Below, piece by piece: positions 1 through 64,000 of a stretch of DNA of 64,000 nucleotides (its first letter is position 1; each line of letters starts with the position of its first letter). This DNA comes from Ceratodon purpureus (taxonomy: Eukaryota > Streptophyta > Bryopsida > Pseudoditrichales > Ditrichaceae). Position numbers and translations under genes: made by a program. Location: contig CM026426.1 in assembly GCA_014871385.1 (NCBI GenBank), forward strand, positions 41,519,779 through 41,583,778. The letters are read 5' to 3'. The notes below the pieces were generated by a model. That model worked only from the letters and a program-made list of their open reading frames with translations. It was not told where the DNA came from and searched no databases.

Positions 1-463
1 TAGACACATCATCCAGACGAGATCACGTCAAGGAAAGTGCCAGCGCACTTGAGGTTTGAGAACCATCTCGACGTCCCTCTGTTTTGAACTTGCTTTACAG
101 CTCTTGCTCGCACATTTCTTCGATTCTCGACATTAGTTCTAGAACCTTTCAGATTGACTATTTTGTGACATTTTCTAGTCATTGATATGTGACCAAGAGA
201 CCACGCCTTGCTATCTAATGCTGAGCATGAAATTAGAATACGTGACTGATAGTAGTAATGGGCTTAGTAGTAATTTGACTCCTCGTAGTCATCGTCTAAG
301 AATATATCACTATTCACAGTACCTAAGTTTTAATAAGTGACTGGAATCGTAGCGAACATACGGCGGTATTGATCAAATTTGAGACTCGTCAGTACATTGC
401 TGAAGGCCTTCACTAAGACGGTCCATATTGACTTATTGCCCTTGAATTGAGCAAGCATTACAG

Positions 464-1749
464 GAAGGAGGGGATTGTAAATCGCAGCCCCCTGACCCGG
501 TGGAGGAAGAGGACAGTCCTGCATTCGGTGATGTTAAGGACCCCCATACACCGGCAGTTTTCAACAATCCAACAGGAGGCACTTCGAATTGTGCTGTGGT
601 GACTGTTGCAGAATCAAATGAACGTGCCTCCGCTGTGTACTCAAGTCGTACTTTGAGGACTTCCAAGCCTCCGAAGGAGGACACTTGAGCTACGAAAAAG
701 ATGCGTATGACAGAGGTTGAGAAGTTGACGAAAGACAATGACAACCAAAAGAAGCACAGGGCACTCCGGGGGACCAAGGGGAAGACTGAAAAGGTGGCCG
801 AAATGAAGGACAAGGACGGCAACACTGATAGTCAGCGAAACACAAAAGGGAAGAAGAAGAAAAACTCCCCCCAAGAACCGGTAAGTGAACATGTAAGTGT
901 CCCCCTCGGCAGGGTTTCAAAGTCATTCATATAGAACGTGCTACCAGACTTCACTAGATGCAGTCATAAAGTATGAATCTATTTTGTGTAGTAGCAATGA
1001 AGTTCCAAGATGTGTAGGGGCTAATAGTCATTACATTATAATCTATTACTATTTGCAGCAATGCCCTTTGAATAAGTGACTGGAATGATAAAGAATGAGC
1101 GGCATTGTGGAAAGCATGAACAAAATTTTGGTTGGCTTCCAGACAGGACTGATGTTTTTTTTATTCATGTTTTTCATACAAGGTTTTGCAAGAAACCCAA
1201 GCTGACCCGGGGTCCCTACAGGGTCAGTTTGTGTGGTCGAAAGTGAACTCCACTGCACTGGTAAGTCCCATGCTACACGGAGACGATTACGCTGTCCATG
1301 TCGCCATAACCCTGATATTGCATGGGAGCTCCTGCTCAGTCCCTTCTTGCAATGTTATGCATTACTTTTTGACGAACTCCGTGTGCCTAGTTCGTCACTA
1401 TTCGACCTCTTTGTTATACATACATGCGTGATCAGATTTGACTAGACGCGATCAGGAAGAGAGAGCATGAATGACTCATCATTCTTGTTGTGTTCTTTTA
1501 ATACTGCCTGTACAGGAAACCGGGGACTCGCAGTTCAAGCCAGGTAACCCTGTGAGACTGAAGGGACTAGAAGACGGCGAGGAAGGTAAAGTTGTGGCAA
1601 TTGGGAAGGTGCACAATGTAGCTGGGGCTACTCTACACGGGAAAGAAATATTTTCAGGTGCCGTGTCTGTAGAAGTGATCACAAGCCTAGATGACAGTTA
1701 CTGCTTGTTTTCTCCCTTAGATCTAGATGACCCCCCCGTGACCTTGTAG
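464..1749 (+). pseudogene. CACTA TNP1-like protein, last exons, one nonsense codon
   Basis: Three exons join in phase: 464-880, 1222-1260 and 1516-1749 (acceptors CAG, donors GTAAGT), giving about 230 codons that run on from upstream. The middle is lysine-rich and coiled-coil-like. The last exon contains GEEGKVVAIGKV, then LHGKEIFSGAVSVEV and CLFSPLD, the spacing of the TNP1/En-Spm C-terminal domain found in plant CACTA genes. An in-frame TGA at 686-688 interrupts the first exon and looks like CGA-to-TGA decay. In the family this protein binds element ends or assists transposition. Domain match is by eye, and the exact splice sites are inferred. Confidence 0.6.
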
Positions 1750-1757
1750 GACAAGCA

Positions 1758-2208
1758 CATTAGGGGAAGTTTGGGGTCTCCAACGGGCCTTTTCCATGTT
1801 TTCTGTGCCTCAATTTTTGCCACGCCCGTGCACTTTACCTGCTGGCACCAATGGTGCCAGCAGGTCGCCAAATGCTGCCAGTAGTGCCAGCAGTTGGCAT
1901 TTGGGGGGTCCAGCCAATCGCTTCCCTTCCCCACCCCACCCCACCCCACCCCCCCATTGGACAATACAAGCAGTAATGACACTGTCACCGACCGTGTGCC
2001 CACTGCTGTCACCCCATTGGTCAGTACCGGATCCTGTAGTCAGTGGATCCTGTTGTCAGCGAATCCTATTGTCAGCGGGGCGAATTTTGTTGTCAGCGGG
2101 CAGGATATTGACCAATGAGATTTCGAAGAGAAGTGTCAGCGGGCAGGAAGCTCACCTAATCCGGGCTGTCTTACAAGGCTCGTTGGAGACCTGATTTTTC
2201 CCCTAATG
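1758..2208 (-). mobile_element. MITE, copy 1 of the CATTAGGGG family
   Basis: A 451-bp non-coding element. Its left end is CATTAGGGGAAGTTTGGGG and continues into GTCTCCAACGGGCC; its right end is the inverted match, finishing TTTTTCCCCTAATG. Inside are GCTGGCACC/GGTGCCAGC palindromes and repeats of TTGTCAGCGG. It is the reverse orientation of the copy at 61108-61505, and its two ends match the two ends of the large element at 37790-48724. The ORFs across it are chance. No clean target duplication is visible. Confidence 0.8.
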
Positions 2209-3634
2209 GTAGATTTCATGGACATTGACCTGTCCTTCTCCCAAGCAGTTTAGATCGGTCGAGGTACAGTTGCAGTGCATTTTGTTTCATTCACAATTTT
2301 CTCTTCCAGTGAAATGTTTGACCATCATTTGCATGATGTGGCATAGTTCTTACAACCGCACTGTTGACTTATATTAGTCACTACTGTCGCATGGTAATCC
2401 TAAAGTAGGATTCAAGTCATTGACTTCACACGGTCGTAAGGACAGAACCTAGTCACTGGCGTACGTTCGAATATGACTGCGCACAGTAAAGTTCTAGTGA
2501 CAGAAACACCGAATGAAAATTGGAATTTGACTAACGGCAGTGAAAGAAACAACTATGAAAGGACTCTAAGTAGTCATCAGAAGATATGGGGGACTATATA
2601 TAGTAAAATACATATGATTCTAAAAAGTCGCAATCTCTGAAGTCCATGTATGACGCAATCCAGTCACAATCACATCACTTTGCGTAGTGATATAACCCTC
2701 AGTCACATCACTGACACCTCACTACACTTAGTCATGTCTATTTCGTAATTTCAGCATCGAAGACTATGTATAGTCACTTCCATATGGCTCTACATAGTCA
2801 CATTATTCAAAATATATGACTTGAAATAGTCACCAGCACAATACTATGTATAGTGATAATCTCGATCATATATTCAGTAATGACTTACTACGCCTAGTCA
2901 GATCAGTTAGTCCCTATTTCAGTTTTAGTGACTATGGGTAGTTATATTTATCTGACTATAATGAGTCATATTTTCTCCACTCAATGTATGACTCAACGAA
3001 GTCACCATCTTACTACTATGCGTTGTAATAAAACTATTCAGTTGATGACTAAGAAATCACTACAATTAGTCATACAAATGAAGAGTCTCATTTAACTGGT
3101 GACTCCATACAGTCATGTATTGGTAATTCAAAATAGTCATAGATACCCTTTAGATGACTATGTGTAGTCAACATTCCATGACTATAAATGGTCATATTTT
3201 CTCCACTCAATATATGACTCAACTAAGTCACCATCTCACTACTATGCGTAGTAATAAAACTATTCAATTGATGACTAAGAAATCACTGCAATTAATCATA
3301 CAAATCAAGACTCTTAGTTAATATTAGTGACTCCGTACAGTCATATATTGTTAATTCAAAAGAGTCATGGATACCCTTTGAATGACTATGCTTAGTCAAC
3401 TATCTATGACTCTACATAGTCATATTTTCCCAAGTCCCAGAGCAGGTCCCTACTTGAGGTCCCAAAACACCATGGGATCGCAGTATTGGGAACAAAAACA
3501 GGCTGATGTGACCGCTAGTCAGATTGTCCGGAGCGACTGACTCAAAATGACTGGAAACAGTATAAGTCACATTTTGGTTTATGCCCTATTCCAGTCATAA
3601 AACCCAGTCACATTGGGCTGGATTTGTTGTAGTG
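2209..3634. repeat. CACTA subterminal repeat array
   Basis: About 1.4 kb without coding potential, dense in GACTA and TAGTC half-sites. Many are paired as near-perfect palindromes such as TGACTATGTGTAGTCA (3155-3170), TGACTATGCTTAGTCA (3383-3398), TGACTCTACATAGTCA (3407-3422) and GACTATGTATAGTCA (2762-2776). Subterminal arrays are the usual binding sites for TNPA-like proteins in CACTA elements. That role here is inferred. Confidence 0.7.
2967..3420. repeat. 226-bp tandem duplication inside the subterminal array
   Basis: The stretch beginning CATATTTTCTCCACTCAAT at 2967 recurs at 3193 (period 226 bp). It includes the shared landmarks GATGACTAAGAAATCACT, ATACCCTTT and a terminal TGACTATG palindrome. 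The copies differ at scattered positions, so the duplication is not recent. Confidence 0.75.
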
Positions 3635-5149
3635 TACAACAACGTCAGTACCAGCCGTTCACACCCATGGAGGAAGGTGACTCGAACGATCTGCAAACTA
3701 AGAAACAATCCATAGAGAGGTAGAGACGCTGCTGCAATATGAGGAGCAACCAACAAAGCCGACTCCACTTGAGGTTCACAACCGACTTAGCTAGCTGTAC
3801 AGTGCACCTATGCGCATGGGTGAACCCATTGACACGGAGGTTGAAAATGACATTTCATCATTAAATGGGAGGACAAAAGAGAGCCGATTTAAAGAGGGAA
3901 GGCAGTTTAGAAAAATGGATAGACTGAACAGTCATCTTGATCAAGCCAACATTCCCTAGAGATATTAAGACAGGAGAAGGACTGCATTCTTCAATGGGGA
4001 CTTCTCTACTGCAGTGGATGACTACAGTACCTTTAACGAAGAAAGACGCCACATACAACAAGCCTCTGCAGAGCGGACGCAATGGCCAAGTCAAGTTACT
4101 GGCAGAGCCGACTTGGAAATAGAGTCGACCTAGTGGCCAAGTCAAGTTATTGGAAAAGCCGACTTTGGAGCGGAGCACCGATTGTTACAGAGCCAACCAA
4201 CATCACCGGTTCGCCTCCCAACAATGCCAGAGACAATGCCAGTAGCATTTCAAATTCTAGGCCAACATTAAAGAAGACAGACAGCCGACTAGTTCCAAAG
4301 CAGGCCCAACGTACCCAACCAGGAGGCTTTCTTGCCAAGAACATCCACTTCCTTGATGAATATATGCTTTAGATAGAGAGGGACCAAGAGGCGGAAGACA
4401 AGCTTGAGGTGGAGGCTTTTCAAGCCAAACTGTTGGCTGAACAAGAGTTAGCTAAAAAAAAGCACATAGAGCAAGGGCCGACCTAGAATAGGCTAGAGAC
4501 ATACAAGTTCATTAGGCAGTTAGAAGCTTTGCAACCATCTGCATCAACAATAATGGCTATGGTACGACAGTGGCAGGGAGAGCAGTAAGGCATTGCAAAA
4601 CAACATGTAGTCGTGCTTGAGAAGGACTTCACTCGACATGTCCAAGAGACAGCTCAACAGCGCGAACATGAGCAGCAGGAGCATACACAAATCGAGGAAT
4701 GGTGGAAGCAGCAACAAAGGAGGCAAGAGTAGGAGCGCATTGGAGGGATATCAGCAAATCTGCATGATATATCTACTTTCAATCTATAGTCTATTATGGG
4801 CAGGAGCGGCTTGGGACCACTACTTGCAGAGCCGACCTCGACGCCACAAAGGTTCTCTAGATATGAGGACCACCAAATAGGTGATGCATATGCACTCCGA
4901 CAGCCGACTAAGTCCGCATGGTATCCAAGGAAATTTGCAGAGCGGGCTGTTAGAGACTCAACACATGGCCCAACCCATGTGGCCCTACCAATGGATGCTC
5001 GGCCTACTCTAGTACCTCCAAGCTATTGTTTTGTGGATTTTTTGAGAACCGACCGGACAGTGTCGATTGCCACTTAGAGACAGACGACTTATCCAGGCCC
5101 TTCAGCAAGATATCCCCATGTAGTGCCAATAGTGCGCACAGCGGACTTT

Positions 5150-6306
5150 AGATCAGTTCCTTCACATCCACCCATCAGCGCACAGCAAAAACTAAACCCT
5201 TTAGAGCCTACAAAGAAGGAAATGACCGTGATGCACATCTCAGGTATTTTGACAAGTGCGCTTGGTTCAATGGTGAGACGGATGCAACTGTCATCATGAC
5301 ACTATTTGGAACCTCTAGTAGACCAGGTCCTGTGCTAGTTTGATGATTGACTGGACCATCACCTGTACTGCACTTGGGAGGAGGCTAAGGAGGCGTTTGA
5401 GTTGCGGTACAGAGAACAAGACTCTGATGAGCAGGTGTACATGACGCTGCGGACTCGCAAACATGGTGAAGGGGAGAAAGTCTAGGACTATTACAAGCGC
5501 TTCATGAAACAGGTTAAGTGTCTCGAGACTGAGGTGGGTGAAGGCTTTAAGTTGATGTATTTCAGGGCATGACTGTTGGATTACTTGAAGGTGAGACCAT
5601 CAGTTCTATAGCCAACACCTTGACGGAACTAAAGGAGATAGCACGACGTTGCAAGACTAATTGTACAGATGCTTCAGGGAAGAACTTGTACTTTGAGCCC
5701 AAGAAGACAGAGCCGACCAACAATCGATCTACTACTACACTTGTCTAGACAGACGGAGCCGACATTGCCAACCGGAGAGTGTGCAAGAAATTTGGACATG
5801 AGGATGCATATAGCTTCTTCAATCCAACCAATCCAAACAATAGACTTCCCCAAATAGAAGATAAACCGACGGTAGGAGTCAATGCACTTTTCGCTCATGA
5901 ATAGGCCTGCAGCTCTGGACAATTTGTGAACAGCCGACCTGGAGGGTACCAATACAATGGCTCTGGCAAGAGCAATACTTGCTACCTTTGCATGGGCCTA
6001 GATCATCAAATGCGTAACCGTCCATTGCGATTGAATTGTCATCAGTTATCAGCCTCTGAAAAACATTGTACTCATATTGTGGGTGTCAATAGTGTGGAGT
6101 TGCAGGAGCTAGATGATCCAGAGGTGGCAGTCACGCTGACTAGAGCAGCCATGGTGAAGGTTGGTCTACCCTCAAAAGATAAGGAAGTAAATGGGCCGGG
6201 ACCAAGACAGCCTAAAACGCCGGCTAATTGGGAGAAGAAAAACCGTATTCGGAAGGAGTTCATTGCATACATAGAAGAGATAAACAATGAGAACGAGCTA
6301 GTGTAA
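5150..6306 (+). pseudogene. gag polyprotein relic (gypsy type)
   Basis: Fragments in changing frames resemble a retrotransposon gag: FRAYKEGNDRDAHLRYFDK, then AFELRYREQDSDEQVYMTL, then DYYKRFMKQVK, typical of the capsid region, where gag multimerises around the RNA. In-frame stops include a TAG at about 5484 between KV and DYYKRF. The final open stretch (5926-6306) carries a zinc-knuckle-like CYLCMGLDHQMRNR in which the expected fourth ligand Cys is Arg. The C-terminus ends at NENELV with no protease or polymerase after it. Decayed and presumably non-functional. Confidence 0.55.
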
Positions 6307-6310
6307 GCAG

Positions 6311-8650
6311 CCAATCTGCTCCCTTTTCTCATTTTCTTCAAAATTCCATTAGTTTAGTAGAATTTTACAATTTTTATGTTAGAGATGACAAAAACTAAAT
6401 TAGATAGACCTTTAAATATTAATTATTTCATTTTTTACTAATTTCCTGCAAAATCCCTAATTTTTACTGCTCTTGTTTTCCTTTAGTGTTTTTTTCCCTT
6501 CCTTTTCCTAAATTCTAATTCCTTTTTCTATGTTTTATTTTTTATTTTTTCCATATTCCATTTCTTTGTTAGAACTTGTTTCCCATTTTTCCCTTTATCT
6601 CCTTTTCTGTTTCTTATTTTCTTCATTATCTTTTTTTTTTATGTTTTATTTTTTATTCTTTATCTTCTATTTTTTTAGTTGCTAGGGCATTTAATCTAGA
6701 AGAACTCAAGGCGGATGCGTTAATGCAGCTGCCACAAATGACGGAGGAGCGCGCATCTCCACATGAGCTACGCTAGTGAACTAGAAAGTAGATTAGAGAG
6801 AAAAAAATTGTAAACCGACCGATGAGGATTCTAGCCTAGGCTAGAGAAGTCGTGCCGGTTAGGAGTAGAAAAATTAGTGTTTATTTAGAAATTGCCAAGT
6901 GAAGTTTAGTAGATTAGTGAATTGGGTTGGAGGTTTATAAATTTCTTAGCTTCCAAAACCCAATTTTTATCTAAAAATTTATATTAGTATTATTCAAAAA
7001 GTTTAGTTAGTTGCTACGTTATTTAGGACAAGGAAAAAAGAGAATGGTTGGATAATTTTTATACTGAGGAAAAATAAAACACAACGGTAGCTAAGAAATT
7101 TAAGTAGGGGTTGTTTTTCTTCAGAAGCTCATGCCATGGCATGGCATGCATGTGCATGACATGGAAAGGGGAGAACTGCTGAAAACAAAAAGCAATTTTT
7201 TATAACAGCTAAAGAGGCGATGGCTGAACCATGAGCAAGGGCCGGCCTTGTTGGTAGGAGAGTTGACTTAGTGTGTGACTGAGAGTGTAGGGAGAGTATG
7301 GTTGGGTGTGCATGCGGTGTGTGCTGGAGGTCAGCAGTAGAGAGTGAGTGGGAGGAGAAGGAGATACGGTTAGAGTATGATGTATGCTTAGTCAGTAGTT
7401 GGTAGTTAGTTCTTAGCTTGAAGTTAGAAGCAGTAAGTAGAATAAGAAGCTGGGAGTGGTGTATTGCGGTTTGTGCATGTGCAAGTCCGGTTGCGGGGAA
7501 GCAGCTGCTATCGCCAGTTTGGTAGTTCAAAGATACAATCAGAAGGCTGGCTGCTTGGTTGTGAAGAAAGATTCGGTCGGAGAAAAGGCCGGTGGTTGCA
7601 AGAGCAGTTGCTAGCGATGGTCGATAAAGAAGGTCTGCTCCGACATTCCCGGCGGAGGGAGCTTGTGATCACGCTGTGAGGGCAGCGGGCCGTGAAGCTG
7701 CATCTTTTACCTGTGGTAGAAGCAACGGCAAGGCAAAAGAAGGAGATACGGTGGCGAGGTGGGCCCGGAAGTTTTGGCGTGGAGCACCAAGTAGACTGAC
7801 AGTTTGGGAGCTGGTGCTGCTGATTCAAAAGAGCTCAGTCGAAGCATATCAGGCTGGTGTTGGAGCAATACAAGCGGCAGATTGCGGCCGGAATCATCGC
7901 TCACGCTTGGAGTTGACGAGGTCGCTGCCATTCTAAATTTCTCGGTGGTGATGTGCATGAGCGATTGGAGGAGGCTCAGAGGATTGTATCAAGTCGAAAA
8001 GCTGTCAAGGCTACCGTGAAGTGGGAGTTCGGTGTTGGAATTGCTTGCCGATGGCTGTAGGCTGAGCAAGGGGACTACAGTGGTCGAAGTGGGTGATCGA
8101 GGCGGAAGTAGCCCCAAAAACTCTGGAAGGGGAGGCTGTTCTCGTTGCTAGAGAGAGATTTAGGCGGCTACAGCAACAACTGTTACCAAACTGAAGGGCT
8201 GGAGGTTACGGTTCGGCCGGTGGTTGAGCGGAGTTTTCTTTTGTTGTTCTTTTTTATTCTCTTATTGCTGTGTGGTGGCTTCGAGCTGCTCTATGGAGCC
8301 TGCAGAAGGTGGAAGGTTCAGCGTGCTTTTCGACTTGAGATTTTGTTTAATCTTCTTATGAGAGGAAACAATTGGAAGTCCCTGGAGCATCTATGAGTTT
8401 TGGTTGCAGGAAGGTGAACAAAGAGCCGAGAGAAAGGCTTTCGAGGGGGAGATCAGGCCGTGAGCTGTGCTGGAGACTAAATCTGGTGACTGTTGATTCT
8501 CTGTAAGTTACTGCGATCAAGAGGTTGCAGTCAGAGTCCGTTGCTTCGAGAGCATGGCGTTTTGAAGGATTCTGTTGAGTTGGCACAGAGGCCACACTGT
8601 GGAGTTAAGTTTTTGTTACTTGTTTGTTTATTTATTAATTGTGTGCATTC
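6311..8650 (+). repeat. Gypsy 3' noncoding / LTR-like block
   Basis: No gene. A T-rich tract (about 6420-6680) leads into a mixed block. Two anchors match the reverse complement of the 52.6-54.7 kb region: TAAATATTAATTATTTCATT near 6412 with ACTAATTTCCTGCAAAA just after, and CCGATGAGGATTCTAG followed by CTAGAGAAGTCG near 6819-6855. This shows that the two elements share a 3' end type. LTR borders (TG...CA) were not located. Confidence 0.45.
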
Positions 8651-9490
8651 CCTTGCATGAGTTGATCTCTATTCTCTTGGGAGTGTTGTAGGTTTATACA
8701 AAAAAATGTGCATTTATGCACAACAACAAAAAAACAATAAAAATTTATATGATTATTATTGTGAACAAACTCGCCTTGTTCTTGCTTTGGTGATTGTTGC
8801 ATCTATGCTGTTATTTTTTGATTTGACTGATTTTAAGAGAATCTGGACGTTAATTATTGCATGTAAATTTTCATTTCGATAAAATACAAAATATTAGTAA
8901 CTTTAAGCGTTGAAAATTCACAATTACGACGTGAATTAAGAAAGTTGAGATAAAAAGTAATTTAATAACTTAAACCATTGAGAGATACTAATTAATTGGG
9001 GTTAGTACTTATTTAGAGTTACTAAGGTATTTAGGATTAGTAACTAATTAGGGTTAGAATTAAAAATATTTACTTTGGTAACTTTTACATTTTAATCCTA
9101 AGTAACTAATTTTTTACCAGAGGACAATAAGCCAGGGCCAACCATTTAGGATTGCGCTTTTCTGGTTTATCACTAGCTTGTCAAGTTGAGGAGGAAATGC
9201 AAAAGTTGGCCACAGTCGACTTAAAAGCCAATGCTCTTGTAGGACCAATTTTGGATGGTGACTAGATTGGTTTTCCCGTCCATGACTGCTTACAGGAGAT
9301 CGCAAAGGAGGCGCCTGCAGCAACTAGTGACGATCATGTCCGACCTCAGCCTCAAACTTTGGTCCAGACAGTCAACCGCCAGATTTTGGAAATACCCATC
9401 ACCATGGTTGTCATAACAGACCGATCGTCCGTTAGTCCGTAGTCCGTCATGGTAATAAGACACACCCCCGTATCCGTCACATAAGGGCGT
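8651..9490. other. AT-rich spacer, no gene seen
   Basis: AT-rich sequence with a small GTGCATTTATGCAC palindrome (8707-8720) and no convincing coding stretch. At about 9180-9420 one plus frame reads like retrotransposon polyprotein (EEEMQKLATVDLKANALVGP, then HVRPQPQTLVQTVNRQILEI), but it is interrupted and too short to assign. Confidence 0.4.
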
Positions 9491-9539
9491 TGACCAGTTG
9501 ACTCACAGTAATAATAAAACGAATTTACCTAGCGCTGAA

Positions 9540-9890
9540 TTAGTGCGGGCGCGAGCGCAATTACAGGCGCGGGCGGGTGGACGAGAGCAGTACGACGGGC
9601 GCGAGGATCCGCGCGAACGCGATGTCACAGGCGCGCGCAGGAGTGAGGGAGAGCAAGGGCGCGTGCGTCGTTTCCGCTGCGCGCGTGCGCGTGCAAACGG
9701 GCGCGAGCATCGCTGCAGGCGCGAGCGTTGCTGCGGGCGCGATCCAGTTGACGGTCTCGACCACACTTATCGGGTGCGGTCATGTGGGCGCGAGCCTAGA
9801 TCGGGCGCGCACAGTATTGGGCGCGTGCATTCGGGCGAGTGCGCTCCATCGGGCGCCGGCGGTCGGGCACGAGCGCTGCAGGTTAGTAGA
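9540..9890. repeat. GC-rich GGGCGCGAGC array, left of the kinase-like gene
   Basis: Short interspersed units of the type GGGCGCGAGC, GGGCGCGTGC and GCGCGAACGC, spaced about 15-25 bp apart, in a window otherwise near 45% GC. The G-rich strand is the plus strand here; the matching array at 11820-12125 is C-rich on the plus strand, so the two lie as inverted flanks of the kinase-like gene. The 209-codon ORF across it is arginine-rich low-complexity and not taken as a gene. Confidence 0.7.
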
Positions 9891-10067
9891 GAAAGAGCGA
9901 CCTCGGGCAACATCACAAGAGAGGGCATGTTTTTCAGGAGAGGGCAATTGGGAAGTGCAATTTTTATTGAAAAGTATTGCAAAATTGTGGCAGTAAACCA
10001 CTTACAAAGAATGTCCCTTCTTATGGAGAACTGGGAATATCACATTGTTGTCACTTCTTGCGTACTT

Positions 10068-11637
10068 CTAAATATGTTTGCGATAACAACACTCTGGGAT
10101 TTGGAAATTGTACGGAGGGGCTTTTAGAGTAGCGTGGGCTAGCTGCAAGGTGGAGCGGTTCTTGGGATTGGGATTTCTGAGCTCCTTCAACACCACCGCA
10201 AATCTAGCCTTCCCCGCTGCATCCTTGAAAAGGTCGAAGTCGTCCTCGTCCTTCCAAATCATATTTGCTACCACTCCAACCGAGTGCGCATCGCCAGCCT
10301 GCGTATATAGATGTCTCCTCCTTAGAGTTTTATATGACGTCTCCGAATTTGGCTTACCATAAGTGTACCACAACTCCGGAGCGACAAAAGTACCACGTTA
10401 CTTGAAGGCAGCCGTACGCTCCGCTGCAATTGGGTAACCGTACCTTGAAGGAGTTGTCTCACACACCCGACTTGCAAGGCCCCAATCGCATACTCCAATG
10501 TAAACTTCGCTCACTTTATCCTCTGGGAAGTGAAGCAAGACGTTTCCCGGGGAGATATCATTATGCTGCAAATACCCCTTATGGACCCGGTCCATAATAC
10601 AGATCAGTGCCCAAGCTAGCTTGGCCCTATGGGTGCGGAAGGCCTTAACACGGTCACGTGTTTCCATGGGCATATCGGTTTGCTTGTGGATGTTACGGTT
10701 CTGAGTACCCTCACCGATATTTGAATTGAACTTGTGCAGAAAATTCTGCACGCAATCCCCATTCCACCAAAGCGTGTAGGCTTCCATCGTCGAGTCATTG
10801 ACCGCAAAAAACTTCATAACGCCGGGATGGTCAATCCTGCAAACCATGGCTTCTATTGATGTCTCGTACTGCTTCTGGGTCTTGCCATTAGCCTTGGACA
10901 TCTTCCCCGCAAAGACACAAGTCTCAGGTATGGTTTCCATGCCAACAATATGTAATTTTCGGACTTTACCATAATCGCCTTCCCTTATGCCTGACAGCGG
11001 AACCAACTTAACCCATATTGGAACCGAGACCACTGCTCCCCACAAGTATTTATCCATTGCGCTTTTCAGTCCAGCTTCAAGCCATGGCCTCATCCTCGTC
11101 CTATTACTCGAGAATCTCGTGCACGAATCTTGGACATATTTGAGCTTCTCTATCTCCTCCTTCTGCACCTGTGAGTAGCCCTCTGTCGACTTCTTGTTGA
11201 CACACTCAAACACATGCACAATGTTCGTAGTGATTGTTATTATTTGTTTGATCCATCTACTTAGGGAAATGATAGTAACCAATACAATCATTATATCTCT
11301 CGGATGTCTGCAGCTTCTTCCACAAATACTCTTCCAACTGCCACTTTAATGCCTTAATTCCCGACTCTTTCTTGTCAACGTATGTACGGGTATTCGCCTC
11401 CCGTTTACGACATCCGTACCACTCCAATGTTAGCTCTCGAACAAAGTCCTGGAACTGAGGAGGTGGGTAGTCCGGGTCCTTTTCACTCGCTCGTTTCCGG
11501 TTCTTCTTTCCCGAGGAGCTCGATGAAGGGTTCGAGCCTGTATGAGATGGTGCTGTGGAGGTCGCCACCACCTCATCTACAGGAGCATCAAGATCTAAGT
11601 ACGCGGGACGTTTCCAGGATCCACAAGAGAGAGACAT
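10068..11637 (-). pseudogene. Divergent protein kinase-like gene, one nonsense codon
   Basis: Reads on the minus strand from ATG at 11637 (MSLSCGSWKRP). Exon 1 ends near 11280; a short intron (about 11279-11183) is inferred from phase, then exon 2 runs to 10068. The kinase core shows LQHNDISPGNVLL (catalytic loop, HRD replaced by HND), VCDWGLASR (DFG replaced by DWG) and VAPEL (APE motif), so the catalytic Asp, the loop Asn and the metal-binding Asp are present. The N-terminal glycine-rich loop is not clear. An in-frame TAA at 10398-10400, just before RGTFVAPEL, breaks the activation segment; the same frame then continues to 10068. The HND-ISPGN style recalls kinase-like genes that multiply in some eukaryotic genomes; exact family not assigned. 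GC-rich arrays flank both sides. Possibly a gene carried by a repeat. Confidence 0.55.
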
Positions 11638-11819
11638 AGTTGGAATAATAAATTGGACACGAAAAAAGAAAAACAAAAGTTCCCCCCCACCCAATCTGAT
11701 TGCTCTCACTTCCTGTAATTCCAAGCAGAGCATGTGGAGTCACGAGCTAGGACAAGGAGCCACCTGGAAGAGGAGACTTTGAAAAGAAGAAAATAAGGGT
11801 TAAGGGGAGCCATTTATGC

Positions 11820-12125
11820 TCCCCTCGGATGATCGCGCCCGTAAGCGCGTACACGCGTGCGTACAGGGCCACCACACGCGCTTGTCCGCATGCGCCCGTC
11901 CACACGCGCCCGTCCACCGCGTTCGGATGCGCCTGGGGAGAGTGCCCGCGCCCGTGCCCGCGTGTGCGCGCCCGACGAAGCCGCAGGCGCCCGTGCCCGC
12001 GTGCTCGCGCCCGTAACCCTGCACGCGCCGGTTATCTGTACGCGCGAACGCGCTTCACGTGCCCGTCTCCGTGCACTCGCCCGCCTTCCGAACGCGCCCG
12101 TCCTCGTGCACGCGCCCGGATATGC
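11820..12125. repeat. GC-rich array (C-rich on plus), right of the kinase-like gene
   Basis: Units such as CGCGCCCGT, GCGCCCGTGCCCGCG and CACGCGCCCG at short intervals, the complement of the units at 9540-9890. It starts about 180 bp upstream of the inferred kinase start codon, so it sits in the promoter position. ORFs through it are Arg/Pro/Ala low-complexity and not genes. Confidence 0.7.
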
Positions 12126-12742
12126 AGCGTTACATACAGGTTCGACTACGGTATACTCATATATTGAACAGAATACAAAAACAAATCACTGCTCAATGAC
12201 TCAATGGAAATATATTAACCGCATTTAGCGCTCAAAAATAATACAGAGCACAACCATACAATTCCTTTGAGTGTGAGATAATGAACTAGGTAGTCTCTAA
12301 GTAATAGTATATGTCTACGTAATAAGAAGGTACTAGCAAAAAAAAAAAAAAACTTAAGAATAACATAGTATTTCAATTTGGGGTTTTAGCCGGTAGATTT
12401 TATGGTTAGATTTACTGCTACTTCATGCGCTAAAAAAGTGACCACAGTCTATTCTCTCCTTGCTTTGCGAAGCTTTTTTTGCGTGAAGATTGTCTTTTCT
12501 AAGCCAAAGTGGGCCCCAATTCGAGCCGGATTATCACATCCCCGTCATTTGGCGCCTCATCGCAATCCGGGTCTTCCTCGTCTGAGCGATCGTCGTCACC
12601 TTCATCCTCAGGAACACCGACCACTGGAGCTCGTACCTCTCCTTCCACCTCCGATGTAATATTGCGCACTTGGATGGAAACTTCCCCCGTATCGCCATCT
12701 CTGGCAGTTACTAGGCGCTTCATAGGCCTCTCCTTCCCTCAA
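12126..12742. other. Spacer between GC-rich array and hAT relic, no gene seen
   Basis: AT-rich DNA with a poly-A run near 12338-12351, then the 3' noncoding side of the hAT relic. No supported gene, RNA or repeat structure. Confidence 0.4.
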
Positions 12743-15700
12743 TTACCGATGGCTGTGATGCCGTCCACACTGATTCCGCGTGTGCGAACAACCGCACTTC
12801 CAGTAGAATGGGAGGGGATCAGGTCCGGTTCTTTTGCTTGTCTTTTGTGTTCTTTCACGGGGTTCTTGTGATGGTGGTTTCCTAACAACCCTGTCTGTGG
12901 ACTTCTTCGCACCACGTTGGGCCACACTCTGTATGGCTTCATCTATAGCTAGCGCCAGGGCGTCTTGGTTTAGGGTGGAGGCACCACGTCGACTACCACC
13001 AACTTGATTGAGTGGAGGCCTCGCCCCTATAGATGATCTAAGGAGTCGAGCTATTTTTGCGCCCATTGAACCCGTTGGCCTTCGAGACAGGCCTCCATCC
13101 ACAATTGTATCTGCTTCGTTACCCCCCATATCAGTGGGTTGCGATGGAGGCATAGTCCGTGCGACGATTGCGTGAACGGTCCTTCTCTCATGAGCAGGAG
13201 GAATCACTTGAAGCAAGCTTGAGTCTCCTTGTGCCGGGCCTGTTCCCCAGTTGCCCTCCCCACTAACGAGACCGGTCCACTGAGGTCCATCTGCAGCCCG
13301 TCCATGACTTCCATCACCCCCTTTGTCATTGTCCTCGTCATCATCGCCAGCATGGATATCGTTGCCAAGATGGTCCTCGCTGGATGAATCATCCGCAACC
13401 CCGTCATTGTTATCAAGATTGATATAGACTGGAATAGCATCTCCTTTGTCACGTGCGTCTCTTCCTTCTGCATTAGCCGCTTCATCAAATACCGGGAGTG
13501 TGGGTAATTCGTCTCCATAGATGTTCATGTCCGGGTTTCCCTGGTTATATTCTGGTTCATTGTTGAAGTCGTACGCATCACCGTTATCATCGTGGTTGTT
13601 GCGGTCACGAGGATTGTTGCGGTTAGCGTCACCGCGCCCATTGCCATTACCGTCGTTTTGCCCATTCGTGTTAACGTCGACGTTATCATGTCCCCAGACA
13701 TCATCATCCCCACTGCCTGCGTGGTCAGCTGGTATGTAATGATCGTCGTCATCTTCGTCCTCTTCGCTTGGATCTCTCTCCGGATCTGACTCCTCTGACC
13801 ATGGATTGTTCTCGTACCATCTGAGGGGGTTGGGCTTTGGGCGTTCATGGAGGAGTATGTTGTTCGTATAAATGTACACCAAGGCCTCAGACTTCTCCAC
13901 CCCCAGGCGGTTGCGTACCTTATTGTGGACAAACGAATACATGCTCCAATTCCGTTCACACGATGAGGCGAAGCAGACCTGAGATAAAATGCGCTTCGCA
14001 ATGATTGCCAAGGGCCCCCCCGTCCCCCAATCCTCTGCCACCATTGATGGGGTTCGAGAATCGCTGCTTTGATATTCATGGTCACTTCGGGGCTGTAAGG
14101 GCCACGTTCCTCGTTGAACTGGGTAATCTCTACCACGAGATCGGCAAATAAAATTCCCATTTGCCCACCCACATGACGAAACACCCGATTGAGAGCCGCC
14201 TTCGCTTCTCCTATGACTTGTAAGCCCTTATGCGTTCTAACCCAAGGGTTCAAGAGCGCCGCGGCATAATGAAGATCGGTGTGCATCATGTCCCATCTAC
14301 GATCGAACCGCCTCTCCAGCCTTGTTGCCATGTCCGGTGGGAAAAAGCAAGGGGATCTCGGAGACTGTACACGTGATCCTTTAGGTTGCTCATTGTAACC
14401 CATGCCTTGCCCATTGCCGGTTGGTTTCCATCGAACGTTCTGAGAGCTACCAGGGCTGGTTTCACCAGGTGCTTGAAGTTGTCACACTGATGCCAGAACC
14501 CATTATCACGCATTGTTTGACGCACTAGGCGAGGGCGTGCATGATTACGCACCCCCTCGGTTTGGTTGAATAGACCGTCGACATACTCGAACCACTCCGC
14601 TGCCATGACCACTTGCTCCAAAGCAAATTTAACCTCCATAAGGCGCGCTATCATCAGATAGTTACAAGCGAATTTGGTTTAAGCGGGAACCAACAAGGAC
14701 AACTTGGATTCAAATTTTCGGAAAAGGGCCATAGGAACATGATGTCTCCGAATGTAATGACACACGTGTTTGGCCTTGGCGACCAAATCCTTCACAAAGA
14801 CTTCCTTGCCCCAGTCCTCCATAAGAAGATCTAGAATATGGGCACAACAGCCCTGCTTGTATATGTGAGGAAACTCCTCTAGGATATTATCCATGGCGCC
14901 AAGCATGTTGCTTGCATTGTCCGTACAAATCTGGACAACATTCTGAGGGCCAATTTCTCGAATATACTTCTTCATCTCCCCCGCAATGTATGCATTGACT
15001 TCTTCTCGCTAGTCGTATCAACAGACCCAAGAAATACATCGCCTGCCGGACATACTAGCATGACATTCATCAACGGTCGGCGATTCACATTATTCCAACC
15101 ATCGGAGCAAATGGTAGCCCCGTATAACTCGGTCGAGGTTTTCGTACATTCATCAATCTTTGCCTTGATGAACTTCTTTTTGTCCTTGATGTGCGTTGTT
15201 CGCATCGCGTTATAGGAAGGGGGATTGTAGTCAAATCCGGCAGCCACGGTCGTGCTCACCGCCTTCATAAATGGTGGGTGCTTGGCCACGTTGAATGCGA
15301 CGTTGGCTTCGTAAAAGAAGGATGACCACAACATGTCCAGCTCCTTTCGCTTGGAGATCTGGAGTGCTTCACTCATGTCCTGTTGCCGCAAGCTCCTAGT
15401 GGTATTCAAACCGGCCCTACTAGGTGCAGCATTGGAGACATTTTGGTCCTCTTTGGTATCATTGTACGAGGGTTCGGATCCACCGTACACAGTGCCGTGT
15501 GTGGAAGCACTGGAACACGGACGTTGAACTGACGCGGGGTATATTGGCCTCATACCGTCCATCTCCTCCTGTATCTAAGGGCCGGGAATCTTTCCAGCGC
15601 AAAACTGAAACTTCCTCTTCACTACGGTAGGTGCCTTTTGGCAAACCCTCGAGAGATTAGGCTGGTCGCAACCATAATGTTGAAGGCACCTAGACTTCAC

Positions 15701-15864
15701 GTATGAAAGCTTGGTCCATCAATACACACATTGGGCTTCCTTAATTGACAGTGACCCTTGAGCTTGACCGTAAACCATGGTGCCCACTCTCTCGTACCGA
15801 GTCTCGGAATGGCTCTAGCCGGAGCAACCACTTCAACCGGTTCAACCGCTTCAACCGGATCCAT
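12743..15864 (-). pseudogene. hAT transposase relic with acidic C-terminal extension
   Basis: Minus-strand plant hAT transposase broken into at least five reading-frame pieces. A degenerate BED-like finger lies near 15640-15760 (CVY then TGA where the second Cys is expected; RCLQHYG later). The DUF659-type core follows: ELYGATICSDGWNNVNRRP at about 15100, VQICTDNASNMLGAM near 14930, and a CCAHILDLLMEDW segment. The hAT C-terminal dimerisation region is FASSCERNWSMYSFVHNKVR at about 13940. Frameshifts occur near 15003, 14330 and 14055, and a TAA at about 14679. After the dimerisation domain the frame stays open for some 350 codons rich in Asp, Asn and Gly, which is long for the family. TIRs and target duplications were not found. 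Clearly inactive. Confidence 0.8.
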
Positions 15865-16114
15865 AGTGAATGATTAGGGAAGTATCGGGACTAATAGGAC
15901 CAGTAGTACCAAAAGATTATTATCTGAATAACTTAGTGTGTCTGAAAAGTGCTTGACACATTGATTTATGGAGAGAAGAATTTTTACATTCCCCCCACCC
16001 AAACCAAGTGTCTTCCCAAGCTAACAGTTTCAAGCAACGAGCCGTCAAGGAGACCCAGGACATGAAACACGCAAGGAGGTAAGGTGGATGTCAAATCAAG
16101 GGGCAGTTTATATA

Positions 16115-16990
16115 CTGTCGCCCTCGACCCGGCGAGTATTGTCCGAACGGTCGCAATCCAACGGGCGTGATCCAACACGCGTGCGCGCACCAGGAGTTCA
16201 GGCGCGCTCCGAAGCGAACGGGCGGGCGCAAGTGGGTGCGCGCTATTGCAGGCCGCCTGGCAGATCGCGCGCGCGAGGGAAAACGGGCAGGGATGGGCGC
16301 ATGCGGGCGCGAGCGCTGGAGGACGGGTGCGCGCGTGCGTGATGCGTTGCAAATTAAAGAGCGTAGGAGTATTAAATAAAAGCAAGGGGATAGGATGGGG
16401 GAGTGGTGGAATTAGAAAAATTATTTCAGTGATGTTGTTGGCGTGCTCGGGCGCGTGCAAAACGGGCGCGACCACCGATGGGCGCTAGCGCGTACGGGCG
16501 CGTGCAAATGAAAAGAGGGAGTTTGAGGGGTGGAATTAGTTGCATGATACAATTGCAGTGCTCGCGCGCGAGTATTGACAAGCGCGAGCAGTCGGGCGCG
16601 TGCAACATCGGGCGCGAGCAGAACGCAAAGGACATTGTGAAGGGAGAATGAGTTCCAGAATTCGGTATCCGTGCGCGCGCGGTTGGTTCGACGAGCGCGA
16701 TCAGGACGCGCGCGCGGGTATGGGCGCGTGCAAATGGGAAAAGGGAGTTTGGGGGGAAAAATTAGTTGCATGATACGGTTGTAGTGCGCGCGCGCGTGCA
16801 ATGACGGGCGCAAGCAGTCAGGCGCGAGCAGAACGCAGGAGACATTGTGGGGGTTCCACGATTCGGTATCCGTGCGCGCGTGCGTACGGGCGCGTTCCTG
16901 TGTTCACTCTTGCCGGGGACTAGTGTGCGCGCGGGGGGGCACGCACACTACGGGCGCGCGCAAATGCGCGCGTGCATGCGGGCGGGTTCA
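16115..16990. repeat. GC-rich GGGCGCGAGC arrays, two blocks
   Basis: Two blocks (about 16115-16345 and 16440-16990) of the same GGGCGCGAGC / GGGCGCGTGC units as at 9540-9890, separated by an AT-rich gap. They lie upstream of the hAT relic and downstream of the RING-like gene at 17375-19954. ORFs here are low-complexity and rejected. Confidence 0.7.
16496..16895. repeat. 226-bp tandem duplication within the GC-rich array
   Basis: A unit starting GGGCGCGTGCAAATG at 16496 recurs at 16722. Shared landmarks are GGGAGTTTG, AATTAGTTGCATGATAC, GCGCGAGCAGAACGCA and ATTCGGTATCCGTGCGCGCG. The second copy is partly degenerate. The conserved non-GC-rich parts show that the unit is longer than the GGGCGCGAGC motif itself. 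Confidence 0.8.
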
Positions 16991-17374
16991 GAGTTCAAAT
17001 CCACATAACATATAATCTAGTCCATACCTTAAATACACTTACCATAAATTAAATTTTCTTACCGCGACTTGAATCCACTTACCATGCAAAACATTTTGGT
17101 GTGCACTAGAGTTATTTATACACTTATCATATAATGGAAGGAGAAGAGACAACGGACGGAATGGACAACATGTTTGGCAATCAAAAAACGGGAGACTAAT
17201 GTAGGGAGAATAAAAGCGTCTTAGGAACCACGACAATGATTCCGTCTTGAAAATTAACATCCATTGTTTGAGTTTAACAAACATTAAACCTGTGAATGTA
17301 ATCCTAAACCTATCCAATTCCCAATGCCTTCTACATGCATTTATATTCCGATATCTTTTAACAAAACGTGGTCT

Positions 17375-19954
17375 TCACTCATGGATCTCCACGACGTCAC
17401 ATGCCCGGTGCAGAGGAACTCGATCCACCCTCATCGTGTCATCCACCCTCATCGATGCACGAGAGCTTCCCGCTGCACTACTTTCTGCCTCATTGCTAGC
17501 GATGAGTTTCCGCTTCGCGGAACGGGCTCTCTTCGCTATGCCATCTCCTCCAAGCATTGCTTCCATGAAGTTGCTGTCGCGCATTCGACGGAGCACTGTT
17601 AGGGTCTCCAGAGTATGTTGCGCGCATAGGAAATCCACGGCTTGAGCCTTGAACAGCATATTCCATTCAGATTCCGCGGCTTGTAACTCATTAGCAATCT
17701 GGAGTTCCTCTTGTGTCATTTCGTGCAAGTCCTTGTGCTGATCCACCACCATCTTCCCTTTGGAATTCCACTTAAATCCAAGAGGATGGGGGCCGTACTA
17801 GAATGTACGAGTTTCAACATCCCAGTGCCCATGTAGCACTTGGTAGAAGAAATTCCTCCTTCCTTCGAGTTCGTCCTCCGTCCCGCCCTTGTTGAGTTCG
17901 TGGCAGATCCTTACAATCTCCGCAGGATCCTGGTCCCACCCCCACTGCGCGCTCATTTGTTTAACATAGGACTGGTGCATTTCCATAAGCCAATTCCAAA
18001 TCAAGTCCTCACCCCACTTGTCCGGAAAGTCAGGAGTATTTTCCTTATTTTGCTCCCAATGCGGTGGCATCCAGGTCGCTAAGCCGAACTGCTCATAAAA
18101 ACGCTTGTGTAAGGGGGCCTTACATATTGCACACCACCAACGTATCATGGCATGGGAAATCAAGCATTGTGGATGATACCTGCACTGACAGGATCCCAAT
18201 GACCAGCCCTCCTCTCGCCCAAATGCATTGGTACAAACGGGACACTTAGTTCCATCCAACACATACTTCGGTGGATTGGGCAATAGAAATCATAGCTGTA
18301 TATTACTATTCTCAGGGATCTTCTCATTAGATTTGGCGGTCTTGTACTCCCACTCCAACTGCGTCCAATCTATTTCCTTACCAATCATCGGTATGTCGTC
18401 AGGGAACATTTCATCTGGATCTGCCCACGAGGTACGTCCGAAATCTCTCTTGGAGTTAAGCTGGAGGTAGTCGCGGTCAATCCTCTTGAACTCACTGTAC
18501 ATCTGTCTGTGACGGTCAACGTTCATGATGCATGCAATCTTCCATTTGTAGTACTGTCTGCTCATCTGGATCAGATACGTTTTGAGCATCCCATTGGTAG
18601 CTTGCAATTCGGAGACAGTGGGTACCGCTGACTGTTGAAATCCCAAAGAGTCCTCCGTCTCTTGAGAATCCACGAACATGATTTGCCGCTGGGGGGGGTG
18701 CATCACTAGACTTGATGATGCAAACGGGATGATTGGCTTACGGAGAACTCGGACCGGGGTATCTTCCACAAGACCGTGCATGGCCGATTCAATGATGGCA
18801 TTCACGTCCTCCTCGTTTATTTCAGGGCTACCAGGGATTGGAGCTTGGTTCGCCTCGGGAACGTTAATAGAAGTCCTCGCAGATCTAAGTTGCGAAATCT
18901 CTTCATTCTCCTTCCGGATAATCTCATTCTTTCTATCAGCTTCTTCGTACAAGTTCTCGATAGTCTTCTCCATCTCACAAATCAACGCATTTTTTACTTC
19001 CTGCTGATTCCGCAATGCGTCGCCTTGCTGGCCTTGGGCATCAACGGCGGCTATTGTAGCCTCCAACTCATCTGCAAACCTAGTGTCATCATCTTCCATT
19101 ACATCGCTCGAGCCGGCAATCTGTGGATTCAATACAGGAGGAGCTACATCAACATTGCTTGGGCCCCCAACGACCGCTAGAGGAGCCTGATGAGGAATAC
19201 CCACCCGAGTAGGATCTGCAGGCGGTGCACAATTCCTTGTCGACAAACACGCAGCTAGCTCAGGATCCTTCTTTTTTAACTGTGTGATTCTAGCATTAGT
19301 CGCTGCTCTTGTTTGTGACTGAGGGGGACGATTTACCGTACCATCAGAATCATTATCCGCTTCTAAGTCACTCCAATCAACAAGCGCATGATCCTCAGGA
19401 TCATCCAAGTATGCCCAGTCCACATCTGGAAATCTTAGGACCCCTGTAGGTATCGCCATCTCTTGTGGATGCTGCCGGACGCTAGGAGTCAACCGTATGG
19501 TCCTCCAATCCACCTGCCTATGAAGCATTACCTCGGCATATACCATTCTACAAATAAAGAGCGGAACCTCGTTTCTATCGTTCATCGCCTGGTTGTATAG
19601 AACCTGGTACACCTCCAAACACCACCTCCCGAACTGACGGTTCTTGCACCATTTCATGTTCGCCTTGTTTGAAGTATGATTTTTATTATGGCGATGCAAC
19701 GGGAATAACTTCCCAATGTGGCACTATTCAATGAATTCCTTACACGTTGCTAGACTCCATAGTTGTGGTGCGGCTTCCCACCGTTCGAATGCCAGCTTTG
19801 CAGGATTCCTTAAGATGTGAACCCTCTTATGTTGGAGGTTTCCATGCCTGACCCGTCCCGCATCCTTTTGCTTTTTCCTCTGTTCTGCCGCTGTGGGCGG
19901 ATTTGGTCGTTGTTGTTCCATATCTGCTCGAGGTAGATCGTTCTTCGAAGTCAT
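17375..19954 (-). pseudogene. Coiled-coil / RING-like protein, three in-frame stops, no frameshift
   Basis: One minus-strand frame of about 860 codons from ATG at 19954 (MTSKNDLPRADMEQQRPN) to TGA at 17375. It is interrupted only by nonsense codons: TAG at 19724-19726, TGA at 18290-18292 and TAG at 17798-17800. There are no indels, so protein-like sequence continues across each stop. A charged coiled coil lies near residues 320-355 (MEKTIENLYEEADRKNE). A RING-like zinc site lies near residues 570-610: CPVC, CQC, HPQC, CAIC. RING-like sites usually mediate E2 binding in ubiquitin transfer, but here no partner is known. The C-terminal 140 residues contain a helical Gln/Glu-rich stretch. The same CxxC...CxC...HPxC...CxxC pattern occurs in the ORF at 43563-45240 inside a transposon, so this may be a mobile-element gene. 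Family not recognised. Confidence 0.55.
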
Positions 19955-21271
19955 CCAAAAGTGCAAAATAAAAAGCCTACGACTACCCCAAAACCTCAAT
20001 CACATTTACAAATTATAAACATTTACAATATTCTCAAATGTACCACACAACCACCATAGAGTTCTGAAGAATAAAAGTGATAACAAGTGTGAAAATGCTG
20101 GGACCCACCTGAGTACCAAGCAATCAGCCTTCGAGCAGCACTTTACCACCACAGGACTTGAGAAGGGAAGTTCAGGACTAGGTGGGGGTCCAGCAGCACC
20201 ATCTTTGGATAGCTTTGGAAGCTTACAGAGCCGGCTTTGGGTGCCAGCAGCGTAGATTCACTAAAATTGTGAAACATGACCCCGACTTTGCACCAAGGTT
20301 GGCAGATGATGAGTTAAAGAGGCCAAAGCCAACTTTAGCACAACCAACTTTCCGCAGCTCACTTCTGCGCAGCCGGCTCTCTCAAATTTCATCAAGCGGC
20401 TTCTGCGCAGCCGGCTCGAGTGGCTCCAACTTCATCAACGCACAACATCCTATCAAGCATTAGCATTAGTAGAAACTATCTGTGGCTTTGGATTTTTCAG
20501 CATAGGTTTTCTTGTCAAACATTTTTTAGTTGCAGGCAGTTTTTCATCTTACTCTTGGTCTTCAACTTTGTCCCCACTTTCCACTATCCACTGCGTTCTG
20601 AGGATAGAACTACCGGAAAAAGGGCATAATATTAACCAGAGACCCAACCGGTCTCTCCCTTTAGTCCCATCTAGTTACCTCTCACTTTCATCCAAGAAGT
20701 TCCCCGACAGTCATCCAGTTCCTGCAGATGAACTCCGTCACAACCAAATGGATGAATTCTGTCAGTTTTCAAGGGTTTCAGAGGCAAGTTTAGGGTTTTC
20801 GGAGATCATCCTACAGTAGAGCAGGTAGAATCACTGAGGTCTAAGAGCCGTTAGGAGCCACTTTCGTCGGGACCTCTTTTCATAGTAAGTCCAAAGGAAC
20901 CTGAGCGAAGGCCGGTTCGACCCCCAACCGTGTTCCACTCTCTTTGGCGTTTCCCTCAAATGAACCATCTGCAACCCCTCTCCTACAGCAAAATTAGAAG
21001 CCGGGATAGGCCATACCTTCTATGCGGCCCCTTTCTTTTGCGAAAGGACCTCCACCTTCTTCCCTTCTCTAGTCTTCAAATTGGGATACGGGAGAAGCAA
21101 TGCCAACCTTCCGTCTGGATACCTCTTATTTAGGCAACCATTGATGAATCTATGTCGATTGAGCATCATCTTATTAGAAAACCAGTCTCCACCATAGTAG
21201 ATAGAAACAAAGAAACGTTGTTTTTCACAGGGGTTTCCAATCTTCTTCATACATCTTCGCAAATTCCTGGA
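19955..21271. other. Unassigned region, no convincing gene
   Basis: Contains repeats of GCGCAGCCGGCTC-like sequence near 20340-20420, reminiscent of the CAGAGCCGAC repeats at 4.0-5.9 kb, so it may hold remnants of the same retroelement leader. On the minus strand near 21230-21400 a frame reads EIFTSRHGAYNIEVQIYFA then NVTYPNDQRVTDLIQEFAKM, which is protein-like but could not be connected to a complete gene. Confidence 0.35.
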
Positions 21272-22070
21272 TCAAATCGGTGACTCGTTGGTCATTGGGA
21301 TACGTGACATTGAAGGACGCAAAGTATATCTGCACCTCAATGTTATAAGCGCCATGTCGCGACGTGAATATTTCAGTGATTGACCTCCACACCTCAAAAA
21401 CCTTAGGGTTTTATACGTCATGTACCGGAAGGAGTTTTGGAGACCAACGGGAGCACCGCAACCTCCAGGGCAAAATACAACGATATAAAACCAAGCCTCT
21501 TCCTCGAAACAGACAAAGACCGTGCAGAGTAGAACGATGGTAACTGTTAGTAGCACTGCATAGATATGTCCCTGAATTATTCAGGAAAGTATTATATACA
21601 AACCCTATATCTAAAATCCTTAATCAAACAGAATACACACTTGAAACCCCCAAAAATCCTTCGGACATGGAAAAGATGAACATCACGTGAAGGTGCAGAG
21701 AGTGTTACTATCTGAAGAGAATCGAAGCTGAACAAGGAATAACAAAAAGATTAGATTGCGAGAGGGAAGTACCTCGGAATACTCTAGTAACGGAGTTGAC
21801 GATTTCGGGGGCCGTCAATGTCACCTCTTCTAACCACGACGAATCCAATGAAATCACTCGTTATATGAAACATGCTGGGGTAATTGTAAGCGCAATTTGA
21901 CAAACAAGAAATTGAAGAACAAGGTGAAGGTTTAGCACATTACCTTTGGTCTGTGGAAGTTCGGTAGATCCACCCTTCCAAAATGTGAAGTCATTGTAAT
22001 TGCCGGTGTTGAAGGATGTCAAATCAGCAAGTATTAAATTGATTATGACCCATTTACTCCTCCACTCCAT
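21272..22070 (-). CDS. Possible small spliced gene of unknown function
   Basis: Three exons can be joined in phase on the minus strand: 22070-21944 (MEWRSKWVIINLILADLTSF...), 21856-21773 (VISLDSSWLEEVTLTAPEI...) and 21555-21272, giving about 164 residues. Donors are GTAATG and GTACTT. The third exon begins with a strongly hydrophobic stretch (LLTVTIVLLCTVFV) that could span a membrane, followed by CFEEEAWFYIVVFCPGGCG. Against it: the frame after about 21430 looks weaker than the overlapping frame, which reads VFEVWRSITEIF, so the true 3' part may be shifted or the locus decayed. No family recognised. Confidence 0.25.
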
Positions 22071-22411
22071 TGTGCTTTGTAGGTAGTGATCTGTGGATCT
22101 AACAACAATCCGGCGTATCGATATGCATAGTCTCTAAACCCTACTGTCTACCTTGAAAGGTCCGAATAATCACAATGAGGGCAACAATCTCCTGAAGTAA
22201 CAGCCAGCGACAACACATAACGAAGAAAGCAACACTGGAACAGTGTAACCCTAAAACAATTTCAATGAAACCTTAAGAACCATATGCGAAATGCATTCAA
22301 ATGTTGCCTGTAATGTTTTCTAGGTCGCGCAAGGCGGGGCAAAGTTTTTGTCGAGCAGTGTCACATCCTGATGGTAGTGTTACGGGGGTGGCAGAGTCTC
22401 AAGATGCGGGC

Positions 22412-22419
22412 GTCGTAAC
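22412..22419. repeat. hAT target-site duplication, left
   Basis: GTCGTAAC, identical to 28920-28927. Eight bases is the duplication length made by hAT transposases. Confidence 0.92.
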
Positions 22420-22436
22420 CAGTGTTGGACTGTTAT
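22420..22436 (+). repeat. hAT terminal inverted repeat, left
   Basis: CAGTGTTGGACTGTTAT, perfect inverse of 28903-28919. Confidence 0.92.
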
Positions 22437-23425
22437 CAAAAATTAGTCATACCAGCCGGTTTAGGATATTGAAGATTTGCTAGAAACATAGATGGGTAGG
22501 GTACATGGTATTGTAGATTTCCAACTTTCACAAATATGGTACTGATATGAATAACGTCAAATGCTGCAAATTCCAAACAGTATATGAATATGAATATCAA
22601 CACATTTGATAACAGCCCATTATCAACTCGGGTAGGTTTTTTTTTTGTAACACATTCACACTGTGCTAGGGTTTTTTTTGCAATACATTCATACATGCCA
22701 GGGTTTTTTTTTTGCAACACAGACACAAATTGCATAGACACTGGGATGAGTCAGTTACAATGCTGCTTATCAACCAAAACTAACAAAGCAACAGAGTTTT
22801 GAACAAACACTAACATGACCAATTTAAAGTGGAGCAGTCAACTGAATCCCAAGCCAATCCTTGCAAATTCACGGCAACCAGCACATGATCGAAAGCTAAT
22901 TCACCGAATGCTTGTACATTGACAGCTTGGAAAGACTTCGAAGCTGATTAATTTCTGGAAAGGGCAGCCGCGCAAAGATGCGCTGCAACAACAATTGATC
23001 GAGCAAAGTGCTCCAAACGAAAGGGTACACAGGCAATCCACCACCACTGCAACTCAAAATTGATTCTTGCCTCGCTCCAATGCTCCCTGGAAGCAACATC
23101 ATTCTCAAACATATCAGCTCCTGGACCTCAGTTTTATTGTAACTTTTCCGGAATGCATGTGTAGCCTGTATCATCAGCAGTTATTCGTTCCAGAACAACA
23201 ATAAAAATCTCACCAGAACAACAATAAAAATACGTTCACCTCATTCAAGAAAGATCATTTCAACGAAAGCCTATGCTTCAGCAATAATTAAGATGGTAAC
23301 AAGAGTATAAGCAACCTTCATTGCCACTACATGACAGCAAGCACCTCGATACAACACAAGCAGCAAGGAATAATAAAAAATCCACAAGTAAATTCCACAT
23401 ACCTCCAACTGTCATACAGAACATG

Positions 23426-26400
23426 CTACTCATCATCTTCAGGCTCCTCTTCGAAGTAACCAGCCTCCTCAATCTCAGCTTCAAAATCATCAACCTGTTC
23501 CATCTCCTTCGCAAAATACTCTTTCACATCTTTGACTACCGAGGTAATCTCACACTCATGCCGAGAATCCTCAGGCCAATTCTTGTTGATCATTATCAAA
23601 CTGTCCAGGTTATTCAGACCAAGGCGACAACGACGCAAACTAGTGAGCACACCAGCGATTGAGAAAATGCGCTCTGTTTCAATCTGAGATCCTGGGATTG
23701 CCAAGATTTGACGTGCAAGAAAGGCTACAGATGGGAAACGGGAAGCATTCAGCTTCCACCAAGTTAGGGGTTCCTCTGCCTCAGGATGCACGATAGTCAG
23801 GCGACGGAACAAAGAAAGCTCTGCAATTAGAATACCTTCACAGGCTTCTTCAGCAGACGCAGGTGCACCAAACAGAATTGACGATGGAGCAGGGTCCAAC
23901 TGCGTTGCCGGGGAATCACCAGGGTTTAGATACTTGTGCACCTTCACGAGGTAAGGGATCAGGATTTTTCTGTCGTAGTCCTCCACTACCTGTTTCGCAG
24001 CAGCTACTCCCACATACTGAATCACCAACTCCAGCCCCTTGAAGCGAGGGTCCAGCATCAAAGATAGCATGTTCTGAGCTTGATCTGCTACAAAATGAAT
24101 TGAGAATCTGAGAAACGGCTTCATAACATCCACAGTAGTCTTCGCCATCCTTGCCTTGAGAATCTCAATTTCTGACTCGAAATCTCCCACCTGCAGAGGA
24201 GGAAACACACTGGCACTCTGATCATACACCCCCTGTAACTCAATGGACATCCAGAACGCAGCAGCCAGGGCATCTGAAAGCAACCAGTACCCGCGGGTTT
24301 GATTCAACACGCATTGTTGCACAACTGGGTTTAGGGTCTGAGTTACGGTTCTTGCAGTTGCCCATGTCATTTCACTCGGAACGCGAGCTTGCAGCTTCAA
24401 GGACTGTCTTCTATAACAAATGCTAATAGCATCAGCATACTCCTGGGTCTCCTGGAACAACACCACCTTAGAGGCGAAGCGTGTCTTCACAAGTATCTTC
24501 AATTTTCTTGTCGGTAGCCCCGCGTCGATGCAGGCCTTGTCCCACTCTTGACGTCCTTTTCCTGATTTCTTGGTCCAAGTGATGCAGGATTGCAGAGACT
24601 TCTGAGCATCCTTCAAACTAACCTCCTTCATTCCTTTGCACATCTGCTCATCGTTGGTGGCGTATTGGCATACCTGTTCATACAGGGTTCACGTAACAAT
24701 TAATTAATCACCATGGACACATCCTATTGACACATAATAAATCTTTAGCAACTTCTGCGTCACAAACATAATCTGGCATTGAGCATAGACAAAGCACATA
24801 AACTCAATTGATTATGTCTCGGAGCAATTACCAACCATCAAGCCATAGTTGCAGAACACAACCCACTGAAAAACCTCCAAACAAACCCCTGACAACTTCC
24901 AAATTCGCAAATCCCCCACCCCATCCAGCATCCTAAAATCACACTCCAGGCTCGCATAGACAACCTACGCTCTCCACTTACAGAACAGAATCCCTCAATC
25001 CCTCAATCCAGAAAAGCCTGTAATCCACCATCATCCCAGAGATCACAAACGTAACAAAATCACAACAAATCCAACCAAATGATCCACAAACCTCATACAA
25101 TAATTCTCCCCTAAGCAAAGAGTCACCAAACTCAATAAGGAGAACCATACCATAAGAAGAGAAGAGAGGAAAAATTCCAGAGATTGGGAAGAGCAAAGTG
25201 AAGATGGTCATACTCAGATTTTGATTCTGCAGTATACAGAACTTTAAAATAAAAAAATAAAAAAATAAAAATAAAAGCCCATACCTGAGGAAGTAAGTAA
25301 AAGGAGAACATCAACAAAAAACCCAAAAGAAAAAAAAGAGATTGCCTCACCTCTTCACCTGAAAGATAAAAATCTCCAACTAAGCAAAAGGATTTCAAGC
25401 TCAGTCAGTTGAAAAAATCACAACAACATGAGCAACCTTAAAGTAAAATAACAAAATAAAGTAAAAATAAAATAAAAGTAATTTTATAAACCCCAGGCCC
25501 TTGGCCTGGGCACCCCAAGCCCTTGGCCAGGGCACCCCAAGCCGGATATAAATTGAAATTCACACATGCGAGTAACACAAAACACATTCGCATAAGAGGA
25601 TTGCATACCTTTGACATGATATGACCAAAACAAGCAGATGAGAAGGGCTTTGGTAACCCCAACACATCACACGACACTATGAGCTGCAGAGCCTTCTCCA
25701 ACGTCACCAGATTCGCACCCTCGTCCTTCACACATGCCACTATCTTCTCAGTGAGCTTGAACTGCTCTAACAAGGGCTTGACAATCTCGGCCAACGCTGC
25801 TCCTGATGTGTCTTGTGCCTCGAACAGTCCAACTGTTACATGTCTTGGAACCCAGCCCTCATCAATGAAATTCACCACCAATGCAAAAGTATCCCAACCG
25901 GTTCGCGACATCCACAGGTCGAAAGTGATTGAAGCAGTCTGACAGCTGGTGATGAGCGGAATCACAAACCGCTCCATTGTCTTGTTGAGCATCGCAGGAA
26001 TATGCTCACGCACCAATTGCTTCCGACTCGGGCATACTACTTTCGGATCCCTGCGCAGCATTAGCCTCCGCAGCCATGCAGACTCCACAATGCTGAGGGA
26101 TTCGTATCCCTTAGCGATGAACAGAACTAAATCCTCCAGAAATCGCTGCTGCTGCACATCGTTTTTTGCGTAGGGCTTTGCATTACCAAAATATGCGGTG
26201 ATGTCTGACGGCGGTGCCCCCTTCTTCTTCTTTGTCTTCTGCCTCGCTGTATCTCCTTCTTCTGCTGCTGCCTCCCGAACATACCTGCGCAGAATAAGTC
26301 GCACTCACACATGATCAGAATACAAATAATTAACTTATATCATTTCTTATGTGCAATCTTCCATGCCTCTCAGTTTAACAAGTCAGCAGATGCGATGTAA

Positions 26401-28415
26401 CTCGAAGATTTCACGCTTTCTCTGAACCCAACTTGATACCAAAAATGCAGAACCGAATCTCTCAATGGATACCGATAGAAGACAAGACTTCAATCTAATT
26501 CCTCTTCCCGCAATTAACATTTGAATAAAGAAAAAAAAGAAAAACCATAATATTCTGCACAATATTAAGTCTGGTTTTGGTACCCCTTGCTTGCATGCAT
26601 GCTGCAGAGTACTTGATAGCCAACCTTATTTCAACAAGTGGCTTCTAGTGTCGTGTGATCCAATGGTTTCCATTCAACACTAACTAAAAATCTGACCAAG
26701 TAATAAACAAATCACATCGAATTAAGTTGAATCAGACAAGACTGTAGCATCGACCTGAATCAAACATGTATTGATAGTAGCGAACCATACATCAAGCCAT
26801 CTCGAAATTCCACATCAGGCCAGCTCATGCACATCAAGTAAAATCTGCTACTACAAATTAGCTCAGAGACTCAAGCTCTGGTACTTGATCACTTAGGCCG
26901 ATGCGAATACCAAATGCTCGACGTAGAAGATTAGAATTTGCAGAGCAAGCTGCACCGCTCTCGACCTGGCTTGCAGCAGGACCTTTGGCAAGTGCAAGCA
27001 GCGAGCAGCGCACACTTTCGGACCACTTGTGAGATCCAACACGGTCTCTCCTCACAGGCAAAAACTTCTCCATCTCTGCGCTCGGGCCTAGGCCAGGCCG
27101 CTCAGAACGGGTGAGGCATATCAATTACTAACCATCAAGCCAATACTCCTGATCGTTAGAATTCCGGGCTCTTAGTCTCCCACTCGAAAGAGCCTCCATG
27201 TCCGACTTCCATTCAAGCAGCTCACACATCAATCCGAACCTGAATTGCATCTGTAATATCTGAACTCCTAATGCCCATGGGTTCCTGCCATCATTCAGAT
27301 GACATCACATGTACAGTTGCTATAATTCTCCAGTTCTACCTTCCACAAAATCGATCACAAATCCTCAAGACTCCGAAACGTCGATTGTAATCCCGGGAAC
27401 AGCATGCCCCACTGTGTCAAATATTAGCCTCAAGCGCTAACAAGACTGTCTTCTATAACGAAATTCAGAATGTTACAATTCTGAGGGATCAGTTTCGGAA
27501 ACTGACACAACCGAGCTCGACACTCACACAGCCTAAGTTCATTGATCAGAGTTACGAATTTCAGCATTAACAAGAATGAGGGATCACAATATCTCTGCAT
27601 TGGCGAATGTAGTCTTTGCTTCGTACAGACAGAAATTCGCAGATTTAAACTCATTTCAAGAACTCTGCGAATTTAACTCAGAGACTCAATTCGCAGGTTT
27701 TAATTCACACAGCCTGTGAATAAAGCAAGCAGACTCAATTCGCAGACTCAATTTGCAGACTCAATTCGCAGCTTGCTTCGAATTTAACTCAAAGACTCAA
27801 TTAGCTCAGAGACTCAATTTGTTACGGTTTTACTCATTTCAAGAACTCTGTGAACAAAGCAAGCACAATTGCTTTGTTCGCATACTCAGGATCAATCAAG
27901 ATATACGCATAGCCCCTCATCACCCTGCTACTGTTGAATTTAAAATAAATAAAAATTCACATAAGCACACCAGGGTCGAACACAAACCTCGCACGTTCCT
28001 GGCCATGCTCATTCTCCGCATGGGTCTTCATGCTCGTGATCCCATGTGCCGGGTTGTATTGAAGAATACCCTTCCTCCCCCTTGTGCCCCTCCGGCTTGA
28101 ATTTGATGACTCAGCTTCAGTTGGGTGACAAACCCAGCACCGCAACTTCTGTGCCACACTAACATCGACAACCATGTCCTCCCCCTTCAGTCGGTAAAAT
28201 GCCCACACTGCACTACCGCGATGATAGGGTCGCCAAAATAGAGCATTCGCCCTCAATGCAGTATAGAAAACCCTCCAAGCTGCTTCAGACTCATCTGCCA
28301 CACCCACCAAATCCGGACTTGGCAATATATCTGAGATCCTCTGGGCGCTCTCCCCGTGAACAGAATCACTAGGCTCTGCAGTTTCAGACAGATCTTGTTG
28401 ATCAAAAGACGACAT
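23426..28415 (-). CDS. hAT transposase, intact, three exons
   Basis: Exons 28415-27988, 26284-25609 and 24673-23426 join without phase break (donors GTTTGT and GTATGC, acceptors CAG), giving 783 residues. ATG at 28415 (MSSFDQQDLSE) is the first in frame; the extension upstream has no ATG. Residues about 90-135 form a BED-type zinc finger (CWVC ... HAENEH), expected to bind the element ends. The RNase H-fold core has SITFDLWMSRTGWD (first catalytic Asp), CVKDEGANL (second Asp) and SACFGHIMS (the C-x2-H motif). The C-terminus carries the hAT dimerisation block WWKLNASRFPSVAFLARQIL and SQIETERIFSIAG with the catalytic Glu. An acidic tail ends EEPEDDE. Length and order are normal for the superfamily. 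It catalyses cut-and-paste transposition in the nucleus. Domestication is possible, but the flanking TIRs and target duplications favour a mobile element. Confidence 0.9.
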
Positions 28416-28902
28416 TGTGGGCTCAACACACACCCAAAACCCTAAGCGAAGTCTTCAAACCCTAGGTGGTGATCAGTTTAGTTTCAGACACAAAAACGTA
28501 GCAAACTCAGAATTTCAGATTGGGTTACCTCTTGAGTGTTGTTGCCGATCCCTTGGGAAGCATTACAGCCCGCAGCCACTCCCCAATGTGCAGTTAGAGC
28601 CACTCCGGGATACATTGAATCGCAACAAATGCTAATCACCCAGGCTACATTGAATCCATGCTACATTGAATCCCCACCTTCACCCATAACCTACCATACT
28701 TGCATCAAAATAATGAAGTCCGGTTCCAATAATTGAATCACCGCATTACAAACCCGCACAGACTGTTTGGAAGCGCAGTTTCGGAAATGGAGATACCAGA
28801 CACAGTATGTGTAATCCTAGGGTTTCGAAACTTGTGATACCAGTCTGCTCGGTTTGGCACATACCCTACCCGTATCCTTGCTGATACCCGGGTCAACCCG
28901 CA

Positions 28903-28919
28903 ATAACAGTCCAACACTG
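28903..28919 (-). repeat. hAT terminal inverted repeat, right
   Basis: ATAACAGTCCAACACTG, perfect inverse of 22420-22436. Confidence 0.92.
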
Positions 28920-28927
28920 GTCGTAAC
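28920..28927. repeat. hAT target-site duplication, right
   Basis: GTCGTAAC, identical to 22412-22419. Confidence 0.92.
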
Positions 28928-31198
28928 ATTACAGTGTTTCGCGACATTACGGAGTTACTGGGTTTAGGTTTAACGAGGACCGTGTGGTGGGGAGAAAAAC
29001 TGCGCTACAGATGTGGAGAACCGCGATGGCCGCCGAGGAGCGGAGCTACCCCGTTATCCTTCGCTACATGCAAAATAGCGTTCTCCAACAATCATCCCTC
29101 CGTGTCACATTTCCGTCCACCGTACGTCAGGCACGGTTATAGAACAGGAAGTCACAACTTTACAGTCGTTTTAGGGCTCCGAAATGGGAGGGGTCGCGGA
29201 AACAGGCCGGCATACCGTAGTCTTTCTCTTCGTACCCTGGGCACTTGGATCTTGAATTCTGTGCAGTGACGATTGATGATTGCACTGACCGTTTTGGAAG
29301 TGTGCTGGTGGTGAGTCGTGACGGAGGGTTTAGTTGTGTTTAAGCATCTTGTGCGGTGACATGGTTGGTTTTTCTTTATATTTACTGCTTTCCTACCTGC
29401 ACTTGGTCTAATTCTTGGAGGATTGTGTATCTACGTTTTTCTTTTGGATTACAGGGTTTTAGGGTATCGCCTGCAAGGTTTTGAAACGCTTAGTTTGGAA
29501 ATCTTAGAGCTCATCTCCATTGAGTTTTCGATTGGAATACCTCTTTTGGTGAACTTCTAAGGTTAAGTTCTAATTTCTCTTGGGAGCTTTAGGCTGCAGA
29601 TTTTGCACATGAATTCACCTAGGTAGCGGATGGTAGCTGTGGTAGACTGAACGTCCTCAAACATCCCCTAACCCGCTTCATTCATTTCGAGTCTCAGTGG
29701 TGGTTAATTTTATGCGACTTTAAACTCGCTGTCGCTGCCGTGTTCACTCTCGTGTGCCTAATCTATATTGGGCTGTTACAAGCTGCGGGCGACCTCTGTA
29801 GTCCTCAGGAGAGAGGTCGTTTGACACTTTTTGGCTGCTTAAATTACAGCTCAGTATTTCTAGAGCAGTCAGGCTCTATTGTCGAAGTACTCGAAAAATT
29901 CTAGTTCTCCTTTGCCTTCCTTTGTCTTGCACCTGCATTTCCCTGCACTCGGATCCTTTTACCTTCCTCTGAATCTCGTTGGGGCTTCGCCAGCGTGATG
30001 TAATCGGCGACGTACAGTTCGCACATACCTACGTGTCAAATTTCTAAGATCCACGTACGTTGTCTCCAATGGTGAAATGTTTGCTTCTGCTTGTGGTATA
30101 AGATTGCTTCTGCGTTTGACACATACATGCTAGTCATTGCAGTATGATTCGTACATGCGTCAGCAACCCCTCGTTTGTGCTCAAGATCAGGACGTTCTAG
30201 GAGCTGTAGGTATATTTATGTAGGGTACTGCGATCGCACGACGGAGTATTTCAGCATCCCAGCTCCTCTCTTGAGCGCGTGCTGTGACATTTAGTTGCTC
30301 TTAAGCATTCAGAGCTATTCCGAGAGTACAGTCTCAAACAATGCATTATGCTAGCAGATAATAGTGAACTATTACTCCAGTTGGGCATGCTGCCGGACTG
30401 GTTCTCTTTCGCTATAATCCCTGTTGTCGACATTCGTTTGCGCCAGCACTATGTGGACACTCGACTTATCAACGATTTTGGAGACCTTTTATTTTTGATA
30501 GAGCAGGGGTGTCGGATGTTTGTGTATGTGCAATGAGGTATTCTGATCCTCAAATTATCGTTCCATTTGAGTATTGTAGGACATGGACTTGCTTTGCGCC
30601 ATCGCCTTTTCCGTGTTGTCAGCAGCAGTCTACTAGTCGTTTCGGAGTTTAGGATAGATACGTGGGAGGCTTGAGCAAATGATATGAGAGAGAATCGAAT
30701 TGTGGTCGTTAGAGCAGCGTCATGTTGTACCTTTGAAGGTCAGGTGCATGCGGAATGCGTCAAGAATAATAACTTTCGGACGTCATAACATGTATAATTT
30801 CTTTTTCTTTTTCTTTTTTTATCTGATGAGGTCAATGAGGTCTTACATGCATTTTGTGCTCCATTCTTACAGCAGTTAGCCTTTATTTTGCAGCGGAACT
30901 ATACACCTTGTGGGGATGTTTAAACTTTTTTGGAGCAGCGATCACTGCAAGCATATATGCACAAAATATTTGGATATCAGAGATATAAAACGCAGGGGAT
31001 ATTGTGTTTTAAGGAGCTCACTCTTTGGTTGATGTGCTGAGTTCAGGTGATTTGTCAAGCTCTGACTTTAACACCATGTATCCGCAAGCAAAAATTGAGG
31101 TGTATGATGGGTGAATTCTTTTGAGGTGTGATATGTTCACATCTCAAATTGAGACATTCCTGCAGCTGTGAATAGCTGGATACCCTAGCTATTTTGAG
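28928..31198 (+). other. Upstream / leader region of the GRAS gene
   Basis: About 2.3 kb between the hAT element and the GRAS start codon. It contains no long ORF and no recognised repeat. Pyrimidine-rich tracts with possible GT-AG intron borders and several short upstream ORFs suggest a promoter plus a long, perhaps spliced, 5' leader. No TATA box or transcription start could be fixed with confidence. Confidence 0.4.
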
Positions 31199-33973
31199 AT
31201 GTCTAACTGCTTCGAAGTTTTGGCGAGGTCTGCCATAGTTAGTGCGAAGAGGGAAGGTTGCGACCAGCTGGGTCAAGGGTATATATCACCACTCCACAAT
31301 ATTAAGCTAGAGTGGTCGTCAGGGATGAGCAGCCCTTGTGATGTGGGGCACGATTTGAATCCTTTTCAGTTCCAGTACATGGGTGATGGCCTGAATGGCA
31401 GAAGAGGGCTCAATCAGCACCATCAGCATTATCATTCCAAGCAGTTAAATCAAGGGGGTGCCTTCGTGAGTGCCAGTGAGGTAATGAAAGAAACCACAGA
31501 TGTGTCAACGGAGAGCAGCGTGGTATACAATGCATGGGGCAGTCATGACGGAGGTGGTACCCTTCTAGAGAATAGAAGGATAAATCTTTTGAAATCCGTA
31601 GAAGAGCAATGGTGGGTAGATGTTCTTGCTTCAAGGTCGATGGTAATTCCGTCTACCCTCTTCCAGCAAGAGAACATTGCATGTGTGGAGTTTGGAGTCC
31701 CTAGGCATCAAGTTGAAGATCCTCGTTGTATGGCACTTACCCACTCGGAAGATTCGGCAATCGTGAAGTGGCTCTCGGGTGATGGGCAAATTCATGGGCA
31801 AAGTGAAATCCAGCGCGCTCAGACTACAGGAGATATGGACAATGTGATGTTTGAGCAAGATTTGCTGAGTTCAAACCAAACTCAATTCGGTCAACATCTT
31901 GGTGATGATTTGCTGAGTAGTCATGGCCTACATGATCTCAATTATAGAGAGACCTTCTCATCTCATCTTAGTTCCTCCATTTCTCATCCTCCCGCTTCCT
32001 GTGAACCAAAATCTGATTCCAAATTCTTACATGATCATACATCCCTCCCACGTGCTTTTACTTTTCCGTCTCCTGTGCATGATATTTCACTCAACCTCGC
32101 CAATCACACTGGGGTTTCTGCTTCTATGATTGCCACCCCTTTCCTAAACATGGATGAGCCAGGTGGCCCTTCAGTTTCTGCAACAGCTCCTGTTGTTGGT
32201 GCTACGCGCTTCTCTCCGGATGCATTTTCTACAGCAGAGTATTATGCACAATATTTCCTGTTTGGAAATTCCACATCTGAGGGCCAGCTTTCTTACAGGA
32301 ACACCAACGCAGTGCATCAAACTAGTTTGCTGGTTGACGAAGGTCCGGCTGTCCTGCGGGGGATTCTACCTACTTCACCGTCGTCAGTGCATTCTTTATG
32401 TCCAAATATGTCATCCTTCACGTCAGCGTACTTCCACCAAGAGATCGACAAGTTGTTTGAAGAGAGGAGTCCCTTACAGCCGGTAATTTCTTCATTGGCC
32501 ATCGCCGATTCCCCATCCCAACAGATATTAATCCCTCCAGCGATGTCTGGTGAGTATCCGATTTCGCCACAGCTCTCTTGGAATCTGGAGAAGATGCCTT
32601 TTCAGTTGCACCAAAGTTGTCAAGAGAACGGGAGCCCGAAAGTGAATTGTGCCTGGAAGGCAGACACTTTGCAGGATTGCGTCGGTGGAGCCTTTTCTCC
32701 CCTGCCATCTGCTTCTAGTTTTAGTCTGAGTTCTAATCATACGGGTCTAAGTGCTTATTATATAGGAGACGATCGGAAACATGAGGATGCGAAGCTGGAT
32801 ACAGGGCAGATGGAGGGAGGAGTTATTCCTGAAGGTGGACTCACTATTGTGCATCTTTTACTGCGTGCAGCTGAGGCTGTGGATATTGGTAATGTAGATA
32901 TGGCTAAAGCGATATTGGCGCGGCTCAATCAGCACATCTCCCCAAATAGGGAAAAATCAATTCACCGGGTAGCTCACTACTTTTGTGAAGCCCTGGTTAC
33001 ACGAATAATTGGTGTGGAGAACTTGACGACCCAATTGTTTCAGAATCGGACTTTGTCCTCCATTGAAGAGTTTCACAGAATCAATGCCTATGTCCGCTTT
33101 TGTGAAGTCTCTCCGTACCCAAAGTTCGCTCACTTCACGGCTAATCAAGCAATCTTGGAAGTTTTAGAGGGTGAAGAAGCAATGCATGTCATTGACTTTC
33201 AGATGGGTGCAGGTGCTCAGTGGGCTTCTTTCCTTCAAGATATAGCTAGCTTGAGGACTGCTGGGAAGTTAGTCCCCACGATACGTTTGACAGCTGTAGG
33301 AACTCGGGCCGACGAAATCCATGTGACAGGAGCAAACCTTTGCAACTTTGCTCGAATGTTGAATATATCTCTTGAATTCCAGGCAGTTGTCACTAGACCT
33401 GAATGTCTTGATGTCTCCATGCTAGGGTTACGGGACAACGAAGCAGTTGCTGGGAACTTCATTTTCAGTCTCCACGAGCTTTTGGATGGGGAGACGTCAG
33501 ATGGTTTATCAGCTGTCTTAAAGTCTGTGTTGGATGCACGGCCCAGAGTTGTCACCACCGTGGAGCAGGAGGCGAACCATAGCAGCACGTCTTTCCAGCA
33601 GCGATTCTCTGAGGCCTTGCAGTACTACGTTTTCCTGTTCGATTCCCTTACAAGCTCACTCCAGGCTGGTGCTGACTCCTCTGCCAACTCAGGTATCGAA
33701 AGTTATCTTCTTGCACCAGAGATCATGAATATAGTTGCTTGTGATGGTGTTTCGCGGGTGGAACGCCACGAGAGATTAGAACAATGGAGGGAGCGAATGC
33801 TTGCTGCTGGGTTCAGTCCCCGTCCTTTAAGTGATGCCTCATTATTCCAGGCTGAAAAACTAGTATCCCAAATCTCCGCGCGGCATGGGTTTCAAGTTTC
33901 TCGTGATCAGGGAGGCCTTCTTCTTGGCTGGCAAGGCCGCCCTCTTTTGGCTGCGTCATCTTGGATATGCTGA
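31199..33973 (+). CDS. GRAS-family transcription regulator
   Basis: A single open exon of 924 codons. Residues about 1-545 are Ser/Asn/His-rich and probably disordered. The GRAS domain fills about 546-924. Leucine-rich region I is VHLLLRAAEAVDIGNVDMAK then ILARLNQHISP; the VHIID motif is MHVIDFQMGAGAQW (about residue 662); LRII/PFYRE-like NFARMLNISLEFQAVV follows; then EQEANHSSTSFQQRFSEALQ, RVERHERLEQWRERM, and the SAW end GWQGRPLLAASSWIC. The N-terminal half of the domain resembles HAM/SCL6-type proteins, while the C-terminal part (VEQEANH, GW..RPL) is closer to the DELLA/SCL style, so the subfamily is uncertain and it may be a lineage-specific early-diverging type. GRAS proteins act in the nucleus as transcriptional regulators, usually through DNA-binding partners. 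The first ATG was chosen; later Met codons (about residues 43 and 61) are possible starts. Confidence 0.92.
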   Translation: MSNCFEVLARSAIVSAKREGCDQLGQGYISPLHNIKLEWSSGMSSPCDVGHDLNPFQFQYMGDGLNGRRGLNQHHQHYHSKQLNQGGAFVSASEVMKETTDVSTESSVVYNAWGSHDGGGTLLENRRINLLKSVEEQWWVDVLASRSMVIPSTLFQQENIACVEFGVPRHQVEDPRCMALTHSEDSAIVKWLSGDGQIHGQSEIQRAQTTGDMDNVMFEQDLLSSNQTQFGQHLGDDLLSSHGLHDLNYRETFSSHLSSSISHPPASCEPKSDSKFLHDHTSLPRAFTFPSPVHDISLNLANHTGVSASMIATPFLNMDEPGGPSVSATAPVVGATRFSPDAFSTAEYYAQYFLFGNSTSEGQLSYRNTNAVHQTSLLVDEGPAVLRGILPTSPSSVHSLCPNMSSFTSAYFHQEIDKLFEERSPLQPVISSLAIADSPSQQILIPPAMSGEYPISPQLSWNLEKMPFQLHQSCQENGSPKVNCAWKADTLQDCVGGAFSPLPSASSFSLSSNHTGLSAYYIGDDRKHEDAKLDTGQMEGGVIPEGGLTIVHLLLRAAEAVDIGNVDMAKAILARLNQHISPNREKSIHRVAHYFCEALVTRIIGVENLTTQLFQNRTLSSIEEFHRINAYVRFCEVSPYPKFAHFTANQAILEVLEGEEAMHVIDFQMGAGAQWASFLQDIASLRTAGKLVPTIRLTAVGTRADEIHVTGANLCNFARMLNISLEFQAVVTRPECLDVSMLGLRDNEAVAGNFIFSLHELLDGETSDGLSAVLKSVLDARPRVVTTVEQEANHSSTSFQQRFSEALQYYVFLFDSLTSSLQAGADSSANSGIESYLLAPEIMNIVACDGVSRVERHERLEQWRERMLAAGFSPRPLSDASLFQAEKLVSQISARHGFQVSRDQGGLLLGWQGRPLLAASSWIC

Positions 33974-34548
33974 GCAATAGTTCAGTTTACTCGTTTACAG
34001 ATTTTCTCCTGTTCTTGTTATCATGCAGTACAATTGAATGGGAACTGGCTAGCCTTTCTTACAAGATTGGTCAGAGTTCTCATCGTATTTATCCTGATCT
34101 CTGTATTTGTGTGAATAGACATGGAATACCTGTGCGCCAAGTAAGCTTCAGTCGTTTACCAGAAGATAGTTTTGTCATGCTTTGTCTTATTATAAGTTGT
34201 ATTTGTAATTGCTTTTAGTATTTTCAGGATGAAAGTTGATAGTCATGAATTTCTTAAGTTCATACTTGTGAAAAGCTAGAAATGTGCTTCGAGTATTTGA
34301 GATTGATATAGTTTAGTGTTTAAAGTTTTAACTTATACTCCCTTCATCACATAATGGTTTCTTGTTTTCACAAGAACTTCCATCAGTTACTCATATGGAA
34401 CTTTGTACCTATTGCTACCACCTGCTTCGATGGTTTCTACCGTATTATATCAATACTCTGTTCAAGATTTGGGTTGAGAATGCCCTTGCGGAAGAGATTG
34501 GTAATTTCCAAATCTGACACGTTCATGTTTCTCCTAGTTAACCCCTAA

Positions 34549-34596
34549 AGGACAATAGTCCTAGAATGGACTAGGACAATAGTCCTAGAATGGACT
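34549..34596. repeat. 24-bp perfect tandem duplication
   Basis: AGGACAATAGTCCTAGAATG plus GACT, repeated twice head to tail. Each unit contains the small palindrome AGGACAATAGTCCT. Confidence 0.95.
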
Positions 34597-35791
34597 TTTT
34601 TAGAATTCGGGCATGTACCTGTGACTTCAATTAAAGTCAAGATTTTTTGAAACTTTTTGTGAGTGTCAGCCATAACAAGAACTTTGAGGGAATCTATTTT
34701 GTTTATTTTTTCAATTGGACATTTATAAAAATAGATTTGGTACCCGAAGTGGATAAAGTTGCTCAAAGGGCAATTTGGGTAGCCATGCTAAATATATTAG
34801 TTACCTCCGAAAATATTTCTATAAATACTTCATGTTGTCATCTTTGAGGTTTCCAAAAAAAAGACAACTTTGAGTGCATATGTTCACTCTACAAAATATC
34901 AAAGGTTTCTCACCGTTTCGAGTAGTGTACTAAAAAAACGTCTTCTTTCCTTCATAAAAGTTAGAAAAAATATTATTTTAGGTTTTTTTTTTTTTTAGTG
35001 AAAGGATGGACATCAATCTTTACTTTGACCGTTTGGATTGAGACTTTATTAAATAATGGAATTTCTAGGAAAGAAATAAGATTTAGCATTCTTGAGTATT
35101 CAACTTAATAAAAATATTGTTTTTAACATGCTACACTTGACTTTTGAGAGTAATGTTTTTAATACAATTAGGTAACTTAGTCTTCTTTGACATGCATCAA
35201 AACCCCCACAATCTATAATGCCAAAAACCTAAGGGAAAAAAAACTAGAGTATGTCTCGTCAAAAATCTTGTCATAAAAGTTAGTTTTCAAATTTCAATTG
35301 CTATAAGCTTCTAATCTTTAAAATTAGATTTTTGAGTTGTCTATTACAATAATCTAGTTGAAGATCTTACGGTTAGAATTAGAAAAAAAATGTTTTTTAG
35401 TCATTCATTCTTTTTACATTGGAAATGGCAGTTTTGGAGCGTTTTTTGGTGAAACATAGTCAAGGAACTTTAGGGGTTAAAGGTTGACATGTTTGATGTC
35501 TAATCTACTTTGATTCTTTTGCTGTCACAGACTGGATTATCTATTGATAAGTTTGGCTTTGCATTGTCATGTTGAATGTAATTGTTTTGTCAACATCACG
35601 ATCAGTTTGCCAAATTATGGGCAAAAACCAACTAGGTTGCTGAGGGCTTTGCCTGACTTTTCACTTTTACCACAAAAAGTGGTTGTTATTGAAATTCAAT
35701 GCAATAAATCTCATAAAATCTAGATCCTAGATCGAGGAAAAACTACTCCTTGGAATTTAAGAGAGAATGTTATTTGTTAGGCTGTGCTGGT

Positions 35792-35837
35792 TAGTGGTGG
35801 GCCTAACTACAAGGGTGCACGGTTAGGCCCACCACTA
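35792..35837. repeat. Perfect 16-bp inverted repeat (hairpin)
   Basis: Arms TAGTGGTGGGCCTAAC (35792-35807) and GTTAGGCCCACCACTA (35822-35837), with a 14-base spacer. The stem is GC-rich within AT-rich surroundings. It could be a small MITE end, a foldback relic or part of a small RNA; there is no further support. Confidence 0.85.
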
Positions 35838-37080
35838 TGCCACACATGGATATCGGCAGTGTCCTTGTGCCCAGCACGTGGATATCGATATAGTCCCCAC
35901 CAATTTTACTTCGTGATTACCCCACTCTTCATAGAAATCCACTTTGCAATATTTATGTGTCATGTGACAATATACAGTTTGACATTTTCTCCATGTCCCA
36001 AACGCTCGTCCCTGTCCTAAAATTGCTTCCCCTTCAAGATCAAACAATTTTCATCCACAATCTGGCACATGCATCCGTATTGCCTCATGTGCCATTGTCT
36101 CACCGTTGTATGACTCCATCAAGCGATGGTCATGTTTAGAGTACTTTTTGCCTACATCACCTATACCAAAACAATGTTCCATCATGGCCATTGCCAGGGG
36201 TCATTGAGAGATTTTTTCGACACCATACCCATCCAATGTTACACACTCCAAAACTAGGTGACTTTCTTGCCTCTATTTTAAAGATTGTATTTATTGTGTG
36301 TTTCCCTAATGACGTGTAAAATCAAAGTTATATGTCTTGTGGAACATTGGCTACAAACCCTCTGTCCAGAGGGTTAGGTTTGCTTTTTAGTCGTTTTTCA
36401 AATTGTGGAATTTTCTAAGGAAGCTATCAACTAGCTGGCTAAATACTCTCCTGTGTTTTATATGCCTTGTATTGCAACTAAATCCTAAAGGCAGACCAAG
36501 GCACTCAGTTTCGGTGATTCCACCAACGTCTACGTATTTGTAGCAAGGTTTGACTTCTCTGCATGCCCTTCTTCCATGAATTGCTCTACATTGTCTACCT
36601 ACGCAATGTAACATTGAGCCTTTACAGTATTCTCCTTCCATTCTGGGTTCATCGTAACAACACACTCCCATGTCAGTTACTTACTTCTCCTTGTGGAAAC
36701 ATCCCATATATGTTTTAAGGGCTCAGTCTTAAGGGTTGCTTTATGTTTTAAATTTTATATTTTTGCGTATTTCTTCTACCGGGGGTTAGGGGTGATGGAG
36801 TGCTTGAACATTGGGGTTTTTATAGGTGGGTGAAGTATTTCATCTAATAGCGGAGCTAAAATGTCTGACATCCATGTCGTCCAAGGAAACAACTTTCGTT
36901 TGTTGCATGCATTCCAGAATGACAACCTTCGATGCCCTTGTCTAACGTGTTTGCAATTTTTGAATCAAAAAAAGAGTTAACCTGCACATTGACTACCCCA
37001 ACAAGGAATTTTATAACTCCCCCATTGTTTAATGGGCCACCATGTGCTAGAAAAAGGAGAGCAATGACACTGGTAGGCAA

Positions 37081-37284
37081 ATGTTCAAGTGTGTACATTG
37101 TGGACGACTTTTCACAAACAAGCTTTGTGTCAATCTACACCGAAACGTCACTGGTTGTAGTAAAGTTGTCCTTAATAACATACATGTTCCTCTTTTGTAT
37201 CTATATCATATAATGGAGAATGAGCAAGGTAAGGTACCCAACATGATTAGTAAGGGTATGATCGTTGATTTAGGGCAATCCTAA
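37081..37284 (+). other. Short ORF with a zinc-finger-like motif
   Basis: A 67-codon ORF starting ATG with FKCVHCGRLFTNKLCVNLH, then RNVTGC, a C-x2-C-x12-H-x5-C pattern like a C2HC finger. It has no continuation in frame and no recognised partner exon. It could be the decayed first exon of a transposon gene interrupted by the large element at 37790, or chance. Confidence 0.2.
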
Positions 37285-37789
37285 AGAAAAGGTGAGTCCG
37301 TTTCTTTCGCTCCATACGCGAAGGCCGAGGATGATTGCAAGGATATAGAGGCCACTTACAACAACATTGCGAACCCCAGCTTCCAAAGAACAGGACTAAT
37401 CGTAGTGCCATTGTGGATGCACCCGCCCGATTGTCTTCACGGAGAAATGCAAAGTTGCAAGGCCAAACACATCTTACCTTGGCAACAACGTCTATGACTT
37501 CGACCTAGGTTTTAGAAAGGAGGATGTACTTTCCTCGTCTTCGTGCACAAAAAAAGTGTATGTCACTCGCACCAAGTGCCACATACTCGCCTCTTTCCTT
37601 TCTACTCCCATCTCGTTGCGTGAAGTTGCCTCTGCCAATGATATATATGGCGCATTAGCAAACATACAACAGAGTGGACCTTCTGAACGTGGGCAAAGTG
37701 GTTTCAAGAAGCGCTCGGAGAAATGTAAGTGTTTTATCTATATAACACTACTTCTACCTTGGAGTACGGACACGGGGTTTTCTCAGACT

Positions 37790-37823
37790 CATTAGGGAAA
37801 AAATGGGGTCTCCAACGGGCCTT
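37790..37823 (+). repeat. Terminal inverted repeat, left
   Basis: Begins CATTAGGGAAAAAATGGGG; 31 of 34 positions match the inverse of the right end, differing at positions 9, 12 and 14. Confidence 0.85.
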
Positions 37824-38716
37824 GTAAGACAGCCCGGATTAGGTGAGCTTCTTGCCCAAAAACCCCTCTGTTGCTGTCAGCAGGGGTCTGAAACGCTGCC
37901 TGGAGCGGCCTTTTGGAGACGGACGGGAGCTGCGTGGCTGGGTTTTGCCTCGTTGGCGAGAGGGCGTGGACGGTGGTTGTTGAGCGCCAAGGAGTGGAAT
38001 TTATTGCTCTGCGATTAATAAACTGCCTCAATCCGTTGCCTCGATCCACGGATTGTTCGACTTGTTGCCACAACGGTTTGGGCGTGATGGCGCCACTGGC
38101 TCTACGCCGTTCAGCACCAAGAAAACCAAGCGCCCTGTTCTGCTTCAAGCAAATCGTTTATGGCACTGTGGGACGCAGAATTGTATATGATTTGCTCCAA
38201 AGATTCCGAGTGGCGATGGCGCCCCAGATCGGTGGAGCAAACTTGAGATTCCGATTAATTTCTTGGCAGCGTCCGCTGGCAGCCACGGCGGCGAGGGGTC
38301 GTTCTCAGTTGGCAACATTGGCTTCAACGAAGAGATGAAAACTGACGTACTTGAAGGGAAGGTGAATTGCCACGATAAACCTTTGTGGGGTGTTTAGGGG
38401 CTAGTGGGTTTTAGAGCAATTTGAATTTCGATTTCATTAGGCCTTGCTGCCACAACGGCATAAGGCAACGTAGGTTTCGTGGTCGACAGCGCTTGTAGAT
38501 GCCACGCAGGTCTATCGAATTAGGTTCCGAGTATTTGTGATTGTGAATTTAGTCGTCAAGCAATAATTATCATGGTTGAGAAAATTTGCTAATACTTTAG
38601 TCTTTCATTGGGCGTAGGAGGTGTCCCAAAATCATAACAAGTTTTGTCGATTACCTGCAAATCACCAAGCGTGACCAGGGGAGATTCAATCAAGACTACC
38701 GACTATCGGGTCCACG

Positions 38717-41700
38717 ATGGCAGCAAGGGCTGCACGAAGCAATGAGTACATACCCCAAGTTTCACTGGACGCACGCTATGCCCCGGTCATGAGACGAGGT
38801 TCTACGCAAGTGGAGCTGTGCATGAGGAGCTCGTTTCCAACACGGAGGTTGCGTGGAGACACGAACATTGACTTGTAGATCAATGGAGACATTTACCCTG
38901 TTGATCCAGTGACAGGGAAGCCACCTCCAATCAAATTGCTAAAAGAGTTCATTGAATTCATATGTCATAGAGAGCACGGTCTTTGCGGATATACATACAG
39001 GCTGCTGGATCATTGTGTACATGGTCCTACAGAGGAGGAGACGGGGATCCAGTTGGCAGAGTTGAGCGAAGAAGTGCTTCAGCTTAGAGGCGAAGCTCTG
39101 GCCAGCAACTCAAGGGCAGCCGAAGATGTCCAATTGGAGAGAATGCGTTGCCTTGAGTTAGAGAAGACATGCACGGATTTGCAAGCTGAATTACAGGTTG
39201 TCCGTGATTGCCATGCCCAAAGGCTGGAGCAGTTGGAGTGCCATGTGCGGGGTCTCAAAGAAGACGTTGACCGCTGCCAGCGGAGGGCCAACTTCGAGAA
39301 GGAGACCCCCATAGGCATGCGAAGTAGGATTCGGGCTCTTAGAGGGATTCACGAGCTAAAACCTGGATCAGGTGGATCAAAAGCAAGAGTGGAGCTTGTG
39401 CGGACAGTGCTGCAACCAGATGTAGTGCAGTTTGTTGTCCACAGGAACGGAGAGAACCGGAAGTGCTCTCGACTTTGGGGGGATAAAGAGTTCCAAAATA
39501 GGACTGCAGTAGCACTAGCTCGAATTCTATCACGGCATGAAGGTGCAGCTCTAGCTTCTCAGCCTGCAATGGCACATGTTCAGTCAGAGATTGCGAACAA
39601 TGTACTTAAATCGATTGGTAAGAGTATTGGACCGGACAAAATTCTTGCTGCTTGCGACCAGGCAGGGGTTTTCCATTGGGGATATGGTGCTCTCTACAAA
39701 TCTGTGAAGGCTCCCATTGCTGGTCTGAACAAAGGAGTCTCCGGGAGTATTTCGCTCAGCCTCTATCATGTGAAACTGCTTCGTCAGGAGTTAAATGCAA
39801 ACTTGCCACAGTATATTGGTGAATATTACCATGCTGAAGGTCGACTTACGCTGCCAGCAAGTTCTAAGAAGAACAAGAAGTCTGAGGACATGGTAAAGGA
39901 AGTCGTTTTGACTGAGAAGAATTCCCTATTCATAGACCTTGAGGTGGTCCAAAGAAGCATGGTGATCTTCTACAGCATCACGGAAGAAGGTAACGTAATC
40001 ACCTCAGACTGTTGTTTTCAGAGTTTGCTGTCAGCAGGATTATTTATCAATTAACTATGCCCTCACATCCACTCGCCATGTTTCCACAGAGATAAGAGGG
40101 GCATCGCTGGTATTTGTCATGAAATTGGACAAGGCCGAGATTGTGAATGGCAAGAAATTTGAACAGGTCAGCATCACGTTGATGAATAAGGCGCTCAACC
40201 CAGACATTCAGAGGAACCATGCCCTGTTTTTCTCAGTCCAGTCGGAGTAGGAAATCTGGCCAGTGGCAACCTTTCAAGTGGAAAAAGAGTCCTACGAAGT
40301 TCTCTCGTAGATATTTGGGAAATCCAAATTTCCCTCTGTGATGGCAGCACAGTCTAGTGGCGAGAAACTCACGGTCCCTGAAGTTGGAGAATTCGATGTG
40401 GAGTGGCATCTCGCTGCGGACATGAAGACGATCAAGTGTATGTACGAGCTTCAGTCGGGGCCGTCGTGTGCAATGAACTGCATATACGGCGAGCAGAAGA
40501 GGGCTAAGCCTGCCGTAGGGACAGCAAGCCAGGCGAGTGCTGCCATCAGAAAACGTGGGAAACCGAATTGGGTGGGGTGACTGTTTGCCAACTCTGTGGA
40601 GCCAGAACCTTGTGACATGCGTGCACATACAAGGTGGAGGCTTATCTTGCCAATTCCATTGCAGAGAGTGCACATTTGTACACTCCATGCCCTAGTTTGA
40701 TTAGCGGAGAAGATTGTGCATCAACACATCATTTATATCTGGAACATACAAGATCAAAGACTGAGGGCTACAACAATAGAGCAAATGGAGAAGTCCTTGT
40801 CAGCTATCAGGGCTCACGGTGGCAACGTGGAGATTAGAAAAGATCCGAAACTGAGTGGCAGCACAAGGAGTGTGCCACAGAAACCATCTTTCAGTGGGGT
40901 TGTTGCCAGCTGACTATTTAAACCAAGCGTTTGGTCTGGAAACGACAAGGCCTGGAAAGACATATGTCAAGCAGAGAACAATAAAAGTGGCGGCGGTGCA
41001 CATCGTAGGGCGAGGGCTGCTATGTGGCAAGCCTTTAAAGACGTTCTACCATATTTGAGCGGCTTGGTGCTGACAGCAGAACAACGACTCTAGTTCAAAG
41101 GGAAGATAGAAATGTGGGGGAGAACATTTTTGGAGGCCTTTAGAGAGGAGCATCTGTCGCACTACATGGTGAGTTATATATACGAAGTTTGGGATGAATT
41201 AGGGGTCGATGGCTGACCTTATTTTCTTCAATTCTCATTCCAAGACTAACCTTGGAGTGGCTGTTGACAGCATGTACTTGTCAGGCATGGCAGTTGGTTT
41301 GTGGAGGAATACGGTAGTCTGGCCGTATGGAGTTGCCAGGGTATGGAGGAATCCCATCATCAAGCGAAGGCAGCGAATCAAGCGCATACAGCTCATGGTG
41401 GTGGCAAAGAGCGCATCAGTGTTATTTTGCAACAATTCCAGCATTGGTACCGAAATATACAACATCGGTATAAGAAGAAATTAGAGTGCACCAGGGTTCT
41501 CAATACCCCAGATGATGAGGCAAGATTGGAGGCTACGCGTAGAAGGCGAGAACAGTGGCATCGATCAAATGCTGCGAGGGCTTTGGAGAATTGGCGGTCA
41601 AGGCGACGGCGTGTTGGCAGAGCTTGGGTGTGTGATAACACCGTCGGAGGTGGTGGAGCCAACAATGCTCAAGCAAGAGGTTCTGCCAACGAAGATGACC

Positions 41701-41810
41701 CCGGGGAGGATGGCAACAATGTGGATCCTGAGGAAGGTCGCAACTCCACTGACGGTGACGACGTTGGCAACAACGTGGACAGCAATGACGCTGGCAACGA
41801 CCCTGTGTGA
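38717..41810 (+). pseudogene. Large DDE-type transposase, full length with seven nonsense codons
   Basis: Exons 38717-39989, 40090-41168 and 41271-41810 join in phase (963 codons). Seven in-frame stops interrupt it: TAG at 38876, 40248, 40308 and 41091; TGA at 40578, 40698 and 40911; no frameshift. Residues about 106-190 form a coiled coil. The core reads LVFVMKLDKAEI (Asp about 438), WHLAADMKTIKCMY (Asp about 535) followed by a Cys-rich CAMNCIYGEQ, then VHICTLHALV, and, after the last intron, HYMHVLVRHGSWFVEEYGSL then WSCQGMEESHH (Glu about 810). This order (D, D with Cys pair, HGS...QGME) recalls a broad class of eukaryotic DDE transposases found in large DNA transposons; I cannot name the superfamily. 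The C-terminus is Arg-rich, then Asp/Asn-rich. It would cut and move the element by its CATTAGGG ends. The catalytic assignment is inferred by eye. Confidence 0.65.
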
Positions 41811-42934
41811 ATTGAGTACAATGCGTTCTTACTTCATTGGATGGACATCTAGAATGTGGCAAGATTTTTTTATTTTTTTATTTTTTTGATCGGAGTAGAC
41901 ACTGATTCTTCTTTGAACATGTTTTTTGGTTTCATTCTAGAATAGCCATTTACAGATAGATTTATCAAAAAATGGAGATTTTTCCCAGCAATTCTCTAAA
42001 ATGGCTTATCCATTGCTATGTTAATCTCGATAATTATTAAAGAGGCACCCATGGAGAAGGTAGTAACTCCATTGACAGTAAGGTCGCTGGCAGCAATGAA
42101 GACAGTGACGATGCGAGCAATGGCCGTGTGTGTTTTGACCGCAATGTGTCTTAGTAATTAAGTTGTAGCTATGTAGAATGTGGGTGGCAACAATGTGTTT
42201 CTTTTAATTGGGTTAGACCATGGTTCTCCCTTCAACTTGTTTTGTGGATAACTCACGATAGTGCCTAGTCCATGAAATTAGTAATCTCCTTAATTAATGG
42301 GTCTTAGTAATCATATGTACTGGTCACGCTAAAATTAAGATTTTAATTTCTGAGATGATTTTCTAAGTACCCACATCAAATGGGGATGTGTGGTTTAGGG
42401 CCATGGCAATGATTTGCATGGAGTGGCAATTAAGGGGGATATGAGAGCTTCCCACCAACTCCTTAACCTCCCTTCATTAAACTCTATTTGAGACTCTCAA
42501 CCCCCTCTAACCAAGGACGCACAGGTGGTTGACTCCAGCACGGATTCCCTTCTCTTTTCTCCTCTTCTTCCCATACGTCGCACGTGGTTGACTCCAGCAG
42601 AAGTCCGCGCCTAGCGAAGCCGAAGCCTCTCCCCTTGCTTCCAGCAAGTGCCCGAGCGGTTTCTTGTTCTTTCAATTGGTGTTGTGGGTGCCGGGGAGAG
42701 ACCGTGGAGGAGAAGGAGGCCGTCTTCGTGCCGTTGATGATCGGGAGAAGCCTCGAAGAGCAGCAGCCTTGCCACCAAGAACTCCTTCGAGCCATTGCGG
42801 TGTGCAGCTCGAAGGAGGTGCAGCGTGAGCAGCGGGCCGTGGAGGAGGGGGCAGCGGAGCTCAGGCGCAAGGTACGTGCAAGTGAGCTGCAAGGAGCTGA
42901 GGAGGGAGCTGCGGGGCACAAAGGCAAAGGGCGC
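41811..42934. other. Intergenic part of the large element
   Basis: No supported gene. Near 42050-42150 there is a degenerate repeat of the transposase 3' end (codons for GNN-type Asp/Asn/Gly sequence). The ORF starting at 42584 runs straight into the minisatellite and is judged non-genic. Confidence 0.4.
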
Positions 42935-43285
42935 AAGGAGCTGCGGAGGCGCAAGGGGCTGCGAGGAGCTCCGAGGAGCTGCGGAGGCGAGCTATGGAGG
43001 CCGCAAGGTGCAAGCTGCGAAGGCCGTGAGGGAGGAGCTACGGAGGCCGTGAGGGGTGAGCTGCGGAGGCCACGGAGGCAAGCTGCGGAGGCGCAAGGGA
43101 CGAGCTGCGGAGGCGCAAGAGAGTAGCAGGGGAGCTGCAGAGGCGCAAGGAGGCGAGCTGCAGAGGCGCAAGAGGCGAGTCGCGGAGGCCGCGAGGGGCG
43201 ACTTGCGGAGGCGAGCTGCAGAGGCGCAAGGGACGAGCTGCGAGGCGCGAGGGGCGAGTTGCGGAGGCACGAAGGCGCAGACTAC
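42935..43285 (+). repeat. GC-rich minisatellite, about 20-24-bp units
   Basis: Repeated units close to GAGCTGCGGAGGCGCAAGGG, with variants (GGAGCTGCAGAGGCGCAAG, GAGGCCGCGAGGGGCGA), roughly fifteen copies by eye. The array makes long spurious ORFs on both strands. Confidence 0.8.
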
Positions 43286-43562
43286 TTACGACTTCGGCGA
43301 GGTAAGTTGCCGGTTTTTTGCTCTCTCCTCTTCGCATTATGATTTTCCAGTTGAGTTGGAGTGATTCGGCCATGCCAAAGTCGTGAGGGCCCAAGTTCAG
43401 CCATGGCCGCCACAGTCCTCGGTTCTATAAGTTTTTTGGATAAACAATTTAACTAGTCTAATCCGCAAGAATAATCCATTGCTTGTGGTCTTTCGTTTTC
43501 CAGTTGCCATGCGCGATCCCTGTATTGTAAAATCTGTTGTATTTGCACTACCAGCGCCAGGG

Positions 43563-45240
43563 ATGTCGAGCCGTAGGAAGGGAAAGGCCGCGGCTCCTCG
43601 GGAGGAGGATCGCACTGAGAAGAAGGAGGTTGTGGTGAAGAAGGAGGTCGTTGAGGTTGCTGACAGCAAGGAGGAGGAAGGAGTTGAGACGCCATGGGAT
43701 GATGCGTTTGATTTGGAGGCATTACCCCCTGCACTTCATAGACAGCTCCACCACCTCGCCCCATTTCTGCTGGGTAGGCAGGCTGCGGATTACGATGAGG
43801 ACTTCTTCCACCGCACCTTGCAGCTCTCCAACAAGGGGCTCAAGTTCAGTGACCTCAACAGCGACAAGCATTGCAGGAAGGCCGACTTCATCGACAGATG
43901 GCCAGAGCGTTCTTCTGGGCGGCACTACGTTGCTGACTGTGAGGATCAGGAGGCACAGAGGAATTACTTGGAGATATACCGATAGATCTATGGAGGTGAC
44001 CCCGACAATTGGGCATTCGGGACCTCCTTCCTTCGGGCTTGCCACCTCTTCTTTGAGGAGGGCGTCTATGTCAACTTTGCCAGAAGGCGGAGGCCCTTTA
44101 GAAGGGGCGTGAGACGCTGCCAGGGCGTAATCCGCAGAAGTTGACACCCCCGGCCTTGAAGGAGCAGATTGAAGCCATCATCGACTTCGTTGCTGGCCAC
44201 ATCCCCGGTGCTGGCAGCAAGGGCAAGGGCGGAGGGGCGGAGGCGAGCTGCGGAGCCAAGGCAGTTGGAGCCACCTCGAAGGCCTTCACGGCAGCGAAGG
44301 CGAAGAAGGTCAGGGATCCTAGATCCCTGCCCGCTCTTGCCAAGGCCGTGGCGGAGAAGAAGGCCGTAAGACCCTAGCTGTCGTTGCCATCAAGGTGCAG
44401 CCCTTGGTGGCAACGGATCCGAAGCAGGTCCTGTAGCAGCGCGCCTCAAGAAGAAGTTATTGGAGGCGGCACTTGTGAAGGTGGAGGCCAGCCGGGATCG
44501 CGTGAAGGTCGACCTTGCAACCTAGCGGGACTACATCAAGGCCAAGGAGGCCGAGGAGTCCAAGCTCTACGACGACATCTTCTCCGCCCGCGAGGCCGCC
44601 GGCGAGGCCGCGGCTGATGGCAATGATCAAGAGAAGAGGCGCTTTGATCAGGCGGCCCGCTTAGGCCAAGACAAGTTGGGGCTTGCAAGCAAGGCTCTCC
44701 TTGAGGCCCAGGCCCACATTGATAGGGTCTACAAGAAGTTGGAGGAGATGGAAGCCGATGAGCAGAGACGGCATGCTGAGGTCTCCGCGCTCACAGCGGA
44801 GATCTCGGCCTTGGAGTTGGCATCAGCTTTCTTGCGGCCGAAGAAGGTGTTGGCTCGTTACCTCCGGGAGTTCCAGGTGTTGCCAATAGCCCTGAATGAC
44901 CCATGCCCCTTCTGCGAGCGTTACTTCGTTGACACCTGCTGCATACCTTTGTTCTGCGGCTGCTTGGCACATCCCCATTGTATGTTTGAGGCAGTCTTCT
45001 CCTAGGACGCCCGATGCCGTCGATGCGAGCGGGGGATGAGTGGAGGATGAATTGGGCAGTGGGGCTTTGACCTTGACTCCAAGGCCGCAGAGGAATTGCG
45101 TCTTACGGAGGAGATCCTCCTGGCCGAGCCCGCTTCACCACGTGCTGGCAGCAAGCGCCCCGCTGCCCCCTCTGTGGCCGCGCTTCCATGGAAGAAGGCC
45201 AAGGGCGACCAAGGTTTGTTGCCCCTAAACCTACCTACCC
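43563..45240 (+). pseudogene. Coiled-coil / RING-like protein, decayed
   Basis: Starts MSSRRKGKAAAPREEDR at 43563. A conserved-looking block follows (FDLEALPPALHRQLHHLAPF, RKADFIDRWPERSSG, then TAG at 43983, then IYGGDPDNWAFGTSFLRACH). Frameshifts occur near 44135 and 44380-44440. The next block is a long coiled coil (44440-44830; VKVEASRDRVKVDLAT, TAG, RDYIKAKEAEESK; KALLEAQAHIDRVYKKLEEM). It ends in a RING-like cluster: CPFCERYF, CGC, HPHC, then TAG at 45003 and CRRC. The cysteine/histidine spacing matches that of the protein at 17375-19954. The tail (PASPRAGSKRPAAPSV) is basic. Possibly an accessory protein of the transposon; function unknown. Confidence 0.45.
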
Positions 45241-45539
45241 ATTGCATGTTGCCAGCCCCGTTGTTACATCCAAATGTTACTTCTTTTCTAATTCTTGTTT
45301 GTTGGCAGCAACTGCAGAGGATGCTCTCCCCGACTCAGACTCCCTGGCGTTCGATCCCACGCAACACTCTCCTCATGAGACCCAGGCAGCCCTATCCGGA
45401 AATGGGAACAAGGACCAGGTGAAGGTGAGAAGAACGAGGACAACACCAACATGGAGGGACTGTCGAGCCTTGTTGAGGAAATTGCCACAAATGCAGCCGT
45501 GGAGTAGATTCCCACCTTGGATAGTTTTCTAGGCCGGGT

Positions 45540-46780
45540 TAGGGGTTTGCTGGCAGCGACTGTAGGTCCGGACTTTTATGGGCCACTTTTCTCAAACTTT
45601 TCCAAAGTTGAAAACAATTTGCCTCTGGAGTGCCATGTCTCTTTGAAAGAAATGACATTCTTGTAACCCTTCTTTTTTATTTGCAACTGTATTTCTTCTT
45701 TATTGTGGACTGCCCACAGCAAGGGCTGCATTTTAGCCGCCATTTTATCTTTCAACCTGTTGTTCTCTTCAAGCCCGCGCTATCTAAGAGCCATGGCCGT
45801 CTTTGAAGTTCTTCCCTTTGTATTTCCCTTCTAATATGCAACCACCGTCCATTTTTTATTTGCAAGCTTTTTTGTTCTTTTTTTTTGGCGACCTCATTTC
45901 ATTAATCGCAACCATGGTTGCTTTTAATATTTGCAAATGTTATTATTTTCCATATGCGACCTACTTCATCTCTTATGTGCAACTGTTTTTTATTTTTATC
46001 TTATTCAATTAGAATCAACCGTGGTTCTTTTTTTATTTGCAACCTTCCTTTTTTTTCTTGTTGTTGGCAGCAAGGGCTGCATTGTACCCGCCACTGCCAA
46101 TTCAGAGCACCAGGTTCACGAAGGAGCCAACGTCTACGACCAAAGTGACAAACTTTACATTCCTTCCTATTTACTTTATACTTGTCAAGTGCCAAATTCC
46201 ATTTTGTGTTTGCAACTCATGTGGTCTCTTGTTTGCAATTGTTTTTATTTCTTATTTTGCGCTAGCACCAGGCTCCACCGTCAATGACGCCACCACAAGT
46301 TATAAGCAATTTTCCAATTCAGACCTGGGCTCTCTGAAATCTAGGCCATTCTATAGACTCCCTATATTTTATTTTATTTCTCATTGGCACCGTAGGATTC
46401 ATTTTTTAATTGCAACTGTCTTTGTTTTTTATTTCCGCTGGCAACACGTAGATCGAGGGCACTTCAAATTTGCCGAATATAACACATTAATAGAGGAAGT
46501 CCCACAGAAAGTCCTGAATAGTAAGCAAAACCACTACCTGAATTCACTAACGACTTGGCGAAGAACTTCATGACATCCCACATATTGTAACTACCCATCC
46601 CCAAAATCACTTTTCCTACAGCTCTACAATCTTGATCCTTTTGGGAACCATGACATTTGCAACTGTAAGGTGTCTCTCATGGCACTCGTTGATCTGCGCC
46701 CAACAAATCCTGTCATTTTCGTTTGTTGGCAGCAAGGAGCTTCGAACAGCCAATTCCCAACACATCTAAACCACACGATG
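45540..46780. repeat. T-rich region with recurring TTTTTATTTGCAAC modules
   Basis: A motif near TTTTTATTTGCAACTG recurs about seven times between 45675 and 46420, 60-180 bp apart. Two stretches TTGTTGGCAGCAAGG (46064 and 46722) and one CCCACAGCAAGGGCTGCAT (45714) look like copies of a 3' splice-site-like junction. It may be a series of intron-like fragments or a degenerate tandem repeat. No protein could be assembled. Confidence 0.4.
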
Positions 46781-46787
46781 AATTCGC

Positions 46788-47955
46788 CTAGACTCGTACC
46801 TTTTCCTCACGAACACCATTGGCCTCTATCACAACCAGGTTGTACTGCCCAGGTACGTCATCTCCAAGTGCCATTGCAATTTCGTGCCGCAGGTGGGATA
46901 CTGGCCAACCCTTGCCAACTTCGAATGTTGGCAGCAGGTTCCCCCTAAACATACAAGATACTTCCACCATCACCTCCTCTGGTAGGTGATCCATCGCTTC
47001 CCACTGACTGTTGGCAGCCCCCCTATAGCTTGTATACATGAACCTCGTGTATAATGTTTGTCTTTCCACGTGATAGCGGAAATCAATGCTGGTCCTGTTG
47101 GCAACGCACTTGATGACATCTTGGCCAATGTGGAACTTCTCGTTCCACCCTGGGTTCATCAGACTGCTCAGCAGAGCCTCGGATGGACTATTCAAAACAA
47201 ACAGTGTAGGTGTCCGCCTCATGCTGTCAGCAGCTACCGCAAACAAATCAACCATAAAATGGATTGGCATAAACCATTGGTGGTGGACGAAGCTGCTACC
47301 AGTTGTTGCTTTCATAGCATTTGCAAAATCGAAAGTGAGCTTTGTTCTAAACGCCTCAGATGTGTGCATGTCTGGCAAAAGGCCACTCCACATCGTTGAA
47401 CCCTGGAAGCGGGAGTGCTTCAAGCTTCTTGTACAGCGTGTCACCTGTTGGAGGCAAATACAGACCACCAAGGAAGAATGTACCTATATCCAGCAACTCC
47501 GCGTGGCTCTGTCGATTCCGTGTTGCCTCCCCAATCTCAACATGGAGCACAAGAATGGAACCAAGGATAGATGCGGGATGTACCCACTCCCCCGAAAGCG
47601 ACGCGTGTAGGTAGTTTTCCATATCCAACTTGGTTGCTGCCTCTGCGGGATCCAAGCGCAGATGCCTTGGCTGATATGCATGCTGCACAAGCACCTTATC
47701 GAGGTCGCATGCTCCATGCTCCGTGGAGATCCAGGAGAAATCTCTGATCAGCACTTTGAAGGCTCCTCAAAAAATTTCTCCACCATGTCGCCTTGCCTGT
47801 CTACCCCAAGGACCATCCGATGCTGGTTGCAACATAATCCATGAATCACGATCCACCTTCACGGGGATCCAGTTGCCCTCCAAGTCTTGAGTGTTATGCA
47901 GGATGACACTCTGTACGAGGGAGTTTGGCCGTGTAGCCATATCACTAGAATGCAT
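46788..47955 (-). pseudogene. Unknown protein family, copy A (inside the transposon, intronless)
   Basis: Minus strand from ATG at 47955 (MHSSDMATRPNSLVQSVILH) to the stop at 46788, about 390 codons. One TGA near 47767-47769 (where copy B has Arg) and one single-base insertion in a T run at about 47376-47380 are the only breaks. Shared blocks with copy B (50458-51925): GNWIPVKVDRDSW / GEWIPTRYERMSW; SILGSILVLHVEIGEATRN / SILGVILVVHSDVGEATRN; PDMHTSEAFRTKL / PDRHTSEAFRAKL; DSMRRTPTLFVLNSPSEALL / DSMRRTSTLYIVENPSEEVF; FEVGKGWPVSHL / FEVGQGWPLSHI. No introns where copy B has two. No domain recognised. It lies antisense to the other element genes, as cargo or as an element gene. Confidence 0.6.
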
Positions 47956-48690
47956 GAAATTTTTGACTGTGAACTCAAAAACTTACAAATGTTGTTGTCG
48001 CTGTCATCAACCACGAGAACTACATGCTGTCAACACACCCTCCGCCATCACAAACGGCTAATTCCGACGTCCACGGCGTCGCAAGCAAGGTACGACCTAC
48101 CCTAAACCTCATCCCGAAACCCCAATTCCTAATTCAGGTACTCTCTCCAACCTATGTGGATGCCAGACCGCTGGCAGCGCTTGGGAAACCACTACAGCTA
48201 AACCCTAAATCTCTATTGCACAATGCGTGACCACCCACAACCCAAATCAAAAAACCTGATGAAGCCTTTGGAGGCCTCCACTGCTCTATCCTGGTTGGCA
48301 ACGCAACCGCGACAACTCTCTGACAGGAACCCATGAAGTTTAGAATGACCGTTGGCAGCATTTCGACATCAACACCTTCTGCACGTTGCATCTCAAAGGG
48401 AGAGCGACAACTCGATTTCGGTAGGTGGCCAAAGTGAGACAGTTTTGCAGGAATTCATAAAGCCGACCACCGCTGACACCCTTCTGCAATGCTCGGATTC
48501 CGTGCGTGAAGAGGCCCTGTTCTCGACCTGCGGGACTACAGGATCAGGGGGAGAGAAGCCTTCCTGCGCGACTACTGGCTGGACCCCCCGAACGCCGATT
48601 TGGCGACCTTTTGGCGACCTGTTGGCAGCATTGGTGCCAGCAGGTAAAGTGCACGGGCATGGCCAAATTTTCAGGCACAGATTCCGACCA

Positions 48691-48724
48691 AAGGCCCGTT
48701 GGAGACCCCAATCTTCCCCTAATG
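48691..48724 (-). repeat. Terminal inverted repeat, right
   Basis: Ends CTTCCCCTAATG, inverse match of 37790-37823. The inner flank (GCAGGTAAAGTGCACGGGCA and on) is shared with the MITE at 61108-61505. Confidence 0.85.
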
Positions 48725-50457
48725 CACCTTGTCTTCCATGCTCCTTCATGTCCTCCACCTACAATTCATTGTTTTTGTACCCATATCATTGCTGAAATTT
48801 TAATTTCTCGCTGCATTTGGAGGCCAAATGAAGCCCAAATCCTTTTTTTTTATTATATTTTTGGTCTATGTATTAGATGTGGAAGTGTATGTATGTCATT
48901 AATGGTATATTCTTGTTTGATTGCGGTGATTCTTAGACTTTTAATCAAATCTTAAAATAAAACATTGTTTCCATAACAATTTGCACAACCATGAAGAATA
49001 CAATAACCATTAAAGTCTTATGTTTACATTCATTCATCTTGTACAAATGGCAATGAAAAGAAAGAGAGAAGGGCTGAAAGTTTCTAGATTTATTGGATTG
49101 GCCCGGCTTCTTGGCCCGAAGGCCATTACAAATGGGAAAATCGGCCCCGTTCTAATCTTATCATAATGGGGACTTGAGGCCGGCCCCAACACAAAAATGG
49201 GCTAGAATTTCAAACAACTGGCCCCAAAGAAACTTGGCCCGGCCTCAAGATGTAAATCGGCCCTAACTAAACTTGCGGGAGAACCTTGGAAGGGCCTTTG
49301 CAAAACCTCTCAACTTGCAGTGGGAGGGGTTCCATGGGAGGGGTTCCTTGACCAAATTTGGGTTGTAGAACTAGAACTTGGAAAAAAAGAACTCTAAAAA
49401 TAGACTGTAGAACCTTGAATTTGTGATTTTAGGGTTCTACATGTAGAAGATGAATAATGTTCTACATGCTAAAAAAAGGTTCTCTGGGGCGTTCGATGGG
49501 TATTACTTAGTGTGTTCCAACTTCTACTTTTGGGTCAGCCGCTGCTCGTAGCTTGCTGCGGGATGACATGTATCTCTCTTCAATAGTGGACCCAGGGTTT
49601 TGGAGCTGGGTCTTGAAGGGTTGACTAGTTAGAGGGGCTGGATGTGTGGGCGGGCTCTTTTTGCACCCATTATTCCAAAGGTGGTTCCATCATCGACCAT
49701 GGACAATTTTTTGTGACAAATACAATGAATGGTGTTTGCCGCACTACCCAACAGAGAGGATATGCTGAATGGATTTTTTCATTTTAATGTAGTGCATTTG
49801 TGGCTGTAGTGCAATTTGTAATGCTCCGCACAATGTCGTATTGTGCTACATGGTATGAGGCAACTCCAAATTTGTGAGTCCTACTAGGTCTAATTTGAGT
49901 TTTAGATAACAATTTGTCCAACAAATCATTAGAGAAAATTTGAGGTCCTAGGATGTCCACATCCGAAATTAGAATATCCGGATTTTGTCAAAATAAAAAT
50001 TGCCAAGAAATTCCACATGCACTATGCCATGGTGGAGTATAAGGCGGTGACATCAGATTTTCAATGGGTGGGAGCCAATCGCGGATGGTGGTCCTGTATA
50101 TTGCTAGATAGTGAAAAGATAATCGAGTGTCCTTGTTGGGAGTGGGGTGTACCTCGGTTTTGGGGCCTTGGCTGTCCTTGGTGGCAACACCCACACACGT
50201 GTTGAAGCCGCGTAGTGGACGTCCTTGTTGGCAACACCATCACACGTGCTGGAAATTCGGGACAGGTAGTGGCACCGGCATTCGATGAACCTTGATGTGA
50301 CCATAGATGGTCAACGGTGATTTTGGGTGGGAAATGTGGGATGATTGGTTGTTTGAGTTTAGGAAGAATCAGCTTGCAACTGTTGCTGTGATGTTGTTGC
50401 TAGTGAGGAACAGTGTTGAAATTCTTTGAATCGAAAGTTCTTGAGGTAGTTGGAAGT
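48725..50457. other. AT-rich intergenic DNA, no gene seen
   Basis: Stops in all frames. A block at 49100-49260 is studded with GGCCC/GGCCGGCC-like words. The 250 bp before copy B contain two TTGGCAACACC-type sites. Confidence 0.4.
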
Positions 50458-51925
50458 ATGGAGAACCGCCGACCAACTTCGCAGGTTGCTGCAGTTGTTC
50501 TGCACAGCACTCACAACGCCGATGGGGAATGGATTCCAACGAGGTATGAGCGGATGTCATGGGTGAGGCTGAATCCTGGGAGTATTGGGGCTTGGGCTAG
50601 AGATGCGCGACGCCATGTCGGCGATGGCATGAGAGGAACCTACAAGGCCCAGATAAGGGATTTTAAATTCAAGGTAGATCATCGCAAGGTTGTCATCAAC
50701 AAGCCGGAACTGCAGTCCGTGTTGGTGAGGCATGCCTACTACAGGCATCAGGTGCTACTGGATCCACAGATTACCGGGATCGGGTTCCATGCAATTGTGA
50801 GTCACGACTAACTCTGAGCTAACCATCAATTTTCTCATGTGGCCATCACTTTATGATGAGGAGTCGTTAATTTTGTGGTTTGCTTTGGGTGTTGGGAACA
50901 ATTTTATACCAGTCGTATTTTGAAGATTGGGTCGACCCTGATTCCATATTGGGAGTGATCTTGGTTGTGCACAGCGATGTTGGTGAGGCAACTCGCAATG
51001 GGCGGTCGTATAAGGAGCTGCTTGATGTTGGCATCTTTTTCTCTAATCTTGTCTATGTTCCACCTACGCCAGGGCTTTTGTATGGATCAGTCGAGCCATT
51101 GCTATTGCCATCATTCAGTGATCCGGAGTGGCCTCTCCCAGATAGGCATACTAGTGAGGCTTTCAGAGCTAAACTGTATGTTAACTTTCAGTCTGTAACA
51201 AAGTCCACCACTGGGAGCCGTATGGGCCACCTCTAGTGGTTTCTTCCTCTACATGTCTTCGTAGATCTTTTTGCTGCAGCTCAAGACAGTATGAGACGAA
51301 CATCCACGTTGTATATCGTGGAGAATCCCTCGGAAGAAGTGTTCACATCTTTGATGGATCCGGGTTGGCAAACCAAAGTGGTATTTGGTAAGGATATTGT
51401 GCAGTGCACGATATCCTTACCTTCTGTAACCTTCAAGTGTGTTGCCACTGTTGTCATCGTTGCCATTGTTGCCACTGTTGCCGTTGTTGCCATTGTAATG
51501 TCATTTCTGCATGCTATGGCCGAAGCTCTCTTGTGTGAAGCTCTCATATGTGTTTATTGCACAGGTACCACGTTGGAAGATCAATGTTGTAGTCCAACTT
51601 TAAATACGGGAGGGAGCGTCTGGCGCAAGATGGTGTAATTTGGGAACAAATTGACCAAGTGCGGGAAGAAGACATGGTGGTGCTTCCTTGTTTTTTAAAG
51701 GGTCTGCCAGTGGCACTGTTTGAAGTTGGTCAAGGGTGGCCGTTGTCACATATTTGTTGAGAGGTTGCTATCACCTTGGGCGACGTGGCTCTAGAGGAAT
51801 TCCACTTTGTGCTCAAGCGAGACGAGAATCCACACGTCAAGGTGAACCGCAGACACGAAGGTTCCAACACTGTATCACAAGTTCTACTACCGTGGACTTT
51901 TGAGATAGTAGCACTTACCAGCTAG
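50458..51925 (+). pseudogene. Unknown protein family, copy B (two introns)
   Basis: Exons 50458-50796, 50913-51436 and 51565-51925 join in phase, giving 407 codons from MENRRPTSQVAAVVLHST. Three nonsense codons occur: TAG at 51234 (copy A reads Gln there, HHQWF), TAG at 51590 and TGA at 51758 (copy A reads Arg). No frameshift. Intron 1 is 116 nt; intron 2 (128 nt) contains a GTTGCCANT microsatellite. The protein looks soluble, with no signal peptide or membrane segment. Similar to copy A along its whole length, roughly 40% identity by eye. It lies outside the recognised transposon boundaries, in opposite orientation to copy A. No known domain recognised. Confidence 0.6.
51437..51564 (+). repeat. 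GTTGCCANT microsatellite within intron 2 of copy B
   Basis: About six 9-base units (GTTGCCACT, GTTGCCATT, GTTGCCGTT) at 51440-51498, inside an intron bounded by GTGTGT and GCACAG. Confidence 0.7.
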
Positions 51926-52600
51926 TTTAGAGCTTAGAGTGGCTAGTGCCGCAGGTGTATTTTGAAGTAGACACCTTGTAAACACGCAAGGCAGTTAAAC
52001 GGATGTAGACTTGGAAAGGTAGTTTTGTATACACCTCAAGCTGAATAGGAACTATGGCTCAGCAATGGTTGAATTCTAGCTTAATGGTCGAGGTTTCATA
52101 AATACACGTTTGTTTTCTACCCAAATATCCATGTTTCAATTTGTATATTCCTTATTAGCTTATTTGTACCATTCTCAATGTTCACAAAAATGTGCGATCA
52201 GTGTTCACACAAATTCTAAAAATACCAGATCACCCCAACACAGTTAACCAAACCTCAATATTTTCTTCATTGGTGACATATATTACGATGTAATGTGTAA
52301 AACCAAAAAGCACAACCCTAAAGTTGGCCTTGGCTTACGGAACAAAACACAACACATGGAATCACAACCCAAGTTGTAAGAGCAACTCATGGTGACATGG
52401 AATATAAGGAGCGAGGGTCTCACTTCCCAACCCACATGACCCTAAATCACAACTACAACCTTGACCATGACCAACTACCATAAATCACAACCAACTGTAG
52501 AGGCAACTCAATTGGCTATAGAGCACAAAGAGTGAGGGTTTCACTCTCCAACTCTACACCTCTTAAGTCACAACCACAACTTAATTTTGGCCAACAACAT
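51926..52600. other. AT-rich DNA with an imperfect tandem duplication
   Basis: No gene. Two diverged copies of about 120 bp (near 52363-52485 and 52486-52600) share GCAACTCA, GAGGGT(C/T)TCACT, CCAAC and CACAACTACAAC-like words. It may be the outer part of the gypsy LTR-like region to the right. Confidence 0.4.
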
Positions 52601-54660
52601 TCAACCAACAATAGAATTACCAAAACCAAATAACATAAACAAAAATACACACAACAAAATTCAAGTCATTCACAATTCAAACAAATGCCAAGGCTTCCGA
52701 ATGGAAAAAAATTACTTACCATGTGCAAACATGCACAATTACAGCATGAACGTCTATCCCCAGTAATGGGATAACACCACACTCAAGGAAAACAAAATAA
52801 AAAATAAAATAAAAAATAAAACAAAGCAACAACAACCAAATGCAGCCTCGGCTTCTTCAATCAACAGCCAGCCAGCAGGCACCTGCCCAGCCTTCCTTCA
52901 CCGTCCCAATCTCCCACAATTTGTCTCGAGATTGACCAACAACCAAAAAAAAAAATTAAAAGAAATAGAAAAAAACAACCAACCAACCGGCCACCACCCC
53001 CGGCAGCAGCCTCTCAAGCACCAAGTCTTCGACACTGCCGAGCAGATTCCACCTCGAACCAACTCCTTGAACCAGAGCAACTGCTCACATCATTGCAGCC
53101 TCCTCAGACCACATGCAACTCCTTCGGCCAGCCTTCGGCCTCCCATCAACTCGAATCCCAAGCTCACCAAGCGAACTCCACCAGCAGCCTCGGAATTGGA
53201 ACAACCAAAATAAAATAGAACAAACTAACCTCCAGCTGAATCCTCGATTCAGTCCACCAGCTCCCCACAAACAAGCTCCCGAGCCTCCATTCAACGAACC
53301 ACATTTCCGCGGCTCCTCACACCGAGCAACTGCCCCCGAGATCCTTCCCCGATTGCAGCAGCGGCACTCGCCCTTCAGACCCGGCTTCCAATCGAAAATC
53401 TTCCGGCTAAGTCACCTGATCCTTGCAGCTTTCAACCAGGCACCGCACCAAGCAACCAGTAAACGAGATAAAGGACCACCAACAAGCAAAATCAAAAACA
53501 AAAGTCACCGCAGCTCTTGCTGCAATCACCACCGGCACTCAACCCTTCGGCCAAATCTCCCACCAACCTTCCTTCTCAAATTTCCACCCAGCCTTCTCAC
53601 ACAGCAAACCCCCGTCCTCTTGAGCTCTTTGTCTTTCGCTGCAGCTGCTTGACACCGCTGCCCTTTGCTTCGAGAGCACCCAGCTTCCACCAGCGACTTC
53701 AAGAAGAAATTAAAAAAATTTGAACTCCACCGAGCCCTCGACTGCTCACGGTCTCCCTTCCCTTCGACTGTCCAGCAGCCTTCTCACCACCGCTGAATCC
53801 CAACCGAGCCAGCAATCTCTCTACTCTCAAAACTCCAACTAATCTAATTCTCACGCTCTCAAAACTAACACACACCACAATGCAAAGAGAGAGAGAGTTC
53901 TTCCACACACTCCTACGGCTACATGCACCACAGCTTCTCCCCTAACCTAACCCCCTCTAACCTAACTTTTCTCATCTACTAAGTCTCCAACCTCCATCCA
54001 TGCACATGCGCATGGCCCCAATTTCCCCTACCTAATCTATCTTTTTCCACCTCTTGACTTCGACTTCTCTAGTTAAGGAGAACTAGGATCCTCATCGGAT
54101 CAAGTCTCGTTTCCCTAACTAATTTTTTTGCTTCCCCAATAGCTCATCTTGGTTGCGCGCCCCGTCCATGAATCGTGGCGGCTGCATAAATGCAGCCGCT
54201 TGAGATCTTTAATTTTTGAGAATTAAAAATAAAATAAGGAATAGAAAATAAAAATTGGGATAATGAAAAAATAAGAATAAGAAAAGGAAGTAAAGGAACA
54301 ACGGAAATAAGATCTTAAGGAAAATTGGAAAAATAAAAACATAAAAATTAAAAGAAGAATTGAAATTTAAGGGGAGAAGAAAAATAAAAGATAAAGGAAA
54401 ATTAAAATAAAAATAGAAAATAGAAAATAGAAAATAGAAAATAGGAAATAGAAAATAGAAAATAGAAAATAGAAAATAGAAAATAGAAAATAGAAAATAG
54501 AAAAAAGAAAATAGAAAATAGAAAATAGAAAATAGAAAATAGAAAATAGAAAATAGAAAATAGAAAATAAAGAATTGAAGACTAGGGGTTTTAGAGGAAA
54601 TTAGTAAAAATAGAATGATTAATATTTACGAGTCTAACTAATATAACTTAGGTCAATTAT
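52601..54660 (-). repeat. Gypsy 3' noncoding / LTR-like block
   Basis: Lies downstream of the minus-strand gypsy polyprotein. In reverse complement it contains CCGATGAGGATCCTAG followed by CTAGAGAAGTCG (54062-54100) and TAAATATTAATCATTCTATT (about 54611-54632), the same anchors and order as 6390-6860. ORFs across 52900-53720 are Ser/Pro/Thr-rich and have no recognised homology. LTR ends were not delimited. Confidence 0.45.
54411..54569. repeat. Heptanucleotide microsatellite (GAAAATA)n
   Basis: About 22 copies of GAAAATA, with single-base variants (one GAAAAAA-type and one GGAAATA-type unit), inside a longer A-rich tract 54215-54600. Confidence 0.95.
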
Positions 54661-55149
54661 AATCTAAAAAATGCAAATTCCTATTAAAACAAGGGATTTT
54701 GAGATAAAAATAGGAAAGTGAGCAATTTAGATGCTCACATATGGCGACCATCTGGGCGGACTCGCTAGAGGAAAGTGAACGTAGAATATCTCTTGCTCCC
54801 TATATAAATCAGAACAGTAGAAGTGCTATATGTTATGTTAAACTAAGTTCTCCCTGGTCAGAGCCAGTTTGCTCCTACAACCAAAAAAGATTTCAAAACC
54901 ACCTTCCGTCTTCATCGGAGTGATTTTGGACTACAAACAAGGAAAGAAATTTCACTCAAGTGAAATATAAAAAATAAGAGATATAAAAATCTATAAGCTA
55001 CAAGTTAATAATTAAGTCATCATGGTAGTGCCATCAAGGCACTAGTAGCCTGCTAAAGAATTTAGACCAAAATAATTAGTGGATAAATGCACCAATCACA
55101 AGGATAGTTTAAATTCTTTCTTGGGCTAATGTCACGAAGTAAGGTGAGC

Positions 55150-56870
55150 TACATTGATGGAACACCCTATCATATCTTCTACTCCTTGTATCTACTTCCT
55201 GATGTACGTGTCGGGAACAATTGCCCATCTAATGTCTCCAACTGGACTGCATTGGTGGTAAAAATCTCAGTTACACGGTATGGGCCTAACCATAAGGCAT
55301 CGAATTTTTCTGGGAAGTCTAACTTCCTAGCATCTTCAAGCATCACCAACATTCCAGAGAGTAGCCTCCGCTTCTTGTGGTACTTATCAAATACCATTTT
55401 GCGATGCCTCTGAATCACCTCAATGTGCTAAGCACTCTGTCTACAATCCTCATCCAACTTCTCCAAGCGCTCCAAACGACGAACCAAAGACTCCTTGTCT
55501 GTGAGTCTACTATCAAGCGCAATTCGAAGTGATGGCACTTCGAACTCAATGGAAAGGACGGCCTCTACTCCATAAACTAAGGAAAATGGAGTAGCCTGAG
55601 TAGTGACCTTGAAAGTAGTCCTATAGGCCCACAAAGCTGCTGGCAGCTTGTCATCCCAATCATGCTTGGAGTCTAAAACGGATTTCCTCAAGATTGTGGC
55701 CAAAGTCTGATTGACTCTCTCTATATTCCCATTAGTCTGAGGGTGGTAAGGTGTGGTCTTCCGGTGATCAATCTGGAACCGATGGGTGATCTCTGCCACT
55801 ACCTTGCCTAGAAAATGTTGACCTCTATCACTAACAAGGATTTTGGGGCAACCAAACCGAGCAATCACTTGCTCAAACAAGAAGATAGCGGCATTCTTCT
55901 TGTTGTTATCCTTCACAGCCTTAGCCTCGGCCCACTTAGTGAGATACTTAGTGGCCACGATGATATGTTTCATCTCCCTACTAGAGTGGGGATGAATCTC
56001 TCCAATATAATCAATCCCCCACTTCTCAAAAGGGACTAATGGACGAGAGACATGTAATGGAAGTTGCATGTGGAGCTTGTTACGGGCATAGTGTTGGCAT
56101 GCATCACAACGCTTAGCATAATCATGACAATCACGGAACAAGGTGGGCCAATAATACCCAGCTCGTAGCACTTTTTGGCCCATCAAGGTGCTAGAAAAAT
56201 GTCCACCACAAGCACTGTCATGGCAAGCAAAGAGAATAGCTGGGATCTCTGAAGGCTCTACACATCTCCGTAAAATTTCATCTACACCACGGCGATACAA
56301 GCGTTCACCGATCAAGGCAAAGTGGCGGCTGTTAATCAGCACCTTCCTTCTATCATGCTTGTTCAAGGTGTCTGGCAACTTCTGAGTTTTAAGAAACTCT
56401 GCAATATTCTGGTAGCAAATGGGAGTGACAGAGGCAAGAAACAAGTTCTCATCTACTAAACTATCATCAATAGCCGTGGTACTAGGCTCCCCCTCTAGTC
56501 TAGACAAATGGTCAGCCCTCAGTTGCTTCTTGCCAGGCTTGTACAAAACCTTGTAGTCAAATTCCTCCAACAATAGCACCCATCGTGCAAGCCGTCCACT
56601 CAACTCCGCCTTGTTCACTAAATACTTGATGGCCATGTGATCTATATAGAATACTACATTGTTCAACAACAAGTAGTGGCGGAATTTCTTCACAGAGAAG
56701 ACCATAGCCAAACATTCACGCTCTGTCGTGGTGTAATTTCTCTCTGCGGGGTTCAGCTGCCTACTAGCAAAAGCAATGGGGTAATCTTTACCCTCATCTC
56801 CACAAGCTTGGCACAAGGCACTACTTACCGCAATGGTGGAAGCATCACAGTAAACATGAAATGGTAACTC
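55150..56870 (-). pseudogene. gypsy RNase H and integrase
   Basis: Minus strand. RNase H: FHVYCDASTIAVSSAL, then TTTERECLAMVFSVKKFRHY and FYIDHMAIKYLVNK, with the acidic residues in place. Integrase: zinc-binding HDSACGGHFS with RCDACQ; catalytic WGIDYIGEIH, KILVSDRGQHFLG and NGNIERVNQTLATIL (D, D, E). The C-terminal part LDFPEKFDALWLGPYRV follows an in-frame TAG at about 55427 (SA, stop, HIEVIQRHR). A second TAG at 56871 separates this ORF from the reverse transcriptase. Together these proteins would remove template RNA and insert the cDNA. Confidence 0.9.
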
Positions 56871-57908
56871 CTAGTTTGGAGGCTTCAAGACATGATAGGT
56901 ACTAAGGCAAGTTTTGAGAGTGTCAAAAGCCTGTTGAAACTCTGGAGTCCACTCATACTTGACTGCCTTTTGTTGCAATTGGCTAATGGGGAGAGAAATG
57001 CTAGCATAATCAAGGATCAACTCCCGATACCATCCAACATGTCCCAAGGTTCTCTGAATTCCCTTGACATCGGTAGGTGGAGTTAATTTTGTTATCACCT
57101 TAACCTTCTCTAGATCTGGCTCCCTACCAGCCTTTGATACCACATAGTCTAGCAAAACACCCCTAAGGACTGCGAGGAAGATCTTGTCTGGATTAAGGGC
57201 AATGCGGGCCTTCCTACACCGTTTGAAGCTTTCACGGACACAAGGCAAATGGGAGACCTTTGAAGACTGAGTGCTAAAGTCATCAATGAATATGGTCATT
57301 GGTGTGTGCAATAAATCCGAGAAGGCATGAGTCATGGCCTTTTGGAACGCAGAGGGTGCATTGCACAAACCAAAAGGCATTACCACATAAATGAAAGTGC
57401 CCCAAAGAGTGGTAAAAGCAGTCTTGTGGTAATCATTAGGGTGAATGGAGATTTGGTTGTAACCAGAGTAACCATCCATAAAGGTATAGAGTTCATGGCC
57501 AGCTACCTCCTCTAAGATGGTATTTATGAAAGGTAGGGGGAAATGGTCTTTCTGAGTAGCTTGGTTCAACTTCCTATAGTCTATGCACACCCGAAATTTC
57601 CCATTCTTCTTCTTCACAATCACCATTGGTGAAACCCAATCTGTGATCTCAACTGGCTTGATGAAGCCAGCTTGGAGAAGTTTCTCCAATTCACCCTTGA
57701 CTATGAGCTGGAGTTGAGGATTCATCCTACGCTCCTTTTGACGAATAGGTAAATCACCAGGAACAAGGGGAATTCTATGTTGTACTACTTCTGGAGGAAT
57801 GCCCTTCATTTCCTTATAGGACCAAGCAAAAATGTCTCTATACTCCATCACCAAGGCTTTGTATGATTCTAACTCCTCTGAAGTAAGTTGAGCCCCTACC
57901 TTAATCAT
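56871..57908 (-). pseudogene. gypsy reverse transcriptase
   Basis: About 345 codons on the minus strand. Motifs: ISPMVIV-like (DWVSPMVIVKKKNGKFRVC), YRKLNQATQKDHFPLPF, FMDGYSGYNQI, MPFGLCNAPSAFQKAM, and TIFIDDF at the catalytic site (IDD in place of the usual VDD). The thumb ends LGHVGWYRELILDYA. It stops at TAG 56871-56873 (PPN, stop, ELPFHVYCDAS), where related elements usually have Trp, so TGG-to-TAG is likely. The frame shifts by one base against the upstream ORF at 57905-57908. Confidence 0.9.
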
Positions 57909-58333
57909 CTTAGGTTCTTCTCCATCAAAGAAACATCAAGCTCTTGCCAATCCTTTGGATTGACATGTGGTTGTTCAGTCGGGCTCTTGTAACAATCATT
58001 TGGAACAGGTGGATAGATGGGTAAGTCCTCTCCTACATAAATCCCAAAAGAAGTTGACCTAAAATGTAGAGGAGCCAGCAATGCTTCCTCATCTAGAAAG
58101 ATGTCCTTATCTGACAATTGAGTAACATCAAGCGTGACTCCATAGACATCCTCACATCGAATGTCATCTACTAAAGCAGCTAGATTGATCTCATCACAGG
58201 GCTCGTAGTCAATCTCTTCCATGAAAAAGGCATCCATTAGAGTCTCTGACTCTGAGATAGGATGATCCGCTAACCACGTAGTAAACTCTCCATCATCTTC
58301 CCATTCATAGAGCCCAGGGCCTAAGCAAGTCAA
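57905..58333 (-). pseudogene. gypsy pol linker between protease and RT
   Basis: An acidic 142-codon stretch (LYEWEDDGEFTTWLADHPIS ... SFGIYVGEDLPIYPPVPNDC) typical of the spacer before the reverse transcriptase in long plant gypsy polyproteins. It is in the same frame as the protease ORF, from which two stops (TGA, TAA at 58355-58366) separate it. Confidence 0.65.
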
Positions 58334-58363
58334 AGGAGCGGAGATTTCTTCTTTTTAGACTAC

Positions 58364-59443
58364 TCAAGAGGCAAATTTAACCCCCTTGATAGTTTTCCTA
58401 GTCATACGTGGGACTTGGTCCTCATCACTAGAAGATGACTCAAACTTTGAGATCATTGTTGGGAAGCAAGGTTGGATGTACACTCTAGTTGGGCTAGCCT
58501 CTGGGTCATAGATAATATGAGGTTTATCACCACCCCAATTTACCATAGCATTTGATGCTCTCAACCAAGGTCTACCAAGAAGCAAGGAAAACGAGTTCTT
58601 GTTTGTGTGCATTTTCAAAACGTGGAAGGTCATGGTGTACACTTCTCCTCCCATACTCATCTTACATCCCGTAATCTGTCCAACAAGGGCTTCCGGGGTT
58701 TGATTGGCCATGTTAATCACATAAGGTGAAGGCTCTATGATTTGAAGACCTAACTGTTCCATCGTATGTAATGGCATGATGTTAACACCACTGCCACCAT
58801 CCACTAACACCTTAGGCAACACCTTGTCTACAATGGTGGCTTCAATTTCCATTGCCTTAACCTCACAAGCCTTGGACATGGGTCTATGAAAAATGCTAAC
58901 TCTAGCAGCCACTTGAGGTCTCTTCCTTAACCTCCTAGTCATGGGAATTTTCTTCTTCAAAACCTTCTTTGCAGAAGGGGCCAATTGAAGAAGTTGGGCA
59001 ATGGAGATGTTTGCTTTCATGCTATGTAAATCCGCCCAAAGATCATAAGGTTTGAAGACTGGGGGTGCTACCTCACTATCACGAAATTTGTCTCCCTCTG
59101 GAATAGATGGCCCTTGCCACGTGGAGGTAAGAGGAACTTCTGGAGGAGGCTCTTCCTCATCATCAGAGGAACAAAACTTTATAATAATCAAAGGAGTCAG
59201 AGGGGCTGCTTCATTCACCTTCTTTGTGGACCTTGTCACCTTGTGAATGACATCATCCAACTCAGAAAAATGTGGTGAACCTTCCGATTTCTCTGAGCTC
59301 TCTGGCTCCTCTACTGGCTCCAAGACTCTACGAGCTCTAGTCAAAACCGCATTGGATGGTAAAGACAAATGTGCTACTTGATGGGCTATGACTGGCTCAT
59401 GAGAGACAAAATAGGCTTGGAAAGAGTTCACACTTGGTGGCAC
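58364..59443 (-). pseudogene. gypsy aspartic protease region
   Basis: The retropepsin core is KVLVDGGSGVNIMPLHTMEQ with the flap/second-half signature LLLGRPWLRASNA. The catalytic triad reads DGG in place of the common DSG/DTG, a variant seen in plant gypsy elements. It would process the polyprotein. The start overlaps the end of gag by 16 nt in another frame, either a frameshift mutation or a programmed shift. Confidence 0.85.
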
Positions 59444-60594
59444 ACTCTGAGGTTCAAACTCCGATCTATGATTGACACTTGGGAAATAGGTTGAGAAGTG
59501 GATGCATATCTAGCATCTTGGTGAGACCTACTCTGACCCTGGTTGTATGGTATAAAACCCTGCTTGGTTTGCAATCCTTGAGGAGGTTGCTGATTCTGCC
59601 TCTCATTGAGATGGTCATAATACATGCTAGAAGGGTTAAGGTTGTTGTTGTCTTGTATGTTTCTAGCACCACGTTGGTTGTCCATTGCTTGTTGAGCAAA
59701 GTTTCCTTTCAAAGGTGGCATAGGAATGACCTTGTCCTCCCTTCTACATCTAGGAGTAGGATGATTACCACCACAATTATCGCAAATCACTCTATTTTCT
59801 ACCCAACAATCTTGTAGTGGATGGCGTCTACCACAAGAGTTGCAAATAGGCCATCGAGAGCCTTGACCACGATCTCCTTGTTGGTTCCTATGTGGAGGTT
59901 GGTATGAGTTTAGTTGTTGTTGTTGCGGGCGATGAGGACAGAATTGCGAGGAGTGACCAACTTGGCCACATCTTGAACACCAAATGCTCGACTCATGCCT
60001 ACCGGACTCTATCTGAGGAGGAGGAGGATTGGGGTTTTGGTTTATTAGAAGCAAAGCCATCTGATCTGTCATAGCCCTCATTTGCTGATGCAATTGATCT
60101 TGAGAACTTTGGATTTCCTTCTTCATCTCCTTCTTGCAATCCGGTTCATAAGTAATAGCAGGGAGGGCAGCAGGAAGTCTAACACTCAAAGGTTGAGGAT
60201 CTACAGTCAAGGGTGGATGTCCTGGTCCATAAAGCCATGGACCTTGCCCATCTTGCTTATTGCGGGCATAAATAGGAATGAAGGAGGGAATATACTGGCC
60301 CTCTATTCTCCAAATGCGATCATGCTCCTTATCCACTTCATCAACCACCCTTGCCACTCTCTTAGCCTCCTCTAAGGTGTAGGGTCGGGTATTTAGAATC
60401 TTTCTAATAGTAGACTCCTTGGAAAATCCTTGAATGAAGAAATGCTTCAAGGTGTCATCAGCTAGGAAGTTGCCCACATATCTAGCAACCACCAACTCAA
60501 AGCTTCGGATGTAGGAAGCAATGTCCTCATTCTTGCCCTGTCTAAACGAAGCAACTGCAGTTAAAGCAGCACTCTGATCTACTTGTATGACCAT

Positions 60595-60833
60595 ATTCGT
60601 TATTTTGAGACAATTTCAGAACTTTGAGACTTTTTGCCTACAATTTCAGCAATTGTTTTTAGACAATTTGAACTTTTTTTGACTTTCTAATTATAGATTA
60701 TCCTCGACTCAAGGATAATCTTCCCATATATAGTCAAAAAGTTTTTGACAAATATAGAATCAATCAAGAAATCAATGAAAAAGCTATAGTCAAGCATTAA
60801 ATTGAGACTATGAAGAGTCTCAATATAACGAAT
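60595..60833. mobile_element. 239-bp MITE inside gag
   Basis: The ends are inverted repeats: ATTCGTTATTTTGAGAC at the left and AGTCTCAATATAACGAAT at the right. AT dinucleotides flank both sides (60593-60594 and 60834-60835). Internal palindrome GATTATCC...GGATAATC. Excision restores the gag reading frame (RPRNT then MVIQVDQ). Its TIRs differ from the CATTAGGGG family, so it is a separate MITE family. Confidence 0.75.
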
Positions 60834-61107
60834 ATGGTGTTTCGTGGGCGATACTCATTCAAGAAAGCCCCTTGAAGAACATCCCAGGTGGCAAAGGTAT
60901 TGGCATTGTGGTCGCGGTACCACTCATATGCACCATCTTTCAAAGTGGTGGGGAACCAAACTAGATAGTATCGATCGTCGATAATCAGACACGTATTTAG
61001 AAGCTCTATGAATTGTTCCACGTGCATTGAAGGATCCTCATTTCTTGTTCCTCTGAACAAGGGCAAATTGGGGGGAATGGCTGCAGCAACTAAACCCGCT
61101 CGTACTA

Positions 61108-61505
61108 CATTAGGGGAAAAATGGGGTCTCCAACGGGCCTTGTAAGACAGCCAAAAGGTAGGTGAACTACTGCCCGCTGACACCTCTCTGCAAAATCTCA
61201 TTGGTGGATATCCTGCCCGCTGACAACAGAATTTGCCCCGCTGACAACAGAATCCGCTACTGTCCAATGGGGTGACAACACTGTGCACACGCTCGTTAAC
61301 AGTGTCATTACTGCTTGTATTGTCCAATGGGGTGACAGCAAAGGGCAACGCCTTCGCTGCAAGCAATTGGCTGGACCCCCCAAACGCCAATTTGGCAACA
61401 TGCCGGCACCATTGGTGCGAGCAGGTAAAGTGCACGGGCATGGCCAAATTTTGAGGCACGGATTCCGACCAAAGGCGCGTTGGAGACCCCATTTTTCCCC
61501 TAATG
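61108..61505 (+). mobile_element. MITE, copy 2 of the CATTAGGGG family, inside gag
   Basis: 398 bp with ends CATTAGGGGAAAAATGGGG and its inverse CCCCATTTTTCCCCTAATG. The inside matches the subterminal parts of 37790-48724 (GTAAGACAGCC at the left; GCAGGTAAAGTGCACGGGCA at the right) and, reversed, the copy at 1758-2208. Joining the bases outside it restores the gag frame (LPI then VVRAGLVAAA) with no base left over, so no target duplication is visible. Confidence 0.88.
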
Positions 61506-61785
61506 CAATGGGCAAACCCCCTGGTTGAACCAAGTGGTTGATAGGTGGTGGAGGAGGAGGAGGCGGAGGTCCTCCACCGCCTGGAATAGTGCCAGCGGTG
61601 GCCATCGTAGGAGCAAAACTAGAACCAGGGATATGAGAAGGTCCAATACCACCAAGACCTTGGTTGTCACCAAGAGCAGAACTTCTAGGGCTGAGGTATG
61701 GGCTAGAGGCCCCTTGGTTTACCTCAACAAACTCACCCAGACGATTGTCTACACTATCGACACTTTCAAGGGTAAATGTACACTA

Positions 61786-63442
61786 AACTAGTACGATTAT
61801 GTAGTCACAGAGTGCAGTTTCAGAGGTGTTTGCCATTGAAATCTATGTCAATCATATCATAGTAACTTGTAGGGGTTTAGGGTACCATAATATGATAATA
61901 GACGGTATATTGTAACAATTTTAAGAGTTGTTATTAATAGATTTTGTACTAAATGAACGTAGGAAGTACATTTATATACTCTCATATACTTGTCACAGTT
62001 TTGTATTTAAGACAAATATACTTTGTATGGCTAAAAAAATTGTGCAATCCAAGAAGGATTCTTTGATTATATATTGTATATACATTCTTCTTCCACATTT
62101 TATATATAAATATGCGACATAGGGTCTAAATTGTCATATAGGGTAAGAAATGTCTTCTCTATTGTAGAGCCGATAAAATATGGGTAGATTATTTTTTTTT
62201 TGGTTCTTTTGGTTCTGTGCTCTCTAATGTGACCATGATACAGTTGGGCCAGCTATAGCAGTGACTAAATTCCATTCGCATAGCATATATCACAAATTCC
62301 GCTAATAATGCCGCTAGTGACATAAATAGGGTATGATACATACTACGAAGTACTTCAGTGTACTTAGATGCACGGGCAAGGTCCAGCAGTGTTCCACGTG
62401 TCTCGCCTTTTTGAGATCTATTTGGGGTCGGTTGGCTCTCCGTCGTGCACGTACTGGTTTTGGATTCGCTACTCAACCTTTTCGAGGCACGACCTCAAAA
62501 AGTGATTGTCGTATTGATGATGCTTTGTTGTTGCGTACCTGCAGATAGGAAATTCTTTGGAGTGTAATGCAAATCAGCAAGCTTTCCCACATGGTATTGG
62601 ATCTGAAATGCCTTCTTTAGCATCCCTGTTCGGAATTTTGCTATTTGCTACTGCATTCAGCCTTTTCTCGCCGTTCAGACTTCAATTCAACACCCTTTTT
62701 GTGCTAAGATTCCGCTTAGACTATGCGAACGTTCATCAGATGAAAGGAATCCCAACGAAATTTGGTGGTTTAGGGTTTGGGATTACACAACCTCCTTCTT
62801 TCTGTTTGGGTTCTTTTTTGGTTTTCTCTGCCGCCAGTGTTTACGAGGAAGAGTTTTGCGACTCTCGGGAGCATTGAGAAACTGGGAAGCTACTGGGTTT
62901 CTGAAGCGATGCTTTGAGAGTGCATTATGCGCACTGGGGACTGACGAGAGTTTTCGAAGCGTATTTAGAGGATTACCTAATTGTTAGAAGTGCAGTTACG
63001 GGCTTCGAGGCTACGACAGGAAACCCTACTAGAAAGTGCGCATTCGAAGGTAATATTCTCTCTGGCTTGGATTGTATTTCCTCATTGAATTTGCTTAACA
63101 TAACATTTGCTGTGGAAGCTTTGTAGTAAACTAAATGGGGTATTCAAGGAATACAAACTATAACTTACAAAAATTAAACAGACAGAAATGAAAGAGAAGT
63201 TCATATTCCTAGCAGTAGTTGGCGTTCATTTTTTTTTTTGGCGTTTTGTTTAGAGACCGCTACTCCATTCTACATCTAAATTCTAATTGAGAATGTTATA
63301 TGAAAGACGAAAAAAAGATGGAACAGTCTGTTTTCAATTGCTATTATGGACACTCTTTGGTTTACTTTGATATCCATCTGGTTCTGTAGACGTTTTCATC
63401 GTTAACCATCATAAATTTTGTGGGAGCCTTGTAGTGTACCGA
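61786..63442. other. AT-rich DNA, no assigned gene
   Basis: 61.8-62.2 kb is AT-rich with no coding signal. 62.3-63.1 kb is less AT-rich and has open stretches (62557-62877, hydrophobic GILLFATAFSLFSPF), but no recognised domain or splice model. It could be the 5' region of the ORF that follows. Confidence 0.35.
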
Positions 63443-64000
63443 ATGGGAAATTCAAGGAATCAGCAAAGGCGCTGTGGAGTCAGGCGTCCTGGACCAGCGC
63501 AGAGAGCACAAGTTGTACAAGAAGAGCACATACGGCCTGATGTCGTTATTGCCAGAGAACGAGCAGCTGAGCGTCAAAGGCAGTGTCGGGCCAACAAGCG
63601 CTCCTTGGAGGAAGCTTCTAGAAATCTCCCGAGGAGTGACGAGGGAGCACCATCGCATGATCTTTGGAGAAGAGACGCCACGAGAGTATCTAACAGAATT
63701 GTCTAGTTCATCGTGGAGGAGTTCGAAAGGGTGAGACGGGGTCCTGATTTCAGGGTGGCTGTGATTGAGTCAATGCTTCGGAATAACATCCTACTGCCGC
63801 ATTTGCCGCAGTAATACTCTTCCCCCTCGGAAGCAAGAGCTCAGTATTCCTTCATTTAGAGTTACAGGACCGAGTTAGAATCGTTGAAGATTCCAACTTC
63901 AACAGAGAAGTTGGTTAGAAAGACCACGCTACTTGAAGCAGCGGTGTCCAGGGATGTTCCTGGGGACAGAGCTCTATCTAGGGTCCTCGGCACAAAGGCG
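63443..64000 (+). pseudogene. Unidentified ORF start with three nonsense codons, runs off the window
   Basis: From ATG at 63443 (MGNSRNQQRRCGVRRPG) one frame stays protein-like to the window end despite TAG at 63704, TAA at about 63812 and TAG at about 63860. It is Arg/Glu-rich at first (ARERAAERQRQCRANKRSLE), then FIVEEFERVRRGPDFRVAVI and RKTTLLEAAVSRDVPGDRAL. The pattern of nonsense without frameshift matches the decayed transposon genes elsewhere in the window. Family not recognised; possibly the N-terminus of another transposon protein. Confidence 0.3.

Follow-up and report, generated by a model that had tools for sequence, protein, structure and literature searches.

A predicted CMCT-clade DNA transposon of Ceratodon purpureus, probably Lanisha, whose sister copies and MITEs insert without target duplication

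A stretch of 10.9 kb in the Ceratodon purpureus genome has inverted ends enclosing a transposase gene and two further genes, and two MITEs with the same ends lie nearby. What kind of transposon is this, and how does it insert? We examined it within a window of 64,000 nucleotides, by which we mean the whole stretch of DNA analysed, at 41.52-41.58 Mb of contig C6 (Table 1). This contig measures 110,524,308 bp, or 30.5% of the 362-Mb genome. The available text of PMC8000587 puts the C. purpureus U and V chromosomes at more than 100 Mb each, about 30% of the 360-Mb genome, and by exclusion C6 is probably the V sex chromosome. When the best 40 candidates were scored for each query and the places counted by hand, C6 held 22 of 40 left ends, 23 of 40 right ends and 8 of 40 MITE hits, with 12.2 expected. 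An enrichment of full-element ends on the sex chromosome was not accepted, as top-hit bias is likely with only the best 40 scored and the query itself on C6.

The initial annotation described an autonomous-type element with terminal inverted repeats (TIRs), a DDE transposase, a coiled-coil/RING-like gene and an antisense gene. This description was supported, and its borders proved right. Ten further copies (K02-K11; K01 is the window's element) were assembled from adjoining genome pieces. Of these, K02, K05, K07, K08 and K10, 7.3-11.3 kb long, have both ends at the same borders as the window element. Identity to the window element is 98.5-99.4% by segment for K02 and about 90% overall for the other four; interiors match over most of their length in K02, K05, K08 and K10, and K07 lacks the middle. 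K09 (1.7 kb) is internally deleted with both ends present. No right end was seen for K04, K06 or K11 within the stretch fetched for each. K03 is truncated, and what looks like its right end is that of a MITE lying next to it or nested in it. Most of the copies listed carry the termini CATTAGGG..CCCTAATG, of the CA..TG type, with point variants in some; this comparison still included K03 and the MITE insertion L115 where present.

The initial annotation had named, as grounds for its own rejection, that the left and right ends might belong to two separate MITEs flanking unrelated genes. A composite of two MITEs around unrelated host genes draws on the presence in the window of MITEs with the same ends. 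It is contradicted by the copies with both ends at the same borders, by the matching interiors between those borders in K02, K05, K08 and K10, and by the flush empty sites of K08 and K10 described below; we give it practically no credence.

Table 1. Features of the element and its neighbours, in window coordinates
Feature	Position	Strand	Remarks
Whole transposon	37790..48724	+	10,935 bp; CATTAGGG at 37790, CCCTAATG at 48724; from TIR comparison and five further copies with identical paired borders
Left terminal inverted repeat	37790..37823	+	34 bp; 31/34 identity to right end
Right terminal inverted repeat	48691..48724	-	34 bp; from TIR comparison
Transposase exon 1	38717..39989	+	N-terminal part, probable coiled coil; 1 in-frame stop
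Transposase exon 2	40090..41168	+	Catalytic core; 6 in-frame stops
Exon 2 residues	D438 (codon at 40128), D535 (codon at 40419), C-x2-C site		Second Cys is Gly in window copy
Transposase exon 3	41271..41810	+	H-x4-H and proposed catalytic Glu E810 (codon at 41346)
Second gene, coiled-coil-type protein	43563..45507	+	Broken in window copy; ends approximate
RING-like Cys/His cluster, CPFC...CGC..H..C...CRRC	44904..45026	+	Spacing read by eye from sequence
Third gene, first exon	46788..47940	-	Antisense, convergent; broken in window copy
BAH-like N-terminal domain of third gene (predicted)	about 47529-47934	-	Coordinates transferred from model
MITE 1	1758..2208	-	451 bp; reverse orientation relative to element
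MITE 2	61108..61505	+	398 bp; 40 places scored genome-wide; 4/4 fetched empty sites flush
Ty3-type retroelement remnant	55428-60615	-	Adjoins MITE 2; matches above cut-off to RT, RNase H and integrase, below it to protease and capsid
hAT dimerisation-domain matches	23426-24688 and 12743-14227		hAT remnants; second slightly below Pfam's cut-off
GRAS-domain gene	31172-33973		933-aa open frame; flanked by transposons, apparently itself of the host
Tandem array, 7-bp unit AAAATAG	54410-54577		

Both MITEs are real, and the places scored for the second, its own included, are spread over contigs C1-C8 and C10-C13 and the small contig C30. The initial annotation took them for deletion derivatives of the 10.9-kb copy that share its subterminal 100-200 bp. 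Such sharing was found on the right (138-159 bp), whereas on the left it was shorter (45-68 bp). The reading as deletion derivatives was right in part: the ends are common to MITEs and element, but about 215 bp of the MITE 2 core has no match in the 10.9-kb copy, and the MITE cores do not derive from that copy. In the case of L070, L079 and L080, a MITE lies at the edge of a tandem duplication of 79 bp. Two other MITE insertions, L115 on contig C30 and L067 on contig C4, have matching flank letters in opposite orientation, possibly because of a redundant contig or a duplicated locus.

The transposase reading frame also stood, in that three exons with GT-AG introns give 963 codons and a stop, with seven internal stops in the window copy. 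Exon 2 has 83 database homologues (33-96% identity), for none of which a Pfam domain was precomputed; exon 1 gave seven database relatives (7,996 candidates scored). The cysteines of the C-x2-C site, C131 and C134, are nearly invariant across 78 alignment rows, and H-x4-H was present in the spliced frame of all eight copies in which exon 3 was matched. A Pfam search gave no significant transposase match, a PDB sequence search with transposase profile A3, followed up to E 10, had neither Transib nor RAG1 chains among its hits, and no relative emerged when the PDB was searched by sequence with the profiles of the transposase and the third gene. The catalytic fold is predicted to be of the RAG1 type. 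This predicted fold fails to separate RAG1/Transib from CACTA relatives, and Harbinger-type and CACTA folds were absent from the comparison list, an absence that excludes neither.

Copy K02 lies 151 kb from the window element, at 41395580-41406382 of contig C6 (L009, L010). It has all six exon-2 stops of the window copy plus one more, and the flanks of the two share one 31-bp match only. As the stops are held in common and the flanks differ, the simplest reading is apparently that an already broken copy moved in trans. The window copy is dead and could be moved in the same way.

According to the available text of PMC12730594, the CMCT clade (CACTA/Mirage/Chapaev/Transib/RAG1) has C(2)C and H(3-4)H motifs between the second D and the E, 5'-CA..TG-3' termini in most lineages and target-site duplications (TSDs) of 2-5 bp. 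Both motifs, the CA..TG termini and a predicted RAG1-type catalytic fold were found in our element, and predicted fold and motifs allow its transposase to be assigned to the clade. Lanisha, a superfamily proposed in 2020 by Maumus, McDaniel and Carey in Repbase Reports, is listed there as a CMCT member (PMC12730594). Carey and Maumus appear in the author list of the C. purpureus genome preprint. Because the superfamily was named by authors of the Ceratodon genome, the element is probably Lanisha, an identification based on authorship and clade. McDaniel is reportedly the senior author of that preprint. The suggestion that the family was undescribed is therefore doubtful. As an explanation of the whole, we consider it likely that this is a CMCT-clade DNA transposon, probably Lanisha, on a moss UV sex chromosome.

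Insertion was assessed from paralogous empty sites, using as queries the joined flanks of nine MITEs (the ninth slightly cut), then those of six element copies and two MITEs. We fetched 20 of 40 listed rows for the former and 16 of 43 for the latter, picked as junction-spanning; the 43 included the query loci themselves. In 31 of these 36 empty sites, representing seven of eight insertions, the flanks were joined and no base had been duplicated, deleted or added near the junction. Flush sites were obtained for full-length K08 (three) and K10 (nine) as well as for the window's MITE 2. The remaining five sites, all of insertion L060, lacked one T of a T-T junction, a difference of at most 1 bp. 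No spanning empty site was present among the matches listed for MITEs L059, L062, L063 and L064, or among those for the window element, K02, K03, K05 and MITE 1. The flanks of K08 and L066 have a letter in common, yet their empty sites keep both letters, which argues against a 1-bp TSD. Sister copies and MITEs thus insert flush, without target duplication, and the 2-5-bp TSD of the CMCT clade is replaced here by 0 bp or, at L060, at most 1 bp.

Flank pairs gave a similar picture. A TSD of 3 bp or more was found in none of 44 pairs (0.7 expected from mispaired flanks), and one-letter sharing in 16 (11.2 expected); this count leaves out K03, whose right end is that of another MITE, and L115, which is the same site as L067. 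The target bias was symmetric, with T at +3 or A at -3 occupying 45 of 88 half-sites (p 1e-4, uncorrected for the positions tried). A TA-dinucleotide TSD within a CATTAATG target was ruled out by the empty sites. Long flanking repeats or palindromes were not the rule, as among 30 pairs only L070 (the 79-bp duplication) and L061 (a palindrome) stood out.

A conventional Transib or CACTA element, its 3-5-bp TSDs lost to decay or scrambled by recombination, would suit the CMCT-type predicted fold and the CA..TG termini. The empty 44-pair count speaks against this, and decay would not restore the exact empty sites that equal the joined flanks, so that we regard such a history as highly improbable. 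Flush junctions might also arise if the end-joining machinery of the host captured an excised element at double-strand breaks occurring at random, in which case the missing TSD would reflect repair and not transposase stagger. In favour of this, joins without TSD formally fit blunt ligation, and the signal ends of RAG are blunt. Against it, bases are usually trimmed or added when breaks are repaired, and the junctions here are exact in seven of eight insertions, with a symmetric target bias centred on the junction. We therefore hold end-joining capture to be unlikely. The junctions are best read as concerted integration at bonds directly facing each other. In the available text of the literature examined, we found no description of zero-stagger integration by a RAG1-like enzyme.

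Of the other two genes, the second has a long open frame in copy K05 and no significant Pfam match, and its RING-like cluster was confirmed by no library. The third, antisense gene has 31 homologues of 44-99% identity; the 44% relative of this accessory gene is deposited as a hypothetical C. purpureus U-chromosome gene (M758_UG279200), a point of interest for annotation. Its N-terminal fold is predicted to be BAH-like, with Foldseek support at E above 0.001 and no Pfam BAH match among the families listed for the 31 members of the set. The genes that the initial annotation called a multi-gene cargo are present; the label is doubtful for the antisense gene, whose divergence range is much like that of transposase exon 2 and suggests a long-standing core gene. 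As judged from the literature listing, no account of a transposon-borne BAH gene is apparent, and the flush insertion and BAH partner of this element may be unreported.

The element is also rich in short motifs. TGGCARC occurs at 40 sites within it, spread through coding and non-coding parts; 300 Markov simulations averaged 5 and never exceeded 12, and the rest of the window has 0.27/kb. It is present in copies L009-L028 as well, and the five further copies counted have 24-39 sites each. Conservation was not clearly higher than in control 7-mers (148 of 223 sites perfect, 138 expected), and we therefore claim no role for it as a binding motif. TGGCAGCA occurs 14 times inside the element and not in the rest of the window with MITEs masked.

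We propose that a RAG1-fold DDE transposase would bind the CATTAGGG ends, excise the element and join its two 3' ends to target phosphodiester bonds lying directly opposite each other. The stagger would be 0 bp, hence no target duplication. Docking of the complex on chromatin is probably the task of the BAH-like protein, and its regulation may fall to the RING-like protein; we infer the cutting chemistry, chromatin docking and RING function alike. This layout, as an analogy, recalls RAG1 plus RAG2. It is a tentative idea, somewhat short of an even chance, that a plant lineage combining a RAG1-fold transposase with a separate RING-like protein and a convergently oriented BAH chromatin reader reached a RAG1/RAG2-like layout independently, together with zero-stagger integration. 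RAG1-like enzymes are of interest as the root of the system that assembles antibody genes; RAG1 and Transib are described mainly from animals, and their CACTA cousins are common in plants. If the proposal is true, a moss element with a RAG1-like core, a chromatin reader and flush integration would bear on which RAG features are old, and would let one ask how strand-transfer spacing is set and whether transposases were paired with histone readers on more than one occasion.

Compared with known systems, the element shares with RAG1/RAG2, ProtoRAG (BbRAGL) and Transib the predicted catalytic fold, the C-x2-C and H-x4-H zinc site and the CA..TG termini. Its proposed catalytic Glu lies 20 residues after the last His, as in RAG1, and its separate, convergent gene for a probable chromatin reader resembles RAG2. 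In contrast to the 5-bp TSDs of these systems, Transib among them, neither the element nor its MITEs show such a duplication. Its reader is predicted to be BAH-like and that of RAG2 is Kelch-PHD, its RING-like part lies in a separate gene, unlike that of RAG1, and its proteins show no sequence similarity to RAG1 or Transib detectable by PDB profile searches. CACTA elements are common in plants and carry a second gene. CACTA/EnSpm, Mirage, Chapaev, Plavaka and ESTA share the CMCT motifs, as far as the available text of PMC12730594 describes them, but their published TSDs are 2-5 bp and our element has no significant Pfam transposase match. Lanisha, listed in the same source and named by authors of the Ceratodon genome, is likewise a cut-and-paste DNA transposon with the clade's C(2)C and H(3-4)H motifs. 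Spy elements of the PHIS superfamily were the only eukaryotic DNA transposons found described without TSDs in the literature examined (PMC4482050, available text). Their transposase belongs to another superfamily and their AAATTT target is far stricter, only T at +3 and A at -3 standing out here; nevertheless, Spy and the present element both insert without TSD at targets with A at -3 and T at +3.
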